Source: Olivibacter sp. XZL3 (GTDB lineage: Bacteria; Bacteroidota; Bacteroidia; Sphingobacteriales; Sphingobacteriaceae). Taken from it: a stretch of 64,000 nucleotides of DNA. Position 1 is the first letter of the stretch; every line of letters starts with the position of its first letter. Below are positions 1 to 64,000 of this stretch, piece by piece. The stretch spans positions 62,001 to 126,000 of the forward strand of contig NZ_SBJH01000062.1 of NCBI RefSeq assembly GCF_004368405.1, given 5' to 3'. Both the position numbers and the translations under genes were made by a program. The notes beneath the pieces were generated by a model. That model made no database searches, was not told the DNA's origin, and saw only the letters and a program-made list of their open reading frames with translations.

Positions 1-37
1 CAGCTCCGGTCAGATCGTCTGCAATTACAATAATCAT
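1..37 (-). CDS. Four-carbon acid-sugar kinase (DUF1537), N-terminal fragment
   Basis: Only the first 12 codons are inside the window; they read MIIVIADDLTGA. This is the typical start of DUF1537 kinases (DtnK/OtnK/DenK type), where the DDLTGA stretch is the signature N-terminal motif. These enzymes phosphorylate C4 sugar acids such as D-threonate or D-erythronate at O4, and the PdxA2-type dehydrogenase then oxidises and decarboxylates the product to DHAP. The ATG (37-35) overlaps the TGA of the upstream pdxA-like gene as ATGA, so the two are translationally coupled. The gene continues past the left edge. The fragment is short, but the motif, the overlap and the PdxA neighbour agree. Confidence 0.8.
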   Translation of the reverse strand, partial: MIIVIADDLTGA

Positions 38-1074
38 ATGCCGTAAATCTTGTTTAGTGCTAACTGCGTGGCAGCTTCAATGGCCAGTAACATGGCATCG
101 TGACTGGCAACTCCTTTTCCCGCTATTTCGAAGGCCGTTCCATGGTCAACCGACGTACGAATAATCGGCAAACCCATCGTTATATTCACCCCTTTTACGC
201 TGTCCATTTGCTGCTTTTCAGCATTCCATTTGAAACCGGTCAGTTTGAAAGGGATATGTCCTTGATCGTGATACATCGCCACAATCCCCCCGTAGTAGCC
301 CGTGGCTGCTTTAGAGAAGAGGGTATCGGCCGGAACAGGTCCTTCTACATCGTAGCCTAATTGACAGGCAGCTGCTACGGCAGGCGCTATTTCCAATGCG
401 TCTTCCGTACCAAACAGGCCTGAATCGCCTGCATGGGGATTTAGGCCCGCTACGCCAATCTTTAAATTCTTTACGCCCAAGCTCCTTAGACCTCCCTGTA
501 ACAACTCGATAACTTCTAAGATCCTTTCTTTCTTTACTAAATCACAAGCTTCTCGCAATGAAACATGGGTTGAAACATGAATAACCCGCATTTTTTCTTC
601 CACCAGCAACATTGCATATTTTTTTGTATTGGTGTAATGGGCATAAATTTCAGTATGTCCGGGATACGGATGCCCCGCTTCGCTGATCGATTTTTTATTA
701 ATGGGCCCGGTAACCGTTGCATCAATCGCGCCCTCCATTGCCAAGTCAATCGCCTTTTTTACCGACTGGAAGGCTGCATCTCCCGCCGCAATCGATATTT
801 GTCCGAAATGAATGGCATCTAAATCCGCCGGGCCCAGATCGTAGACATCGAGTTGCCCAACGACAAATTGAGCTTCTTCTATTCGCTTTATAGGGTTTAC
901 GGAAGCAGGGAGCGCCAAGGCTTCTATGATATGCTGAAATACATTTGCATTTCCAATCAGTATCGGCCGACATATATCATAAAGCGGTTTCGAAAGCATG
1001 GCCTTCACAGCGATTTCCGGCCCAATACTAGCCGGGTCGCCCATAGTAATTCCGATGATTGGCTTTTTAGGCAT
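34..1074 (-). CDS. PdxA2-type 4-phospho-sugar-acid dehydrogenase
   Basis: The 346 aa protein is full length for the PdxA family. It starts with the family motif GITMGDPASIGPE. The metal-binding histidines are visible in GHTEIYAHY, NPHAGDSGLFG and YHDQGHIPFK. True PdxA oxidises 4-phosphohydroxy-L-threonine in vitamin B6 synthesis, while PdxA2 paralogues paired with DUF1537 kinases oxidise D-threonate or D-erythronate 4-phosphate and decarboxylate it to DHAP. The ATGA overlap with a DUF1537 kinase, plus lyase and alcohol dehydrogenase genes upstream, favours the catabolic PdxA2 role. Its start overlaps the end of the upstream DapA-family gene by 8 nt, so the operon is tightly coupled. The substrate cannot be fixed from sequence. 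Confidence 0.85.
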   Translation of the reverse strand: MPKKPIIGITMGDPASIGPEIAVKAMLSKPLYDICRPILIGNANVFQHIIEALALPASVNPIKRIEEAQFVVGQLDVYDLGPADLDAIHFGQISIAAGDAAFQSVKKAIDLAMEGAIDATVTGPINKKSISEAGHPYPGHTEIYAHYTNTKKYAMLLVEEKMRVIHVSTHVSLREACDLVKKERILEVIELLQGGLRSLGVKNLKIGVAGLNPHAGDSGLFGTEDALEIAPAVAAACQLGYDVEGPVPADTLFSKAATGYYGGIVAMYHDQGHIPFKLTGFKWNAEKQQMDSVKGVNITMGLPIIRTSVDHGTAFEIAGKGVASHDAMLLAIEAATQLALNKIYGI

Positions 1075-2005
1075 GATTGTAAATATTCAGTTTTATTCCT
1101 TCGTCTTTCACAAGTTGCTGAAATGACTCCTTCAAGACATGCACCTCTTCTGAAGAGGCACCCTGCAGCGGAGGCATTACATGTGGCTCACATAAACCAA
1201 CAGACTGCATTAATACTTTCAAAGCCCAGAGCGATTCGCCTAATGTTCTCCCTGTTTGGTAAAGGTTACCCAATAAATCCGATTGACGCTGATAATAATA
1301 CGCTTTTCCTTCTGATCCCTCTGCAACAGCCTGCGATAAACCGTCATAGATAGAAGGTGCCAAATTACCGGTGCTAGGTACCAAACCATCGCTGCCATGC
1401 AAAAGGCCATAAGCCGATTTCGCTGCCCAGCCGAGTAGATGGCTGAAGTCGGACCGATCGGCCCAACGTGCCAAGGATTCCTGAAGGCGTTCTTCTGAAC
1501 GCTCTGAATCTTTCGTCGCCACAATATTTTCATGTAAACTCAATTCGTCCAATAAAGGAAGCGGAATAGACATATGTGTTGTAGCCGGTATATTATAAAT
1601 AACCATGGGGCCAGCAATATGATCCGCTAATTGAAGAAAATACTTTTTAATCTCGTGTTCAGACAGTTTATAATAAAAAGGCAAGGTAGCCACTACCGCG
1701 TCCGCTCCAAACTCAAAGCACCGTTTTGAAAACTCGATCGTTTCCTTCATTGAATTGGACGATATGCCTACGTAGAGTTTATGTTCGGTAGATCGAATGC
1801 TGGCAACAGTCTCCAGATACTCTTGCTTTAATTGACTGGTGAGCAATGCAGACTCGCCTGTCGTACCCAAAATAAAAGGAGATGCGTTAAATTGTCTTAA
1901 ATTTTCTAAAATCCGGGCAACCGCTTCTCGGTCCAGTTGATAATTGGTATTAATCGGCGTAACTAAGGGAACAATGGTACCATGATATTTCTTTTTTGTT
2001 TTCAT
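1067..2005 (-). CDS. DapA/N-acetylneuraminate lyase family aldolase
   Basis: This is a class I aldolase or dehydratase of the dihydrodipicolinate synthase superfamily. It carries the carboxylate-binding GTTGES loop, the catalytic Tyr in VIYNIP and the Schiff-base Lys in VATKDS, so it looks active. The family includes DapA, NanA, 2-keto-3-deoxy-acid aldolases and dehydratases. A biosynthetic DapA role is unlikely because the gene sits between an iron alcohol dehydrogenase and a PdxA2/DUF1537 pair. I place the start at the ATG at 2005, because the conserved GTIVPLVTP strand then begins a few residues in, as in relatives. An in-frame GTG at 2074 that overlaps the ADH stop codon would add 23 unlike residues. 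The likely role is retro-aldol cleavage or dehydration of a keto-acid intermediate (inference). Confidence 0.8.
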   Translation of the reverse strand: MKTKKKYHGTIVPLVTPINTNYQLDREAVARILENLRQFNASPFILGTTGESALLTSQLKQEYLETVASIRSTEHKLYVGISSNSMKETIEFSKRCFEFGADAVVATLPFYYKLSEHEIKKYFLQLADHIAGPMVIYNIPATTHMSIPLPLLDELSLHENIVATKDSERSEERLQESLARWADRSDFSHLLGWAAKSAYGLLHGSDGLVPSTGNLAPSIYDGLSQAVAEGSEGKAYYYQRQSDLLGNLYQTGRTLGESLWALKVLMQSVGLCEPHVMPPLQGASSEEVHVLKESFQQLVKDEGIKLNIYNHA

Positions 2006-2073
2006 CTGTGAATCATTTGTTTTGTTTACGTCTATCCTCGACTTCCCACATCTTGATAGACAAGCTTTTTGCA

Positions 2074-3231
2074 CTAAAATGCCTCTTGATAAATAGAAAT
2101 GGCATCTTGTATGGTAATTTCCCTTGGATTGTTAACTAATAATCTGGTTATTTTCATAGCATCCTCCGCCATTTGCGGAATCGAATCGGCTGGAATAGCT
2201 AGATCCCTCAATCTAGTCGGAAGCTTACAAACTTCTATTAGCTGCTTAATCTTTTCAACACCTGCAAAGGCTGTCTTTACATCGTCAGTGGATTTTTCAC
2301 AGCCCAATGCCAAAGCTATATCTCGATACCGCGCAGGCGCGGCCGGAATGTTAAACGCCATGACATGAGGCAAAAGCAGGGCATTGGACAGACCATGTGC
2401 AACATGAAAGGTCGTCCCCAACGGATAGGCCAATGCATGCACGCCGGCAGTATTCACCGGCCCAAGGCAAAAGCCTCCAAACAGGCTGCCTAGAGCCACC
2501 TGTGCGCGTGCAAAGGCATCATCCCCTTTCTCCACAGCCGGCCTAAGGTTCGCGGCAATGAGTTTCACCCCCTGAAGAGCATAGGTATCGATAAATGGAT
2601 GCGCGAATTTGTTGGTATAGGCTTCCAAACAATGGGTCAATGCATCAAGGCCGGTCGCAGCGGTTATAGCCGGAGGTACACTGCTCGTCAAACTGGGATC
2701 AACGCACACTAAATCAGGCATCAAAAAAGGGCTAATAATCCCTTTTTTTTGGTGATCTACCGGATCGATGAGTATAGCGTTGGGGGAAGCTTCACTGCCG
2801 GTACCGGAAGTAGTGGGGACACAAATAAGTTTAATATTGCGCCCTCGAATGAGGTCTTTCCCAACAATTTCTTCCAACTTTTGATCACTCGCCAATTGTA
2901 CGGCCGCCAGTTTGGCGACATCGAGCACGCTACCGCCGCCAACGCCTATCACACCATCTACCCCTTTGTTGGCGTAGGCTTGTATAAGTTGATCCATATC
3001 AAGAAAGGTCGGCTCTTGGTCAATCGACGTATTCAGTAAAACTCCGGTACCGGCTTGTTCCAATTTATTGATTAAGGTCTGAAGCCTGCCGAACAAAGGT
3101 TTTATCGTGACAACCAACACCTTCTTTAAACCTAAAGATCCGACTTCAGCTATCATTTTATCCATGCTGCCACTTCCAAAATGGATCTTACTTGGAAGAT
3201 CGATACTTATATCTCGTATTACTGTCATCAT
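2074..3231 (-). CDS. Iron-containing alcohol dehydrogenase (group III)
   Basis: The 385 aa protein has the usual length of Fe-ADH family enzymes. The N-terminal NAD(P)-binding half carries GVGGGSVLDVAK and the PTTSGTGSEAS motif. The C-terminal metal domain carries the Fe ligands in GLDALTHCLEAY and in the His-rich stretch HALAYPLGTTFHVAHG. These enzymes interconvert alcohols and aldehydes, for example lactaldehyde/propanediol, 4-hydroxybutyrate or sugar-derived aldehydes. It is the first gene of the minus-strand operon with the DapA-family lyase, PdxA2 and DUF1537 kinase, so it most likely handles an aldehyde or hydroxy-acid intermediate of that pathway. The exact substrate is not inferable. 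Confidence 0.85.
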   Translation of the reverse strand: MMTVIRDISIDLPSKIHFGSGSMDKMIAEVGSLGLKKVLVVTIKPLFGRLQTLINKLEQAGTGVLLNTSIDQEPTFLDMDQLIQAYANKGVDGVIGVGGGSVLDVAKLAAVQLASDQKLEEIVGKDLIRGRNIKLICVPTTSGTGSEASPNAILIDPVDHQKKGIISPFLMPDLVCVDPSLTSSVPPAITAATGLDALTHCLEAYTNKFAHPFIDTYALQGVKLIAANLRPAVEKGDDAFARAQVALGSLFGGFCLGPVNTAGVHALAYPLGTTFHVAHGLSNALLLPHVMAFNIPAAPARYRDIALALGCEKSTDDVKTAFAGVEKIKQLIEVCKLPTRLRDLAIPADSIPQMAEDAMKITRLLVNNPREITIQDAISIYQEAF

Positions 3232-3348
3232 TAAACCACCATTGTCAGTCTTTCTATACGCCGATACGGAGCCGATCGCTCGACCCTAAATGGCGTTAGC
3301 CACTGTTTTGTTTTTATTTAGTGAGGTATGCTCGCTATAATTGAGACT

Positions 3349-3356
3349 CAAAGATA
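3349..3356 (-). promoter_or_regulatory. Candidate promoter -7 box for the alcohol dehydrogenase operon
   Basis: On the minus strand this reads TATCTTTG, an exact match to the Bacteroidota TAnnTTTG -7 element. It lies about 118 nt upstream of the alcohol dehydrogenase ATG. No clear TTTG -33 element is present at the usual spacing, which would fit an activator-dependent promoter. Confidence 0.4.
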
Positions 3357-3378
3357 GCGCTCGTTAAAACCACTTTGT

Positions 3379-3407
3379 TGTACAATTTTCCCCTCATCCT
3401 GTACAAT
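3379..3407. promoter_or_regulatory. Direct-repeat operator candidate (2 x TGTACAAT, 21 bp apart)
   Basis: TGTACAAT occurs at 3379-3386 and again at 3400-3407, start-to-start 21 bp, which is two helical turns. This is the layout expected for AraC-family sites on one DNA face. The repeats sit in the divergent region between the alcohol dehydrogenase operon and the AraC-family gene, just upstream of the TATCTTTG box on the minus strand. The neighbouring regulator is the natural candidate ligand (inference). Confidence 0.45.
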
Positions 3408-3573
3408 ATTTGCATAGAAATTTTAAACCTATTACTTTTGAGGAAATCATGCTATAAGAAGCATGCGAACTAACCAAATTTCGGTAGAGCCTTTAAAGCA
3501 ACGATTCCTTAACGTAAGCTAAACGGTTAAAGACTTCGTTTTGAGCAGTGGCTTTCCGCTTAAACATATAACT

Positions 3574-4446
3574 ATGAAACCTCGTTTAAAAAAAGTTCCT
3601 ATCAAATCGGAGAGCTCCTTTAGCATCAACCATGATATTATGCCCAATTTTGGTAATGTTTGGCATTACCATCCTGAATTGGAACTGCACTATAATATCA
3701 AGGGGGAAGGTGTACGATTCATAGGCGACCATATTGACAATTTTTCATCCGGAGAAATCATTTTATTGGGGGAGAACTTGCCGCATGCCTGGCGCTGTCG
3801 CGAAGAGTATTTTCAGCAAGACCCGGACTTGAACATCGAAGCTATTGTTATGCAATTTTTGCCCGATTGTTTAGGAAAAGATTGGATTAATATTCCGGAG
3901 GCTTATTTGATTCCTAGATTATATGAAAAAGCCAAAAGCGGAATGATTTTTTATGGCGAAACCCAAAAAAAGGTCGCACAACTCATGTATGAATGCACGT
4001 ATGCCGAAAACCTCGAACGCATAATTTTGTTGTTGGCGATTCTAAAAACCCTAGCAGAAAGCGATGAATACAGATTGATAACCAATAAATACCATGCCTT
4101 TACCTCTCCCAATGAAGCAGACACAATTCGCTTAAATAAAGTGTATACCTATACCTTCAGTAATTATAAATCGGAAATCACATTAAAAGAGATAGCAGCC
4201 ATCAGCAATCTCAGCGTTACCTCCTTTTGCCGCTACTTTAAGATGATGACCAGAAAAAGTTATTATGATTTTTTAATTGAGATCCGCGTTAGCCATGCCT
4301 GCCGTTTATTGATTGAAAACATCTTACCGACTGAAGTAATTTGCTTTGAATGTGGATTCAATAATGTTTCCAATTTTTATCGGCATTTTAAGAAACAAAA
4401 AGGGGTAACTCCATTAGAATATAAGCGTGTTCATCTTTCGCGATAA
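3574..4446 (+). CDS. AraC family transcriptional regulator (cupin + HTH)
   Basis: The N-terminal part is a cupin-type sensor with the WHYHPELELHYNIKGEG signature and the downstream GEIILLGENLPHAW strand. The C-terminal roughly 100 residues form two helix-turn-helix motifs (LKEIAAISNLSVTSFCRYFK and then CFECGFNNVSNFYRHFKKQKGVTPLEY), the typical AraC/XylS DNA-binding domain. The ATG at 3574 is preferred because MKPRLKKVPI fits relatives; an upstream TTG at 3541 is in frame. It is divergent from the alcohol dehydrogenase/lyase/PdxA2/kinase operon, so it is probably its activator, sensing a pathway metabolite in the cytoplasm. Confidence 0.85.
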   Translation: MKPRLKKVPIKSESSFSINHDIMPNFGNVWHYHPELELHYNIKGEGVRFIGDHIDNFSSGEIILLGENLPHAWRCREEYFQQDPDLNIEAIVMQFLPDCLGKDWINIPEAYLIPRLYEKAKSGMIFYGETQKKVAQLMYECTYAENLERIILLLAILKTLAESDEYRLITNKYHAFTSPNEADTIRLNKVYTYTFSNYKSEITLKEIAAISNLSVTSFCRYFKMMTRKSYYDFLIEIRVSHACRLLIENILPTEVICFECGFNNVSNFYRHFKKQKGVTPLEYKRVHLSR

Positions 4447-4490
4447 AGCGGTAGTCAGTAGGCGATAAGCCTACCTATCGCAGGCAGGTA
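4447..4490. repeat. Short heptad-periodic spacer repeat with hairpin
   Basis: Right after the AraC stop codon there is a run of 7-nt units ending in TA (GCGGTA, GTCAGTA, GGCGATA), followed by CCTACC and GCAGGCAGGTA. GCGATA and TATCGC within it can pair. It resembles the 7-nt-periodic spacers elsewhere in this window. It may also act as the AraC transcript end. Confidence 0.4.
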
Positions 4491-4539
4491 AAATTTAAAA
4501 TATAAACTTTATAAGGTAAAACCTGATACTTACAAACAC

Positions 4540-4547
4540 TATTTTTG
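4540..4547 (+). promoter_or_regulatory. Candidate -7 promoter box for the SYLF gene
   Basis: TATTTTTG matches TAnnTTTG exactly and lies 22 nt before the ATG of the SYLF-domain gene. No clear -33 TTTG was seen. Confidence 0.45.
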
Positions 4548-4569
4548 CGGCGCAATCGTTAGTATAGGT

Positions 4570-5247
4570 ATGAAATCAACTAGTAAGAAATGGACAATCG
4601 CTCCAATTTTGTTGGGCTTAATATGCTTGTTTTGCTCCTCATATACGGTAGATAAAGAGGCCGACCGTATCCAGAAAGCAGCAAGGGTATTCGAAGACTT
4701 CAAAAAGATGAAGGAAAGTATCCCGGCCTCTATACTGCAAGATGCCGAGGGCATGGTGATTATTCCGAAGATGATCAATGCCGGTTTTGGTATTGGCGGA
4801 AAACGAGGAAGGGGCGTGGCGATGGTAAAACTGGCTTCCGGAACATGGAGCGACCCGGTATTCGTAACGATTACGGGAGGCAGTATCGGCTTCCAGGCAG
4901 GCGTCCAGGCAGTCGATTTGGTGCTTTTATTCAAGCATAAAGAAGCGTTAACCGACGCTAAAAATGGTGATTTCACGATCGGTGGCGATCTGTCGGCCGC
5001 GGCAGGCCCTGTTGGTCGCAGTACCAGTGCAAACACCGATTATAAATTGGACGCAGAAGTCTATTCCTATTCGAGAAGCAAGGGGCTTTTTGCAGGTATC
5101 AGTATCAATGGCTCTAATATCGCATTCGATAAAACATCCAACAGTAATTACTATGGTGCCGATGCCGATACACAAAAGCTATTTAGCAGTGCAAGTGATA
5201 ACAGTAGCGCGGTAAAAACGCTAAGAAGTGCCTTATCAAGCAAATAA
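4570..5247 (+). CDS. SYLF (Ysc84/DUF500) lipid-binding domain protein
   Basis: This 225 aa protein has an N-terminal hydrophobic segment (about residues 9-25, ending near CSSYT) that should act as a signal peptide or lipoprotein-like anchor. A SYLF domain covers the rest, recognisable from ILQDAEGMVIIPKM, GFGIGGKRGRGVAMVK, WSDPVFVTITGGSIGFQAG and VDLVLLF. SYLF domains bind phosphoinositides in eukaryotes; bacterial versions are poorly characterised envelope proteins. A TATTTTTG promoter box lies 22 nt upstream. The next gene is the H1-like protein, separated by a weak hairpin, so it is probably a separate unit. The domain call is firm and the cellular role unknown. Confidence 0.85.
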   Translation: MKSTSKKWTIAPILLGLICLFCSSYTVDKEADRIQKAARVFEDFKKMKESIPASILQDAEGMVIIPKMINAGFGIGGKRGRGVAMVKLASGTWSDPVFVTITGGSIGFQAGVQAVDLVLLFKHKEALTDAKNGDFTIGGDLSAAAGPVGRSTSANTDYKLDAEVYSYSRSKGLFAGISINGSNIAFDKTSNSNYYGADADTQKLFSSASDNSSAVKTLRSALSSK

Positions 5248-5252
5248 AATTT

Positions 5253-5271
5253 AAAAAGCTTATTGCTTTTT
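5253..5271 (+). terminator. Weak intrinsic terminator after the SYLF gene
   Basis: AAAAAGC (5253-5259) pairs with GCTTTTT (5265-5271) around a 5-nt loop, just after the SYLF stop codon. The stem is short and A/T rich. Confidence 0.4.
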
Positions 5272-5339
5272 GATAAAAAAACGTAGTTTAGCAACATCAT
5301 TAACTTAATTTTATAAACCCATAAAAATTTATAAGTATT

Positions 5340-5516
5340 ATGGAAAAATTCTCTGAACTAAAAGAACTAATCGCTACGGCGGAAAAAGATGCACAGGCAT
5401 TCTACGAAAAAGGAAACAAGGCCGCTGGTACTAGACTAAGAGGCGCCTTACAAAAAACGAAAGCATTAGCCCAAGATATCCGTAACGAAGTAACGGAAAA
5501 GAAAAATGCTAAATAA
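5340..5516 (+). CDS. Histone H1-like (Hc1-type) small DNA-binding protein
   Basis: This 58-codon ORF begins MEKFSELKELIATAEKDAQ and continues through AFYEKGNKAAGTRLR and ALAQDIRNEVTEKKNAK. It matches the small H1-like proteins widespread in Bacteroidota, which relate to the chlamydial Hc1 family and bind DNA as nucleoid proteins. It is lysine rich and predicted to be fully alpha-helical. It is followed by a good intrinsic terminator. The pattern EKGNKAAGTR is the best family marker. Confidence 0.8.
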   Translation: MEKFSELKELIATAEKDAQAFYEKGNKAAGTRLRGALQKTKALAQDIRNEVTEKKNAK

Positions 5517-5530
5517 ATCGCTCGAAACGA

Positions 5531-5567
5531 AAAAAAAGCCTGTAATTTTATAAACAGGCTTTTTTTA
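5531..5567. terminator. Bidirectional intrinsic terminator
   Basis: AGCCTGT (5537-5543) pairs with ACAGGCT (5554-5560). The stem is flanked by an A7 tract on the left and a T7 tract on the right, so it can end the H1-like transcript on the plus strand and the hydroxyproline operon on the minus strand. Confidence 0.8.
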
Positions 5568-5633
5568 TGATTGATATATAATAAACTTAAATGCAGGTTA
5601 TGGACGGACGTGCATCCTGCCAAAAAACCGAAG

Positions 5634-6896
5634 TTAAGCAAAGCGCTCGGGCGAGAACAAGGATACATCTGCTGAAGTTTGCTGTTCCTTTGCCAATTCG
5701 CTCACTACCTTGCCATAAGCCGGCCCCAAGCTAAGCCCCATCATGCCACCACCACCCGCAACAATCAGGTTTTTCAGTTGTTTGCTATACCCCAGGTAGG
5801 GCAAGCCGTCAGGCGAGCAAGGCCGAAAACCGAACCACACGTCTTTCTTGGCAGGCATATCCACGTTCAGCTCAGGATAGTAATGCGGAATGGCGTCCAC
5901 TATACCTTGCACCCGATTCATGTTGACTTTATTGTTTAAGGCCGCCAGCTCCATGGTTCCACCAAAACGAATATACCCATTCATGGGGGTTACCGCAACC
6001 CTTGCCTCCACTAATAACGAGGGGTGCTCCAATCGGTGCTCGGATGGCTTGTACATAAAAGAATAGCCTTTCCCGGGCATAAGCGGAATACGAAGTCCCG
6101 CCTTTTTCGCAATATCGGGCAACCAGGCTCCGCCGGTCATCACGAATTTATCGGCACTAAACTTTTTACTACCTGCAATAACGGCCTCTAATTTACCTTG
6201 CTTGGCCTCAAATCCGGTTACCGCCGTATGCTCGTGAATGATTGCCCCTTTTTGTTTTATATAAGCAATCAGTTGCGCCATCAATGCCTGCGGATAGAGA
6301 TGACCATCACAACGGTAATGCACTGCGCCCAGCACATCTAGCTTGGCATGAGGCTCTAATTGCTGTACTTGGTTTCTGGACAAGGCTTCTACGTCCAGCC
6401 CCAACGATTTTGCCGTTTCAGCCAAATGAACCTCTTCTTCTGCCATCTTCTCGGTTTTGTATAGCATAAGAATTCCTTTATGTTGTAATTCGAATGCAAA
6501 ATCGTCCGCCTTGGCGATCTCATCATACAGATTGCTACTCAACAGATTCAGATCACGGATACTCGGCGCCGACCGCTCGACATGCGTGGCATTGGCGTGT
6601 TTAATAAATTTGAGGCCCCAAGAGATCAGATTGGCACTTAAGCTTGGCTTTACATAAAACGGACTCTTACTATTGAACATCCATTTTATGCCCTGTGCCA
6701 CAATACCTGGTGCTGCGAGCGGTGTAAAGTGACTTGGCACCAACATCCCCGCATTTCCATAAGAACAATTGTCTTTCAAGTCGCCACTGTCTAAGAGCGT
6801 TACTTTCCAGCCGTCTTTTAGTAAGTAATAGGCCGAACATAGTCCTGCAATACCGCCGCCTATAATCAGTACACTCCCTTTATTTTCTTGATTCAT
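5634..6896 (-). CDS. FAD-dependent D-amino-acid dehydrogenase, probable cis-4-hydroxy-D-proline dehydrogenase
   Basis: This 420 aa flavoprotein of the DAO family has an N-terminal Rossmann motif (VLIIGGGIAGLCSAYYLL) and a C-terminal FAD-contact region (RPCSPDGLPYLG, then VAGGGGMMGLSLGPAYGKV). The family includes DadA D-amino-acid dehydrogenases and the hydroxyproline-pathway enzyme that oxidises cis-4-hydroxy-D-proline to pyrroline-4-hydroxy-2-carboxylate, passing electrons to the respiratory chain. Function is inferred from context: it is the last gene of a minus-strand run with hydroxyproline epimerase, semialdehyde dehydrogenase and a DapA-family deaminase. The 140-nt gap to the epimerase gene is a low-complexity repeat. 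A general D-amino-acid dehydrogenase remains possible. Confidence 0.82.
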   Translation of the reverse strand: MNQENKGSVLIIGGGIAGLCSAYYLLKDGWKVTLLDSGDLKDNCSYGNAGMLVPSHFTPLAAPGIVAQGIKWMFNSKSPFYVKPSLSANLISWGLKFIKHANATHVERSAPSIRDLNLLSSNLYDEIAKADDFAFELQHKGILMLYKTEKMAEEEVHLAETAKSLGLDVEALSRNQVQQLEPHAKLDVLGAVHYRCDGHLYPQALMAQLIAYIKQKGAIIHEHTAVTGFEAKQGKLEAVIAGSKKFSADKFVMTGGAWLPDIAKKAGLRIPLMPGKGYSFMYKPSEHRLEHPSLLVEARVAVTPMNGYIRFGGTMELAALNNKVNMNRVQGIVDAIPHYYPELNVDMPAKKDVWFGFRPCSPDGLPYLGYSKQLKNLIVAGGGGMMGLSLGPAYGKVVSELAKEQQTSADVSLFSPERFA

Positions 6897-6904
6897 GTGT
6901 TATT

Positions 6905-7036
6905 GTCGTTTTTTCAGTTGCCGGTTGCCGGTGCCCAGTTGCCGGCCGCTTTCGACTTTTGAATTTTTACTTTTGAATTTTACAATCCCTACGGGAGACA
7001 GACTTTTTGACTTTTGAATTTTTACTTTTTACTTTT
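6905..7036. repeat. 7-nt-periodic low-complexity spacer
   Basis: The gap between dehydrogenase and epimerase genes is built from degenerate 7-nt units. Read on the minus strand these are AAAAAGT, AAAAATT, CAAAAGT and AAAAGTC, plus repeated CGGCAAC units close to the dehydrogenase ATG. The phrase CTTTTGAATTTTTACTTTT occurs twice. No ORF or hairpin terminator is evident. Confidence 0.6.
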
Positions 7037-8035
7037 TTATATCACCTGAAAACCGAAGGCATAAGGATCTTCATCGTCAATGATAATATGATTATATCCT
7101 GTAATTAACGCCCACCCTTCCACTCCGGGTATGATGGCAGGTTTTCCGTTTACCGTTGTTTCTTCCTCAATCGTTCCGAGAAACTTGGATCCTATATAGC
7201 TTTCATGTATAAATTGATCGCCCTTCTTTAATTTTCCTTTGGCATACCACTGAGCCATCCGCGCAGATGTACCGGTGCCGCAGGGCGATCTATCCAACGC
7301 ATTCTCTCCTACAAGCACCGCATTTCTGCCGCTTGATGCGGCGTCTAAAACGCTCCCCGTCCACTGTATATGGCTTAAGCCGAAAATATTACTGTTTTCG
7401 GGATGCACAAATTCATAGCGATCGTTTAATAATTTTCGAATTATTTTGCCATAGTGAATCAGTTGACCAGCAGAAAACTCCTTGATATCCTTAAAGTTCT
7501 CCTGTGGATCAATAATGCCATAGAAATTCCCTCCAAAGGATACGTCCACGCGGATAAGCCCTAAGTCGGGGCATTCCACTTCTAAGTCCTCGGCATACAA
7601 AAAGGATTTTACATTGGTGAATTTAACGGATTTCACTCTCTTACCTTCTTGTTTATAGTCAATCAACACCAAGCCTGCCGGTGTCTCTAAGCGCAATACT
7701 CCGGGTGTTTTCGGCTCGATCAAGCCTTCCTCAATCGCAATGGTAACCGTACCGATTGTGCCGTGCCCGCACATAGGCAAACAGCCACTCGTTTCAATAT
7801 AGAGTACACCGATATCGTTCGACGGATCGCAGGGCGGGTAAAGAATACTTCCGCTCATCATATCATGGCCCCGAGGCTCAAACATGAGTCCCTTCCGAAT
7901 CCAATCGTATTCTCGCATAAAATGTAGACGCCTCTCCATCATGGAGTTGCCGTCAAGCAAAGGCCCACCTCCGGCCACCAGCCGTACCGGACAACCACAG
8001 GTATGGGCGTCTATACAAAAAAAGGTTTTTCTCAT
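7037..8035 (-). CDS. 4-hydroxyproline epimerase (proline racemase family)
   Basis: The 332 aa protein belongs to the cofactor-independent proline racemase family. Both catalytic cysteines are visible: the first in MCGHGTIG and the second in SPCGTGTSA. Two Cys residues mean an epimerase or racemase; 3-hydroxyproline dehydratases have Thr at the second site. It converts trans-4-hydroxy-L-proline to cis-4-hydroxy-D-proline, the entry step of the pathway. It lies between the flavin dehydrogenase and the semialdehyde dehydrogenase, which fixes the substrate as hydroxyproline rather than proline with good confidence. The N-terminus starts directly with the family sequence FFCIDAHTCG. Confidence 0.92.
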   Translation of the reverse strand: MRKTFFCIDAHTCGCPVRLVAGGGPLLDGNSMMERRLHFMREYDWIRKGLMFEPRGHDMMSGSILYPPCDPSNDIGVLYIETSGCLPMCGHGTIGTVTIAIEEGLIEPKTPGVLRLETPAGLVLIDYKQEGKRVKSVKFTNVKSFLYAEDLEVECPDLGLIRVDVSFGGNFYGIIDPQENFKDIKEFSAGQLIHYGKIIRKLLNDRYEFVHPENSNIFGLSHIQWTGSVLDAASSGRNAVLVGENALDRSPCGTGTSARMAQWYAKGKLKKGDQFIHESYIGSKFLGTIEEETTVNGKPAIIPGVEGWALITGYNHIIIDDEDPYAFGFQVI

Positions 8036-8040
8036 ATAAC

Positions 8041-8162
8041 AGCTTTGAGTCCTCAGCTAGCTAATAGCTTTCAGCTCCTATAAATCTTTTTTATTTAATT
8101 CTCCTCGACTGATTGCGGCAGCCTAAAGCTTACTGCTTATAGCTTACCGCCTACAGCCTCCT
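8041..8162. repeat. Heptad repeat array overlapping the 3' end of the dehydrogenase gene
   Basis: GCY triplets recur at 8121, 8128, 8135, 8142, 8149 and 8156, an exact 7-nt step (units such as GCTTACT, GCTTATA, GCTTACC, GCCTACA). A looser array of AGC units covers 8041-8080, with AGC at 8059, 8066 and 8073. The array crosses the stop codon (8137-8139) and encodes the C-terminal AVGGKL of the semialdehyde dehydrogenase. Confidence 0.65.
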
Positions 8163-9630
8163 TCGTTAGCTGATTATTTACTGTACGATAAATCCCTAAC
8201 GGATTTGCATTTTTTAAAGCGTCCGGAAGTAAATTGTCGGGCCAGTTCTGGAAAGATAAAGGACGCAAAAACCGCTGAACGGCATCCGGTCCTACTGAAG
8301 TAAACCGACTATCTGTTGTCGACGGGAAAGGTCCACCATGTTGCATCGCTAAACTAACTTCTACACCGGTCGGCATGCCGTTATACAAGAGACGTCCACA
8401 CTTATCCTGTAACACATTGATTAGGTCTGCATATTCCACGGCATCTGCCTCCGTAGCCGCTACCGTAATCGTTAACTGACCTTTTAATTGCTCAGCCACC
8501 GCAAGCATTTCCTCTTTATCGGTACAGGTAACTATTAGACCGAAAGGGCCGAAAACCTCTTCCAATAGCTGTTCGTTCGCTAACAAAGCTTTGGCATTCG
8601 TTTCAGCAAGTAATGCCGCACCTTGCCCTTCCGCCGCTGACTGCGCGGCTTTTCCTAATACCGCAACAGCCGATTGCGTCAGCATTTTTTCGCTGTTGCT
8701 TTGATAGGCTTTCGCAATTCCCTCATGAAGCATGGGAGCGGGTTGACAAGCTGATACAGCTTCGCTTAAAGCCGACTTAAAAGCTTCTAAATCTTTACCG
8801 TTCAATGCCACGACAACGCCTGGATTGGTACAAAATTGGCCCACGCCCAGTGTAAGCGAAGCTAAATATTGCCCGGCAAATTCCTGCGGGTTCACTGCAA
8901 GTTTCGCTGGAAGTACAAAAACAGGATTTACACTTCCCATCTCGGCAAATACCGGTATAGGCTCTAACCTGCTATTGGCCAAATCGAACAAGGCTTTACC
9001 TCCTTTGAAGGATCCGGTAAAAGCTACCGACTTAGTCAAGGGATGTTGCACGAGGTAAGCCCCAGCCTCATTGGAATTACCATACACATGTGAAAATACG
9101 CCTTCGGGCCAACCGGCTTCCTGTATAGCGCTTGTAATTGCCTCCGCCATCAACGTAGAGGTTTTTAAATGCCCGGGATGGGCTTTTAAGATTACGGGGC
9201 AGCCTGCGGCGATGGCACTAGCGGTATCGCCTCCTCCGGTTGAAAATGCAAAAGGGAAATTACTTGCTCCAAAAACAACCACAGGACCTACGCCAACTTT
9301 GATCTTTCTCAGATCTGGTTTAGCGGGCGTTCTATCCGCAATCGCTGTATCAATCCGCGCTTCAAAACAGGCTCCCTCTTTGATGTGATCGGCGTAGCTC
9401 CGCCACTGAAAAATCGTACGGGCCTTTTCTCCCACTAGACGGGCCTCAGGAAGACGGCTCTCTTCCATGGCTGCTGCAATAAGCTCATCGCCCAGTCCTT
9501 CAATCTTGTCGGCAATGGCATACATTAACGCCGCCCTATCAGCGGTACTCCGCTGTTTTAAATATTGAAACGCTGCTGCTGCTTTATACAATAATTCCTC
9601 TACTTGTTCCTGTGATGTTTCTGTATACAT
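8137..9630 (-). CDS. Alpha-ketoglutarate semialdehyde dehydrogenase (ALDH family)
   Basis: This aldehyde dehydrogenase has the catalytic Glu in FAEMGSVNP and the catalytic Cys in GQFCTNPG, with the cofactor loop around FTGSFKGGKAL. The sequence resembles the hydroxyproline-pathway type of 2,5-dioxopentanoate dehydrogenase, which oxidises alpha-ketoglutarate semialdehyde to alpha-ketoglutarate with NAD(P)+. The ATG at 9630 is chosen because GAGGAA lies 7 nt upstream and the family start MYTETSQEQV follows; a longer reading frame to 9672 adds 14 unlike residues. It is followed upstream in the operon by the DapA-family deaminase that makes its substrate. Its last codons are made of a 7-nt intergenic repeat, so the natural C-terminus may have been altered. 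Confidence 0.88.
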   Translation of the reverse strand: MYTETSQEQVEELLYKAAAAFQYLKQRSTADRAALMYAIADKIEGLGDELIAAAMEESRLPEARLVGEKARTIFQWRSYADHIKEGACFEARIDTAIADRTPAKPDLRKIKVGVGPVVVFGASNFPFAFSTGGGDTASAIAAGCPVILKAHPGHLKTSTLMAEAITSAIQEAGWPEGVFSHVYGNSNEAGAYLVQHPLTKSVAFTGSFKGGKALFDLANSRLEPIPVFAEMGSVNPVFVLPAKLAVNPQEFAGQYLASLTLGVGQFCTNPGVVVALNGKDLEAFKSALSEAVSACQPAPMLHEGIAKAYQSNSEKMLTQSAVAVLGKAAQSAAEGQGAALLAETNAKALLANEQLLEEVFGPFGLIVTCTDKEEMLAVAEQLKGQLTITVAATEADAVEYADLINVLQDKCGRLLYNGMPTGVEVSLAMQHGGPFPSTTDSRFTSVGPDAVQRFLRPLSFQNWPDNLLPDALKNANPLGIYRTVNNQLTKEAVGGKL

Positions 9631-9701
9631 ATAATTCCTCTTAACAAAATAAAACCCTCGTGATCGCCACAATCACAATAGGCATGAAAGTGCTTGCTCA
9701 A

Positions 9702-10616
9702 TTACGCATTTACTTCCAAATTCGGTCTGTTAACTTTACTGTCGGCAATGATCTTCAAAACACGTTCGCGTTCTTCACCTACCAAAGGCAAACGAGGCGC
9801 TCTGACGGTCTCATTACTAATGCCTTCGCTAACGGCCGCTAACTTAATATACTGTACTAGTTTTGCATGAATATCTAATTCCAAAAGCGGCAAGAACCAG
9901 CGGAATATTTCCAAAGCCTTTTGGATCTCTCCTGCCTTTACATACTCGTAAATTGCCACCGTTTCCTTAGGGTAAGCGTCAACCAATCCGGCAACAATAC
10001 CATCCGCACCCATCAATAAAGCTTCTGTTGTAATGGTATCAACCCCACCAAGAATTTTAAAGCGGTCGCCAAAACGATTAATCATCCGTGTAATGTTCGT
10101 CAGATCGCGCGTAGACTCTTTAACCGCTTGAATATTCGGTACGTCAGCAAGTTGTTCGAACATATCAAGGGTAACCAAGTTGCCATAGTCGACTGGATTG
10201 TTGTATACCATCATAGGAAGGCTCGTGCTGTTGGCAATCGTTGTAAAATAAACAACGGTTTCTCTGTCGTCCGCCTTATAACGCATAGGAGGCAACACCA
10301 TAAGTCCGTCCGCGCCTAACTCTTCTGCTTTCTTGGCAATCTTTATCGCCTCCGAGGTAGCCTGCTCGGCAATACCCAAAATAACAGGAACAGCTTTATC
10401 TGCAACAAAGTTAACGGTATATGTCAATAAATCGTATTTCTCTTGTGTTGATAAAGTACTCGCTTCACCAAGTGATCCCGCTAAAATCAAACCATGTACA
10501 CCGCCTTCAAGTTGCGCCGTCAGGTTTTTGCCAAACATATCAAAATCGATTTCCCCGTTCTCCTTAAATGGAGTTAATAATGCAGGATAAATTCCTTTCC
10601 AAAGTTCTTTAGTCAT
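9702..10616 (-). CDS. Pyrroline-4-hydroxy-2-carboxylate deaminase (DapA family)
   Basis: The 304 aa protein of the dihydrodipicolinate synthase superfamily has the catalytic Tyr in MVYNNPVDYG and the Schiff-base Lys in AVKESTRD. The usual GTTGE loop is replaced by AGSLGEAS, a variation typical of non-DapA members. In hydroxyproline degradation this enzyme deaminates and dehydrates pyrroline-4-hydroxy-2-carboxylate to alpha-ketoglutarate semialdehyde and ammonia. It is the first gene of the minus-strand operon with dehydrogenase, epimerase and flavin oxidase, which together make the full pathway from trans-4-hydroxy-L-proline to alpha-ketoglutarate. The assignment rests mainly on that context. 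Confidence 0.85.
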   Translation of the reverse strand: MTKELWKGIYPALLTPFKENGEIDFDMFGKNLTAQLEGGVHGLILAGSLGEASTLSTQEKYDLLTYTVNFVADKAVPVILGIAEQATSEAIKIAKKAEELGADGLMVLPPMRYKADDRETVVYFTTIANSTSLPMMVYNNPVDYGNLVTLDMFEQLADVPNIQAVKESTRDLTNITRMINRFGDRFKILGGVDTITTEALLMGADGIVAGLVDAYPKETVAIYEYVKAGEIQKALEIFRWFLPLLELDIHAKLVQYIKLAAVSEGISNETVRAPRLPLVGEERERVLKIIADSKVNRPNLEVNA

Positions 10617-10633
10617 TATAATTCTTTTTTCTT

Positions 10634-10641
10634 CAAAAGTA
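10634..10641 (-). promoter_or_regulatory. Candidate -7 box of the hydroxyproline operon
   Basis: On the minus strand this reads TACTTTTG, an exact TAnnTTTG match, 18 nt before the deaminase ATG. No good -33 TTTG is present, consistent with activator dependence. Confidence 0.4.
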
Positions 10642-10687
10642 AGTCGAACAGTTAAAGATATCCTTCCATGTATTAATCAATCATACG

Positions 10688-10698
10688 CGTATTTTAAC
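10688..10698 (-). promoter_or_regulatory. Copy of the GTTAAAATACG motif upstream of the hydroxyproline operon
   Basis: On the minus strand this reads GTTAAAATACG, identical to 11 bp of the two motif copies upstream of the AraC gene at 11852-11915. It lies about 47 nt upstream of the TACTTTTG box, a sensible place for an activator site. Confidence 0.5.
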
Positions 10699-10845
10699 TT
10701 TTTTATTAACGCCTTTTGTCTTGACTTCTTCACTCACTCTTTTCCTGTTCATACAAATTTTTCTTATCGCTCCTCTCATGAGGTCGATTTCTGCACAAAA
10801 GCCTTCACCTGTATAGATAGACAAAGAAAAGCATAAGTATAAGGC

Positions 10846-10867
10846 TGCCAAGCTCTTTGGCTTGGCA
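10846..10867 (-). terminator. Hairpin after the AraC gene
   Basis: TGCCAAGC (10846-10853) pairs perfectly with GCTTGGCA (10860-10867) around a 6-nt loop. It lies 34 nt past the AraC stop codon in its direction. The following minus-strand sequence is only moderately T rich. Confidence 0.5.
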
Positions 10868-10900
10868 TCGCTTCAGACAGCTAAAGCAGTTAATATATCG

Positions 10901-11779
10901 CTACTGAATGTTTCTTTGGAAATTCGTCATAAATTCTTTGGGAGAATTACCAATTACACTTTTAAATACCCTATTGAAATTAGTGATACTATTAAATCCA
11001 CAATTATACGCTACGCCGGATATACTTTCACATTTATGGTGTGTTAATTTTTTACAGGCTTCATGCACACGCATTTCGTTTAGAAAAGCAACAAAGGTAT
11101 TACCCGTATGCTTCTTAAAATAGCGACAAAAAGCTTGGGGCGTTAAATTAGCCTGATCGGCAACTTCCTCCAAGGTAATTGGTTTGGTGAAATTTTGGGC
11201 TATATAATTGTAAATCGAACCGATACGGATTCCTTCATTTTCCGAAATAGACGAGTTTTTACCGCCGGCAAGCGAAGTTGCTTGCTTAGATACCTGGCAT
11301 AAGGTGCGCAATAAATAAAAGAAATGCATGAGCTGGTCCATTTGACTGGCATCTTTCAACCTTAAAACACGTCGGGACACTTCTTTAAAATACGAAGTTG
11401 GCACCTTAAAGCCTCTTTCGTGATCCTTAACAAAACTCTGAAGCATATAAAGTTCGGGCAAATTAAACAGGGAGGCTAAATTGCCATTTGGATCAAAAAA
11501 CACCGAAATCGATCTCACCTGCTTCGGATTGTGGTCATCAAAATAATCGGCATTGCTTTTGAAAACATGGGACTGATTAGCTCCCAAAAGAAAAATGTCA
11601 TTCTCCTGAAAAGGATGCATACTATTGTCTGCAATTAAGGTTCCTTTTCCTTCCAATACCCACATGAGCTGCGCCTCGTGATGACGATGTAGATGCGGGT
11701 AGAAATGCGGCATGCAATCCTCCTGAACAATGACTGTTCGGTTGTGCGCTACCGGAATGGTGAACTGTAGTGTCTTCAT
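10901..11779 (-). CDS. AraC family regulator of hydroxyproline use
   Basis: The 292 aa regulator has an N-terminal cupin sensor (PHLHRHHEAQLMWVLEGKGTLI) and a C-terminal AraC/XylS DNA-binding domain (ITLEEVADQANLTPQAFCRYFKKHTG and then YNCGFNSITNFNRVFKSVIGNSPKEF). It lies immediately upstream of the hydroxyproline operon on the same strand and divergent from the Xaa-Pro aminopeptidase. A 12-bp motif occurs twice in its own upstream region and an 11-bp version before the hydroxyproline operon, so it probably autoregulates and controls both sides. The inducer is likely hydroxyproline or a downstream metabolite (inference). It ends at a perfect 8-bp hairpin. Confidence 0.88.
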   Translation of the reverse strand: MKTLQFTIPVAHNRTVIVQEDCMPHFYPHLHRHHEAQLMWVLEGKGTLIADNSMHPFQENDIFLLGANQSHVFKSNADYFDDHNPKQVRSISVFFDPNGNLASLFNLPELYMLQSFVKDHERGFKVPTSYFKEVSRRVLRLKDASQMDQLMHFFYLLRTLCQVSKQATSLAGGKNSSISENEGIRIGSIYNYIAQNFTKPITLEEVADQANLTPQAFCRYFKKHTGNTFVAFLNEMRVHEACKKLTHHKCESISGVAYNCGFNSITNFNRVFKSVIGNSPKEFMTNFQRNIQ

Positions 11780-11851
11780 CGCTGGTTTGGTGTATTAGGT
11801 AATGTGAATTTGCTAATATTAACTCATAAATACAAGACTTTAGGTAAAATA

Positions 11852-11915
11852 GGTTAAAATACGGTCATTATTCGTTAAATGATTGCCAATAACGCCTGCA
11901 TTTGGTTAAAATACG
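11852..11915. promoter_or_regulatory. Twin operator candidate (2 x GGTTAAAATACG)
   Basis: GGTTAAAATACG occurs at 11852-11863 and 11904-11915, 52 bp apart (five helical turns), with a partial copy (AGGTAAAATA) just left of the first. The region divides the AraC gene from the Xaa-Pro aminopeptidase gene, so it may serve both promoters. The same 11-mer core precedes the hydroxyproline operon. Confidence 0.55.
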
Positions 11916-12059
11916 AATAGCATCTGAGAAAAAAGGGGGAGCATCGCTTGGAATTATTTATGATTTTTACATTCCCCCTTAAACTTCATATTAGCGGGAT
12001 TATTTTTTATTTAACTCAAAAGATACCACCTTTGCTAAACAGCAGCAATGAATTAAGAC

Positions 12060-13451
12060 ATGTTTGAAAAATCGATTTATATTGAGCGGAGAAAAAGGCT
12101 AAAAAATGAATTTTCAAGTGGTTTGCTTCTATTCCTTGGGAATGATGAGCAGCCGATGAACTACACGGATAATACCTTTCCATTTAGACAAGACAGCTCG
12201 TTTCTATATTACTTTGGCATTCAGGAGCCGAAACTTGCGGCCATCATTGATTTGGACGAAGACAAGGAAATACTATTCGGAGATGAGCTCACTATTGATG
12301 AAATCGTTTGGACAGGCCAACAGGAAACATTAATGGAAAAGAGTGGAAAAAGCGGGATCTCGACGCTTCTTCCGAGCGCTAGCCTGTACGACTATTTACA
12401 GCGGACGCAAGAACAGAAACGGCTTGTTCATTATCTTCCACCCTATCAACCGAACAATAAAATTAAGCTCTTTAATTTGTTAGGTATACACCCGATCGAA
12501 CAGGAAAAAAAAGCTTCGATCCCTTTTATCAAAGCGGTCGTAGCGCAACGTTCGATTAAAAGTGCAGAGGAAATTAGCCAGATCGACATGGCGGTGAATA
12601 CTTCGGTAGAGATGCACCTACATGCCATGAAAATGGCAAAAGAAGGACTAACGGAACTACAGATTGCGAACGCTATACAGGAGATCGCCCAAAATGGAGG
12701 AGGAAAACTTGCCTATCCGACTATTCTATCCATCCACGGTGAAATCCTTCATAATCATAAGCATTCTAATACCTTAAGAAAGGGGCAGCTCGTACTGAAT
12801 GATTCGGGGGCCGAAACGGCAATGGGTTATGCAGGGGATCTAACGCGCACTTTCCCGGTAGACGGGCAGTTTAGCAATAAACAAAAAGAAATCTATACCG
12901 TAGTATTACAAGCTTTTGAGCAAGCCTCGGCTATGCTGGCTCCCGGCGTGCGTTATCTAGATGTGCACCTTAAAGCGTGCACCGTGCTGTTTGACGGTTT
13001 GAAAGAACTAGGCCTTGTAAAAGGCGATACGGCCGAAGCGGTCGCAAAAGGAGCGCATACCCTGTTCTTTCAATGTGGAACCGGGCATATGATGGGATTA
13101 GACGTACATGATATGGAGGATCTGGGCGAACAGTATGTGGGCTATACCGAAAGCCTAAAGAAAGACACCACCACCTTTGGACTGAAGTCTTTACGGTTGG
13201 GAAAAGAATTGGAAGCAGGCTACGTGCTGACGGTTGAACCCGGCATTTATTTTATTCCCGAATTATTTGCTCGTTGGAAAGCAGAAAACAAGTTGGCCGA
13301 CTTTATTAACTATTCCGCGGTAGCGAATTACATGGGTTTCGGCGGCGTTCGGATTGAAGACAATTACTTGGTGACGCACGCGGGGAACCGCCGCTTAGGC
13401 AACTACCTGGCCAAAACCGTTGAAGAGGTGGAAGCGCTAAGAAATAGCTAA
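12060..13451 (+). CDS. Xaa-Pro aminopeptidase (M24B)
   Basis: This 463 aa protein has an N-terminal creatinase-like domain (about residues 1-165) and a C-terminal pita-bread catalytic domain. The metal ligands are visible: Asp in VLNDSGAE and GYAGDLTRTFP, His in GTGHMMGLDVHD, Glu in TVEPGIYF and Glu in VRIEDNYLV. It removes the N-terminal residue from peptides with proline (often hydroxyproline) in second position and acts in the cytoplasm, as no signal peptide is present. It is divergent from the hydroxyproline regulator and heads a run of peptidase genes. The shared operator motif suggests co-control with hydroxyproline degradation. Confidence 0.93.
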   Translation: MFEKSIYIERRKRLKNEFSSGLLLFLGNDEQPMNYTDNTFPFRQDSSFLYYFGIQEPKLAAIIDLDEDKEILFGDELTIDEIVWTGQQETLMEKSGKSGISTLLPSASLYDYLQRTQEQKRLVHYLPPYQPNNKIKLFNLLGIHPIEQEKKASIPFIKAVVAQRSIKSAEEISQIDMAVNTSVEMHLHAMKMAKEGLTELQIANAIQEIAQNGGGKLAYPTILSIHGEILHNHKHSNTLRKGQLVLNDSGAETAMGYAGDLTRTFPVDGQFSNKQKEIYTVVLQAFEQASAMLAPGVRYLDVHLKACTVLFDGLKELGLVKGDTAEAVAKGAHTLFFQCGTGHMMGLDVHDMEDLGEQYVGYTESLKKDTTTFGLKSLRLGKELEAGYVLTVEPGIYFIPELFARWKAENKLADFINYSAVANYMGFGGVRIEDNYLVTHAGNRRLGNYLAKTVEEVEALRNS

Positions 13452-13494
13452 AGAGGCTACCTGACTATTTAAAAAATCAATTGCTATATAACAC

Positions 13495-15681
13495 ATGAGA
13501 CACATAAACCGACTACTTTGGATTTGCTTCCTAATAAGCAGCGCATTTCCTATTAATTTTCTCTTTGCACAGCCGGGCGTTAAGACACAATGGACGCAAG
13601 ATGGCAACGGCTACTATAAAGCCGAAGAGGGCAAAATACTAGAAGTGAACCTCCTAGACCCAAATCACCCTACCGTTTTTCTGGATGAGGCTACACTTAC
13701 ACCGGCCGACAGCAGTACACCTTTGAGCATCAGACAATTTATTATTTCTCCGGATCGCAAAAAGGTACTATTATTCACCAATACGAAACGTGTCTGGCGT
13801 TATCATACGCGCGGCGATTATTGGATATACGACTTCAACAAAAAACAGTTGAGCCAATTAGGGAAAGGACTGCCTGCCTCCTCCTTAATGTTTGCTAAAT
13901 TATCGCCGGATGGCACGAGCGTAGCCTATGTAAGCAAGCACAATCTATACATGGAGGATCTGACATCACACCAGATTACGCAGCTGACAGCGGATGGAAA
14001 TGACCGAATGATCAATGGGACCTTCGATTGGGCTTATGAGGAAGAGTTTGGCTGTAGGGACGGTTTCCGCTGGTCGAGCGATAGTAAACACATCGCTTAT
14101 TGGAAGATTGATGCCCGTAGCATACGCAATTACCTGATGTTGAACACCACCGATTCGACCTACTCCTTCACCATTCCGGTAGAATATCCGAAGGCAGGCC
14201 AAAATCCAAGCGCTTGCTATATCTATGTGGTCGATACAAAGACGAAGGAAAATAAAAAAATGGATATCCCCGGCGACCCCATACAACACTATATTCCCCG
14301 TATGGAATGGACGCCCAATGGCCAATCGCTTATTATTCAACAACTGGACCGCCGACAACAGGAAAGCCATATTATGCTGTGCGAAATTAAAACAGGCACC
14401 ACAAAAAATATCTACTCGGAAACGGATAATGCGTGGATTGATATTAAATCGCGTTGGAATGATGACGACCCTAGCGGTTGGGAGTGGATCGATAATGGAA
14501 AGGCCTTTCTATGGGTAAGCGAAAAAGACGGTTGGCGACATGTCTACAAAGTCGATATAAACGGCAAGGAAACCTTAATTACAAAAGGAAACTATGATAT
14601 TATCGGTATAGATTTAATCGATGAGGATAATCAAAAGCTCTACTTCAGCGCCTCCCCCGACAATGCTACACAAAAATACCTGTATCAGGTTAGTTTAAAA
14701 GGAGGCAAAGCGTCCAGCGTATCTCCATTGAGCCAAGCAGGTACGCACAGTTACCGCATTTCACCTAACGGAAAGTTGGCAGAACATACATTCAGCAGCA
14801 GCACGGCCTATTTCGCGGGTGAAGTAGTGGTTTTGCCCGGGCATGAACAGAAATTGGCGGCGGCCATCCAACGTGATCTCCCAGCAGGAACTCCAAAACC
14901 TGAATTCTTTAAAATCACTACAGCAGATGGCGTAGAGATGGATGGGTGGATGGTTAAACCTACCGCATTTGATAGCACCAAAAGATACCCTATTGTTTTT
15001 CAGGTATACGGTGAACCCGCTGGCCAAACAGTTACAGACACCTACGGTACAGGGTTTAATCGTTTATACGAAGGCAGTATGGCGGCTGACGGTTATCTCT
15101 ATGTTTCGGTTGAAAACCGCGGAGCGCCGGCTCCTAAGGGCAGAGTCTGGCGGAAAGCGATTTACCGCAACATTGGCACCATTAACATTCGAGATCAAGC
15201 CATGGCAGCCAAAGAAATCTTAAAATGGAACTTTGTCGACTCCTCACGCGTTGCTGTATGGGGGTGGAGCGGAGGTGGCTCTTCTACGCTGAACTTACTG
15301 TTCCAATACCCTGAAATTTATAAAACCGGTATCGCCGTTGCAGCTGTAGGCAACCAGCTCATGTACGACAACATCTACCAAGAACGCTATATGGGTGTTC
15401 CTCCCGAAAGTCAGGCCGACTACGTAAAAGGCTCGCCCATTACACACGCGAAGAACTTACAGGGCAACCTGCTATACATCCATGGTACGGCAGATGATAA
15501 TGTGCATTACCAGAACGCGGAAATGCTAATTAATGAGCTGATTAAATACAATAAGCAGTTTCAGCTGATGTCGTACCCAAACCGGAGCCATTCCATATCG
15601 GAGGGCGAGGGCACCTCGGCTCACCTAGCGCGCTTGTACACGAACTATTTAAAGCAATATTGTCCACCGGGAGGAAGGTAG
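13495..15681 (+). CDS. Dipeptidyl peptidase IV-like serine peptidase (S9B)
   Basis: The 728 aa protein has a signal peptide (cleavage near NFLFAQ), an N-terminal beta-propeller and a C-terminal alpha/beta hydrolase domain. The catalytic Ser is about residue 592 in GWSGGGS, where most relatives have GWSYGG. The Asp is in GTADDNVH and the His in NRSHSISE. The Glu pair that holds the peptide N-terminus in DPP IV is visible in FDWAYEEEFG. It should release Xaa-Pro or Xaa-Ala dipeptides in the periplasm or at the surface. It follows the Xaa-Pro aminopeptidase by 43 nt, giving a proline-directed pair. Confidence 0.9.
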   Translation: MRHINRLLWICFLISSAFPINFLFAQPGVKTQWTQDGNGYYKAEEGKILEVNLLDPNHPTVFLDEATLTPADSSTPLSIRQFIISPDRKKVLLFTNTKRVWRYHTRGDYWIYDFNKKQLSQLGKGLPASSLMFAKLSPDGTSVAYVSKHNLYMEDLTSHQITQLTADGNDRMINGTFDWAYEEEFGCRDGFRWSSDSKHIAYWKIDARSIRNYLMLNTTDSTYSFTIPVEYPKAGQNPSACYIYVVDTKTKENKKMDIPGDPIQHYIPRMEWTPNGQSLIIQQLDRRQQESHIMLCEIKTGTTKNIYSETDNAWIDIKSRWNDDDPSGWEWIDNGKAFLWVSEKDGWRHVYKVDINGKETLITKGNYDIIGIDLIDEDNQKLYFSASPDNATQKYLYQVSLKGGKASSVSPLSQAGTHSYRISPNGKLAEHTFSSSTAYFAGEVVVLPGHEQKLAAAIQRDLPAGTPKPEFFKITTADGVEMDGWMVKPTAFDSTKRYPIVFQVYGEPAGQTVTDTYGTGFNRLYEGSMAADGYLYVSVENRGAPAPKGRVWRKAIYRNIGTINIRDQAMAAKEILKWNFVDSSRVAVWGWSGGGSSTLNLLFQYPEIYKTGIAVAAVGNQLMYDNIYQERYMGVPPESQADYVKGSPITHAKNLQGNLLYIHGTADDNVHYQNAEMLINELIKYNKQFQLMSYPNRSHSISEGEGTSAHLARLYTNYLKQYCPPGGR

Positions 15682-15745
15682 AGTTGTAAGTTTTAGGTTA
15701 TGGGTTTTTAAGTTTTAATAGTAAAATTAGATTGTAAGCTAGAAG
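15676..15745. repeat. Heptad-periodic spacer after the S9 peptidase
   Basis: GT-starting units recur at 15683, 15690, 15697, 15704 and 15712 (steps 7, 7, 7, 8; GTTGTAA, GTTTTAG, GTTATGG). The array begins at the stop codon of the S9 gene. Nothing else is evident in this 111-nt gap. Confidence 0.5.
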
Positions 15746-15792
15746 ACGGACAAAAAATACGTATTGCTAATGGCTTATTAATATTCATCAAC

Positions 15793-17460
15793 ATGCATAA
15801 ATTAAATTATAAAAAAATACTCTTTGCCCTATCGACGGCGGCCATGCCCTTGATCGGATCTGCCCAATTGCAGGTAAAACAAGAAACATTCAACAGGGCC
15901 GATACGCTTAGAGGTACATTAACGCCGTTGCGTACTTGTTATGACATTAAATACTATCATCTCGATGTGAAGGTAGACATCGATCAGCAATTTATCAGTG
16001 GCAGTAACCTTTTTAAATTTGAGGCGATCGAAGATTTCCGCAAGCTGCAATTTGACCTTTTTGCCAATCTGAAAGTCGAAAAAGTAATCTATCACGGCCG
16101 AGAAGTACCCTTTACGCGCGAATTCAATGCCGTGTTTGTCGAATTTCCAACCGCTATTAAAAGTGGATCCATAGATTCAATGCAGGTATTTTACTCGGGA
16201 CATCCTCAAGTTGCTAAGCGCGCACCATGGGACGGCGGTTTTGTTTTCGCTAAAGACAGCAAAGGCAAGCCTTGGGTGGCCACCGCCTGTCAGGGACTCG
16301 GCGCCAGCGTTTGGTGGCCAAACAAAGATCACCAGGCAGACGAGGTTGATAGCATGCTCATTAGTATAAGCGTACCCAAAGGGCTATCTGACGTATCTAA
16401 TGGTCGACTTATTAAAAAAACCGACCGAAAAGACGGCTACACGCAATTCGACTGGTTTGTACGTAATCCCATCAACAACTACAGCGTATCTGTTAATATA
16501 GGCGACTATGTTAATTTCACAGATACCTACAAAGGAGAAAAAGGTGCGCTCGATCTCAGCTATTGGGTGCTCAGAGAAAATGAGGCCAAAGCTAAAAAAT
16601 TCTTCCCTATCAATGTAATTCCGATGCTGAAAGCCTTTGAGCACTGGTTCGGGCCGTATCCCTTTTATGAAGACAGCTATAAGTTGGTGGATGTACCTTA
16701 CACCGGCATGGAGCATCAGAGTGCGGTGACCTACGGAAACGGCTATGCGAATGGCTATCGCGGCCGTGACGCCTCGGATACCGGATGGGGCATGAAATGG
16801 GATTTTATTATTGTACACGAAAGCGGACACGAATGGTTTGGCAACAACATTACCTCTAAAGACCTTGCAGACATGTGGATACACGAAAGTTTTACCAACT
16901 ACTCGGAAGCACTGTTTGTCGACTATAATTATGGGAAAGAGGCAGGGCAAGCCTATGTACATGGCATTCGAAGCGGTATACAGAACGACAGTCCCGTACA
17001 AGGACCTTATGGCGTAAACCAGGAAGGATCCGGTGATATGTATCCAAAAGGCGGAGTTTTGCTAAACATGGTTCGTACCATCATTAACAACGATGAGAAA
17101 TGGCGACAAATATTAAGAGGACTGAACAAAACTTTCTATCATCAAACGGTTAATTATGAAGACGTAGTCGACTATATAAGTCAACACGCCGGGCGCAATC
17201 TCAATCCGGTATTTGCTCAGTATATCAAGCACAGCAATATCCCAACCTTGGAATTCCGGTTTAAAGATGGTAAAACCTACGCCCGTTGGATTGCCGATGT
17301 GGCCGATTTTAATATGCCGGTAAAAGTGCGGACGAAAGGCAACAGCTATCAATTTATCGAACCAGGCAGAAGCTGGAAAGAATTTGACCTGACGGGAGCG
17401 AGCCGAGACAACATTGAAGTAGATACTTACAATTATTATATAGGCGTCTTAATAGAATAA
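15793..17460 (+). CDS. M1 family metallopeptidase, short form
   Basis: This 555 aa protein carries a signal peptide (about residues 1-24, ending IGSAQ). An N-terminal beta domain is followed by a gluzincin catalytic domain: HESGHEWFGNN holds the HEXXH zinc motif and WIHESFTNYSEAL supplies the third ligand Glu. The canonical GAMEN exopeptidase loop is changed to GMEHQ. Family members such as PepN reach about 870 aa; this one lacks the C-terminal ARM-like domain. It is probably a periplasmic aminopeptidase. The next gene begins only 6 nt after its stop codon, so the two are co-transcribed. Confidence 0.88.
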   Translation: MHKLNYKKILFALSTAAMPLIGSAQLQVKQETFNRADTLRGTLTPLRTCYDIKYYHLDVKVDIDQQFISGSNLFKFEAIEDFRKLQFDLFANLKVEKVIYHGREVPFTREFNAVFVEFPTAIKSGSIDSMQVFYSGHPQVAKRAPWDGGFVFAKDSKGKPWVATACQGLGASVWWPNKDHQADEVDSMLISISVPKGLSDVSNGRLIKKTDRKDGYTQFDWFVRNPINNYSVSVNIGDYVNFTDTYKGEKGALDLSYWVLRENEAKAKKFFPINVIPMLKAFEHWFGPYPFYEDSYKLVDVPYTGMEHQSAVTYGNGYANGYRGRDASDTGWGMKWDFIIVHESGHEWFGNNITSKDLADMWIHESFTNYSEALFVDYNYGKEAGQAYVHGIRSGIQNDSPVQGPYGVNQEGSGDMYPKGGVLLNMVRTIINNDEKWRQILRGLNKTFYHQTVNYEDVVDYISQHAGRNLNPVFAQYIKHSNIPTLEFRFKDGKTYARWIADVADFNMPVKVRTKGNSYQFIEPGRSWKEFDLTGASRDNIEVDTYNYYIGVLIE

Positions 17461-17466
17461 AAACCG

Positions 17467-19215
17467 ATGAAATATACGATCTTCAAAAAATATTTTCCCT
17501 ATTTGTTAACTGCTTGCGTCGCTTGTTCGTCCGGGCAGTCCAAACGGCCCTCCAACGAAGAAGACAAAGCTTTCTCAGCCTATACTGATCACTTTGTGAC
17601 GGCTCTTTGGAAACAGTACCCTTCTTGGGCGACCCGAGCAGGTTACCATGCTTATGACACGGTGCTCACGTTGCCGACTCCTGAAAACGCAGTGAAGAAC
17701 AAAAGTTTTCTACAAGCGCAGCTCGATTCCTTGTCCGCCTACCCCTTGGACCGCCTGTCTGCCAGTCAGCAAATTGATTATCATCTCATTGAAAACCGAT
17801 TAAAATCCATGATTTGGTCGGAAGACACCTTAAAATCTTTCGAATGGGACCCCTCTTCTTATAACGAGGCGGGCACCTTCGCTCAAATCCTGACAGGCCG
17901 TTATGCGCCCCTAAAGGAACGCCTACGGGCCTTCGGAAAAAGATTGCAGGGAATTCCGGCTTATTATGAAGCAGCCAAAAAGCAAATCAAAGATCCCGTG
18001 CCAGAACTTCAAGCACTCGCGATTAAACAACTCAAGGGAGGAATTCCGATTCTCAGCACTAATTTTGCCGATAGCATCGAAAAGGCGGACCTGTCCGCGG
18101 AAGAGCGGAAAGCCATGCTGATGGCTTCTGAAAACGCTGTGAAGGCAATTAATAACTTTACCGACTGGCTTAGCGGCCTCCGCTCCACGCATCCCAAAAG
18201 CTTTAGGCTGGGACGGGATCTTTATGAGCAAAAATTTGCCTATCAGGTCCAGGCCAACCAATCGGCGGAAGGCCTGTATCACAGTGCCATCCAACGGAAA
18301 AACTATGTCCATGGTGAAATGATGAAGTTGAGTAAGGAGCTATGGCCAAAGTATTTTGGAAACATACCTATGCCCACCGACACCTTGGTACTCATTAAGA
18401 AGGTGGTCGACACGCTATCGGTCAATCATGCAAGCGCAGCGGGCTTCTTAGATACGGTCCGCAATCAGATTCCGCGACTGATCGACTTTATCAACCAAAA
18501 GGATCTCCTTTATATCGATCCCAGCAAACCATTGACGGTTCGGGAAACACCGGCTTATATGGGCGGTGTTGCCGTTGCCTCAGTGAGCGCGCCAGGGCCT
18601 TATGACAAAGGGGGGATGACTTATTTCAACGTCATTCCGTTAGCTGGCTGGTCGGCAGCAAAAACAGAAAGTTTCTTAAGGGAATACAATCATTACATCC
18701 TTCAAACGCTCTGTATCCATGAAGCGATCCCTGGTCATTACACGCAGCTTGTCTATGCGAACCAATCGCCCAGCCTAATCAAATCATTATTTGGAAACGG
18801 CGCTATGATTGAAGGATGGGCCGTTTATACCGAGCAGATGATGCTTGAGAACGGCTATGGCGGCAATACGCCCGAAATGTGGTTAATGTGGTATAAATGG
18901 CATTTACGAGCGGTAGCAAATGCCATACTCGATTACGAAGTACATGTGAACGGTATGAGCCGGGCACAGGCTCTTGATTTCCTCATCAATGGCGCCTTTC
19001 AGGAGCAGGCAGAAGCCGAAGGTAAATGGGATCGGGTTACCCTGAGCAGCGTACAACTGACTAATTATTTCTCCGGTTACCACGAAATCTATCAGTTGCG
19101 GGAAGATCTGAAAAAGAAAGACAAGGATGCATTTAACCTGAAGAAATTCCATGAACAATTTCTAAGCTACGGGAATGCCCCGGTTAAATATATTCGGGAG
19201 CTGATGCTCAACTAG
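17467..19215 (+). CDS. DUF885 family lipoprotein, putative metallopeptidase
   Basis: The 582 aa protein has a lipoprotein signal with lipobox LTAC (Cys near 17). The DUF885 domain fills the rest and shows the conserved metal-type motif HEAIPGHYTQ and the downstream EGWAVYTEQMM, which resemble the zinc site of gluzincin peptidases. DUF885 proteins are linked to peptide hydrolysis but are incompletely characterised. It directly follows the M1 peptidase (6 nt), completing a four-peptidase run. It is clearly more distant from the two other DUF885 proteins in the window (19352 and 58647) than they are from each other. Confidence 0.85.
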   Translation: MKYTIFKKYFPYLLTACVACSSGQSKRPSNEEDKAFSAYTDHFVTALWKQYPSWATRAGYHAYDTVLTLPTPENAVKNKSFLQAQLDSLSAYPLDRLSASQQIDYHLIENRLKSMIWSEDTLKSFEWDPSSYNEAGTFAQILTGRYAPLKERLRAFGKRLQGIPAYYEAAKKQIKDPVPELQALAIKQLKGGIPILSTNFADSIEKADLSAEERKAMLMASENAVKAINNFTDWLSGLRSTHPKSFRLGRDLYEQKFAYQVQANQSAEGLYHSAIQRKNYVHGEMMKLSKELWPKYFGNIPMPTDTLVLIKKVVDTLSVNHASAAGFLDTVRNQIPRLIDFINQKDLLYIDPSKPLTVRETPAYMGGVAVASVSAPGPYDKGGMTYFNVIPLAGWSAAKTESFLREYNHYILQTLCIHEAIPGHYTQLVYANQSPSLIKSLFGNGAMIEGWAVYTEQMMLENGYGGNTPEMWLMWYKWHLRAVANAILDYEVHVNGMSRAQALDFLINGAFQEQAEAEGKWDRVTLSSVQLTNYFSGYHEIYQLREDLKKKDKDAFNLKKFHEQFLSYGNAPVKYIRELMLN

Positions 19216-19284
19216 TCACATCGAAACGATACACACAATTGGTGAGATAAGCGCAACATTATAACCTTTTGAACTGTATAAATA

Positions 19285-19335
19285 AAGGGGGCGTTTCCTA
19301 CATTTGCTTGCAACAAACATAGGAGACACCCCCTT
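19285..19335. terminator. Hairpin between convergent DUF885 genes
   Basis: AAGGGGGCGTTTCCTA (19285-19300) pairs with TAGGAGACACCCCCTT (19320-19335), with two G-U positions, around a 19-nt loop that can itself fold (TTTG/CAAA). It sits between a plus-strand and a minus-strand gene end and likely ends both transcripts. Confidence 0.65.
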
Positions 19336-19351
19336 AACAATCCTACCTCAT

Positions 19352-21109
19352 CTAATTCGGTTTATCGTAAAATCTCCAATTTGTTTGATAATTCTTATCC
19401 AGCTTCTTTTCCAACAAGATCGCTCGAATCATTTCTACCGGCATGGCATTCAGCTTTAAAACGGTATCATGAAAATCCTTTAACGTGTACTTCCCCGATT
19501 TCAACACCTCCTGTTGTAAGGTATAAAACTGCAAGCCGCCGATATAATAAGACACTTGATAAAGCGGAAAAGCTTGACTATCGCGGGATAAAGGCCAGTT
19601 CAGCTCGCTCTCTACGTTTGCCCTTTCGTGTCCTACCTCATCAACTAGAAAATCGGCACATTCTTCGGCGGACCATTTCCCTAAATGAAAATTAAGCTGA
19701 AAGATAATGCGCGCGCAGCGATACTTGCGCCAAAATAGCAGGCCTATCTTTTCCTCAGGCGTCCGCGCAAAGCCTTTATCCCATAACAGCATTTCCCAAT
19801 ACAGGGCCCAGCCTTCCATCCAGAATGGTGTATCGAAGTTTCTATAGGTCCGATGGCGCGCATTCATATAAAACTCCAGATTATGCCCCGCGATCAGCTC
19901 ATGGTGAACGGTGGCGCGCGAGAAATAAGGATTGTTGCCGAGCATACGCATGTTAGCCAAATCAAAATCCATGGTATTGGTCGGATACGTGACACTGATT
20001 TCCCATCCACCGGTAAAAAAAGCGTTGGATCGCTGCCTTTCGGGCGACATCATAATCATACCCCAGGTCTCTTCCGCGAGCGGAGGAATAGTAATCAAAT
20101 CGTGCTGCTTGAGAAATCCGACAGACTCTTCATACAGCTTGCGAATAGCTTCGGGCTGTTTACCTACCGGAACGGCACTTGTTTTAACCTGCTCTAAAGC
20201 CGCTTTCCAATCCTTACCAAAACCAAGCTCGCTCGAGGCCTTTAGCATCTCCTGATGACACCACTCCATTTCCTTATGGGCAATCGCTAATAGGTCTTCC
20301 GGACTGTAATTGACTACATTGAGTTTCAATAGACGCACAAGCTCCTCCCGGCCAACCGGGGTACGCGTATAGATTCCCATCGTATTGGGCTGTTGTTTCT
20401 TTAAAAAAGCCTTTCCGAACTGTTCGAGCATACTGTCGGCACGGTGATAAGCTTCGGGAACCCACCAGGTGAAGGCAGGATCATAGCCATTATAAAACTG
20501 AAAAACGCTGGCTGCCGTTTTACGCAAAAGCGAGAGCTCTTCTTGGGCCGTTCTGATTTCTTCAGGCTCAAAGGAGGTGCCCGCTAGCTTGGCTATAAGG
20601 GACGGTATCGCCTGCGCTAGCTGCGAAAAAGTGGCGGCAACTTTCGGTGCGTCCAAGGAATATCCCCGTCGGCGTAAACGCTCCAGCGAAAAAATGCTAT
20701 CAGCAAAGGGAAACCAGCCGCCCATCATACGGATTTGCTCGTCCTGTTTTTCTACCTCATGTAAATTTTCCCTGAGGTCCCTAGAAAAAAGCAAATAATC
20801 CACTTTACATTCCTGTGGCAGCTGTTCGAAATTTACTTGCTCAAGCAGGCCCAGATATTTTTCATTTAAAAGGCGTAGCCGTTTCTGCCGGTCAGGCGAG
20901 CCTAAGCCTTCCGAAAAACGGTAACGGGGTGCGTTTTCGGAAGGAGAATAAAATCGATAAACAGCAGCTTCATCTGCCTCGAACTGTTTCATCAAATGCG
21001 GAATCTCCTGGCAGGGGACATATAGATTGTCAGACACTTGACCAAACACAGGCCGAATGAGCCCAACAAGGGAAAATGCCACCATAAGCGAAAAAAGCGT
21101 TTTCTGCAT
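19352..21109 (-). CDS. DUF885 family secreted protein, putative metallopeptidase
   Basis: The 585 aa protein has a signal peptide (cleavage near PVFGQ) and a DUF885 domain. The metal motif is HHELIAGHNLE, with Ala in the place of the Pro seen in HEAIPGH/HELIPGH of the other two copies, followed by MEGWALYWEMLL. It is a close paralogue of the protein at 58647-60431: the C-terminal 150 residues share long identical stretches such as FHLGKWS/YHLGKWS and TNWRFYD. It lies downstream of a SusD/SusC pair on the same strand, so it may process imported peptides in the periplasm. Confidence 0.85.
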   Translation of the reverse strand: MQKTLFSLMVAFSLVGLIRPVFGQVSDNLYVPCQEIPHLMKQFEADEAAVYRFYSPSENAPRYRFSEGLGSPDRQKRLRLLNEKYLGLLEQVNFEQLPQECKVDYLLFSRDLRENLHEVEKQDEQIRMMGGWFPFADSIFSLERLRRRGYSLDAPKVAATFSQLAQAIPSLIAKLAGTSFEPEEIRTAQEELSLLRKTAASVFQFYNGYDPAFTWWVPEAYHRADSMLEQFGKAFLKKQQPNTMGIYTRTPVGREELVRLLKLNVVNYSPEDLLAIAHKEMEWCHQEMLKASSELGFGKDWKAALEQVKTSAVPVGKQPEAIRKLYEESVGFLKQHDLITIPPLAEETWGMIMMSPERQRSNAFFTGGWEISVTYPTNTMDFDLANMRMLGNNPYFSRATVHHELIAGHNLEFYMNARHRTYRNFDTPFWMEGWALYWEMLLWDKGFARTPEEKIGLLFWRKYRCARIIFQLNFHLGKWSAEECADFLVDEVGHERANVESELNWPLSRDSQAFPLYQVSYYIGGLQFYTLQQEVLKSGKYTLKDFHDTVLKLNAMPVEMIRAILLEKKLDKNYQTNWRFYDKPN

Positions 21110-21129
21110 CGCTAATCAATAAAAAGATG

Positions 21130-21275
21130 TTTTATAAAAATCTCAACTTCATTTCGTTACGTTACCGAGGCTGCCGTAGACACGCCTGCCAGCGGTTGCT
21201 GGGGAGAAATCGGTACGGATTAAAACATACGGATGTCTCGACTCCCTTCGGCAGACCAAGTGCACGGCGCTCGAC
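21130..21275. repeat. Dispersed intergenic repeat (GAGAAATC...GATGTCTCGAC type)
   Basis: The 172-nt gap between SusD and the DUF885 gene contains GGGGAGAAATCGG and, 30 nt on, GATGTCTCGACTCCCTTCGG and GCTCGACATGA. These phrases resemble the abundant Bacteroidota intergenic repeat with GAGAAATCT and GTCATTTCGAC cores, also seen at 40431-40496. No gene is present. Confidence 0.4.
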
Positions 21276-21281
21276 ATGAAT

Positions 21282-22676
21282 CTATTCAGTATCCCACCAA
21301 ACCCGGTTGGTAAGCGCATCACCATTATGTTGCGGCTGCGGATTATTCGTTAACTCGTTCAATGGATAGAGCATCTTTCTCGGAATATCCGACAGAGCAT
21401 TCGAAACCCTGCCCAGGGCAGGATAGCCGGTTCTACGCCAGTCGTTAAAAATTTCGGGCGATAGAAAATTCACCACGGCCTTTTCTTCCATGATATAAGA
21501 CAAAGCATTTTCTTCGTTAATATTGCCTCTACTGGCCATATAAGCAGCTGTTTCAGCGCTGGATGAGACGCCCGTATGTGCCATATCAGCCTCAATAGCC
21601 TGTCGGTAAAAAGGGGCTGCAGCATCGGCTCCCGACAAAAGAAGCGTTGCTTCGGCCTTCAATAAAAGCGCTTCCCGGTAATTGATTAAATAAAGTGGCG
21701 AATTGGCACTTGCATAGAACGGTCCCCCTAAAGAATAAGCCTCTAAAGCTCCGATACCATCCGATCCGATTGCCCGACCATTATAGTCATTATTTAACTT
21801 CGAACGTGAAACTAACTTATCTAAACGCGGATCAGCCCGGCTGACTAAGGAATCGACGGTTTTGGACGACAAGACAATGGTTTCTATCGGCAAAAAGTTT
21901 CTATACCACCGATTCTCCCTATTTGAGCTTCCGTCATATACTAAGCGTAAATCGTCCTCATTACTTTGCATGCCATGCTCCAAGGCTTCCAAAGCCAACT
22001 GTGCCTGCTGAGCGGCGCTGTGATTGGGGGCTTTCGTCAAATGCATGTAGTATCTGGCTTTTAAGGTATAAGCGGCCTTGATCCATTGCCCGCTATCCCC
22101 GTTATAAAAGAAGTCGCGACCACCTGGGGCACTTCCTCCCCCAGCGGTTAATTTAGCAATGCCTTCATCCAGCAAGGATTGAACACTGATGTACACCGCC
22201 TCCTGACTGTCGTACGCCGGCTGGAAGGTCTCCGCTGCATTCAGCCCCTGCGAATAGGGAACATCGCCCCACATGTCCGTAGCGTAGGCCAACGTATAGG
22301 CGGTCAATATACGCGCTATCCCGGCGTACACGTCGTTGCCGTTTTCGTCCGCTTGTTCCATCATCAATTTTAAATTTTGAAGACAATCCGTATAGGTGTA
22401 GCGCCAAGGGTCATTTAAATCTACAGGGAATAAACGGTACGTTCCGACGTTGGGCGACGCTTGGTTCAGCGCAATCAGCTGCATAAAATGAGCAGCATTG
22501 ATAGAGGCCCAGCCAGCTGTTACATGGTGAACGAGGTTGTATTCGACTGCCGGCAGTATCAACGATTCCTGAACAGTGGAAGGCCGATTCGGATTTTCAT
22601 TAACATCCAAAAACTTTTCGCAGCCCGATAAGGTCAGGGCTGCAAAAGTAGCAATATATGCGATATAGGATTTCAT
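21282..22676 (-). CDS. SusD/RagB-like outer-membrane lipoprotein (SusD_2 type)
   Basis: This 464 aa lipoprotein has lipobox LSGC (Cys near 19) followed by EKFLDVNENPNRPS, the hallmark of the SusD_2 subfamily. It should form the surface lid over the partner SusC, whose gene ends 11 nt upstream. TPR-like helices such as YTDCLQNLKLMMEQAD and YREALLLKAEATLLL are visible. The SusD_2 type is often associated with peptide or other non-starch substrates (family knowledge, not specific). Neighbouring peptidases (DUF885, tricorn-like S41) support a peptide substrate. Confidence 0.92.
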   Translation of the reverse strand: MKSYIAYIATFAALTLSGCEKFLDVNENPNRPSTVQESLILPAVEYNLVHHVTAGWASINAAHFMQLIALNQASPNVGTYRLFPVDLNDPWRYTYTDCLQNLKLMMEQADENGNDVYAGIARILTAYTLAYATDMWGDVPYSQGLNAAETFQPAYDSQEAVYISVQSLLDEGIAKLTAGGGSAPGGRDFFYNGDSGQWIKAAYTLKARYYMHLTKAPNHSAAQQAQLALEALEHGMQSNEDDLRLVYDGSSNRENRWYRNFLPIETIVLSSKTVDSLVSRADPRLDKLVSRSKLNNDYNGRAIGSDGIGALEAYSLGGPFYASANSPLYLINYREALLLKAEATLLLSGADAAAPFYRQAIEADMAHTGVSSSAETAAYMASRGNINEENALSYIMEEKAVVNFLSPEIFNDWRRTGYPALGRVSNALSDIPRKMLYPLNELTNNPQPQHNGDALTNRVWWDTE

Positions 22677-22686
22677 TGTTCAAAAA

Positions 22687-25686
22687 TTAGAAGGTTAAGG
22701 ATAGAGTAAAATTATAAGACCTTGAAGTAGGGACGGAATTACCATATAAGCCCAGAGCGTCATTACCCGTTCCATAGCTATTAACTTCGGGATCTGAGCC
22801 GGTAAAATGCGGCGCATGAATCCACAGATTTCGTCCAGTCGCCGTAAAAGATGCCTGTTTGAACGGTGTTTTCTGAATAAACTTTTTCGGAAAATTATAG
22901 GTTAAACTAACATTCCGTAGCTTAATATAGGTTCCGTCCTGAACGGCAGATTCGTAAATATCGCTTATGCGTTGGTAGTAACTTTGTGCGGAAACGTTCA
23001 CCGTATTAGGCGCCCCGGTATTAATATTAACACCTTCTACAACGCGGTCTTCCCTATTTTCGGTGGCTTTACTGGTGCCATAAAAGAATCCATAACGGTC
23101 ATCTGAGTTCATTAAATCACCCCCTTTCCGCATATCAAAGAAAAAGCTCAGGTTTAGGTTTTTATAGGTAAAGCTATTATTTACGCCAGCCAACCAGTCG
23201 GGCTGAATATTTCCGATAGGCTTGGAAGCGCTGATTACGGGCAAACCGTTATCATCAACCAGCAAGTCTCCTGCTTCATTGTAGCTATAGCCGGAAGCAA
23301 AAAAGGTTCCGTAAGGCTGTCCTACGAAGGCGTAGGTCTGACCGATCTGAACGCTTTCGGCGTTACCATATAAGGAAGTCACTCTATTCTTAATTTTGGT
23401 AAAATTGAAGGTAAGATCCCAAGAAAAATTCTCTTTTTTTACAGGAGCTAGGTTGAGTAAGGCTTCAATCCCCCGGTTGTACATACTTCCTGCATTGATA
23501 TAGGAATTCCGGTAACCTGTTGAATTAGCCAAGGTAACATAAGACAATAAATCTTTATGATCTCTGTCAAAATAACTGACTTCCAAACCGATCCGGTTAT
23601 TTAAAAATTGTGCTTCTAAACCTATTTCAAGCTCGGTTGTTGTTTCATTTTTTAGGTTTGGATTCCCTAGATCGCCGCTGATCAAGAAACCGGGCACACC
23701 GTTAAAGGGGAAGTTAGTGGCGGTATTATAGATGGTAGAGGTAGCGTAAGCACCGACATTATCGTTTCCGACTTTCGAATAGGAGGCACGGATTTTACCA
23801 AAATTCAACCAAGGAGCCTTCTCCTTCAAAAGTTCGGAAAACATGAATCCACCGGAGGCCGACCCGTAGAAATACGTGCGATTCGCTTTGTCAAATACGG
23901 AACTTTGCTCCATGCGGCCCGTGAAGGACAGCGTTAGCAATCTTTTATAATCAACGGTAGGCTGTGCATAAAAAGAGACCCTTCTAAAACGCCTGTAATC
24001 TTCGGTGCTTACCTGAGTTTCGGTATTGCTGATATTGTTGAAATCCTGGACGGTAAAACCGCCTGTTCCGGTCAGTTCATAGCGCTGATCGTAAGTCGAA
24101 AATACGTTATTACCGAGCAACATGCTCACTTCAAAGTCGGCTCCCAGCTGTTTTCTGGCCTCCGCTATTAAGTCGTGATTAAACTGACGGAAATTATCAT
24201 TACGATCGCGCAAAACACCTGGCGTGGCTAACACATCGCTGGGCGCTTCGTGATACTTCGATTGCTCTGAATAAATATCTGCACCTAACCGTTCAGTAAT
24301 CGTTAACCAATCGGCCGGCGTATAGGTGAAAGTGGCAATTGGAATGAAACGGTTACCGCGGACGTCTGTGTAGATGTTATCCAGCGCCCAGAATGGATTG
24401 TTCCTTGAATAACGAAAAACGCGTTGCGAGCCGTCTTCGTTTACCGCAGGCAAGGGATCCCAAGAAAACGGTGCCGTATAAATAGTCCAAAGCGGACTTT
24501 CCAAACCGTAACCTTCCGAGGTGCGATGCGCTGTCGTAGCAACATAGTTAAATTGGAAATTGGCCGTTAACTTATCAAAAATTTTATTAGAGAATTTGGC
24601 GAATGCCGCGTGTCGTTTATAATCAGTTTGCGGGATGGTTCCCTCCTGATCTAAATAGGAATAAGACATAAAATAGTTGGATTTGTCCGTTCCTCCCTGT
24701 ACGCTTACCGTGTTCGTATAGGTCTTGCCGCTTTGAAAGAACACATCCATGGGATTTACATTACGCACCGCTTGGCCACCTACCATTAAGGTATCCAAAC
24801 GGGGGCCCCAAACCAAGCTCGTTTTTTGATCGTCGTCCACACCATTCCAATAAACACCTCGGTCTCCTTGCGCATAGATGCTTTGGACTTGCGGATAAAT
24901 TGCCTTATCGAGAGCAAATTGAGAGGTAAAATTGATGCTTGGTTTTTGCTCAGTTGCACCGTTTTTAGTAGTCACAATCACAACACCCCGCGCTGCGCTT
25001 GAGCCGTAAAGAGCAGAAGCCGCCGAGCCCTTCAGCACGTTGATACTTTCAATAATGGCGGGATCGATATCAGAAAACCGACTGATGCCATTCCCGCTGC
25101 CATTGTCGCCCGTCTGTGAATTGTTGATAGGCACCCCGTCCACAACAATCAAGGCCTCGTTATTTCCGCTCAGCGAACTCGTTCCTCTGATCACAATGCG
25201 TGATGAACTTCCGGGTTGACCGGAGGAAGAGGTTATCTGTACGCCTGACACCTTTCCCGTGAGCGCATTTAGTACATTTGGCTCTTTCGTTTTAGTGATC
25301 TCTGTGCCGCTTACTTCCTGCGTGCTATAGGTAAGCTGCCTTTTTTCGCGTTTGATACCCAGTGCCGTCACCACCACCTCGTTCAGCGCCTGATTATCCT
25401 CTTCCAGTGTGATGGTCAACTGGGCTTGGCTTGTTAAATGAATTTCCTGCGGTTGATAGCCCAAAGCGGACACTTGCAGCGATGCCCCTTCGACATAATT
25501 GAGCGTAAAAGCTCCATTCGCATCGGTAGACGTTCCTTGGCTTGTGCCGAGCAACTTAATCGAAGCTCCGGGGATGGGACTCTTGGATTGGTCTACCACT
25601 ACTCCTTTTAGCGTCTTGGTTTGTGCCTGTACATCGATAAAAGCCCATAGACTTACGATAAAGGCGATTAAATAATTGATTCTCAT
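22687..25686 (-). CDS. SusC/RagA TonB-linked outer-membrane transporter
   Basis: The 999 aa protein has a signal peptide (ending DVQAQ), a CarboxypepD-regulatory beta-sandwich (about 22-100, GVVVDQSKSPIPGASI), a TonB box (ALNEVVVTALG), a plug domain (VSGVQITSSSGQPG, LIVVDGVPI) and a beta barrel. It ends in a terminal Phe (SLTF) as required by the BAM machinery. It imports the ligand held by the SusD partner 11 nt downstream. Upstream there is a 413-nt non-coding region and a divergent tricorn-like protease gene. Confidence 0.94.
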   Translation of the reverse strand: MRINYLIAFIVSLWAFIDVQAQTKTLKGVVVDQSKSPIPGASIKLLGTSQGTSTDANGAFTLNYVEGASLQVSALGYQPQEIHLTSQAQLTITLEEDNQALNEVVVTALGIKREKRQLTYSTQEVSGTEITKTKEPNVLNALTGKVSGVQITSSSGQPGSSSRIVIRGTSSLSGNNEALIVVDGVPINNSQTGDNGSGNGISRFSDIDPAIIESINVLKGSAASALYGSSAARGVVIVTTKNGATEQKPSINFTSQFALDKAIYPQVQSIYAQGDRGVYWNGVDDDQKTSLVWGPRLDTLMVGGQAVRNVNPMDVFFQSGKTYTNTVSVQGGTDKSNYFMSYSYLDQEGTIPQTDYKRHAAFAKFSNKIFDKLTANFQFNYVATTAHRTSEGYGLESPLWTIYTAPFSWDPLPAVNEDGSQRVFRYSRNNPFWALDNIYTDVRGNRFIPIATFTYTPADWLTITERLGADIYSEQSKYHEAPSDVLATPGVLRDRNDNFRQFNHDLIAEARKQLGADFEVSMLLGNNVFSTYDQRYELTGTGGFTVQDFNNISNTETQVSTEDYRRFRRVSFYAQPTVDYKRLLTLSFTGRMEQSSVFDKANRTYFYGSASGGFMFSELLKEKAPWLNFGKIRASYSKVGNDNVGAYATSTIYNTATNFPFNGVPGFLISGDLGNPNLKNETTTELEIGLEAQFLNNRIGLEVSYFDRDHKDLLSYVTLANSTGYRNSYINAGSMYNRGIEALLNLAPVKKENFSWDLTFNFTKIKNRVTSLYGNAESVQIGQTYAFVGQPYGTFFASGYSYNEAGDLLVDDNGLPVISASKPIGNIQPDWLAGVNNSFTYKNLNLSFFFDMRKGGDLMNSDDRYGFFYGTSKATENREDRVVEGVNINTGAPNTVNVSAQSYYQRISDIYESAVQDGTYIKLRNVSLTYNFPKKFIQKTPFKQASFTATGRNLWIHAPHFTGSDPEVNSYGTGNDALGLYGNSVPTSRSYNFTLSLTF

Positions 25687-26105
25687 GATTACGTTGTGTT
25701 GGTTTTATTTGCAGCTAGCGCTAAATACGCCAACCATAACAAAACTATTACATAAGCACAAGGCGTTATTATCAAAAATTAACTATAAAGCACCGTATAT
25801 TAACAAGTTTACAATAAAACACGACCGTAGTTGTTATTTTTAAATAAAAAAACCGACTATAACGCTATAAAACAGAAAATAACTTAAGAATCGACTCAAA
25901 ATAGCATCATACCATACACCAAAAATTACAATTTTCACCCTGCCTTGCGCAGTAAAGCAAAATTTTTTGACACGCTACCTAATTAAACACCTGTTTTTGT
26001 CGGTCATCTTTAAAAAATAAGCTTCTTTTATTTACCCAAGCTCAATTATTTTTATATTGCAGACAAAAGCAACTTTAACCCAGAAAGAAAGACCTGAACT
26101 TGGAA
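25687..26105. promoter_or_regulatory. Divergent intergenic region, SusC / tricorn-like protease
   Basis: This 419-nt A/T-rich region must hold both promoters. On the minus strand TAGTTTTG (25740-25747) fits the TAnnTTTG box and lies 54 nt before the SusC ATG. No repeats, hairpins or small ORFs of note were seen. Confidence 0.35.
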
Positions 26106-29100
26106 ATGATGGCTATCTATATGCGAATAAGCAAACAAATGAATAAATGGACAAAGACTGCTCAAAAGGCATGTACTTATCTGCTGATCGGCACCCTGAT
26201 TGGTGCAGCACCCTTGAAAAAGGTACGGGCTATGCAAAGCGAAAATGACAGTCCCTTCGCACTAGTTTCGGAGCCCGGGATTTCTCCGGATGGCAAAGAA
26301 ATAGCTTTTGTTTCCGGTGGAGATATCTGGACTGTTCCCGCTTCAGGGGGAGAGGCGAGGCTTTTGATAGCCCACCCTGCACCGGACTCGCGCCCGCTGT
26401 ATTCACCGGACGGCAGCAAATTAGCTTTTGTATCCGGCCGTACCGGAAATGGCGACATTTATGTATTCTCTCTGTCGGACGGGAAACTACGCCGACTTAC
26501 CTATGATGAAGGAACTGAAGAGCTCTCAGGCTGGTCGGCCGATGGCAAATACCTTCTGTTCCATTCAAACACCGGAGATATCGCCAGTATGTATGATATC
26601 TGGAAGATCCCAGTAGCTGGAGGAACGCCCATGCCTGTCAGCGCCGATCGCTATGCCACGGAATACTATGGAACAGCCTCTCCCGACAACCAACACATCG
26701 CCTTTGCTGCCCGAGGAATGGCTGGAGCGCAATGGTGGCGACGCGGGAGTAGCCATTTAGATCACGCTGAAATCTGGATCCGCCCATTTAATGCCGCAAA
26801 GATGACCGACACCGGTTACCGAAGAATTACACCGGACGGCGCTAGATCGGTTTGGCCCATGTGGGATAGCAATGGAAAAAGCCTTTTCTTCGTGTCCGAC
26901 CGGTCTGGAAACCAAAACCTTTGGAAAACAGACCTCGAGGGAAAATCAATGATGCTGACCCGGTTTACCGATAGCCGGGTCTTGTGGCCTTCTATAACGA
27001 AAGACGCGAGCACCATTGTGTTTGAGCGCGATTGGAAAATCTGGAGATATGATGTAGCCAGTCAAAAAGCGAATGCGCTGGAAATTCGTCTTCGTGGAAA
27101 TGCGAATCATCAGTTGCCGCAGTACAAGGACCTGAGCAATGAATTCCAAGAGTTGGCTGTATCTCCAGATGGCAAAAAATTGGTGTTTTCGGCTCACGGG
27201 GACTTGTTTGCTTCATCTGCAACTGCGGAAGGAGAAGCGGTACGGCTCACCAACACACCCGAAATAGAGGGGAATGCCGTATGGGCAAGCGATAGCAAAA
27301 GTGTTTTCTTCTCCACCCATAGTACCGAGCATCCCAAATTGTTCCGCTGCGAGGTTCCTACACAGACCGTCACTGCGCTTCCCTTACGCGAAGGAGATTA
27401 CTCCTCCTTGGTGCTGTCGCCCGATGGCAGTCACCTGGCCTATATCAGAAACACAAAAGAGTTGGCAGTTTTTGATTTGGAAGCTAAGAAAGAACAGATT
27501 CTTTACCAAGGCTCCTTAGGCAGAATGTCTTTTGCTTCCAACATATCAATAGCTTGGTCGCCGGATGGCCAATATTTAGCCTTTGCCAATTACGATTCAA
27601 ATGCAATCCGTAACATCTGGGTAGTCGCCAGTAAAGGGGGAGATGCCAGACCGATCAGTTTCTTATCGAACACCTTTGGTAGTTCGGTAGATTGGTCTGC
27701 AGATGGGAAATATATTTACTTTACCACGTCTCAACGTACCGAAAATGCGCGTATCGCACGTGTTGAGCTCTTTCCTCATATAAAGCCTTTTAAGGAAGAC
27801 CGCTTTTATCAATTGTTTAAAGAAAAACCTTCCTCCGCGAAAAAGGACAGCATGGTCAGTACGCGGGTAGATTTCAAGGACATTAAGGGCCGCTTAAGCT
27901 TCTTGCCTTTTGATGCAAGCGTCAATAACTATGCAGTCAGCAAAGACGGAAAAACCCTGCTATTCACTGTAACGAATCTGGGGCAACAAAGCCTGTATAG
28001 CTATTCGTTGGATGAACTGGCCACAGATCCCAATCCAAAACTGATCTATAATAGCCGAGGGCGCATGGGAGACATACAGTTCAGCAACGACGACAAACAG
28101 GTTTATTTTTTACAGGGAGGAAAGGTCTTTATCATGGCGCTCGCCAATCCAACGCCAAAGCCGTTAGCCATAACAGCCCATATGGATATTGATTTTAACC
28201 AGGAAAAAAATATTATGCTTTATCAGGCCTGGGAAGTGTTGAACAAAGGATTTTACGACCCGAAATTCCACGGAGTAGATTGGACCGCTATGTTAACGCG
28301 GTACCGAAGACTTGCTGCTGCTTCAAGTACACCGGAAGAATTGCGCCGTGTGCTGAATTTGATGGTCGGCGAACTGAATGCTTCTCATATGGGCGCCAGT
28401 GGAAGTTCCACAGAAGCGCCTGCACCTATTGGCCGTTTAGGCCTGCAGTTCGATGCAGCAACTTATGAGCAAAATGGTCGCTTTGTAATTTCTGAAGTCC
28501 TAACGGACGGTCCTGCAGCTAATTCGGGAAAAATACAGACAGGAGACCAACTCGTGGCGGTGGACGGGAAGCCGTTGACAAAGAGCGATAACCTTCAAGC
28601 GCTTTTATCCAATAAGACCGGAAAAAAAGTAACACTAAAAATCCTATCGGCAGGAGGTAAAGAAGATGAAGTTGCACTCAGTCCGATTAATATGACGGTG
28701 GAGAAAAGACTGCGTTACCGCCAGTGGGTAGAACAGCAGCGTAGCTATGTCGATAAAATCAGTCATGGCCGTCTGGGTTATGTCCATATGTTGGATATGA
28801 GCGAAGCCTCACTGCACCAACTTTACCTAGACCTGGACGCGCAAACGTTAAGTAGAGAAGGGGTCGTTATCGACATCCGGAACAATAACGGAGGTTTTGT
28901 AAACGCCTATGCATTGGATGTTTTCAGTCGGAAACCTTACCTAACCATGACGGGAAGAGATATGCCGGCATCGCCTGCCCGGATCCAGTTAGGGCAACGC
29001 GCCTTACAAAAGCCGACCATATTAGTGACTAATCAACATTCGCTTTCGGACGCTGAAGATTTCACCGAAGGCTACCGGACCATGAAACTTGGAAAAGTGG

Positions 29101-29348
29101 TTGGCGAACCTACCGCCGGCTGGATCATCTTCACTTCGGCCGCCCGTTTAATTGACGGCTCGAGTATCCGCCTTCCCTTCTCCCGTATTACAGACCACGA
29201 AGGAAAAGATATGGAACTACATCCCAGACCAGTGGATGTACCCGCGAGTCGGCCGATAGGCGAAAGCTATGGCTCTAAAAACATTCAGCTGGACACCGCC
29301 GTTAACGAGTTGCTGAAAGAACTGAACCCATCATCCACCACACGTTAA
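26106..29348 (+). CDS. Tricorn-like S41 peptidase with beta-propeller
   Basis: This protein of about 1080 aa has an N-terminal signal region and two WD40/TolB-like propellers made of SPDG-type blades (ISPDGKEIAFVSGGDIW, YSPDGSKLAFVSG, WSPDGQYLAF, WSADGKYIYF). A helical S41 lead-in, a PDZ domain (GPAANSGKIQTGDQLVAVDGK, near residue 810) and the tail-specific protease core follow. The catalytic Ser is in TNQHSLSDAEDFTEGY. This order matches tricorn peptidases, which trim peptides. The start is uncertain: ATGs at 26106, 26109, 26121 and 26139 are in frame, and the last gives the neatest signal peptide. It is divergent from SusC and ends at a perfect bidirectional terminator. Confidence 0.88.
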   Translation: MMAIYMRISKQMNKWTKTAQKACTYLLIGTLIGAAPLKKVRAMQSENDSPFALVSEPGISPDGKEIAFVSGGDIWTVPASGGEARLLIAHPAPDSRPLYSPDGSKLAFVSGRTGNGDIYVFSLSDGKLRRLTYDEGTEELSGWSADGKYLLFHSNTGDIASMYDIWKIPVAGGTPMPVSADRYATEYYGTASPDNQHIAFAARGMAGAQWWRRGSSHLDHAEIWIRPFNAAKMTDTGYRRITPDGARSVWPMWDSNGKSLFFVSDRSGNQNLWKTDLEGKSMMLTRFTDSRVLWPSITKDASTIVFERDWKIWRYDVASQKANALEIRLRGNANHQLPQYKDLSNEFQELAVSPDGKKLVFSAHGDLFASSATAEGEAVRLTNTPEIEGNAVWASDSKSVFFSTHSTEHPKLFRCEVPTQTVTALPLREGDYSSLVLSPDGSHLAYIRNTKELAVFDLEAKKEQILYQGSLGRMSFASNISIAWSPDGQYLAFANYDSNAIRNIWVVASKGGDARPISFLSNTFGSSVDWSADGKYIYFTTSQRTENARIARVELFPHIKPFKEDRFYQLFKEKPSSAKKDSMVSTRVDFKDIKGRLSFLPFDASVNNYAVSKDGKTLLFTVTNLGQQSLYSYSLDELATDPNPKLIYNSRGRMGDIQFSNDDKQVYFLQGGKVFIMALANPTPKPLAITAHMDIDFNQEKNIMLYQAWEVLNKGFYDPKFHGVDWTAMLTRYRRLAAASSTPEELRRVLNLMVGELNASHMGASGSSTEAPAPIGRLGLQFDAATYEQNGRFVISEVLTDGPAANSGKIQTGDQLVAVDGKPLTKSDNLQALLSNKTGKKVTLKILSAGGKEDEVALSPINMTVEKRLRYRQWVEQQRSYVDKISHGRLGYVHMLDMSEASLHQLYLDLDAQTLSREGVVIDIRNNNGGFVNAYALDVFSRKPYLTMTGRDMPASPARIQLGQRALQKPTILVTNQHSLSDAEDFTEGYRTMKLGKVVGEPTAGWIIFTSAARLIDGSSIRLPFSRITDHEGKDMELHPRPVDVPASRPIGESYGSKNIQLDTAVNELLKELNPSSTTR

Positions 29349-29355
29349 GGGAAAT

Positions 29356-29400
29356 TAACAAAATAGCCGCGCTTTTTTAAAGAGCGCGGCTATTTTGTTA
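29356..29400. terminator. Perfect bidirectional terminator
   Basis: TAACAAAATAGCCGCGC (29356-29372) and its exact reverse complement (29384-29400) form a 17-bp stem with an 11-nt loop. The right arm includes the stop codon of the minus-strand GH43 gene. It separates two convergent genes and gives T-rich tails on both strands. Confidence 0.85.
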
Positions 29401-32400
29401 AGGATACTGATACAACCGAATCTCAGCAAACACACCATAACCTTTTTTATCTCCATAACTGGCCTGATAAGGCCCCACCTGTAGCGTTTCTCCCTCCCAT
29501 TCTGGCTTAAAATACGGACTTCCCGGAAATTCCACCCATTTTTTCCCATCCTTACTCCCTCTCACAAAAATAAATGTGCCCTCACGCTGAATTTGGAGAT
29601 AGGAATAAAAATCGAACCCAGTATTATTATGCTGCTGTCGCCGACCATCCTGTAAGTCGGTCACCATGTTTCCGATGCCCCAACCCAGCATGACACCGTT
29701 TTGCAGCAGCTCTTCCCTTTCCTCATGCTTTGCACGCCGCACCATGAGACCGACTTCGTTTGCCCCCAAGGGCTTTTTCTGTTCCAATCCGGACAAATCA
29801 CTCACCCTTAACTGCATCAGAAAATTCCCGACAACCTCTTTATACAAAAACGGGCCTTTTTTTTCACTTCCATCCCAAGCGCTTTTTGCGGAGGCGAGCC
29901 TAAGAAATCCATCTTGGCTACCTAAATGCACACTGTCGGCCGTAATTCCTTCCACTCCGTCCCAATCCTGCTGCGACGAAAAATGCGTTGCGTAGTCTAC
30001 ATGCTTCTTGAAGTCGCTAAACAGATTTCGCGGAGCTCTTGCTAAAGAAACTTCCTCCGAGCCAAAAACATTTCCAAAGCGGTCGCGCACATAAAAGCGA
30101 AAAGCAGCTTGCTCATCCGGACTCAGGTCTTGCGCTAGGTAATCGGTGGCCGACTGCCAGGGCGAGCTTGCCCCTGCGGCACCGATCCTTTTAAAACTAA
30201 AATGAAACCCTTGATCACTCAAAAGGGTATCAGCTTGCATAAAGGCCAGATCCTTCGTCACCCATTTTGGCTTGACATGATAGACGGGATGTATAGTATC
30301 CGTCATTTTCGTATTCAGCAATGCACTCGTTAACCGTTCCAAGCGGTTTTCTTCCCACGCTTCATCTAAGAGATAACATGCATGGAGATAAAATTCGCCA
30401 CTTGGCAACAGAAGGTCCATTTCTTTTTCTACAGGCAGCGCTTTCTCCAATTTACCCGCTTTATAGCGATAAGTCTGATTTCCCTTTTTTATTAAAGCCG
30501 ACAAATTCGAGTCGCTTTGCACCTTTCCGCTACGGTCGGCATAGACAAATAACAAGGAAAAAGTTGCCATACTATCCAAGCTTTGCCTAAAGAAATTTAG
30601 CAACTGCTTTTTTCCCTCCTTCAGTCTTACGCCCATCCGATTATCCCGGGTAACAACTTCCGCTTGGCCGTCCTCGAAAGATATACCCGAAATGCCATAG
30701 CCCTTATTCTTCCATTGTTTTACCGGTCCAATGCTTAAGTCCTTCGCTTCAAAAGAGACGAAGTAAGGACTCTTCTTTTCCGCCCTTTGGAGACTACGGA
30801 TATCTTCATTCGTCAAAGCACGATCGTACATCTTCAATGATGCCAGCGCACCACTAAAATAGTGTTGTAGCCGCCTATCCGTTCCGATCGATATACTTCC
30901 GGCCTGTTCGAGGAACAGCATCCGATTTCCTTCATTCTCCAGTATGCCGTCGATATATAAACGCTCCTCCGTGCCATCGAACACGAGAACGATGTGATGC
31001 CATTGATCAGGAGAAGGAGGGTTCTTAAAAGGAATATTGGCCCACCCGCCGTGCACAACACCTCCTAACGATTTATCGGCACCAAAACCTAGGGAGGCAT
31101 GCATCAAATCACGTCCGCCGGTGCTCCATTGGATTAAAGGCTCCTCCTTAGCAATGCTTGGGTTATTGACCCAAGCACTGATGGTAAAGCTACTATTGCC
31201 GCTCAATGTCGGCGGCAAGTGCATGCGTGATTGCCAATAAGTTTGTCCGTCAAAAATAAAAGCTTTCTTTCCTTGGACGAGATCGACTTGATAAGCGCCC
31301 TTTTTCACGACAAATTCACCTCCTAAAACCCCTTGGTTAGATACCGACGTGTCTGAAGCCCGCAGTTCATACCGATCGGCGTCCAGATCTACTAACAGAC
31401 CACGAGTCTCCTGTCGTTCAACAGCCTTTTGTGGAAGGGATAATTTTCCTTCATTGCGTCCAATACCAGCTTCAGCGAATACTTTCACATTCCATATGGC
31501 CTTGTTTAAGCCCGCTACCTGGCTGTTTTTGATGGTGATGCGAAGATAGCGCGCCTTGACGTCACCGTAGTCTTTCATAGGGCTTCCCCATTGCGTATTT
31601 TTACTTCGATCGGCGAATACGTTCCATTGTTTGCCGTCCGTTGAGTATTCGATCAGGTATTGATAATACCAGGTAGCGTATTCAAACTGGGTCAACACAC
31701 TGCGGACAGATGTTAATTCTCCTATATCCACTTGCCACCAAGCCTCCCGCATATTGTCGGCCGCTTTCCACAGCGTCCCATTGTTATCATCCGCAGCATA
31801 CTCGGCTTTAAACGCCTGGCTATATACGGAAGATGCGCTTGTTTTTTTGCCAAGAGCCAGGTTTTTTGCAGACACAGATTTTTTGGCCAAAGCGCCAACA
31901 CCCTTATGCGTGGGGACTACCTTTTTTATATTGCCTGCGGCGTCGAACTCCAACCTGTCCGCCGCAATTTGGCGATGGAAACCGCCTCCGCTATGTGGAT
32001 TATTGTGCCGGTGGTAAACAATAAAAAAGTCATCACCTTCCTGCAATACGCTGTTGTGTCCAGGCCCATGAACGGTTCCATCCTCGTTGGTAACTAAAAT
32101 CGGACTGTTCTCGCCATAGGTAAAAGGTCCCATCGGACCGGCCTTGCTCATCACATAATGCACTTTGTAACTGTCGTCCTCACAATGTTCAGCGCTGTAC
32201 ATCAAGTAGTAAATCCCCTTTCTTTTAAACATAAAAGGCGCCTCGAAAAAGTCCTTCGCAATGGTGTTCGGAATCATGTCCGTTTTGGCAAAGGACTTCA
32301 TATCCGCATTTAATAATCCCACACCGCAACCGCTGTTCGGATAGATGCCCCAAGTTCCCCAGAACATATACATTTTCCCATCGTCATCTTGAAAAGTCTG

Positions 32401-32853
32401 CCCATCCAACGTGATTACATTAGGCACGAAATAATTCGGGACCACCGCTTCCGTTCCGGGAAGCAAGGGAGTCCAAGGGCCCCTGGGTGAAGTGGATGAT
32501 GCCCCATAAAGTTCACAGGGCTGGCTATAATACATGTAATATTTTCCGTCACTCGCCCTATTCACATCCGGTGCCCAATAGATGGGCGTATTGGGCCAGT
32601 CCATCGGCTCCATATACCAATTAACGAAGTCTTTGGACGTCCAAACCTGCGAAGGCCCTAACCCAAAGCCATTTCCATCGGTTGTAGCATAGAGATAATA
32701 CGTGTCTCCCCATTTTTTCACCGTCGGATCGGCAAAATAGCCTGGTATAATGGGATTTCCCGTACCTAGCGAATTGTGCTTCACTTCTTGTGCGAAGACA
32801 CAGACGGAGAAAAGAAGTAGAAAGAGAACAACTATCTTTTTTATATTTTTCAT
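29398..32853 (-). CDS. Secreted GH43 glycosidase with discoidin (F5/8C) and LamG modules
   Basis: The 1151 aa protein has a signal peptide (ending CVFAQ) and an N-terminal five-bladed GH43 domain (about 30-325). The three acidic residues appear in YFADPTV, YWAPDVN and DFFEAPFMF. Next come an F5/8-type C module (about 335-460, NLALGKKTSASSVYS and WWQVDIGELTSVRSV) and a LamG/concanavalin-like module (about 490-670, SFTISAWVNN, WHHIVLVFDGTEERLYIDG). A roughly 450-residue C-terminus ends in another jelly-roll-like domain. GH43 enzymes act on arabinan, xylan or galactan side chains. It stands alone with no SusCD beside it, and the substrate is not determinable. Confidence 0.88.
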   Translation of the reverse strand: MKNIKKIVVLFLLLFSVCVFAQEVKHNSLGTGNPIIPGYFADPTVKKWGDTYYLYATTDGNGFGLGPSQVWTSKDFVNWYMEPMDWPNTPIYWAPDVNRASDGKYYMYYSQPCELYGASSTSPRGPWTPLLPGTEAVVPNYFVPNVITLDGQTFQDDDGKMYMFWGTWGIYPNSGCGVGLLNADMKSFAKTDMIPNTIAKDFFEAPFMFKRKGIYYLMYSAEHCEDDSYKVHYVMSKAGPMGPFTYGENSPILVTNEDGTVHGPGHNSVLQEGDDFFIVYHRHNNPHSGGGFHRQIAADRLEFDAAGNIKKVVPTHKGVGALAKKSVSAKNLALGKKTSASSVYSQAFKAEYAADDNNGTLWKAADNMREAWWQVDIGELTSVRSVLTQFEYATWYYQYLIEYSTDGKQWNVFADRSKNTQWGSPMKDYGDVKARYLRITIKNSQVAGLNKAIWNVKVFAEAGIGRNEGKLSLPQKAVERQETRGLLVDLDADRYELRASDTSVSNQGVLGGEFVVKKGAYQVDLVQGKKAFIFDGQTYWQSRMHLPPTLSGNSSFTISAWVNNPSIAKEEPLIQWSTGGRDLMHASLGFGADKSLGGVVHGGWANIPFKNPPSPDQWHHIVLVFDGTEERLYIDGILENEGNRMLFLEQAGSISIGTDRRLQHYFSGALASLKMYDRALTNEDIRSLQRAEKKSPYFVSFEAKDLSIGPVKQWKNKGYGISGISFEDGQAEVVTRDNRMGVRLKEGKKQLLNFFRQSLDSMATFSLLFVYADRSGKVQSDSNLSALIKKGNQTYRYKAGKLEKALPVEKEMDLLLPSGEFYLHACYLLDEAWEENRLERLTSALLNTKMTDTIHPVYHVKPKWVTKDLAFMQADTLLSDQGFHFSFKRIGAAGASSPWQSATDYLAQDLSPDEQAAFRFYVRDRFGNVFGSEEVSLARAPRNLFSDFKKHVDYATHFSSQQDWDGVEGITADSVHLGSQDGFLRLASAKSAWDGSEKKGPFLYKEVVGNFLMQLRVSDLSGLEQKKPLGANEVGLMVRRAKHEEREELLQNGVMLGWGIGNMVTDLQDGRRQQHNNTGFDFYSYLQIQREGTFIFVRGSKDGKKWVEFPGSPYFKPEWEGETLQVGPYQASYGDKKGYGVFAEIRLYQYP

Positions 32854-33101
32854 ATTCCTGTTAAAAGGCTATGCTTCAAAATTAATGGTTTGGAGGAGCC
32901 CTGTTTAGAAGGATATTAGCCAACTGTCACCCCATTTTAACCGCCGTTGAACATCATCACACAAGTGAATTAAACCTATACCATCTTACTAGACACTGCC
33001 TTCATGATAAAACGAAGCTATTTTGCTAAGAGCGGAGGTGTTGGCGGCTAATGGCAGGGGTTCTAGCATTTGTAATGACTATTTGCTGTTTCCATCAAAA
33101 A
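32854..33101. other. Upstream region of the GH43 gene, no clear feature
   Basis: The 248 nt left of the LytTR operator are non-coding on both strands. They presumably contain the minus-strand promoter of the GH43 gene, but no exact TAnnTTTG box was seen. Confidence 0.3.
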
Positions 33102-33131
33102 TTCGTCCCATAAAAAGGCGGTTTCGTCCCA
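33102..33131 (+). promoter_or_regulatory. LytTR-type operator (TTCGTCCCA x2, 9-12-9)
   Basis: TTCGTCCCA occurs at 33102-33110 and 33123-33131, separated by 12 bp. Two 9-bp direct repeats with a 12-13 bp spacer are the known layout of LytTR regulator sites. It lies about 80 bp before the sensor kinase gene whose operon encodes a LytTR regulator, so it is probably an autoregulatory site. Confidence 0.65.
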
Positions 33132-33136
33132 CTTTG

Positions 33137-33167
33137 TTGCAAAGCGAATCGAGACTATCTACTATTG
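33137..33167 (+). promoter_or_regulatory. Candidate promoter of the LytTR operon
   Basis: TTG (33137-33139), a 20-bp spacer and TACTATTG (33160-33167, one mismatch to TAnnTTTG) follow directly after the LytTR operator, as expected for an activated promoter. Confidence 0.45.
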
Positions 33168-33209
33168 TCGAAACTTAAAGGATAACTAAAAACTACTAAA
33201 AAGACAAGA

Positions 33210-34616
33210 ATGAAATTGAAACGCATCGAATATTTGATAGCTACAGGTGTCTGGATCTTCTGCTTGATTGTGCTATATAGCCAAAAAAGTCGGAATGTTG
33301 AACTTGAGGTAATTAGTGCTAAAATGGGCTATGCAAGCGTGATCTACGCTGGATTTATGGCGTTTAATGGATGGGTATGTTATCATTATTTTAGACAGAA
33401 AAAGACAGAAGCGGGCATAGGATTGTCTTTACTGTTATTTTTCGTTATGTGGATGGGCTTAACTACCTGCGGATGGTTAATGCAGAGGCCGGATGAAACT
33501 AGGTTATGGTCGTCTTTTATATTAGAAGGGCTAACCTTAGGGGTGAGTTTAACTAGCTTCGCATGTTTTATATTGTATGAGGCCATCAAGGCAGGGGTGA
33601 CATATGTTTGGCATCAACAAGGAACGATAGCTTCGCGCATCGCGAAAGAATTTTTAATAGTATTGGTTGTTGGAATACCTGTTTTCCTTCTGTTGATGCT
33701 TGTTTCTCCAGATGGCGCTTTTCTTTGGATACTGTCTACCCCTTATGCGTATCTGGTGTTTGCGCTAAACACCTATTGGCTTCTGCCTAAGTCTGATAGC
33801 GTACATCAACAGAAATTATTATATGGCTTACTCGGCATTGCAGGTTCATTCCTATTATTCGTGCCTTTTGGCGTTCTTTTTTTGCATTTCACATCTTCCG
33901 CAGGATTTATATATTTCTCCACTTGGTTTTGCATCAACTTAATCGTCGTCCCGCTAGCCTATTATGTCCATTCCGGTCAACAGGCTACAATAGCACAATT
34001 GATTAATTTGAAATCTGCATTAGGGAAGAGTACGGCTGATGTCCGCTTTCTGCGATCACAAATCAACCCACATTTTTTGTTCAATATTCTTAATACTTTG
34101 TATGGGATTGCCCTGCAGGAAGATGCAGAACGTACCGCCACCAGCATTCAGAAACTGGGGGATATGATGCGCTTCATGTTACATGAAAACCATGAAGACA
34201 AGATTCTGTTGGCCAGGGAGATTGCGTACCTCCGAAACTATATTGATTTGCAAATGCTCCGGACACTCACGTCTCCTGATATTCAAATAAACTGTGACAT
34301 CCGTGATAGTATGGATGGAGTTTATATAAGCCCTATGTTGCTCATCCCTTTTGTAGAGAACGCCTTTAAACATGGTATTAGCTTTCAGGAAAAATCGTGG
34401 ATTCAAATCAGTCTCCGAGATGAACACGGCAGACTTTTCTTTGACGTACATAACAGTTTACATACCAAGTTGGGGTCAGATCCAGAACGCGATCATAAAG
34501 GAATCGGTCTCGATAATGTGAAGCAACGACTGGAGTGGATGTACCCCAACCGTCATGAATTAGTCATCCGTCAAACAGCAACTGAGTTTTTTATTCATTT
34601 AACCGTGACCTTATAA
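33210..34616 (+). CDS. LytS-type membrane sensor histidine kinase
   Basis: The 468 aa protein has multiple hydrophobic segments in residues 1-255, at least six membrane spans and no large extracytoplasmic domain. A His_kinase (LytS/YehU type) domain follows, with the phospho-acceptor His about residue 288 in SQINPHFLFNILNTLYG. An HATPase C-terminus carries LIPFVENAFKHGIS and GIGLDNVKQRL. It should phosphorylate the LytTR regulator encoded two genes downstream. It is preceded by a 9-12-9 LytTR-type operator. The gene ends 3 nt before the thioredoxin-like gene, so all three are one operon. Confidence 0.9.
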   Translation: MKLKRIEYLIATGVWIFCLIVLYSQKSRNVELEVISAKMGYASVIYAGFMAFNGWVCYHYFRQKKTEAGIGLSLLLFFVMWMGLTTCGWLMQRPDETRLWSSFILEGLTLGVSLTSFACFILYEAIKAGVTYVWHQQGTIASRIAKEFLIVLVVGIPVFLLLMLVSPDGAFLWILSTPYAYLVFALNTYWLLPKSDSVHQQKLLYGLLGIAGSFLLFVPFGVLFLHFTSSAGFIYFSTWFCINLIVVPLAYYVHSGQQATIAQLINLKSALGKSTADVRFLRSQINPHFLFNILNTLYGIALQEDAERTATSIQKLGDMMRFMLHENHEDKILLAREIAYLRNYIDLQMLRTLTSPDIQINCDIRDSMDGVYISPMLLIPFVENAFKHGISFQEKSWIQISLRDEHGRLFFDVHNSLHTKLGSDPERDHKGIGLDNVKQRLEWMYPNRHELVIRQTATEFFIHLTVTL

Positions 34617-34619
34617 AAG

Positions 34620-35858
34620 ATGCGTACATTATTTTTTTTTACAGTCTTTTGCTTTTCTATTGCAAGTAAAGCACAATCTAATAAAGAGTTCTCTTATCAA
34701 CTACTGCAACATCCTGCAGTACACTTAAAGACGTTAGACCAAGAAACCTTGTTGGTTAATCGTCTACTGTTGAATCAATATAATCGTTATAGCAAGGACT
34801 CTTTGATGAAGGTGGTTTTGCCATGGGTATGGAGAGAACGAGATTCAATACTACAAGGTATTCAGAGCGATCTTGAGAAAACGGAAATTGTTTACTATTA
34901 TGCAAATGCGCTCATGGACTTAGTAGATGGAATGCAATTCAAATTGGCAAGGGGAGAAACTTGGAAAGTCCTTGCGGATACCATTGTGTTTAGCACAGGA
35001 ATGCCCACTGAAGATATGTTAAAGCATAGTTATTCGGCTAATCGATACCTCCAATATTTTATGAAAGATGCCTGCCGCAATTTATGGATAAGAGTGACAG
35101 AAGAAGGTGAAAAAATTGTAGAGCAAGCCGTGGGAATAGCTGTTGATACTATTAAGCGGAAAGCAAGGGATTATGGAGAAACATTTTTGGCCCTCTTATA
35201 TGCAAGAAACTGTTTGCCGACCTATGCTTATGAAAGGTATTTAGTTAATGAGGCTATAAACTTTCTTGGAGCTAAAAACTTGATTGTAGCTATTGCTGCA
35301 ATAAACGAAGTGGAAAGAGCTTTCCCTAAAAGTGAGTATCTGTCTACTTTAACTGAACGGAAAGAAGAGTTGATAACACTTTTACATGAGAAGAAGCAGG
35401 ACAAAAATATTGTGTTTATCGATAACCCCGCCTTGATTACTTCACCGGAAGATTTATTTGCGCGTTTTAAAGGGAAGGTCATTTACCTGGATATTTGGGG
35501 TACCTGGTGCGGGCCTTGCGTGGTGGAAATGAGCCAGTATACCCAAGCGTTGAAAACGCATTTTGCTGGACGTAACGATATCGTGTTTTTATACCTTGCC
35601 ATGGAAAGTGAAAAAGACGTAGAGAAATGGAGGCAATTTATCAGCCTTCAAGATATTAAAGGTTTTCATATCTGGAAAACATCTTCCGAAATGGAACCTT
35701 TTTGGAAAGATCTGTTACATACCTCTAATGTGCCCCGCTTTTATCCCACATATATGATTGTAGACAGAAGTGGTACTGTACTAAATACAAATGCAAGACG
35801 ACCAAGTGATGGAGAACGTTTATATTTACAATTGGAGGAAATACTAAATAAACCATGA
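34620..35858 (+). CDS. TlpA-like thioredoxin-fold exported protein
   Basis: The 412 aa protein has a signal peptide (ending ASKAQ), an alpha-helical N-terminal region of about 260 residues without recognised domain, and a C-terminal thioredoxin fold. The redox motif WCGPC has cysteines at about 297 and 300, and the cis-Pro region lies near FYPTYMIVD. TlpA/ResA-like proteins reduce disulfides or act in cytochrome maturation in the periplasm. It is encoded between a sensor kinase and its LytTR regulator, 3 nt after the former and overlapping the latter by ATGA. This suggests it takes part in signalling, perhaps as a periplasmic redox sensor or a target (inference). Confidence 0.85.
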   Translation: MRTLFFFTVFCFSIASKAQSNKEFSYQLLQHPAVHLKTLDQETLLVNRLLLNQYNRYSKDSLMKVVLPWVWRERDSILQGIQSDLEKTEIVYYYANALMDLVDGMQFKLARGETWKVLADTIVFSTGMPTEDMLKHSYSANRYLQYFMKDACRNLWIRVTEEGEKIVEQAVGIAVDTIKRKARDYGETFLALLYARNCLPTYAYERYLVNEAINFLGAKNLIVAIAAINEVERAFPKSEYLSTLTERKEELITLLHEKKQDKNIVFIDNPALITSPEDLFARFKGKVIYLDIWGTWCGPCVVEMSQYTQALKTHFAGRNDIVFLYLAMESEKDVEKWRQFISLQDIKGFHIWKTSSEMEPFWKDLLHTSNVPRFYPTYMIVDRSGTVLNTNARRPSDGERLYLQLEEILNKP

Positions 35859-36550
35859 TAAAGGCCATAGCAATAGACGATGAACCCATAGCCTTGGATG
35901 TAGTGCAAAGCCATGCAGTGAAGGTGCCCTTTTTGGAGTTAACGGATACATTTACGAATGCCCTGCTGGCAATGGATTACCTTCGTAAACATTCGGTGGA
36001 TCTGCTCTTTCTGGATATTAAAATGCCGGATATTTCAGGAATCGAATTTATTCATAGTTTGTCGAATAAACCGATAGTTATATTCACTACAGCGTATGCG
36101 GAACACGCCTTGGAGAGTTTTGAACTCGATGTGCTTGATTATCTATTAAAACCGTTTTCTTTTCCCCGCTTTTTGAAGGCCTGTAATAAAGCGCAAGAGA
36201 TATTGGCATTGCGACAACAGATAGCTGACGCCAAGAGTTATGTGTTTATTAAAACGGGTTATGAGCAAATACGGATTTTATTGGATGAGCTTTGTTTTGT
36301 GGAAGCTTCGGGTAATTACTTGAATTTTGTGTTACTTGATGGACGTAGCTATTTGAGTAGAATGACTATTTCAGAAGGAGAAATGCTGTTGCCAAAAGAT
36401 AAATTCGTTAGAGTACACCGTTCGTTTTTGGTGGCGATAAATAAGGTGTCGCGAATTGAACGGCATCAGCTGCATATAGAAGAACACGTGCTGCCAATTG
36501 GGGAGAAATATGTAGACCCTTCGGTTTTCCTTCTTCGGAAGGGATATTAA
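35855..36550 (+). CDS. LytTR family response regulator
   Basis: The 231 aa regulator has a receiver domain (1-118) with acidic pocket IDDEP, phospho-acceptor Asp54 in LLFLDIKMPD, Thr in IVIFTTAYAEHA and Lys in YLLKPF. A LytTR DNA-binding domain follows (about 132-228, FIKTGYEQIRILLDELCFVEASGNYLNF and FVRVHRSFLVAINKV). Its ATG overlaps the TGA of the thioredoxin-like gene by 4 nt. The paired TTCGTCCCA sites before the operon are the likely binding site. Confidence 0.93.
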   Translation: MIKAIAIDDEPIALDVVQSHAVKVPFLELTDTFTNALLAMDYLRKHSVDLLFLDIKMPDISGIEFIHSLSNKPIVIFTTAYAEHALESFELDVLDYLLKPFSFPRFLKACNKAQEILALRQQIADAKSYVFIKTGYEQIRILLDELCFVEASGNYLNFVLLDGRSYLSRMTISEGEMLLPKDKFVRVHRSFLVAINKVSRIERHQLHIEEHVLPIGEKYVDPSVFLLRKGY

Positions 36551-36580
36551 AAATTTGTTCCTATATCAACGAATGCTAGC

Positions 36581-36620
36581 GCCCGGAAACATAGCCGTTT
36601 TCATCGGCCAATATCCGGGC
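36581..36620. other. Two-step hairpin after the LytTR regulator
   Basis: GCCCGGA (36581-36587) pairs with TCCGGGC (36614-36620), and GCCG (36594-36597) pairs with CGGC (36605-36608) inside it. No T tract follows, so it may be a factor-dependent end or an RNA-stabilising structure. Confidence 0.4.
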
Positions 36621-36687
36621 AACGCTGCACCTAGAGATGGATATATGATTAAGCAAGCTTTCGTATTGGAGTAAAGATGACAGGTAC

Positions 36688-36718
36688 TTTGTTAACAGGA
36701 AGTAATTTTGTATTTTTG
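36688..36718 (+). promoter_or_regulatory. Consensus Bacteroidota promoter, near-leaderless
   Basis: TTTG (36688-36691), a 19-bp spacer and TATTTTTG (36711-36718) form a full -33/-7 promoter. The ATG of the small ORF at 36726 begins only 7 nt after the -7 box, so the mRNA would have almost no leader. Confidence 0.65.
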
Positions 36719-36725
36719 CTACAGT

Positions 36726-36875
36726 ATGAAAAAGCAAGATGTAAAAAAGGAAATGGTGGTAAAGTCAATAGCTAAAATGATAGCTGACAAAGAGCTTGTA
36801 CGTTCGTACATCAAGGGAAAAACCTCCCTGCAAACAATAACAAAAAAGGGAATAAAGCTTGCTAAACCATTATAA
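36726..36875 (+). CDS. Small basic protein upstream of DUF6169 gene
   Basis: A 49-residue ORF (MKKQDVKKEMVVKSIAKM to KGIKLAKPL) is Lys rich and probably helical. It has no recognised domain. It sits directly under a consensus promoter and its last 17 nt overlap the start of the next ORF. The compact overlapping arrangement with a DUF6169-like partner resembles small two-gene modules such as toxin-antitoxin pairs, but nothing in the sequence shows toxicity or DNA binding. Confidence 0.55.
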   Translation: MKKQDVKKEMVVKSIAKMIADKELVRSYIKGKTSLQTITKKGIKLAKPL

Positions 36876-37359
36876 CTACGTTTTCGACAACCTAACCAAC
36901 ACCTACAATTTCGTAACAAAAAACAACATTCTGTATCGGGTTGCCTTCGTTGTAGATTACACGTTTTCGATCATTTCAGGAGAAGATATCCAAAATATAT
37001 TTCAATTGGTTATCGAAAAAGCAAGTGACGACCTTGAACCTTTTGACGCTAAAGTCTCAAAAACAATAGAAGATATCATTAAACGTTTTTTTCAAAACAC
37101 CGAAAATTCATTAGTTTACATATGTTCTGATGAGGATAACAAGGCTGGAATACGGCACAAAATTTTCGACAGATGGTATAAGAATTCTGAATACCGTAAA
37201 ACCATTATAAAGATTAACAATATCTTACCCGTTAAGGTCACGGGAATAGGCGTTCAACGGATTTATACTTCCTTTATGTTTCATACCAGAAACAAGAACG
37301 TCGAAAAGTTAATCAAAACCTACCAACAGATCGAAAAAGCACTGAATGAAAGCAAGTAA
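36859..37359 (+). CDS. DUF6169 family protein
   Basis: The 166 aa protein starts at a TTG (36859) inside the preceding small ORF; no in-frame ATG exists near the start, and translational coupling would explain the weak codon. It begins MLNHYNYVFDNLTNTYNFVTKN, the pattern I associate with DUF6169 proteins of Bacteroidota (start NxYxYxFD, then a strand-rich domain RVAFVVDYTFS). No catalytic motif was recognised. Family function is unknown. The A+T-rich composition and isolated position between a two-component operon and a metallopeptidase gene suggest accessory DNA. Confidence 0.6.
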   Translation: MLNHYNYVFDNLTNTYNFVTKNNILYRVAFVVDYTFSIISGEDIQNIFQLVIEKASDDLEPFDAKVSKTIEDIIKRFFQNTENSLVYICSDEDNKAGIRHKIFDRWYKNSEYRKTIIKINNILPVKVTGIGVQRIYTSFMFHTRNKNVEKLIKTYQQIEKALNESK

Positions 37360-37463
37360 AGTGCTAAAACGAAGGTAAAAATCAAGAAAAATCAGTCAAA
37401 ATAATAGAAGTAATTCCGTTATAGAAGCATGTATATTTATATACGAACAAATATTTCCTGAAC

Positions 37464-38810
37464 ATGAAATTTTTCTATTTAAGTCCTTTTGTCGGACTTT
37501 TGTTCTTCTGTGGTAAAATCGATCCTCCTAAAAAGAAAGAACTGCATATTCCTGCTAAAATTTGGCGCGTACCCGACCACAACAACTACCACAGCGATAC
37601 CAGTGAGTACAGCTATCATCGGATGGTAGAATCCGAAAACATCGCCGTTTTCTGGGCTAAAGAATTTGGAAAGGATCCAATGACCAATCCTGACACGAAT
37701 AAGCGTTTTGATATACAAGAAGCCATAAAAGAATGTGAGCGGTTTTATAGCTATTACGTCAATGAGCTGAAATTTGTAGAAAAAGGAAATTCACTGACAG
37801 ATCGCTACAAGATGCTATTTTTTGTGATCGGCGGGAAGGAAGGAACCGCCTTTGGCGGTGGAACGGATAATAAAATCGGCACTTTGTGGACGCCTGCTGT
37901 ACGGATGAACAAAGCGCCCTATGGCGCGCTGGCCCATGAGTTGGGTCATTCTTTCCAATACATGGTGCATGCCGACGGTGCCTGGGGCTTTACTTCGGCA
38001 CCTAAAGGGAGCAGGGGACAAGCGATTTTCGAAATGACTTCCCAATTTATGCTGTGGCAGGTTTATCCCGAATGGATGACTTTTGAGAACTACCACCTGA
38101 AAGACTTCCTAAAAAACACGCATTACGCTTTTCTTCATGAGATGAATCAATACCACTCTCCCTATGTACTGGAGTATTGGGCCAGCCTACATGGTAAAGA
38201 CTTTATTGGCAAACTGTGGAGAAAAGCGAAAGAAGGAGAAGATCCGGTAAGGACTTATAAACGCCTCACTTCCATTGATCAAAAACAGTTTAACGACGAA
38301 ATCTTCGACGCCGCGCGCCGATTTATCACTTGGGACATCAAGCGCATTGAAAAGGTAGCCAAACCCTATGCAAACCAACACCACACTAAGCTAAATGCAA
38401 AGGGCGACGGATGGCAGCAGATTGCGCCGGAAAACTGCCCTCAAAACTATGGATACAATGGTATAGAATTGGAGGTTCCTGCCTCGGGCAGCAAAATCAA
38501 TTTACAGTTCAGAGGAACTCCTACAGCCAAAGGCTTCCGAAGCATAAATCCCGACAAAGCCGGATGGCGTTACGGATTCCTGGCCGTTCTTAAAAATGGA
38601 AAGCGGAAATATGGAACCGTCTATTCGGCCGCCGAAGGCAATGCCTCCTTTGTCGTTCCAAAAAACACCGTGCATCTATGGTTAGTCGTAAGTGGCGCTC
38701 CCACAGAACACTGGGAGCATGTAACCGATGGCAAAGAAGAAAACGATGAACAATGGCCTTATCAGATTAAACTTAGTGGTACAAGGTTAAAGGCCTCGGT
38801 ATTAGATTAG
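37464..38810 (+). CDS. DUF6055 family metallopeptidase
   Basis: The 448 aa protein has an N-terminal hydrophobic signal (with a possible lipid Cys at FFCGK). A DUF6055-type domain contains a zincin motif, ALAHELGHSFQYMVH, with a further conserved Glu in IFEMTSQFMLWQ. The C-terminal roughly 120 residues form a beta-rich module (LEVPASGSKINLQFRG, KNTVHLWLVVSGAP). Metallopeptidases of this architecture are secreted by Bacteroidota. It stands alone on the plus strand, with 104 nt before it and a POT transporter converging on it. The substrate is unknown. Confidence 0.75.
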   Translation: MKFFYLSPFVGLLFFCGKIDPPKKKELHIPAKIWRVPDHNNYHSDTSEYSYHRMVESENIAVFWAKEFGKDPMTNPDTNKRFDIQEAIKECERFYSYYVNELKFVEKGNSLTDRYKMLFFVIGGKEGTAFGGGTDNKIGTLWTPAVRMNKAPYGALAHELGHSFQYMVHADGAWGFTSAPKGSRGQAIFEMTSQFMLWQVYPEWMTFENYHLKDFLKNTHYAFLHEMNQYHSPYVLEYWASLHGKDFIGKLWRKAKEGEDPVRTYKRLTSIDQKQFNDEIFDAARRFITWDIKRIEKVAKPYANQHHTKLNAKGDGWQQIAPENCPQNYGYNGIELEVPASGSKINLQFRGTPTAKGFRSINPDKAGWRYGFLAVLKNGKRKYGTVYSAAEGNASFVVPKNTVHLWLVVSGAPTEHWEHVTDGKEENDEQWPYQIKLSGTRLKASVLD

Positions 38811-38843
38811 GAAGGTTTTAATGAAGTGACATCGGTAAGCAGT

Positions 38844-40334
38844 TTAGCTTATCTTATCCCCTTTTTTCATCATCCGTTTCATCACCGGATTAATCGACAT
38901 TAAAACAACTCCGATTCCTACCGCATAAATAGCCAATTGTTTGTAACCTGCTGTATAAGCCATCAATTTATCACCTAATGATGCGTTTTGATCGGCAATT
39001 GACATGTCTGCGCCCAGTAAACCGGCTACGTACTGCCCGTAGGCGCTGCCTAAAAACCAAAGTCCCATCATCATACCCGTCAACTTGTGCGGCGATAGCC
39101 GGGTAATCACTGACATCCCGATCGGACCGATACACAGTTCACTTAAGGTGATGAAAAACCATCCCAAGGTAAAGATGTTTAAGGAAGTTTTACCTTGTTC
39201 ATCTGCATAAAAGCGGGTAAAGAAAAACAGATAAAAGCCTATAGCAAGCAACAGAAAGCCGATACCGAACTTGGTCAAGGTGCTCGGCTCAATTTTCTTC
39301 TTGGCCATCCAGATCCACAACATTCCCAACGGAGAACTACAGAGCACAATAAACAAAGCCCCCGACGAATTATTAACCATATTGGGATCAACGCTAAAGA
39401 ACAACAAGTCGTGTTTGAGATTATTGGCAGCAAAAAGACTTAAGGAGCCTCCCATTTGCTCAAAGAAGGAAATAAAAAAGATATAAGCAACAATGAAAAT
39501 CAAAGCCGCCAATAAGGGATAACGATACTGCTTATCCGACAGCCTAAACCATTCGTAAAAGAAATAGATCAAGGCAAGTGGACCCACGGTATACATAAAG
39601 AAGTCCGTATACTGCGTATTCTGGATCATAACCAAAATAAAAGGTATCGCTACGAGTGCAAAAACGTAAACCAAGAACTCGTTACGCTTTCGTTTACCCT
39701 TCGGCAGATCCGTTTGTGGCGATAGTCCAATAGGGCCTAACTGCTTTTTGGAGAAATAAAAAGTGATGAGTCCGATTACCATAACCCCGCCGGCAGCTGC
39801 AAAAGCTGCGCTCCAACTAACATACTTGCCTAAATAAACACAAAGGATGCCACCTAAAAAGGAGCCTATGTTAATTCCCGCATAAAATAAGCTGAATCCT
39901 GCATCCCTTCGCGTATCGATAGGCTTGTAAAGCTGTCCCACCATTGAAGAGATATTCGGCTTAAAAAAGCCGGTGCCTATAATGGATAAGGAAATCCCCA
40001 CGTAGAAGAAATCGTTCGGTGAAATGGCTATGAGCGCATTACCTGCAATCATCACCACCGCGCCAAACACCAATGATTTATTAAAACCCAAGACTTTGTC
40101 GGCCACAATACCGCCCAAAAAGGTAAACGCATAAACGAAGGCTTGTATAGCTCCGTATTTAAGATTGGCCTCCCGATCATTCAAAGCCAGCTGATCGACC
40201 ATAAACAAAGCCAATATTCCCCGCATACCATAGAAGCAAAAGCGTTCCCACATCTCTACGGTAAAGAGATACCACAATTGTTTTGGATACTTTCCTTCGA
40301 AATTTCGGATTTCGTCTAAGCTTATTTGGGGCAT
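38844..40334 (-). CDS. POT/PTR family proton-coupled peptide transporter
   Basis: The 496 aa protein has about 12-14 membrane segments. The proton-coupling motif EMWERFCFYGMR (ExxER) is near residue 28 and the PTR2 signature FSLFYAGINIGSFLGG near 146. It should import di- and tripeptides across the inner membrane with protons. Preceding and following genes encode SusCD importers and secreted peptidases, which would feed it. It is a single gene on the minus strand, facing a DUF6055 metallopeptidase. Confidence 0.93.
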   Translation of the reverse strand: MPQISLDEIRNFEGKYPKQLWYLFTVEMWERFCFYGMRGILALFMVDQLALNDREANLKYGAIQAFVYAFTFLGGIVADKVLGFNKSLVFGAVVMIAGNALIAISPNDFFYVGISLSIIGTGFFKPNISSMVGQLYKPIDTRRDAGFSLFYAGINIGSFLGGILCVYLGKYVSWSAAFAAAGGVMVIGLITFYFSKKQLGPIGLSPQTDLPKGKRKRNEFLVYVFALVAIPFILVMIQNTQYTDFFMYTVGPLALIYFFYEWFRLSDKQYRYPLLAALIFIVAYIFFISFFEQMGGSLSLFAANNLKHDLLFFSVDPNMVNNSSGALFIVLCSSPLGMLWIWMAKKKIEPSTLTKFGIGFLLLAIGFYLFFFTRFYADEQGKTSLNIFTLGWFFITLSELCIGPIGMSVITRLSPHKLTGMMMGLWFLGSAYGQYVAGLLGADMSIADQNASLGDKLMAYTAGYKQLAIYAVGIGVVLMSINPVMKRMMKKGDKIS

Positions 40335-40430
40335 AATGAAATGTAGTTGATTAAAAACTGAAAGCGAAGGTAATAAATATCCTTATCTAAGCAAGCGGCC
40401 GGAGACCTTTTATAAAACCAACCGGGCTAC

Positions 40431-40496
40431 CTAAAAAGCCTGCACTGCCAGATTTCTCCGCTCCATTGCATTCCGGTCGAAATGACGGCTTTTTAG
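40431..40496. repeat. Fold-back intergenic repeat with CTAAAAAGCC ends
   Basis: CTAAAAAGCC (40431-40440) and GGCTTTTTAG (40487-40496) flank an interior with GATTTCTCC and GGTCGAAATGAC. The interior resembles the common Bacteroidota intergenic repeat (minus-strand core GTCATTTCGACC...GGAGAAATC). It fills most of the 281-nt gap between SusD and the POT transporter, which has no gene. A similar CTAAAAAGC-ended element lies at 46567-46650. Confidence 0.55.
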
Positions 40497-40615
40497 ATCC
40501 CTGTTAATCTAGTTATTTTCTTTGCAAGCTGAAACTGTCTATATTATTGAAATGCTAAAGCTAAAGAAGGCCTTAACGGCAATCTCTAGCTTAGTATAAC
40601 TCATTTATTTTTTAA

Positions 40616-42052
40616 TTAAGGTTGAAAAATACCATCATAGGGGTTCTGATCCGCTGGCGTTAAACTGGTATTGCTATTAAATTCGTTAGTTGGAATTTGC
40701 AAGATAAACTGCCATGAACGTGCCGGTATCTCGGGCTTCAGTGGATGATCACCCTCTCGGTGCACAGGTCTTTGATTACGGATTAGGTCGAACCATGCGA
40801 AGCCTTCACCATATAGCTCCTTTCTTCTTTCCACCAAAATATCGTCGATTAGGGCTGAGCCGCTAGCAGTTGACCGAGCAGCATGCCGCTGATCTTGCAA
40901 TTGCCACAAAACCTCTTTAGCCTCGTTTTCGCGTCCTTGTCTGCCCAACGCTTCTGCCTCGATTAAAAACATCTCCGAAGCGCGCATCAAGATGATATCT
41001 CCATAGAAGTCTGCAGCATCTCTAAATTTGTCAGAAGTCCAAAAGCCATGATCCTCTCTAAACCAAAACTGATTGCGAACGTCTTCAGCAGAAAACAAAT
41101 CTTTAAAGCGATCGTTTACATACATAAAATCAAAGGTCCAACGATCACCCCTACTTTGATTGGCCCATAGTGTAAACGGCGAGCCGTTACCTAGATTTTG
41201 TTCTGGCGTCTGATGAACGCCCCACATCCATTCATCGAGATCCCAATCGTTAAATCCAGATTGATATTCCTCTTCCGTCATTAAAGGATAAGAGGCCTTC
41301 GCAACGCTTGCCATCGCAGCTGCATTTGTCCAATCTTCCATTGTTAAATACACCTCTGCTAAAATGCCCTGTGCCACCGTTTGGTTAATCTGACTTTTAT
41401 AGGTCCTATTATAAGAAGCCAACAGATCAATAGCCGCCATTAAATCGTCAACAATGCGGTCGTATATAAAGGAAACGCTTTCCCGCGGCTTTCCTTCTAT
41501 CGTTCCGCCCTGATCATAATAAGGCACTCCTGGACGGTCCTTTGCCAGCACATACGTTTGTTGATAAAAACGAATAAGGTAAAAATAAGCCCATCCTCTA
41601 ACGGCTAAGGCCTGCCCTTTAATGGCCGTTTTTTGTGTCTCATTCCCCACAGCACCGTCTATATTATTAATAATAACATTGACGTTGTTGATAATGGTAT
41701 AAAAGTAGCTCCATACTTCACGCGTTAAAGTGGCGTCTGCACGGGTTTCAGCTGTATTATGTGCATAGTAAACCTGCATTTGCCCCATAGAATTGCGGAC
41801 AATTAAGTCGTTAGACGCCGCGTCAAAACCATTATTGAACTGGATGACTGTTCCATATTCAATATCTGTGTTTCTTAAACGCATGTAATTATACACGCCA
41901 TTCATAGCAGTCTGTGCACCGTCAACGGTATTAAACATCAATTCATCGGAGATCGCCGTAGACGGACCTGTCTCAAAAACATCTTTACATCCTGACAACC
42001 ATGTCGTTAAAAAAAGGATAAAAGCGTAAATTAAGCTCTTTCTGTGTTTCAT
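40616..42052 (-). CDS. SusD/RagB-like outer-membrane lipoprotein
   Basis: This roughly 478 aa lipoprotein has lipobox LSGC followed by KDVFETGPS. The ATG at 42052 gives a compact signal peptide (MKHRKSLIYAFILF); an upstream ATG at 42085 would add 11 residues without benefit. SusD TPR-type signatures include KGQALAVRGWAYFYLIRFYQ and the terminal ERRKELYGEGFAWFDLIRNQ. It pairs with the SusC gene just upstream. Its best relative in the window is the SusD at 46673 (shared KGQALAxRxxxYFxLxRxYQ and RRKExxGEGxxWFD), so the two systems arose by duplication. Confidence 0.92.
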   Translation of the reverse strand: MKHRKSLIYAFILFLTTWLSGCKDVFETGPSTAISDELMFNTVDGAQTAMNGVYNYMRLRNTDIEYGTVIQFNNGFDAASNDLIVRNSMGQMQVYYAHNTAETRADATLTREVWSYFYTIINNVNVIINNIDGAVGNETQKTAIKGQALAVRGWAYFYLIRFYQQTYVLAKDRPGVPYYDQGGTIEGKPRESVSFIYDRIVDDLMAAIDLLASYNRTYKSQINQTVAQGILAEVYLTMEDWTNAAAMASVAKASYPLMTEEEYQSGFNDWDLDEWMWGVHQTPEQNLGNGSPFTLWANQSRGDRWTFDFMYVNDRFKDLFSAEDVRNQFWFREDHGFWTSDKFRDAADFYGDIILMRASEMFLIEAEALGRQGRENEAKEVLWQLQDQRHAARSTASGSALIDDILVERRKELYGEGFAWFDLIRNQRPVHREGDHPLKPEIPARSWQFILQIPTNEFNSNTSLTPADQNPYDGIFQP

Positions 42053-42139
42053 TACTGTAATTTTTTTATCGTGTTCAGGAAGCAATTCATCCCATACCCA
42101 CTGTGCTTCCTTATTTTCTTTTACTATTCACAAATTGGA

Positions 42140-45100
42140 CTAAAACGAAGCTTGCAAACCGAATGACCAACTTTTCCTTATCGTACCATTCCCCGTACCA
42201 TCCGGCCCGTTAGCTACTACACCGTTTAGTCTTGTTTCGGGATCGGTTCCTCGTTTAGCCGCGTTGCCCCATGTTAATAAATTGGTACCTTGGGCAAAAA
42301 CTTTCAGCCGGTTTATTCCAATTTTCTCTGTCAACTGATTGGGTAATACATAACCCAAAGAAATATTACGTAGACGTAAAAAACTGTTGTCAAACAAATA
42401 TTGAGAAGAATACACGGTAATATTATTTTGCGTGTATTCAGACAGCCTCGGAATATCGGTATTGGTGTTTTCGGGAGTCCAACGATCAAGAATATCTGTG
42501 CTCATATTAAAGCCCCTTCTCCATCGAACTCCTTCTGCATAATCGCCATCGTACATTTTCCCGCCTATACTATAGTAAAGCATGAAAGAGAACTCCACAC
42601 CTTTATAAGCAAAATTGTTGGTGATGGCGCCGAATAAATCCGGAATAGAGGATCCCAAAAAGCGCTTTTGCTCGTTATTGTTCACCAAGGTATAATCCTC
42701 CGTTTGCACCGGACCGTTATCGGTATACAACCACCAAGTATTGTTACCGTTTTCAGGGTTTACCCCTGCCCACACGGGTCCGAAATATTCATATCGCGAT
42801 TTTCTTTCGACCATCTTAAAACGCCCATCGATAATTTCATTTTGAGGTAAACGCGTGATCTCGTTTTTATAACGTGAGGCATTTACATCTATATTCCAGG
42901 AGAAGGCATGCCCCCGGAAAATATCGGCACCCAATTCCACTTCAATACCCGTATTTTTGATATCACCGACATTCTCAAAGATGCTGCTTAGTCCGACCGA
43001 CGGTGATAAGGGCCGTGCAAAAATTAAGTTCTTTGATTTTCTGTTAAACCAATCAATCGACCCATGAAGCCGGCCGAAGAGGTCGAAATCTACCCCGACA
43101 TCTGTTTGCTCGTTACTTTCCCACACCAAATCCGGCGTCGGCAACCTAGAGAGAATGGCTCCCGGATCGTTATAATCGTTATATCCGGCGGCATACAATC
43201 CTTGATAAGCATAATACCCCACCACATCCTGCACCTGATCATTGCCTACGGTACCATGACTGGCCCTGGCCTTTAAGTTATCGATCCAAGAAGTGTTTTT
43301 TAAGAAATCTTCAGCAGATAAAATCCAAGCGCCCCCTATCGACCAGAAATTGCCCCACCTGTTTTCCGGAGAAAAGCGAGATGAACCATCTGCACGGTAA
43401 CTGGCGGAAAAATAATATTTACTGTTATAGTTATATTCTATACGAGACAGATAACTTAATAAACGATAATTATCTTCTGACGATCCGCCGCCTCTGGGAC
43501 CCGCTGCGGCATCGGTTTCATATAACCCACCCAAAGGAAAGCCTTCTCTTGACGTAGATACATAATTCCACTTTGCTTTGTAGATTTCTTGCCCTGCCAG
43601 CACATTGAAATGATGTGAACCGACACTATAATCGTACGTCAGTAAATTGTTCAGCGTATACGTAAATCTTCTGTTTGCAGTACGACTTGCCCATCCGCCA
43701 TATCCAGCGGAATTGGTAAGGGTTGCTGATTGATAAGAATGGTTATAGTCTAATTGATAATCAGTACTCAAACCCGTCTTCAATTTTAAGCCCGGTATAA
43801 AGGTAATTTCCGTAAAGTTTCGGGTCGATAAATTATCCCTTTGCGCTCCATTAAAATTCCAGTCATACTCATTCTTATAATCTCCCGTAAACCCTGGATT
43901 CCATCCTCTCCATTCGGTTCGGGTATTATTTCCGTAATCGGGCATTAAGTTTCCGTAAGGATCCCGCAAATAGGTATTGTTATCATAATCCCATTCGTAA
44001 ACCGGATAGACTGTAGGCATTACGCGGGTAAAGCGGGCTTCCACAGCAGGATTTTGCCGAAAAGAATGACTATAAGAGACGTTCGAACCGACATTCAACC
44101 ATTTTTTCACCTGAGAATTGATGTTGGCCCGACCCGAGAAACGCTCGAAGCCTTGCACTCTGAAATAGCCTTTGTCATTGAGATAGGAACCGGAAATAAA
44201 GTATTGGGTACGATTGTCCTGCCCCGCAGCGCCGCTGAAATCGACATTATGTTCCTGCCTCAAACGCGGACTGAATAATTCGTTTAGCCAATCACCGTAA
44301 AATAATTGTTGAGCGTCCGGCTTTAATTTACCGTCCAATCCAATGGGAGTAGAGGTGTTAAACACATTTCTGTCGGCATTTTGAAAATACTGGAGTACCA
44401 CATTATCTGTTGCATACTGCGCAGCTTCCGCATCAGAAACACCACGATCAGTCTGTCCGTTCTTCAAAGCCTCCCAAGCTAATTCAAAAACCTGTTGCGG
44501 ATTAAGTTTGTCCGGATAAGGTACTGCGATATCAGAAAAGCCAAAGTTGCTTTTAGCATTGATAACGGGACTTGCAGCCGTTCCTTTTTTAGTGGTAATC
44601 ACAATCACACCGTTCGCTGCCCGCGAACCGTATAAGGTTGTTGCTGCAGCGTCCTTTAACACCGTCAGGCTTTCGATATCACTCGGATTGATAGAGCTTA
44701 GATCACCATTATAAGGCATACCGTCCAGGATATACAAGGGATCTGTACCTGCGCCGACCGAACTGATCCCTCTAACGGTAATGCTCCCATTGCTGCCCGG
44801 CGAACCGTCCGTATTCAGTACCTGTACACCTGGACTCGCGCCCTGTAAAGCTTGGGTCAAATTAGTTGGCTGCGTAGCCAAAAGCTTGTCACTGCTCACC
44901 ACCGTGGCCGACCCGGTAAAACTTTTTTTATCAGAACTACCATAAGCACCATTGATGACTACTTCTTCCAAGGACATATCATCGCTCTCTAAATGGATCT
45001 CCAAGAAATCCTTATTAGCAATGGGAACTTCCTGTTTGATGTAACCGACGCCGGAAACGACTAAGGTAGCCGTTCCTGAAACATTCAAGGTAAATGTCCC

Positions 45101-45265
45101 TTCCGCAGAAGTAGTTGTTCCTGTTCGGGTACCTTTAACGAGAATTGAAACCCCAGGAATAGGCTCATTCTCATTGTTCACAACTTTCCCTCGCAGGCTT
45201 TCCTGCGAGAAAGCCGCCTTATATAAAAAACATATAATAACGGCAATAGTAAAATTTAACTTCAT
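42140..45265 (-). CDS. SusC/RagA TonB-linked outer-membrane transporter
   Basis: This 1041 aa protein has a signal peptide (ending AAFSQ), a CarboxypepD-like domain (NEPIPGVSILVKGTRTGTTT), a TonB box (SLEEVVINGAYG), a plug (ALQGASPGVQVLNTDGSPG, LYILDGMPYNG) and a C-terminal barrel ending ASF. It forms the import channel for the SusD encoded 87 nt downstream. The gene is flanked upstream by the secreted HEXXH protein gene. Sequence organisation is the same as the SusC at 48157, its tandem neighbour. Confidence 0.94.
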   Translation of the reverse strand: MKLNFTIAVIICFLYKAAFSQESLRGKVVNNENEPIPGVSILVKGTRTGTTTSAEGTFTLNVSGTATLVVSGVGYIKQEVPIANKDFLEIHLESDDMSLEEVVINGAYGSSDKKSFTGSATVVSSDKLLATQPTNLTQALQGASPGVQVLNTDGSPGSNGSITVRGISSVGAGTDPLYILDGMPYNGDLSSINPSDIESLTVLKDAAATTLYGSRAANGVIVITTKKGTAASPVINAKSNFGFSDIAVPYPDKLNPQQVFELAWEALKNGQTDRGVSDAEAAQYATDNVVLQYFQNADRNVFNTSTPIGLDGKLKPDAQQLFYGDWLNELFSPRLRQEHNVDFSGAAGQDNRTQYFISGSYLNDKGYFRVQGFERFSGRANINSQVKKWLNVGSNVSYSHSFRQNPAVEARFTRVMPTVYPVYEWDYDNNTYLRDPYGNLMPDYGNNTRTEWRGWNPGFTGDYKNEYDWNFNGAQRDNLSTRNFTEITFIPGLKLKTGLSTDYQLDYNHSYQSATLTNSAGYGGWASRTANRRFTYTLNNLLTYDYSVGSHHFNVLAGQEIYKAKWNYVSTSREGFPLGGLYETDAAAGPRGGGSSEDNYRLLSYLSRIEYNYNSKYYFSASYRADGSSRFSPENRWGNFWSIGGAWILSAEDFLKNTSWIDNLKARASHGTVGNDQVQDVVGYYAYQGLYAAGYNDYNDPGAILSRLPTPDLVWESNEQTDVGVDFDLFGRLHGSIDWFNRKSKNLIFARPLSPSVGLSSIFENVGDIKNTGIEVELGADIFRGHAFSWNIDVNASRYKNEITRLPQNEIIDGRFKMVERKSRYEYFGPVWAGVNPENGNNTWWLYTDNGPVQTEDYTLVNNNEQKRFLGSSIPDLFGAITNNFAYKGVEFSFMLYYSIGGKMYDGDYAEGVRWRRGFNMSTDILDRWTPENTNTDIPRLSEYTQNNITVYSSQYLFDNSFLRLRNISLGYVLPNQLTEKIGINRLKVFAQGTNLLTWGNAAKRGTDPETRLNGVVANGPDGTGNGTIRKSWSFGLQASF

Positions 45266-45387
45266 ATATCTTTGGTTTTGGGTAAATTTTTATACTGAAT
45301 GTATGATTGCTTATATCACTCAGCACTTAATCTTCCTTTCCCAAAGTCTTCATACAGGTTTATAATGGATCTACGTCGACGACAGAC

Positions 45388-45395
45388 CAAAGTTA
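45388..45395 (-). promoter_or_regulatory. Candidate -7 box of the SusC gene
   Basis: Minus strand TAACTTTG fits TAnnTTTG and lies about 122 nt before the SusC ATG, leaving a long leader. The rest of the 285-nt gap (45266-45550) shows no ORF or strong hairpin. Confidence 0.35.
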
Positions 45396-45550
45396 TCAGA
45401 GCAATAGCTGATTAAATACACAGATATTAACAAACAACGATTGTATTTTAGCAAGCACCTGGTTTTTCAATACCGCGCACTCCCTTGATGTAAAAAAGGA
45501 ATACCTGGCAAAGAAAATGCAGCTGAATATAGAATCAATCTTCAACAGTC

Positions 45551-46441
45551 CTAAGGCTGCGCCGGCTTTAGGTTTTTGCCATAATAGATGTCTACAGGAA
45601 TATGATGCCCGGCGTAGACTTGACTTAAAAGGCGGTATAAAGTTGGATCATAAGCAGCAAGGTCGTTTGGACTCTGGATCCGTTGGCCTGCATCGTAAAA
45701 CTCGATATTGGACCAAAACCACCATTGTGTGCCCTCGGCCCAGTATTCCTCTTTTGTATTAATAGCATATTGTCCTTTATACATGCCCTTTTTCTTGGCC
45801 TCTTCATAGGCTTTTTCAATCGCTGCATATAAGGTCGGATCCACCGTTCGGATACCATCCATGATATTATGACTGAATTCATGTACCAGAATATGCTCCC
45901 CATAGTACCGCGTCCCCGGATACCCCAACAAGTTTTCCTCGGCACAAGACGTTAGTGTCCCCCCCATTCCCCTCGCCCGATTGTTCCAATACTCCTTGTC
46001 TGTCATGCTGGCGATACCGCCCGGCTTATCGTAGTTTTCACGTTCTCCCGGGGTCAATCTCCGATCGTCTTTAGCTGGTTTTTTCCAATGCCTGCGTTCA
46101 GGCAAATCCATTTCCCCTTCAACAGCCGCGATAATCAAGACCCGTGCACCTTTCTTTATTAACCCGTCCCGGATATCCTGACGAGCCATCAGCATATAAT
46201 TAACGATATCCCTCGCAACTAATAATGCGTCATCCGGCGTTCTCTCAGAAGATAGAATCGGAATCCCAAAAGCATCACTGTATTTTCGATAAAAAGAGTC
46301 GGTCTTTAACGAATCCGGAGGAGTCGTTACCATTAACTTTCTGTAATCCGAAACGATTGCCTCTTTCGGCGCCCTTATCTGGCTATAGCCAACAAGATGC
46401 ACGCTAAGCAAGAAAAAAAAATAAATCGTTTTTATTTTCAT
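45551..46441 (-). CDS. Secreted HEXXH zincin-like protein in SusCD locus
   Basis: The 296 aa protein (start at ATG 46441, giving signal peptide MKIKTIYFFFLLSVHLVGYSQ) has a putative zinc motif LVHEFSHNIMDG. A downstream Glu lies in EEYWAEGTQWWFWS, a spacing seen in gluzincin-like peptidases and relatives of the anthrax lethal-factor fold. I do not recognise the family by name. It is encoded between two SusCD pairs on the same strand, so it probably cleaves a protein or peptide substrate at the cell surface or in the periplasm. It has no lipobox, so it is likely periplasmic or secreted. Confidence 0.7.
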   Translation of the reverse strand: MKIKTIYFFFLLSVHLVGYSQIRAPKEAIVSDYRKLMVTTPPDSLKTDSFYRKYSDAFGIPILSSERTPDDALLVARDIVNYMLMARQDIRDGLIKKGARVLIIAAVEGEMDLPERRHWKKPAKDDRRLTPGERENYDKPGGIASMTDKEYWNNRARGMGGTLTSCAEENLLGYPGTRYYGEHILVHEFSHNIMDGIRTVDPTLYAAIEKAYEEAKKKGMYKGQYAINTKEEYWAEGTQWWFWSNIEFYDAGQRIQSPNDLAAYDPTLYRLLSQVYAGHHIPVDIYYGKNLKPAQP

Positions 46442-46566
46442 ATTTACAAGGTTAGAAGCCAAAACTAGTCTTCCCGCGCCTTTTGGCTTGCTCCGATTTT
46501 AGTAAGCTCGAAGCTTGTTTTGATCAGTTAGTCACCTCTACAGACTTTCCGCGACGGAAGCAAATG

Positions 46567-46650
46567 AAGCCGTCTAAAAAGCACCATTTGTCGCCATCAA
46601 CCATAGCGCCTGCGGTAAGCGGCGAAACGCGACCGCTTTTTAGACGGCTT
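46567..46650. repeat. 84-bp fold-back element, 16-bp perfect terminal inverted repeats
   Basis: AAGCCGTCTAAAAAGC (46567-46582) is exactly complementary to GCTTTTTAGACGGCTT (46635-46650), with a 52-nt interior that can pair further (TCGCC with GGCGA). It lies in the 231-nt gap before the SusD end and looks like a small non-autonomous palindromic element or an unusual terminator. Confidence 0.6.
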
Positions 46651-46672
46651 GTGTCCTTATTATTTCTCAATA

Positions 46673-48136
46673 CTAGGGAACAAACACCGGAACTTGACTT
46701 GGATTCGGATTCTGTTCCAACAAACTATTATTTATCACCTCTCTTTCAGGAATCATTAAGATTAGGCGGTTGGAATTTTGCGGGACGCTCACGTTCTGAA
46801 AATGTCCTTGAGCGGTAGTTCGCTCCACCGGTAGTTGCAAGCGAAGGATGTCAAACCATTCCAGACCTTCACCCCACATTTCTTTACGCCTTTCTAATAA
46901 AATGGCGTCGATTAAATCCTGCTGACCTGTAGCACTGGTCACCGTAGCTCCTCTTTCGCGTTGCAAGGTATTGAGCACTTGCAGCGCCGTTTGTACATCA
47001 TTTTGACGTGCTGCTGCTTCAGCTTCCACCAAATACATTTCCGCTGCACGGAAGTCATACAAATGACCGTAAGGCGGTTCATCGCGCAGTTCTAAGAACT
47101 TTGTAGCGGCATAGCGACCTGGATACAACGGATTCTCGATAAAGAGTGCCCGCGGATCATCGGCCATGACATCCTCTACAAAAGAGTTGGCCGGTAGGAT
47201 CTGCTCGGCCTGCCAGGGCGCATTATTCTGTCCAAAATCAAACCAACAGGCCGGCGAGTCGTACCACCAATAATCCTGTGCGCCTTGCTCATAACCTAAT
47301 ACCCATTCCCTATTCGGGCTCGAAAATCCCGCCGCATATTCGCCAATGGTCATCAATGAATAGGCCACGCGAACCTTATTCGCATATTGCTGCGCCTTTG
47401 CCCAATCTTCCATCGTAAGATACACCTCCGCCAAAAGGAAGTGAACCACATCTTGGTTATAATAGTTGATACTGGGCCGGGCATAATCCACCAATAAGGT
47501 TTCAGCGCTCGTCAGATCCCCTACAATCTGATTATACACTTCGGCAACGCTTGCTCTCGCTTTGGCTTCCAAATCGGACGTCAACTGCAAAGGCACACCC
47601 GGCTTATCTTTGGCAATACCATAAGTATGTTGATACATACGAACCAGGTTAAAATAACAGCGGGCGCGCAAAGCTAGCGCCTGTCCTTTGATCGCGTTGA
47701 TTGCCGACTGCTCCCCTTCTATGTTATCGACATTTTCTAAGATAAGATTGGTATTGTTAATCACCCGATACATGGTAGTCCACATTGCCGATGTGATGCC
47801 ACTGGTTGCGTCATAACGTTGGTTGCTATACGTATAAAAATACCAGTTATTTCCTACTTGTTCCTGATTGACCATCATATCGAATCCCGACACGGACGAA
47901 AGCAACCGGATACCGGAAGGACTGGATATGGCAGGATTATCGGCGCTTCCATTGTTTCCATCACGCATCATACGATACGTCCCTTGCAACAACAAATTCA
48001 AACCCGTCACATCATTGAGCACTAACTCATTTGTTAAATCGGATGTTGGTTCTTCGGTCAAAAACTTCTCGCAACTAGTTGTCAGCAATAATACAGAGGC
48101 CAATACAGCCAAGAATGCTTTATTTATATGTTTCAT
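46673..48136 (-). CDS. SusD/RagB-like outer-membrane lipoprotein
   Basis: The 487 aa lipoprotein has a Cys after LLLTTS followed by EKFLTEEPTSDLTNE, the standard SusD N-terminus. Inner TPR features include KGQALALRARCYFNLVRMYQ and the C-terminal ERRKEMWGEGLEWFDILRLQ. Its gene is 20 nt downstream of a SusC gene, so it is the matching surface lipoprotein. Clear paralogue of the SusD at 40616. Ligand is unknown; the genes next to it (a secreted HEXXH protein on one side, DUF5695-like and S9 proteins past the SusC) would fit peptides or glycoproteins. Confidence 0.93.
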   Translation of the reverse strand: MKHINKAFLAVLASVLLLTTSCEKFLTEEPTSDLTNELVLNDVTGLNLLLQGTYRMMRDGNNGSADNPAISSPSGIRLLSSVSGFDMMVNQEQVGNNWYFYTYSNQRYDATSGITSAMWTTMYRVINNTNLILENVDNIEGEQSAINAIKGQALALRARCYFNLVRMYQHTYGIAKDKPGVPLQLTSDLEAKARASVAEVYNQIVGDLTSAETLLVDYARPSINYYNQDVVHFLLAEVYLTMEDWAKAQQYANKVRVAYSLMTIGEYAAGFSSPNREWVLGYEQGAQDYWWYDSPACWFDFGQNNAPWQAEQILPANSFVEDVMADDPRALFIENPLYPGRYAATKFLELRDEPPYGHLYDFRAAEMYLVEAEAAARQNDVQTALQVLNTLQRERGATVTSATGQQDLIDAILLERRKEMWGEGLEWFDILRLQLPVERTTAQGHFQNVSVPQNSNRLILMIPEREVINNSLLEQNPNPSQVPVFVP

Positions 48137-48156
48137 TTTCTTCTGTTTTTATGCGC

Positions 48157-51100
48157 CTAAAAAGACACGTTTAAGCCTAAAGAATAGCTCCTTAAGATCG
48201 GTACGCCCGAGCTTGCGTCGGTTACTCCAATAAAACCGTTTCCAAAATTCTCCGGATCGGTGCCCCTGTTTTTGGCACTGCCGAAGGTCAGTAAATTATC
48301 CCCACGGAAGTAAACGCGTAAAGCCGATAGACCCCATTTCGACACCAGTGTTTGTGGTAAGGTATATCCTAACATCACATTCTTCAGCCGCACAAAATCA
48401 TTGTTGAAAATGTATTGATCGCTGTATCGGGCATTGGAAAAAGCGTCGAAGGTGTGATAAGTGTAGATCTTGGCAACATCTGTTACATCACCGGGTTGCT
48501 GCCAACGGCGATCAAGGTTATCATAGGCAGCAAAATTCTCGCGCAGCACATTGCTTTCGGAGTAATTATAATCATATAGTTTACCGCCAAAACTATAGTA
48601 AAGCATAAAGGATAAATCCAGTCCTTTATACCGGAAGCTATTGGTTAAAGCCCCGTAAACATCTGGAAGTACAGAGCCTTTATTAACCCGTTGCGCGTCC
48701 ACGTTCACCTCGTCATAATTTTCGGTCTTCTCTTGACCGACGACGTTTCCGTTGTCATCAAATTCGTATCGCCACCACTGGTTGTGTCCATTATCTGGAT
48801 TAACACCGGCAAAACTAGGCGCATAAATATCATAACGCGATCCGCCCTCTCGCCATTTAAAGACGGCCACTCCTTGGTTAAATTGCTCTTCCCTACTCGG
48901 CAAGCTAGTAATCGTATTCTTATATCCAGTGGCATTGAAGGATATATTCCAGTCGAAGTCTTTTTTCCGAATAGCGGAGTAATTTAGATCTAGTTCCCAG
49001 CCCTTGTTCTGTACATCGCCGATATTTCGCAAGATCGCATCCATCCCCAATGACGGAGCCAAAGGGGTTTCTAACAACAGATCTTTGGACTTGCGAGTGA
49101 AGTATTCAATACTTCCCGAAAGCTTGTTAAACAATGCGAATTCCAAGCCAATATTCGTCTGGATATTGGTTTCCCATTTAATGTCTTCGTTTTCCAACTG
49201 ATTAAGCCGTACGCCGACTTGCCCAACATAGCTGGTTGGTCCGAATAAAGCCTGATAGGCATAATAGTTATTCACCCGATCGTTTCCTACTTCACCATAA
49301 CTCGCTTTAAGTTTTAAATTTTGCAACCAATCCTTGGTATTCTCCATAAAGGATTCTTCAGAAACACGCCAGGAAGCTCCTATCGAATAGAACTGTCCCC
49401 AACGATTGTCGGGATGAAAACGGGAAGAGCCGTCGGTACGTATACTTCCTGAAAAGTAATAACGGTTATTGTAATCGTATTCCGCCTTACCAAAGAAACT
49501 GGCTAGTCCGTAACGGGAGAAGCTCGACCAAGCTGTAGGGTCGTTAGAGGCTAACGAGATTTCCCTGAAATAAGGCAAAGCCAAACCATAACGGGTTGCA
49601 CCTGAACCCGAAGTGGTGTAAGAATAAATCTCCTGCCCGGCCAATACATTGATATGATGCAGATCGTTAAAGGTTTTGTCGTAGGTTAATACATTATTGA
49701 CAGTATGTGAATAGCTTCTATAACTATCCCTTTGCACATAGCCCTCGGAAGGAAGTAACTGGTTCTCGCGTTCCGGACTTTTCCACATGCTATAGAAGTT
49801 ATCGATTAACTGGAAAGAATAGGTTGTTTTTAAGCTTAATCCCTCCATTAGGCGGAAGCTTAGCACAGATACCGTTTGCAGATTATCGGTCTGGCTGTTT
49901 TTGGCTTCCGTTAAAGCGCCATAGGCGCTCCAGCGTGGCCACCAAGCCCGACCGTTTCCGACCCCTTCATCCAACTGCGGCTTTCCGGTATAAGGACTGA
50001 TCGCATAGGAATTGGTTTCATAATCCCACAGATACGCTGAATATTCGGTCGGCATGACACGAAATACCCGTGCATCAAAGCCGCCATTTATATCGGTGCT
50101 ATTCATAAACATAATCGAGTTGCTCATGCTGAACCAATCGTTTATTTTTGAGTTTAACGCAACCCTTCCGGTATAACGCTTAAAGCCGTCACTGATGTGA
50201 ACACCCTTATCGTTGAGGTAAGAAAAGGAGGCATAATAGGTATTATTTTCACCCATAGCGCCACTAAAATCTACGCCATAGTCTTGCTTTAGCCGATAGT
50301 TGAAGGCCTCTTCAAACAAGTCAAAATCCCATAAGCGTTGCGCCTCCGGTTTGATTTTCCCATCCAAACCAACCGGATAATCCATATTCCAACCGGAGCG
50401 ATAGTTTCTCAATACATTCCCGTTCTCATCCAATATGGGCGTAGTATTCCAGAAAACAGAAGGAACTCGATTACTTGCATACTCCCTAGCTGCTTCATCA
50501 GACAACTCATCGAAATCTCGTGCATCGTTGTACAAACCTTCCCAAGCCAATTCCCATTGTTTAGCAGGTGACACCCGCTCGGGGAATTTCACGGCAAAAT
50601 CACTGGTTGTCCAAGCTGCACGTGCGTTAACTCTCGCTTTACCGCTGGCGCCACGCTTAGTCGTAATCATAATCACACCATTGGCAGCGCGCGATCCGTA
50701 AAGTGAAGTAGCAGCGGCATCTTTCATCACCGTGATGGATTCAATGTCTGATGGAGAGTACGCGCTTAGATTTACATCGGAAGGCACCCCATCCACCACG
50801 TAGAGCGGAGACATTTCAGCTGTCAGCGATCCGATACCGCGGATGGTAATTGTTGGATTCGCTCCCGGGCGCCCCGAGGTATTAGTTACTTGAACGCCGG
50901 CCGACAATCCCTGTAAGCTTTGCGCAACATTGGAAGTATTCACATTTTCAAGCTGTTTTGCATCGATTACGGTGGCCGAACCAGTGAAGGACGACTTTTT
51001 GCTCGTGCCGTAAGCGGTAACCATCACCTCGTCTAAGCCGGCTACATCGTCTTCCATTACCACTTCAATACTATTTGAAGTGGTAATGATGGTATCGTAA

Positions 51101-51360
51101 TTTTTATACCCGATGGAGCGGAAGATAAGTTTAACACCCAGCTTTGGTAAGCTGAGCACAAATTTGCCCGATTCATCGGTTTTGGTGCCGATACTTTCGC
51201 CTTCTTGCACAATACTTACGCCAGGAAGAGGAAGGCCCCTGGAATCTTTAACAGTCCCTGTTATCTGTTCCTGCGCTTCGACGCGCATTACGGAAAGTAA
51301 CAGCATAAACAAAAATGCCCAACTAAGGCGCTTTTTATCCGTTTGGTAATTTGTTCGCAT
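48157..51360 (-). CDS. SusC/RagA TonB-linked outer-membrane transporter
   Basis: This 1067 aa protein has a signal peptide (ending RVEAQE), a CarboxypepD-like domain (GLPLPGVSIVQEGESIGTKT), a TonB box (GLDEVMVTAYG), a plug (QSLQGLSAGVQVTNTSGRPG, LYVVDGVPSD) and a barrel ending LNVSF. It forms an import complex with the SusD 20 nt downstream. The upstream region carries a TTGGCCAAGA motif at 51558-51574 that is shared with the region before the DUF885 gene at 60431. A candidate ncRNA ends about 300 nt upstream. Confidence 0.94.
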   Translation of the reverse strand: MRTNYQTDKKRLSWAFLFMLLLSVMRVEAQEQITGTVKDSRGLPLPGVSIVQEGESIGTKTDESGKFVLSLPKLGVKLIFRSIGYKNYDTIITTSNSIEVVMEDDVAGLDEVMVTAYGTSKKSSFTGSATVIDAKQLENVNTSNVAQSLQGLSAGVQVTNTSGRPGANPTITIRGIGSLTAEMSPLYVVDGVPSDVNLSAYSPSDIESITVMKDAAATSLYGSRAANGVIMITTKRGASGKARVNARAAWTTSDFAVKFPERVSPAKQWELAWEGLYNDARDFDELSDEAAREYASNRVPSVFWNTTPILDENGNVLRNYRSGWNMDYPVGLDGKIKPEAQRLWDFDLFEEAFNYRLKQDYGVDFSGAMGENNTYYASFSYLNDKGVHISDGFKRYTGRVALNSKINDWFSMSNSIMFMNSTDINGGFDARVFRVMPTEYSAYLWDYETNSYAISPYTGKPQLDEGVGNGRAWWPRWSAYGALTEAKNSQTDNLQTVSVLSFRLMEGLSLKTTYSFQLIDNFYSMWKSPERENQLLPSEGYVQRDSYRSYSHTVNNVLTYDKTFNDLHHINVLAGQEIYSYTTSGSGATRYGLALPYFREISLASNDPTAWSSFSRYGLASFFGKAEYDYNNRYYFSGSIRTDGSSRFHPDNRWGQFYSIGASWRVSEESFMENTKDWLQNLKLKASYGEVGNDRVNNYYAYQALFGPTSYVGQVGVRLNQLENEDIKWETNIQTNIGLEFALFNKLSGSIEYFTRKSKDLLLETPLAPSLGMDAILRNIGDVQNKGWELDLNYSAIRKKDFDWNISFNATGYKNTITSLPSREEQFNQGVAVFKWREGGSRYDIYAPSFAGVNPDNGHNQWWRYEFDDNGNVVGQEKTENYDEVNVDAQRVNKGSVLPDVYGALTNSFRYKGLDLSFMLYYSFGGKLYDYNYSESNVLRENFAAYDNLDRRWQQPGDVTDVAKIYTYHTFDAFSNARYSDQYIFNNDFVRLKNVMLGYTLPQTLVSKWGLSALRVYFRGDNLLTFGSAKNRGTDPENFGNGFIGVTDASSGVPILRSYSLGLNVSF

Positions 51361-51557
51361 ATAAATTTACATTATAGGTATACACCTGTGGATTACACAA
51401 AAATCAAATGTCGTACTGGTTCCCTCGGCTCTGATAAATAAATAATGATTAGCTCGGTCTATAAATGTCTATGAAACACTTAAAGATTCAAATGTAAAAT
51501 GAAAAGGAAAAGCCAACTTCCCGCATTTTAGCCAAAAGGCTTCGATATTTAACCATT

Positions 51558-51574
51558 TTGGCCAAGAGTGTAGG
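51558..51574. promoter_or_regulatory. Shared motif TTGGCCAAGAsTGTAGG, copy 1
   Basis: This 17-bp sequence matches 60680-60696 at 16 of 17 positions. Both copies lie about 200-250 bp upstream of a minus-strand gene (SusC here, DUF885 there). It contains the palindrome TTGGCCAA. A common regulator is possible. Confidence 0.35.
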
Positions 51575-51629
51575 GTCAAGGCTCTTTTTGTTATTGGGAG
51601 CGGCTTTACTTCAGGGAGAAAAGCGAAAA

Positions 51630-51657
51630 AGCTTATACCCTATAGCTTATCCCTTGG
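51630..51657. repeat. Heptad-periodic repeat upstream of SusC
   Basis: AGCTTAT, ACCCTAT, AGCTTAT and CCCTTGG follow each other at exact 7-nt steps. It matches the style of the heptad spacers near the hydroxyproline operon. Confidence 0.5.
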
Positions 51658-51670
51658 GGTCTTCCGTGGC

Positions 51671-51705
51671 AAAAAAAAAGACCACCCGCCTCACGGCGGA
51701 CGGTC
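51671..51705 (-). terminator. Intrinsic terminator of the candidate ncRNA
   Basis: On the minus strand GACC and CCGCC arms pair with GGCGG and GGTC arms around a 4-nt loop, with a two-base internal mismatch, and the stem is followed by nine T residues. Confidence 0.75.
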
Positions 51706-51879
51706 AAACACACATGAAACAAAATTTTTAACACCGCAGTTGCCCTCCTTTCAAGGGGGCAAACTTTAATCTTATAGGGATATCCTGTTTTGTCCCTCTT
51801 CGCCTTATATGGCGGTATCTTAGTCTCAGAGAAAACGGTCGTCTAACTGGTTCGCTTTAACGTTGCGCTGCAGCGTACC
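51671..51879 (-). ncRNA. Candidate structured small RNA of about 209 nt
   Basis: A minus-strand unit with its own signals: promoter box TATTTTTG (51890-51883), a predicted start near 51879, several stable hairpins, and a terminator with a T9 tract ending at 51671. Hairpins include AGGGA/UCCCU, UUGCCC/GGGCAA around a GAAA-containing loop, and CGCC/GGCG. ACCGC and GCGGU can pair at longer range. No ORF fits. The upstream protein gene has its own terminator, so it is not a 3' UTR. I could not match it to SRP RNA, tmRNA, RNase P or a riboswitch; a 6S-like RNA is possible but unproven. Confidence 0.5.
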
Positions 51880-51882
51880 CTA

Positions 51883-51890
51883 CAAAAATA
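51883..51890 (-). promoter_or_regulatory. Promoter -7 box of the candidate ncRNA
   Basis: Minus strand TATTTTTG is an exact TAnnTTTG match, about 4 nt before the predicted ncRNA start. No clear TTTG -33 box was seen. Confidence 0.5.
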
Positions 51891-51949
51891 CGTAAGACCT
51901 TCGCTTCCCATTACGCAGATTTTAACAATCTATCAACAAATTTGAACGA

Positions 51950-51978
51950 CAAAAGGAAGCCGCATCTCTCGACGCGGC
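51950..51978 (-). terminator. Terminator after the DUF5695-like gene
   Basis: On the minus strand GCCGCGTC pairs with GATGCGGC (one mismatch at most) around a GAGA loop, followed by TTCCTTTTG. It lies 30 nt after the stop codon of the gene ending at 52008. Confidence 0.65.
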
Positions 51979-52007
51979 CCCAACCATAGACAATCCGTAT
52001 CGCCTTT

Positions 52008-54764
52008 TTAATGTGGCTTCAGTAATAATGTAGTTTCTTGTTCCGCTAAAGGGATTACCTGAGCGCCCCGCTCTATCTTCGGTTCCGTTTCAACGGCATA
52101 GCCTCTTGCTCCTTCTGCTTCCAAACGCAGGAATGCCTGCGATGTAAATGCATCCTTAGGCGCTAGCTTAATGCGAATAGCTTTTGTTCCCGGATTATAT
52201 GCCACCTCCCTAAATTGGCCTGCATCCAAGCTCAGCAGCAGTTTAGCAGGTGCAATAAATATTTTTGATTTCGCCGCCGTGGTAGGCCTTAACACGACCC
52301 AATCTTTTTCTTCGCGGACATTACCGCCGAAGCCTAACCATCCGAAAGTTTCGCTCTGCACTAAATAACTTGATGTATTAACGGCATAGCCAAAGAAACC
52401 ACTGCCATAATCTCCCGACAAGGCATCATTTGCCAATGTAGAAGGATACGAATGGAATGCCGAAGGACCGAAACCGTCTTCGGTTACATTGGCTATCGCA
52501 CCCATTAAACCGCCATAACCGACCCGCAACAAATGCAGGTTTTCGGGTTGATCATGGAACGCTTTTAACACAGGAATAGCATTCAATGCCGACCCATAAT
52601 GATGAATCTGCCGTTCTACCCGCGCTATTTTACCTCCATAAAGAAAATCCCAATATCTCCGCGCACTCCCGTTATAGGCCCAATGCGGAATGGTAGGCAT
52701 ATAAGCCATAATGGCGCTGAGTGTAACCGCCGCTTTATCTGTGTAGCCAAAATAGTCGGACCACATATACACCTCTTCCTGCCCCGTTGAATCCCAAGGC
52801 ATTTCACTGCCGAAGGGATAATTCAATGTACGCCAATGGTCGGCACGCGCTTTCATTGCCGCTTCCAAAGCCGCTGCCTCGGTCAATTTCTGCTCTGCTT
52901 TTAAGTCCTGTAATATCAGTAAAAAGACGGTTCCTTCCATCTGCCCAAACTGCGCATAGTAAGGAGCCTGTTTGACCATCGCCATACTGGTCTGGAAAGC
53001 CTTATCCAGGTACCACTGCCAACTTTCTTGATCCACTAAGCCCTTATGAAATCGGGATAAGCGATACAATACCCAATGAGCGGCTGCCACGTGTGGATAA
53101 TTATAGGATCGGCCAACATCATCCGCTCCCTTCTTATTCCAGGCCGACCAAACTTTGTAATTAATCTGTGGATCATAGGTACCTGGTGGCATGGAGTCGG
53201 GCTCATAATAAAAAACGCTTTTCTTAACACCGTACTTTTGTGGCCCTTCTTTATGTTGGATATTACCCCACAGCGTTTGATGCATAAAGGCTTGCAGCTT
53301 CTTTAATTCCTCCTTATTAGGCTGCACTAATTGCTTCATGATGGCTTCCAACCAACTTCCTGCGCCTCCCTCATCGCTTAAACCAGCTACCCAAGCACGA
53401 CGATCCTGCGTTACTTGCTTTTGCTCCTCATAATCGTAGGAAATAACAGACGGGCTTCTTCCGAAGGGGTCATTTGGCTGATCGAACCATTGCTTGGTGG
53501 TTAAAAAACGCCCAATAGAGTCCATAACCTCTGCTTCGGGTCGAATTACTTTATAATGGATCGCTTGCGTATTACCATCGGCATATTGCACTTTGATGGT
53601 GGCCCTTCCCCATTGGTTGCCTTTTATGCGATAGGATTGCATGCCGCCCTTAGTTCCTTTTTCCTTAATCAAAGACAAAGCCCCTGCCGGGAAAACATCG
53701 ATCGATCGGATTTTCGACGGATAATCGATGAATAGTTTACCGTCTACGTCTTGTGGTAACACATAACCTGGTATACCAACTGCCACCGGCCGCTTCCGAC
53801 TCTTCAGCGCTTTCTCGACCTCGGTAATATGGTCTGCTAACACGAACTGCAGACCATAACTGATTTGTTGCTTGGATTTCAGCACCACCATGCTGGGCTC
53901 ATTCCATTGGGTTATGCCCTTCCATTCTTTATCCGCATAGGCCCTACTGTGCACCATCCATTCATGAAATCCTTCAAAAGTAATTCCTCTTGGTGTCGGG
54001 TCATCTAACAAGGGCCTATAAGCCTCGAACGGCGTATTGCCATATGGAAGCACCAAAAGTGCTTCTTCTTTGCCGCTCAGACGGGCTACTTGCAAATAAC
54101 CGGCATCCATGCCAATATATGGATCAAAAAATACATTTTTTGCATGGGCCTCATCCAGTGAACGCTCGTGCAAAATATTATTAAAGATCATGGGAATGCC
54201 AAGTGCGCCTATTTCAAGGTCTTTTGTACCCTCGTTTAACAGCGAAAAACGAAGGACCAATGTTCCGTCCACCTGCTCCCAATAGCGCTCAATTTTTAAA
54301 GGACTATCATTAGCGAGTGTACTACTTAAATCTGCCGCTGCCAGCACGTTCCCCCCATGAGGCAAAGCCTGTACTGCAGTACGATGTTTTGCCGAAGAGA
54401 GTTCTTGCCACTCCGAGGCGCCGAGCTCCCGCACGCGTAAATTAATATCTCCGAGTTGATACAAACCGTCGCCCTTACGGATATCCAGTCGATCGCCCGG
54501 CGTAAAATCAAATGCTACATCACTTAATGGATGCAAACCGGCAACGGTCTGTGATTGTTTAACAAGCACGAGGTCAAACGACTGCGTACGATAATGCTCC
54601 TTTCCCCCGCTGAGCCCCAATGTTTCCGGTCTTTTTGCAAGTGCCTCCCACGGGTTCTGCGCATAACAAACAGGTATAGACAACACATAAAGCAGTATAA
54701 GCACCAAACGCATTCCGCCCTTCTTAGCGACGCCAGCTGTCGGTATATGTATTTCTTTATTCAT
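52008..54764 (-). CDS. Large secreted DUF5695-like protein
   Basis: The 918 aa protein (ATG at 54764; an internal Met near RLVLILLYVLSIPVCYAQ gives an equally good signal peptide) has a beta-sandwich-like N-terminal half (about 40-420) and an alpha-helical C-terminal half with an (alpha/alpha)6-barrel look: Trp/Tyr-rich helices such as HVAAAHWVLYRLSRFH, YLDKAFQTSMAMVKQ and MWSDYFGYTDKAAV. I associate it with DUF5695, proteins of glycoside-hydrolase-like fold. No catalytic pair can be assigned by eye. It ends in a good terminator and lies upstream of the S9 peptidase gene in the minus direction only by position, not as an obvious operon. Confidence 0.65.
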   Translation of the reverse strand: MNKEIHIPTAGVAKKGGMRLVLILLYVLSIPVCYAQNPWEALAKRPETLGLSGGKEHYRTQSFDLVLVKQSQTVAGLHPLSDVAFDFTPGDRLDIRKGDGLYQLGDINLRVRELGASEWQELSSAKHRTAVQALPHGGNVLAAADLSSTLANDSPLKIERYWEQVDGTLVLRFSLLNEGTKDLEIGALGIPMIFNNILHERSLDEAHAKNVFFDPYIGMDAGYLQVARLSGKEEALLVLPYGNTPFEAYRPLLDDPTPRGITFEGFHEWMVHSRAYADKEWKGITQWNEPSMVVLKSKQQISYGLQFVLADHITEVEKALKSRKRPVAVGIPGYVLPQDVDGKLFIDYPSKIRSIDVFPAGALSLIKEKGTKGGMQSYRIKGNQWGRATIKVQYADGNTQAIHYKVIRPEAEVMDSIGRFLTTKQWFDQPNDPFGRSPSVISYDYEEQKQVTQDRRAWVAGLSDEGGAGSWLEAIMKQLVQPNKEELKKLQAFMHQTLWGNIQHKEGPQKYGVKKSVFYYEPDSMPPGTYDPQINYKVWSAWNKKGADDVGRSYNYPHVAAAHWVLYRLSRFHKGLVDQESWQWYLDKAFQTSMAMVKQAPYYAQFGQMEGTVFLLILQDLKAEQKLTEAAALEAAMKARADHWRTLNYPFGSEMPWDSTGQEEVYMWSDYFGYTDKAAVTLSAIMAYMPTIPHWAYNGSARRYWDFLYGGKIARVERQIHHYGSALNAIPVLKAFHDQPENLHLLRVGYGGLMGAIANVTEDGFGPSAFHSYPSTLANDALSGDYGSGFFGYAVNTSSYLVQSETFGWLGFGGNVREEKDWVVLRPTTAAKSKIFIAPAKLLLSLDAGQFREVAYNPGTKAIRIKLAPKDAFTSQAFLRLEAEGARGYAVETEPKIERGAQVIPLAEQETTLLLKPH

Positions 54765-54891
54765 ATATATATTATTAGAAATTGTCTTCAATACAAATGT
54801 AAACAAGACACTTATTCAATTGAAGCCAAATATTGACCTAAAATAGGCTTATTTTAACGTGCAGGATAATCCGAACTTCACATAGATTATC

Positions 54892-57138
54892 CTACCAAGC
54901 CGGTGGCTCTACTCCCAGGAGGTGCTTTACAAAATAGTCTCTCCTTTTATGTTCGCCAAAATCGCCTCCCGAAGAATGCCCCATACCGGGCACCATCAAA
55001 AAGTCGAAATCTTTATTTGCCTTAATCAAAGCGTCCACTACCTGCAATGTCGAAGAAGGATCCACGTTATCATCCAGCTCGCCCACGATAAGCATAAGCT
55101 TTCCCTGAAGACGGTACGCATTTTCCACGTTCGACGACTCGGCATAATGCGGACCTATGGGGTAACCCATCCACTGTTCGTTCCACCACATTTTATCCAT
55201 TCGATTGTCATGACAGCCGCAGGAGGATACACCCACTTTGTAGAAATCAGGGTGGAAGAGCAAAGCGCCTGCGGAACTTTGACCGCCTGCTGAGGTTCCG
55301 TAGATGCCGACACGGCTTAAGTCCATATAGGGATATTTCTTAGCGGCGGCCCGCATCCAGGCAATCCGATCCGGAAAGCCCGCGTCCTTTAAGTTCTTCC
55401 AACAAACATCGTGGAAGGCTTTTGACCGATTGGAGGTCCCCATCCCATCCATTTGCACCACTATAAAACCCAATTCGGCAAGTTCGTGCGCGCCATAAGG
55501 CACCATGGTTTGAAAACTTTTAGGCACAAAAGAACTGTGAGGGCCCGCGTAAATATATTCGATAACAGGATATTGCTTCTTTGGGTCGAAATTCGTTGGC
55601 CGTACGATAATTCCCCAGATATCCGTTTGTCCATCGCGCCCTTTTGCTTGGAACACCTCGGGCATTTTCCAACCCGTGCTTACTAACGGATCGATATTCG
55701 CCTTCTCCAAGTCCATCAATATTTTACCGCTAAGCGCATCCCTAACAACGGTAACTGGTGGTAAATCGACCCGTGAATATTGATCGACAAACACGCTGTG
55801 ATCAGGAGAAAAAGTAGCGTCATGATTGGCATTTTCGGTCGTTAAGGCTTTCAAGCCTGTCCCATCGAAGTTGATCCGGTAATATTGGATAAGATAGGGG
55901 TCATATCCTTTTTCACGACCGCTCGCTGCGAAAATAATCTGTCGCTTTTTTTCGTCTACTTGCACCACTTTGCGAACCACCCATTCCCCTTTGGTAATTT
56001 GATTTTTAACTTTCCCCGATAGTCCGTCATACAAGTAGAGATGATTCCAGCCATCCCGCTCGGAGGCCCAAATGATTTCCTTTCCATCCGCCACGTCGTA
56101 CCGGTACTTCTTACCGCTATAGTCGATAAATGTTTTACTCAACTCATCTACCAAAACCCGCGTTGTACCCGTTTGTCCGTCCATTTCAAGAACCTGATAG
56201 CGCTGGTGTCCTCTTTGGTTGTATTCAACCGTAAAGGAACGGCTATCCTTATGCCATACCGGAAACGAAAGGTCGTATTGATTTCCAATAAAATTGGCAG
56301 GCATGGCCACTGCTTTCTGTTCATCAATTAAAAATAAAGTCGGGATACGCTGCGGTAAGGCGTCTCCAGGCTTCAGGTAGTCGCGCGTTTGCAGTTTGGG
56401 CTGCAGTTGATCTTTAGGTGATGACTCGATCAAATAAAGCGTATGATCTTCATGCTTTCTAACCTTAGCACCCACAAGCTTTTTGCTGTCTGGCGACCAA
56501 GCCATGCGGGCATCATAATACTCGCCGGGAGAGCCATCGAAGCTTAACTGGATCTCTTTAGCACCATCTTCCGGCCTTTGGATAAACACATTATAGTTTT
56601 TGATATAGGCCACCCACTGGCTATCGGGAGAAAAGGTTTTCCGGTCTTGTGCATCGCTAAATCGGTTTCCCCAATACCCTCTTCCTCGCTTTAAGCGTGC
56701 TGTGATTTCTTTATTTTCCTCGAGCCGACCAGTGCCCAAGTCCAAATCCCATCCCTTTTCATAAGCGGCGAAGCTTAACCGTTTGCGCTCCATTGCGTAG
56801 TCGAGCTGCGCTAAAGGCAGATCCGCGGCATTTGTAGTCACGCCTGTTAGTTTCGAAAGCTGTTCGGCCACATGCTGATGATCAAAAGCCGTCTTTTTTG
56901 TATGCGTCTTATAATCCGCTACCATAAAGCGCTTCCCGGAATCGACCGTTACACTGTAAAACACTTGGGCGGCAGAATCAAGCCACAAAGAATTTGCGGT
57001 TAGACCCTGCGCCTTGCCTTTTAGCAGCTGTCGCAAATTATTTGCGCGCGCATAATCTTCTTTCGTCCCTTGTCCGCAAACAGATTTTATACCAAAAAGA
57101 GCAATCAGCAAAAGGGCTAAACCTAGTTTATTTTTCAT
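54892..57138 (-). CDS. Dipeptidyl peptidase IV-like S9 serine peptidase
   Basis: The 748 aa protein has a signal peptide (ending SVCGQ), an eight-bladed DPP IV N-terminal propeller (about 90-500, FSPDSQWVAYIKNYNVFI, WSPDSKKLVGAKV, IWASERDGWNHLYLYD) and an alpha/beta hydrolase domain. The catalytic triad is visible as Ser in GTSAGGQSS, Asp in ELDDNVDP and His in GMGHSSGG. It hydrolyses N-terminal dipeptides in the periplasm. Most relatives have GWSYGG; GTSAGG marks a distinct subclass. It is not closely similar to the S9 at 13495. Neighbours are an amino-acid permease and a DUF885 peptidase. Confidence 0.9.
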   Translation of the reverse strand: MKNKLGLALLLIALFGIKSVCGQGTKEDYARANNLRQLLKGKAQGLTANSLWLDSAAQVFYSVTVDSGKRFMVADYKTHTKKTAFDHQHVAEQLSKLTGVTTNAADLPLAQLDYAMERKRLSFAAYEKGWDLDLGTGRLEENKEITARLKRGRGYWGNRFSDAQDRKTFSPDSQWVAYIKNYNVFIQRPEDGAKEIQLSFDGSPGEYYDARMAWSPDSKKLVGAKVRKHEDHTLYLIESSPKDQLQPKLQTRDYLKPGDALPQRIPTLFLIDEQKAVAMPANFIGNQYDLSFPVWHKDSRSFTVEYNQRGHQRYQVLEMDGQTGTTRVLVDELSKTFIDYSGKKYRYDVADGKEIIWASERDGWNHLYLYDGLSGKVKNQITKGEWVVRKVVQVDEKKRQIIFAASGREKGYDPYLIQYYRINFDGTGLKALTTENANHDATFSPDHSVFVDQYSRVDLPPVTVVRDALSGKILMDLEKANIDPLVSTGWKMPEVFQAKGRDGQTDIWGIIVRPTNFDPKKQYPVIEYIYAGPHSSFVPKSFQTMVPYGAHELAELGFIVVQMDGMGTSNRSKAFHDVCWKNLKDAGFPDRIAWMRAAAKKYPYMDLSRVGIYGTSAGGQSSAGALLFHPDFYKVGVSSCGCHDNRMDKMWWNEQWMGYPIGPHYAESSNVENAYRLQGKLMLIVGELDDNVDPSSTLQVVDALIKANKDFDFLMVPGMGHSSGGDFGEHKRRDYFVKHLLGVEPPAW

Positions 57139-57202
57139 TCAAATAAATTTGTTTATTCATTACTTGTACGGTTTTAATGGCAATGAAGCTTGCCTAAATT
57201 AT

Positions 57203-58660
57203 TCATTGTCTTTTAGCAATCACGTAATATACGGGGATTCCTGCGAGGGTAATAATCAGTCCGGGCCAAGTGTATTGCGGTTTGTAAACGATCAATAATA
57301 GGCAAAAACTTAAGCCCATCAGGATGTAAATAATGGGCAGAACCGGATACCCTAATGCCTTATACGGTCGTGGCTGTTCCGGACGCTTTTTCCTGAGAAT
57401 AAAAATACCCGCAATTGTGAGCATATAAAATAAGACCACCACAAAGGAAATCATGTCCAACAGGTCCCCGTATCGGCCGCTTAAACACCAGAGCGAAGCA
57501 ATAACGGCTTGCAGCCAAAGCGCCACTTCAGGCACGGCCCGTCCGTTCAATGTACCAACTTTTTTAAAAAAGACACCTTCCTTCGCCATTGAATAATAGA
57601 CACGGGCACCAGCCATAATGAGCCCGTTGTTACATCCAAAAGTCGATACCATAATCATTAAGGCAATAATCATGGTCCCTGCGTTGCCAAAGATAACATG
57701 CGATGCCGTTACTGCGACCCGGTCTTTTTCGGAAGCCGCCATCTCGGGCAATGTTAAAACGCCTGTATACATCAAATTAGTAAGCATATACAACAAGGTG
57801 ACCAATATGGTACCCAATGCCAGGCTTAGGCCGACGTTGCGTTGTGGATTTTTTACCTCGCCAGCAATAAAGGCTACACTGTGCCAAGAATCACTACTGA
57901 AGATCGATCCGACCATGGCCGCCGCTATCGCTCCCAAAGCGGCAATGCTTGTATAAGTTTCTATTGAACCGTCGATGTTTAGCCGTTGCAAATTCCACGT
58001 TGAACCACTTAGCCAATTGGCCTGCCATACATCCGATTTCATCGCGAAGAGCCCAAAAATGATGAGCAGTGCAAGCGAGAGTATTTTGGCTAATGTAATG
58101 ATTGTTTGTACCCATTTCGCGTTACTGACGCCACGCGTATTAATATATGTAAGCAAGAAGATAACCACAATACTGAGTAACTGGGCCGGTGAAATTTGCA
58201 CCAAGCCGAAATCAATTGCTACCAAATCTTCGCTGAACTGGGGAAGAAGGTAAGCTGTGAATTTGGCAAAAGCTACACCGACTGCAGCAATAGTGGCCGT
58301 TTGAATGACCGTAAAAAAGCTCCAGCCGTATAAAAAGCTGATCAGCGGATTGTAAGCCTCTTTCAAATAGATATACTGCCCTCCTGCTTTCGGGAACATG
58401 GCACTGAGCTCTCCATAACTCAAGGCGGCGGTCAGCGTCATAAAACCCGTAATGAACCAGACGAACATCAGCCAGCCGGCACTGCCGGTTTGACGCACAA
58501 TGTCAGCGCTGACAATAAAAATGCCTGAACCGATCATACTTCCGGCCACTAACATCGTGGCATCGATGAGTCGCAAAGAAGGTTTAAAACCAGTTTGGTT
58601 GACTTCTTTGTCAGCTCTTAGCGTAGGATCAACTACCAACTCCTCGTTATTTGAAATCAT
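57203..58660 (-). CDS. APC family amino-acid permease
   Basis: This permease of about 485 aa has 12 hydrophobic segments and the typical first-helix motif MIGSGIFIVSADIVRQTG, then GGQYIYLKEAYNP. The start at ATG 58660 (MISNNEELVV) overlaps the DUF885 stop codon by 14 nt, showing translational coupling; a longer frame to 58717 adds 19 residues. It should import or exchange amino acids at the inner membrane. Coupling to a DUF885 peptidase suggests it takes up the amino acids that the peptidase frees in the periplasm (inference). Confidence 0.9.
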   Translation of the reverse strand: MISNNEELVVDPTLRADKEVNQTGFKPSLRLIDATMLVAGSMIGSGIFIVSADIVRQTGSAGWLMFVWFITGFMTLTAALSYGELSAMFPKAGGQYIYLKEAYNPLISFLYGWSFFTVIQTATIAAVGVAFAKFTAYLLPQFSEDLVAIDFGLVQISPAQLLSIVVIFLLTYINTRGVSNAKWVQTIITLAKILSLALLIIFGLFAMKSDVWQANWLSGSTWNLQRLNIDGSIETYTSIAALGAIAAAMVGSIFSSDSWHSVAFIAGEVKNPQRNVGLSLALGTILVTLLYMLTNLMYTGVLTLPEMAASEKDRVAVTASHVIFGNAGTMIIALMIMVSTFGCNNGLIMAGARVYYSMAKEGVFFKKVGTLNGRAVPEVALWLQAVIASLWCLSGRYGDLLDMISFVVVLFYMLTIAGIFILRKKRPEQPRPYKALGYPVLPIIYILMGLSFCLLLIVYKPQYTWPGLIITLAGIPVYYVIAKRQ

Positions 58661-60431
58661 AGAATCGCCAATTTGTTTTGAAATTTTTGGATAGTTTTTG
58701 ATTGGTGAGAACGGCACGCATCAGTTCGATAGGCATCTGATTCTCCTTCATAAAGGCATCATGAAACTCTTTTAAGGACATCTTACCGCTATCCACCAGC
58801 TCGTGTTTCAAGCCCATGATCTGAATGCCTCCCAGCAGATACGCCGCTTGATATAAAGGCGGGTAATTACCCTGAAAGGAGCGCCTCACTTCGCCCTCTG
58901 CATTTGCCCGTTCGAAGCCTACACGATCTACTAAAAAATCAATACATTCTTGTGGCGACCACTTGCCCAGATGGTAATTCAAGGAAAAGATAATACGCGC
59001 ACAGCGGTGCATACGCCAAAACAACATGCCGATGCGCTCTTCCGGACTTTTAGCAAATCCATTTTCATAAAGCAGTAATTCCCAGTATAAAGCCCAGCCT
59101 TCTGTATAAAAAGGCGTTCTGAATTCCCTTCTGTAAGGTTTATAGCGACTGTTCATAAAGTATTGCAAGTGATGTCCAGGAATTAGTTCATGCTGTACGG
59201 TACCTCTTGAAAAGTAAGGGTTGTTTCCACGCATACTCATCATCTTGTCTTCATAAGACATCTCCGGTGTTGGATAAGAAATACTGATCTCTCTGCCGCC
59301 AGTGAAAAAGGGATTCACCAGTTGCCGTTCGGGCGTCATCATAATCATACCCCAGGTTTCATCAGCGAGCTCAGGCCAAGTAATCCAATCCCGTTGTGTG
59401 ATGAACGATTTAGCATCGTTATACAGTTTAATGATAAGTTCTGGCTGCTTCCCTACCGGGACATAACTGTTTTTGACCTGCTCTTGGGCCTTTTTCCAAT
59501 CGTTACCAAAGCCCATCTCTTGCGAGGCCTTCAACAATTCTTTATCGCACCAAGCGAATTCCTCATTGGCGATATCAATAAGCTCTTGTGGGCTATAAGG
59601 TATATATTCACGAGCGAGCAATCTGTTTAACGTCGCCTCGCCAACCGGATTTCCTTTGATTCCACTATTATCCGCTTTCTGCGTTGTTCGCACTTCGCCT
59701 TGCGCCACCAAAGCTTCCGCATACTTGCCGAGTAATGAATCGAGGCCTTCGTAGGTCTTCGGCACCCACCAGGTAAACATGGGCTCGTAACCATTGTAAA
59801 ATTTAAAGACGTTTCGCAATCTAGCCTGCAGCCCATAAACCGCATTTTTAGCGAACTCGGCTTGTCGCATGTCGACTTTAGCTTGTTTTGGCAATGCTTC
59901 CAAATGGATCTTTATATCTTTTGTTATCCTGTTGAGCTCTTTTGCGACTTGCTCCCCGTCTACCGAGCCGCCACGAAGTCGTGTCTTCTCCAGGCTATAA
60001 ATCGAATCTGCAAAAGGGATAAAGGAGCTGATGGCCCGATAGTTGGTTTCTTCCTCTTGGAGTTCACTTGCATAGCCCTCGATTTGATTCTTTAATAACA
60101 GATAATCAACCTGCCCATTGACTTGCAATTTATCGAACTGAAAAGTAGCCAGCTCCTTCAAATATTGAAGGTTCAGCTCGTTCAACCGCTTTCGCTGCTG
60201 CGGTGAGTTTAAAATAGGCTGATAAGAAAATCCGTTGGTCGCCCGCGGCGAATAAAAATCGAGCAGGGTGCGTACATCCTGGTTGTAGCGAATAATAGTA
60301 GGCGCTATTTCACTGGTTTGGCTATAGAAATCGGGCGACTGCGCACCCGCTTTTCCACTCGTCACCAGCGTTAAAAAAATAAATGCCGTTTTTAAAAGCT
60401 TTTTTAGTGCTTTCGAGTTAAAATTGATCAT
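58647..60431 (-). CDS. DUF885 family secreted protein, putative metallopeptidase
   Basis: This protein (594 aa from the ATG at 60431, with signal peptide ending KAGAQ and AAAGGA directly before the ATG) has the DUF885 metal motif QHELIPGHHLQY and the following EGWALYWELLL. The last 150 residues match the DUF885 at 19352 closely (HRCARIIFSLNYHLGKWSPQE versus YRCARIIFQLNFHLGKWSAEE). An ATG at 60497 exists but would place a charged stretch before the signal peptide. The 14-nt overlap with the permease gene makes an operon of peptidase and amino-acid transporter. Confidence 0.87.
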   Translation of the reverse strand: MINFNSKALKKLLKTAFIFLTLVTSGKAGAQSPDFYSQTSEIAPTIIRYNQDVRTLLDFYSPRATNGFSYQPILNSPQQRKRLNELNLQYLKELATFQFDKLQVNGQVDYLLLKNQIEGYASELQEEETNYRAISSFIPFADSIYSLEKTRLRGGSVDGEQVAKELNRITKDIKIHLEALPKQAKVDMRQAEFAKNAVYGLQARLRNVFKFYNGYEPMFTWWVPKTYEGLDSLLGKYAEALVAQGEVRTTQKADNSGIKGNPVGEATLNRLLAREYIPYSPQELIDIANEEFAWCDKELLKASQEMGFGNDWKKAQEQVKNSYVPVGKQPELIIKLYNDAKSFITQRDWITWPELADETWGMIMMTPERQLVNPFFTGGREISISYPTPEMSYEDKMMSMRGNNPYFSRGTVQHELIPGHHLQYFMNSRYKPYRREFRTPFYTEGWALYWELLLYENGFAKSPEERIGMLFWRMHRCARIIFSLNYHLGKWSPQECIDFLVDRVGFERANAEGEVRRSFQGNYPPLYQAAYLLGGIQIMGLKHELVDSGKMSLKEFHDAFMKENQMPIELMRAVLTNQKLSKNFKTNWRFYDFK

Positions 60432-60679
60432 TCCTTTTGCTATTTGTAAATTATAAACTCGTGTATTGTTCAGCGGAACATACCACTGAACACGCAAATA
60501 CTATCGCCCTGAGTTAAATGGGGTTTATTATTGTTAATTGTTAGCAAAAGCAAATATAATTTTCTGGTGAAGCAATAAACAGCAAAATATTAACCATTTA
60601 TCACCTTATTTTACAAGGGAATGTAATATAGCAGTTAGATTTAGCGAATTAGGCTATTCGCCCCCTCTTTTCGATCGTC

Positions 60680-60696
60680 TTGGCCAAGACTGTAGG
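60680..60696. promoter_or_regulatory. Shared motif TTGGCCAAGAsTGTAGG, copy 2
   Basis: This sequence matches 51558-51574 at 16 of 17 positions. Here the core lies in a perfect 14-bp palindrome, GTCTTGGCCAAGAC. It is about 250 bp upstream of the DUF885 gene and downstream of the GH97 stop codon. Confidence 0.35.
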
Positions 60697-60761
60697 AAGT
60701 CGGGAGAATATAATGAGTTGAAACATCAGGTAGCGCTTAAGCATTTAGCAATAATTTATGT

Positions 60762-62717
60762 CTAAAATTTCATTAGGAAGCCCCCACTGGCCTTCATAGA
60801 CACCGCAACCTCGTTCGTTGCAGTAATCGTTTGCTGTGAAATGCCCGTTCCGTCCTGCTCATCTGCAAATAGCTCTCCTTGCTTTCCTTCAACAAATGAG
60901 AGCCTGAGTTTGAGCTCCTTGGCCTGCTCCTCTCCGTTGATGCCTGCTACATACCAGCTTTCACCCGATTTACGTGCGACAACCACGTATTTGCCCGGAT
61001 AGCCCTCAATAAACTTGATATCATCCCAACTATCGGGCAATGTTCGCAGCAAATCCTGAACACCTTCAGCTATATGTGCCATTCCACTTGGGGACTCCGC
61101 ATAATGCTGTATTCCGGAAAGAAATAACACACTGGTAGCCAACTCAAAAGCACTGGTTGTTTTGCGTTGCACATGGCTTTGTATCTTATAGAGATTCATC
61201 GGTGTAAAATCCATGGGATCAAAGGCGTTCCGGGTAAATGGAAGCATAGCGGCATGCGTCGCTTCCTTATCCGCATCTTCCTGTCCGAAGGTAACCATCT
61301 CAAAGCCACGAACGGCTTCGGCGGTCATCAAGTGCGGGTAGGTTCTGGCCCATCCCCGCGGCAGGGTCGCGCCGTGAAAGTTCACCAATAATTGGTAATC
61401 CGCCGCATCGTCCAGGATATCCTGATAATATTTGATCACGGACTGACCATCACCGCCGAAAAAGTCGACTTTGATGCCTTTAACACCCATTTGCTTTAGA
61501 CGGTCAAACTCCCTGATTCGATCGCTATGCGTCAATAACTTGCCTTTCGGCGTATACTTCACTGTATTCCAATCCCCCGCCGAGTTATACCACAAAATCA
61601 GTCCGACCCCCTTTTGATCAGCATACCGTGCCAGTTCCGCAATTTTATCATAGCCTATCTTGTCGTCCCAATTCACATCGATCAAGCAATACTGCCATTT
61701 CATTTGTGCGGCAAAGTCGATATACCGCTTTTGTTCATCATAGGTAATAAAATCATCTTTCGAATTGATCCAGCTCCAAGCCGCCTTACCGGGTTTAACG
61801 AAAGCAGGGATTTCGCCTTTTGCTGGAGAGGCCACATCGGTGCCTAAGGTGGATTCTACTAAGGTTGATAAACCGCCGACTGTCACGACTCTCCAAGGAG
61901 AATAAAAAGGCTTATCGGAATGCGGAAGCACCCCATCTTTTGTAATCTCTTCTTTCGAATCGGGAAATGCTACTCGATAAATCCCGCCGGGCGACTGCGC
62001 TGCCAATCGCGTAGCACAATACGAACTGTCTAAGGCAGCTTCTGTGATTAACAGCCAACTGTTCCCGCTTTTAAACAGGGAAGGATATACCCAACCCGTG
62101 CCGGTTTTCTCTGGCGTTCCTACCGGAATATCCTGCTCATAGTGCTCTTCGTAGGAAGGATTTGTCTGTTCCCAGCCGGACTTAGCTATTGCCACGGGTT
62201 GTAACCAAGCCTTCGACCCAGCGGGTAAATGATAACTCGTCAGCTCTTTTTCCACCTTTGTTGATCTTCCTATATCGGCAAAAAAATAACGGAAAGCCAA
62301 GCCATCGTTCGCTAATTGAAAGATGATATCACAGCGTCGCCCTGCTTCATTCTGCAACTTCAAAACCAAGCCATTGGCTCTATAGTGATTTTGTTTTCTC
62401 TTTGCGTTGAGCATCACATAGTCATCGCTAATTCCTTCGTATAAAGAGTCGGATGTCAGCTTTAGTTTTTCACTAAAATCTGCCTCACTAAGCACCGCCC
62501 CAAGTTGTGAAGAATCCAATACGATTGTATCATTTCTACTAAGCTGGTACCATAGCTGCCCCTTATCGTCTAATTGATATGTCAGGGAAAGGCTTCCATC
62601 GGGACTTTTCAATACAGCATTTGAACTGGAAGTACAAGCCCAGTGAAGCAGGGAGCTGACAAAAAGTATACCTAGCTTTACCCACTTAGACTTTGGTTTG
62701 CGCTGCGCCATCGTCAT
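60762..62717 (-). CDS. GH97 alpha-glycosidase (retaining, alpha-galactosidase-like)
   Basis: The 651 aa protein has a lipobox HWAC (Cys near 28), so it is probably a lipoprotein. It has the GH97 layout: N-terminal beta-super-sandwich (40-290), TIM-barrel (about 290-560) and C-terminal sandwich. The retaining nucleophile candidate is Asp in GIKVDFFGG and the acid/base candidate Glu in MTAEAVRGFE, the pattern of the alpha-galactosidase subgroup, in contrast to SusB-type inverting enzymes that use Glu bases. Its ATG overlaps the stop codon of the galM-like gene as TAATG, so enzyme and mutarotase are made together, which fits release of alpha-galactose. Confidence 0.88.
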   Translation of the reverse strand: MTMAQRKPKSKWVKLGILFVSSLLHWACTSSSNAVLKSPDGSLSLTYQLDDKGQLWYQLSRNDTIVLDSSQLGAVLSEADFSEKLKLTSDSLYEGISDDYVMLNAKRKQNHYRANGLVLKLQNEAGRRCDIIFQLANDGLAFRYFFADIGRSTKVEKELTSYHLPAGSKAWLQPVAIAKSGWEQTNPSYEEHYEQDIPVGTPEKTGTGWVYPSLFKSGNSWLLITEAALDSSYCATRLAAQSPGGIYRVAFPDSKEEITKDGVLPHSDKPFYSPWRVVTVGGLSTLVESTLGTDVASPAKGEIPAFVKPGKAAWSWINSKDDFITYDEQKRYIDFAAQMKWQYCLIDVNWDDKIGYDKIAELARYADQKGVGLILWYNSAGDWNTVKYTPKGKLLTHSDRIREFDRLKQMGVKGIKVDFFGGDGQSVIKYYQDILDDAADYQLLVNFHGATLPRGWARTYPHLMTAEAVRGFEMVTFGQEDADKEATHAAMLPFTRNAFDPMDFTPMNLYKIQSHVQRKTTSAFELATSVLFLSGIQHYAESPSGMAHIAEGVQDLLRTLPDSWDDIKFIEGYPGKYVVVARKSGESWYVAGINGEEQAKELKLRLSFVEGKQGELFADEQDGTGISQQTITATNEVAVSMKASGGFLMKF

Positions 62718-63892
62718 TATCTAACTGAAAATTTATAGATCGTTTTGGTTTGATAAGTATCCCCCGGCTTTAATACAGTAGAAGGAAAAGCAGGCTGATT
62801 TGGCGAGTCGGGAAAGTGCTGCGTCTCTAAACAGAAGGCTGAACGGTATCCATAATCTTTGCCTCCTTTGCCAAGGTGCTGTCCGCCTTCCATAAAATTA
62901 CCGCTATAAAACTGTATTCCGGGCTCTTCCGTCAGCACCTCCATCTGAATGCCCGTTTTTGGGCTGTAGACTATGGCAGCCGATTCCAAACCCGCCTTTT
63001 TGTTCAACACGAAATTATGATCATAACCCTTTCCGCGCTTCATTTGCTCATCATTGGCGTTAATACGCTCGCCGATCAGCGTAGCCTTTCTGAAATCGAA
63101 TGGCGTGCCGGTAACCTCCATGAATTTGCCGGTTGGAATCAGCGTTTCATCTACCGGCGTAATTTTGTCGGCATTAATGGTTAATTCGTGATCTAAAATA
63201 GTGGAATCACCTTCGCCGTTTAAATTAAAATAAGCATGGTTTGTCAAATTCAAAACGGTTGTCATATCGGTCGTTGCGTTATAATCGATCGCTAAACCAG
63301 TATCGTCATTCAAGGTATAAACAACCGTCATATCAACGTTACCGGGATAGCCGGCTTCGCCATCTGCAGCGTGATAAGTCAGTTTCAGTGTTTTTTCATC
63401 CACCTGTTCGGCATTCCATACTTTATCATATACCCCATTATTTCCACCGTGCAGTGAATTCTCGCCATCGTTTTTCTCCAATTGATAGGTTTTACCGTCT
63501 AATGTAAACTGTCCTTTTGCGATGCGATTACCGTAACGCCCAACAATGGCACCATAGAAAGTCCCTTTATTTGCTTTATAGGTTTCCGCCTTGTCGTATC
63601 CCAACACCACATCCGTTTCACCGCCCTCTTTATTAGGGACCGATAGGCTGACAAGACGCGCGCCGTAATTGGTAACAGTTGCTTTTGCTTTGCCGTTTGT
63701 AAGGGTATACAGCTTCGCCTCCTGCCCATCGATCTGCGCACTAAAACCCGAAGCTGAATCGGTTTGAACTGTATCTGCCTTCTCAGCACTTTGTTGAGAA
63801 CTTTGATTGCAAGCAGTATTTAAAAGTGCCGCCGCTAAGGTAGCCATGTAAATTATTTTGTTCGTCATATGTTTTAATTGATTGGTGTTCAT
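62717..63892 (-). CDS. galM: Aldose 1-epimerase (galactose mutarotase), lipoprotein
   Basis: The 391 aa protein has a lipobox with Cys in LLNTACNQ. The GalM catalytic His is in NLTNHAYFNL and the Glu in EEPGIQFYSGNF. It interconverts alpha and beta sugar anomers. The ATG at 63892 is chosen because GGAGG lies 6 nt upstream; the alternative ATG at 63868 has no such site. It is a secreted version, so it acts on sugar released outside the cytoplasm. It is coupled by TAATG to the GH97 gene. The 108 nt to the right edge hold no clear gene. Confidence 0.93.
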   Translation of the reverse strand: MNTNQLKHMTNKIIYMATLAAALLNTACNQSSQQSAEKADTVQTDSASGFSAQIDGQEAKLYTLTNGKAKATVTNYGARLVSLSVPNKEGGETDVVLGYDKAETYKANKGTFYGAIVGRYGNRIAKGQFTLDGKTYQLEKNDGENSLHGGNNGVYDKVWNAEQVDEKTLKLTYHAADGEAGYPGNVDMTVVYTLNDDTGLAIDYNATTDMTTVLNLTNHAYFNLNGEGDSTILDHELTINADKITPVDETLIPTGKFMEVTGTPFDFRKATLIGERINANDEQMKRGKGYDHNFVLNKKAGLESAAIVYSPKTGIQMEVLTEEPGIQFYSGNFMEGGQHLGKGGKDYGYRSAFCLETQHFPDSPNQPAFPSTVLKPGDTYQTKTIYKFSVR

Positions 63893-64000
63893 TAAATGCC
63901 TCCATTAATATAAAAATTTCACCGCATCTTGATTTTGAAGATATGAAAAGAATACGGTGATAAATCGGTCTGTATGGATTTGCCTTTTAGTATCAGTTGT

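Follow-up and report, generated by a model that had tools for sequence, protein, structure and literature searches.

The window, the whole 64-kb stretch of DNA analysed, carries on its minus strand a predicted hydroxyproline (Hyp) catabolic operon, in which the 4-hydroxyproline 2-epimerase HypE (gene 3, 7037-8035) reaches 569.8 bits against an NCBIfam cut-off of 376 (NF010578) and possesses the catalytic pair C89 and C252, as read by eye from the sequence. According to Pfam, the DAO, DHDPS-type and alpha-ketoglutarate semialdehyde (KGSA) dehydrogenase superfamilies are all encoded in one operon with HypE. The predicted activities are a D-amino-acid dehydrogenase-like cis-4-hydroxy-D-proline oxidase/dehydrogenase of the DAO family (gene 4, 5634-6896; PF01266, 1.6e-65), present in 58/80 AraC loci (the best 80 of 454 by AraC similarity), a DHDPS-family deaminase-like protein (9702-10616; PF00701) with the catalytic K166, and an aldehyde dehydrogenase (ALDH; gene 2, 8137-9672; PF00171), likely the KGSA dehydrogenase, with the motif GQFCTNPG and 3v4c and 1eyy as closest solved structures, residue and motif again being read by eye. 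For these three proteins no NCBIfam model scores above its own cut-off among the matches listed (25 of 41).

Upstream, an AraC-family regulator and proposed activator is encoded on the same strand (10901-11779; HTH_18 1.4e-19, cupin N-domain), the AraC-type helix-turn-helix of which is confirmed by PF12833 and PF00165. A second AraC cluster at 34-4446 consists of different genes, contains none of the listed site matches and was set aside. Divergently, on the plus strand, lie an Xaa-Pro aminopeptidase (aminopeptidase P; M24 with AMP_N by profile matches, 12060-13451), by eye without a signal peptide, a DPP IV-like S9 peptidase (13495-15681; Pfam, GWSGGG by eye) and an M1 aminopeptidase-like protein (15793-17460; Pfam, HESGH by eye), both exported as judged by eye, and a DUF885 peptidase-like lipoprotein (17467-19215; Pfam, closest solved structure 3u24). 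A conserved role for this fourth peptidase gene was rejected, as a counterpart at 45% identity is found in 0/80 relative loci. Pfam and NCBIfam matches together with the catalytic residues thus bear out the earlier note in that the four Hyp-pathway enzymes, the AraC regulator and the divergent peptidases are all present.

The same note had confined the unit to 5634-19215; it continues past 19215 to approximately 60.6 kb as a 55-kb gene set. All further genes are on the minus strand. A SusCD-1 operon comprises SusC-1 (22687-25686), SusD-1 (21282-22676; PF12771) and, as its third gene, a DUF885 protein (19352-21109; Pfam) found at the same place in the same-genus genomes G001, G002 and G004. By sequence match to the structure database, SusC-1 is closest to BT2264 (5fq6, 1.4e-116; next match 8aa4, 1.1e-70), and SusD-1 to 5j5u, with BT2263 only 17th. 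Two more pairs, SusD-2 (40616-42085) with SusC-2 (42140-45265) and SusD-3 (46673-48136) with SusC-3 (48157-51360), were assigned by Pfam; among solved structures, SusC-2 and SusC-3 are nearest to 8aa4, with RagA second and third. Adjacent SusC and SusD genes are found together with degradative enzymes and a regulator, the composition of a SusCD-type utilisation locus. Candidate carriers are a POT/PTR2 oligopeptide transporter (38844-40334; PF00854, 2.1e-49) and an APC amino acid permease (57203-58717; Pfam). The permease lies in a DUF885-permease-S9 operon between a third DUF885 protein as the first gene (58647-60497) and a second DPPIV/S9 peptidase (54892-57138; Pfam), an order that recurs behind the Hyp genes in the Sphingobacterium locus L109. 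A 303-aa protein with a zincin-like HEFSH motif in its sequence and without a Pfam family is encoded at 45551-46462. Candidate glycan-active proteins are a GH43 protein with F5/8C and LamG-like domains (29398-32853; Pfam), predicted at the family level only and equipped with its own operator, and a DUF5695 protein (52008-54764, start ATG at 54764; PF18951, 1314.5 bits). A possible small RNA (51672-51877, ends approximate) is suggested by an upstream operator and -7 box, a strong terminator and the lack of an ORF; its 3' end is conserved in G000, G001 and G002 and not in G003 and G004, and Rfam at gathering scores gives no match in the window, this RNA included. The promoter scan, being a sigma-70 one, is unsuited to the promoters of Bacteroidota and served solely for its terminators.

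The earlier note had pointed to a shared 11-mer, GTTAAAATACG, twice in the AraC/peptidase gap and once before the Hyp operon. These three exact copies (10688-10698 on the minus, 11853-11863 and 11905-11915 on the plus strand) are indeed the only ones in 64 kb, where 0.07 are expected and 0/100 shuffles reach three. With nine copies in the 5.36-Mb genome, six of them outside the locus, and three for the reversed control, the 11-mer alone is too weak as a specific element and was replaced by a two-box operator. The 11-mer is only one half of a direct repeat with 21-bp spacing, GTTAAWATAYG-N10-RTTAAW. Sites common to Hyp and peptide genes are supported, in a form other than the one proposed. Without mismatches, the operator occurs three times in G000, twice each in G001 and G002, three times in G004 and 0 times in G003, in which the locus sits on an 8.7-kb contig, and 10/10 matches in these five same-genus genomes fall within this locus. 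At one mismatch no excess is seen over the reversed operator in the five genomes (37 versus 36 matches), and therefore a pattern combining the site with the Bacteroidota -7 box TAnnTTTG, 25 nt from the second operator half, was used. With up to one mismatch, this pattern gives 24 matches in G000, G001, G002 and G004, 21 of which are in this locus, while the reversed control gives 1-3 per genome even with up to two mismatches.

In the window, site and box precede eight promoters, all on the minus strand: the Hyp operon (site 10667-10698, box TACTTTTG at 10634-10641; conserved in G001, G002 and G004), the SusCD-1 operon (25773-25804, TAGTTTTG at 25740-25747; two-box and site-plus-box searches), GH43 (32910-32941, TAATTTTG at 32877-32884; site-plus-box pattern with one mismatch), SusCD-2 (45421-45452, TAACTTTG at 45388-45395), SusCD-3 (51522-51553, TACATTTG at 51489-51496; by eye only), the possible small RNA (51916-51947, TATTTTTG at 51883-51890; site-plus-box pattern with one mismatch), DUF5695 (54827-54858, TACATTTG at 54794-54801) and the DUF885-permease-S9 operon (60584-60615, TATATTTG at 60551-60558).

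Beyond the genus, a position weight matrix (PWM) built from 13 Olivibacter sites was scanned over 78 AraC loci of other Bacteroidota. The top match lies upstream of a locus gene in 67/78 loci, although such stretches make up 3.9% of the sequence and eight column-shuffled matrices achieve this in 4-21 loci. A repeat spacing of 21 yields 112 matches versus 5-30 at ten other spacings, and the -7 box is found at offset 25 from the site 46 times (six of these in the window or the same-genus locus L115), at 24 four times, at 26 twice and elsewhere nine times, with 0.10 expected at any one fixed offset. An activator in contact with RNA polymerase, as proposed here, would be expected to show such a spacing. 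Sites head 38/55 Hyp operons, 16/18 SusC genes and 40/78 AraC genes. The AraC protein 10901-11779 is presumed to bind the operator because the two lie close together and co-occur, and the repeat might in principle belong to another regulator or be a general promoter element with AraC as a bystander, for which one can cite that two of the three off-locus site-plus-box matches precede a distant SusC/SusD-like pair (judged by N-termini). This explanation is improbable, as direct repeats about 21 bp apart and adjoining the promoter are typical of AraC-family operators, zero-mismatch sites in the searched genomes all fall within the araC locus, only 7/430 unrelated ORFs in the same loci carry a site, and the loci with their best site upstream of a locus gene were found via the AraC protein in the first place.

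Of all sites, the pair located between AraC and the peptidases departs most from the canonical form, and the peptidase operon (12060-19215) is, judged from its sequence, the least canonical target. The site at 11853-11884 (plus strand), found by the two-box searches, is inverted relative to AraC and lacks a -7 box at 25 nt. It resembles inverted sites upstream of AraC elsewhere (27 entries from 25 loci), 23/27 of which are located at 81-92 bp; as these include loci without a divergent peptidase, the site at 11853 probably serves AraC autoregulation. The operator-like site before the peptidase operon (11905-11936, plus strand) is conserved in four same-genus loci; its second half GAGAAAAAAGG is weak and degenerate, and in place of a TAnnTTTG box at 25 nt there is a degenerate box GATTTTTA. 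Coregulation of peptidases with Hyp catabolism, as proposed in the earlier note, is supported insofar as peptide genes share the operator; the best supported members, SusCD-DUF885 (19352-25686) and DUF885-permease-S9 (54892-60497), are others than those it listed. Outside the genus, own sites are rare for peptidases (M24 type 2 0/14, DPP IV 0/10, aminopeptidase P 1/9, M1 1/12, S9 1/10, DUF885 2/25) as well as for GH127 (3/31), alpha-galactosidase (0/7), APC (0/30) and DUF5695 (0/4), where control of the peptidase and glycosidase genes would rest on gene order.

The comparison across relatives that the earlier note had called for shows a recurrent linkage. The relative loci are the best 80 of 454 by AraC similarity and include many close relatives, so that the counts are not independent. 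A peptidase is present in 37/47 complete Hyp loci, and same-strand runs join Hyp genes, DUF885, permease and S9 in Sphingobacterium L109, and M1, DPP IV and Hyp genes behind one site with the box at 25 in L075. The peptidases could be generic and brought together by coincidental genome layout without shared function, as such families are widespread (each of seven genomes has 4-10 DPPIV_N matches, fragments counted). Against this very improbable reading, S9 occurs in 13/47 and DUF885 in 22/47 complete Hyp loci versus a background of about 0.02 and 0.007 per 20 kb, and different clades fill the peptidase place with different families: Olivibacter has M24/S9/M1, Pedobacter an M24 of another type and Mucilaginibacter DUF885. 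Several observations count against the proposal of a linked unit: at the thresholds used, a peptidase is absent from 10/47 complete Hyp loci; the Hyp operon is missing nearby in 14/61 complete AraC loci; and in Sphingobacterium the peptidase arm (L088) is apart from the Hyp arm (L109), each with its own AraC. Six of the 47 loci, four of them from Parapedobacter, have neither a peptidase nor GH127, alpha-galactosidase or DUF5695, and a supported clade of nine AraC rows is without the Hyp operon, with only three of these nine loci complete.

Cumulatively, a regulon of this soil bacterium for hydroxyproline-containing peptides, run by AraC 10901-11779, is the likely interpretation of these sequence data. 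Probably induced by Hyp or a pathway intermediate, AraC would activate the Hyp operon, the three SusCD operons, GH43, DUF5695, DUF885-permease-S9 and the possible small RNA from direct-repeat operators; the gap that separates araC from the peptidase genes holds the proposed operator in non-canonical form. Surface enzymes would trim Hyp-rich (glyco)peptides, and SusCD-1, the SusC of which is most like peptide-bound BT2264, would carry oligopeptides to the periplasm to be shortened by the DPP IV-like, M1 and DUF885 peptidases. The POT and APC carriers would subsequently bring di- and tripeptides and Hyp inside, where the M24 enzyme may cleave X-Pro/X-Hyp, and HypE, the DAO-family enzyme, the deaminase and ALDH would convert Hyp to 2-oxoglutarate. 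That SusD-1 is nearest to 5j5u and not to BT2263, and SusC-2 and SusC-3 to 8aa4, counts against the proposed peptide import. Another dedicated regulator of Hyp use is the AraC-type LhpR of Pseudomonas.

The substrate is the least certain step. Plant cell walls contain decay-resistant extensins and arabinogalactan proteins, and such plant hydroxyproline-rich glycoproteins are favoured over collagen because relatives repeatedly have GH127 beta-L-arabinofuranosidases next to the operon. GH127 is found in 17/47 complete Hyp loci (versus about 0.02 per 20 kb), inside the G001 cluster and adjoining the Hyp operon in G004; it is absent from the window, with five elsewhere in the same genome. The DUF5695 protein offers a hint of likeness to a polysaccharide lyase (PL27-like): with a low-confidence full-length model (six sequences, pLDDT 54.6), the top Foldseek match is the polysaccharide lyase 5no8 at 3.5e-13 (TM 0.20-0.25, Z 10.8, rmsd 19.2), while the model of residues 410-918 (pLDDT 53.2) has no structural match under 0.001, and solved structures yield no match by sequence or by profile. 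BACCELL_00875, the reference for this fold, belongs to family PL27 and acts on arabinogalactan protein.

The collagen- or Hyp-peptide unit of the earlier note survives as a recurrent Hyp/proline-peptide unit, with collagen as the less supported part. That the regulon serves animal collagen or gelatin peptides, with the glycosidases as chance neighbours or devoted to collagen's own sugars, is rather unlikely, although not without arguments: in the Colwellia collagen cluster, genes for Hyp catabolism stand together with proline peptidases and with a TonB receptor, so that this pairing can mean collagen, and alpha-galactosidases (PF16499) are counted among bone-degrading enzymes, in the parts of the article covered (PMC7883544); SusC-1 is nearest to BT2264 with its peptide ligand (PMC7782687, in part); and Hyp genes occur without glycosidases in Parapedobacter and several Pedobacter loci. 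However, the Colwellia cluster centres on an M9 collagenase (PMC7883544, same parts), a family above cut-off in 0/8 genomes here, the window's own included, with one sub-threshold match in G012. Moreover, alpha-galactosidase (7/47) and DUF5695 (5/47) recur besides GH127 at complete Hyp loci, the GH43 and DUF5695 genes of the window carry the operator, and in the G004 cluster the DUF885 gene is accompanied by two GH43 genes and one for a GH51-type arabinofuranosidase. A dedicated Bacteroidota system for complete use of plant Hyp-rich glycoproteins, in which one AraC activator would govern the stripping of arabinose from Hyp (by GH127/GH43 and perhaps by DUF5695 as a so far undescribed glycan enzyme), SusCD import of Hyp-rich glycopeptides, proline-peptide digestion, Hyp catabolism to 2-oxoglutarate and a small RNA, is put forward only tentatively, with somewhat less than even confidence. 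If true, this would be a 'glycoprotein utilisation locus' with the peptide, besides the sugar, as food. The literature found is sparse on soil and root bacteria using the protein part of extensins and arabinogalactan proteins, and the question is open to direct testing, given a predicted regulator, an exact operator-promoter spacing and a list of genes. Candidate functions are offered for DUF885 and DUF5695, several SusCD pairs are suggested as (glyco)peptide importers, and the operator is usable as a marker for further regulon members.

Parts of the proposed regulon have counterparts in known systems, of which the articles were covered in part. Catabolic operons with 4HypE combine HypE, DAAO, DHDPS and aldehyde dehydrogenase as here; the text covered names transporters, regulators and enzymes, with 0 mentions of AraC, collagen or proline-rich and one of peptidase (PMC4113996). 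In the HypAA-HypBA2-HypBA1 systems of Bifidobacterium longum and Xanthomonas, GH43 and GH127 act on Hyp-linked arabinose chains and a prolyl oligopeptidase gene adjoins xehypAA; it is the sugar that B. longum uses, disease does not require the enzymes of Xanthomonas, and Hyp catabolism is absent from the parts covered (PMC6085000, PMC7263609). Of the SusCD/RagAB peptide importers BT2263-64 and RagAB, which the parts covered do not connect with Hyp catabolism, BT2264 is nearest to SusC-1, whereas BT2263 is not nearest to SusD-1 (PMC7782687). The Hyp regulon of Streptomyces has a dedicated regulator of Hyp use as here, HypR, although of another family, GntR (PMC6608401, in part). The earlier note knew of no such linkage in Bacteroidota, and among the matches listed, by titles and abstract openings, no Hyp-peptidase-SusCD regulon is described there, an absence that is weak as subscription literature is thinly covered. 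A comparable system is nevertheless published from the Gammaproteobacteria, the collagen utilisation gene cluster of Colwellia (about 21 kb) with an M9 collagenase and the regulator PutR. Its common denominators with the present locus are a 4-hydroxyproline epimerase, D-Hyp dehydrogenase, deaminase, KGSA dehydrogenase, proline peptidases, a TonB-dependent receptor and a regulator, and the Olivibacter locus, like that of Colwellia, links Hyp catabolism genes with proline peptidases and with a TonB receptor. The Colwellia peptidases are a YpdF-type aminopeptidase and a Hyp dipeptidase, and the parts covered contain no SusCD, operator analysis, GH127 or DPP IV/M1/DUF885 (PMC7883544). Measured against this literature, the Hyp-peptidase linkage as such is already known, and the proposed Bacteroidota regulon adds a new variety of it.

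The genes and the 11-mer motif GTTAAAATACG, from which the earlier note had drawn a hydroxyproline (Hyp)/proline-peptide unit under one AraC-family regulator, are both present in the window, but the motif is just one half of a two-box repeat. The observation is thereby confirmed, while the interpretation given in the note is right in part. Alignment of the upstream regions of same-genus loci makes it the first half of the direct repeat GTTAAWATAYG-N10-RTTAAW, with the halves 21 bp apart. Without mismatch, this two-box operator occurs 3, 2, 2, 0 and 3 times in the five same-genus genomes G000 (the window's own), G001, G002, G003 and G004, each of the 10 occurrences lying inside the Olivibacter locus; with up to one mismatch no excess over a reversed control is seen in these genomes (37 vs 36). 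As the pattern was derived from same-genus sites, the independent test is a weight-matrix scan of other genera. The matrix, built from 13 Olivibacter sites including those of the window, was run over 78 loci of AraC homologues in other genera (L011-L088), taken from the best 80 of 454 relatives with the Olivibacter loci L009 and L010 excluded. In 67 of the 78 loci the top match falls in the 250 bp that precede a locus gene, such stretches making up 3.9% of the sequence, vs 4 to 21 for eight column-shuffled matrices, and 69/74 matches of at least 15 bits are upstream. A half-site spacing of 21 gives 112 matches, ten alternative spacings 5 to 30 each. At a threshold of 11 bits and within 200 bp upstream, a site precedes the Hyp operon head in 38/55, SusC in 16/18 and AraC in 40/78 cases, and 7 of 430 unrelated ORFs; at least one site is found in 57/78 loci and a site before at least two gene classes in 38/78, gaps common to two genes being counted twice.

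TAnnTTTG is the -7 consensus of Bacteroidota promoters. Downstream of 96 gene-facing sites (L011-L088, L108-L115 and the window) this box stands at offset 25 in 46 cases, six of which come from the window or the same-genus locus L115, at offset 24 in four, at 26 in two and at other offsets up to 128 nt in nine; chance predicts 0.10 at one fixed offset. The window holds eight sites with the box exactly 25 nt downstream, all rechecked: those of the Hyp operon, SusC-1, SusC-2, DUF5695 and DUF885-permease-S9 were recovered by the weight matrix, those of GH43 and a possible RNA by the site-plus-box pattern, and that of SusC-3 by eye. A search of the whole G000 genome for site plus box yields 12 matches when up to two mismatches are tolerated, 7 of them in the window, and 6 with at most one mismatch, all in the window; for G000, G001, G002 and G004 together, 21 of 24 matches with up to one mismatch are inside the Olivibacter locus. 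Two of the three outlying matches precede a distant SusC/SusD-like pair, judged by N-termini and lengths, the G000 copy of which is preceded by a two-mismatch match. At the level of sequence, the shared operator and its promoter geometry are evident; that AraC (10901-11779, reverse strand) binds the operator, and the identity of the regulon's inducer, we infer.

The unit, first proposed at 13.6 kb, reaches approximately 55 kb (5634 to 60615). Added members are SusCD-1 with DUF885 (19352-25686), GH43 (29398-32853), SusCD-2 with a POT transporter (38844-45265), SusCD-3 with a HEFSH protein (45551-51360), DUF5695 (52008-54764) and DUF885-permease-S9 (54892-60497); the direction of transport in the unit is presumptive. 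In Sphingobacterium locus L109 the DUF885-permease-S9 set directly follows the Hyp genes, an arrangement that links the set to Hyp without recourse to the motif. A tricorn-like protease, a kinase and DUF6055 are interspersed in the region and were not assigned to the unit. The protease (PD40 propeller, PDZ, S41; 26100-29348, forward strand) is divergent from SusC-1, and a histidine kinase, a redoxin-domain protein and a LytTR response regulator are consecutive at 33210-36550 (forward strand). The 303-aa protein behind SusCD-3 (45551-46462, reverse strand) carries a HEFSH zincin-like motif and has no Pfam family. GH97 and aldose 1-epimerase genes (60762-63892, reverse strand) lie upstream of the DUF885-permease-S9 operon with no site among the matches listed, and an adjoining cluster at 34-4446, which has an AraC regulator of its own (3541-4446), comprises a PdxA-like gene, a second DHDPS-family gene and one coding for a 385-aa protein.

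Between DUF5695 and SusC-3, a possible regulon-controlled small RNA (51672-51947, reverse strand) has an operator and -7 box followed by about 200 nt (near 51672-51877) up to a strong terminator; this stretch contains no ORF of at least 60 aa on the same strand among the ORFs listed, the fold z-score is -2.8 and no Rfam match was obtained. Among the five same-genus genomes, its 3' end is nearly identical and single-copy in G000, G001 and G002 and was not found in G003 and G004.

The peptidase operon originally noted (12060-19215) has no canonical operator site. Site 11853 is similar to sites that lie in inverted orientation ahead of AraC at 25 other loci (27 entries); these are 61-226 bp away, 23/27 at 81-92 bp, and are present also without a divergent peptidase; at site 11905 second half and box are both degenerate yet conserved. 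Outside the genus, peptidases and glycosidases are rarely preceded by their own site. The peptidase-Hyp linkage is nevertheless strong, and sequence shows it to recur: with loci called complete when covering 8 kb either side of AraC (61/80) and Hyp when holding at least two of the four Hyp genes, a peptidase is present in 37 of 47 complete Hyp loci (M24 20, S9 13, M1 7, DUF885 22). These 47, among them L009 from the window's genus, were all chosen for the similarity of their AraC and are akin, so that binomial figures for the linkage are overstated. Background per 20 kb is around 0.02 for S9 and 0.007 for DUF885. Within the genus, HypE (4-hydroxyproline 2-epimerase) is 83-100% identical in the five genomes, own genome counted, and the window's AraC shares 93% identity with its O. 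jilunii counterpart. In Pedobacter loci L023 (7801-9576), L020, L026, L027, L028 and L071, a 591-aa Xaa-Pro aminopeptidase of a different type beside the AraC/Hyp unit is a non-orthologous replacement.

No Hyp operon is nearby in 14/61 complete AraC loci. Nine AraC loci that lack a full Hyp operon come from seven genomes, and HypE was found elsewhere in 7/7 of these. The peptidase arm (L088) and the Hyp arm (L109) of Sphingobacterium are separate, with AraC at each; of the two AraC paralogues of this kind in S. faecium, one lies next to peptidase and SusCD genes (L088) and the other next to the Hyp operon (L109). A supported clade of AraC relatives, possibly a paralogue with another task, has nine members, none with Hyp genes close by (L018, L024, L029, L030, L037, L043, L058, L061, L066; six loci incomplete), and GH127 adjoins four of them (L043, L058, L061, L066).

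With respect to substrate, GH127 (PF07944) occurs in 17/47, alpha-galactosidase in 7/47 and DUF5695 in 5/47 complete Hyp loci (GH127 background about 0.02 per 20 kb, six genomes), and in eight Mucilaginibacter loci and G001 the operator lies between divergent GH127 and SusC. According to PMC6085000, arabinose chains on Hyp of extensin and lectins are removed by GH127, GH121 and GH43 enzymes, the genes of which adjoin a prolyl oligopeptidase gene in Xanthomonas; PMC7263609 and PMC10850190 are in agreement about these enzymes, and PMC4454575 predicts extensin use via GH127 for another phylum. A plant glycoprotein would thus be the food of the regulon, but GH127/GH146 presence is no proof of a Hyp-glycoprotein substrate as these enzymes also act on other plant glycans (PMC10850190). 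Against the plant-substrate reading counts the collagen cluster of Colwellia (PMC7883544), in which Hyp catabolism and proline peptidases are united as in the Olivibacter unit; that cluster includes an M9 collagenase, none of which scored above cut-off in the eight genomes examined here.
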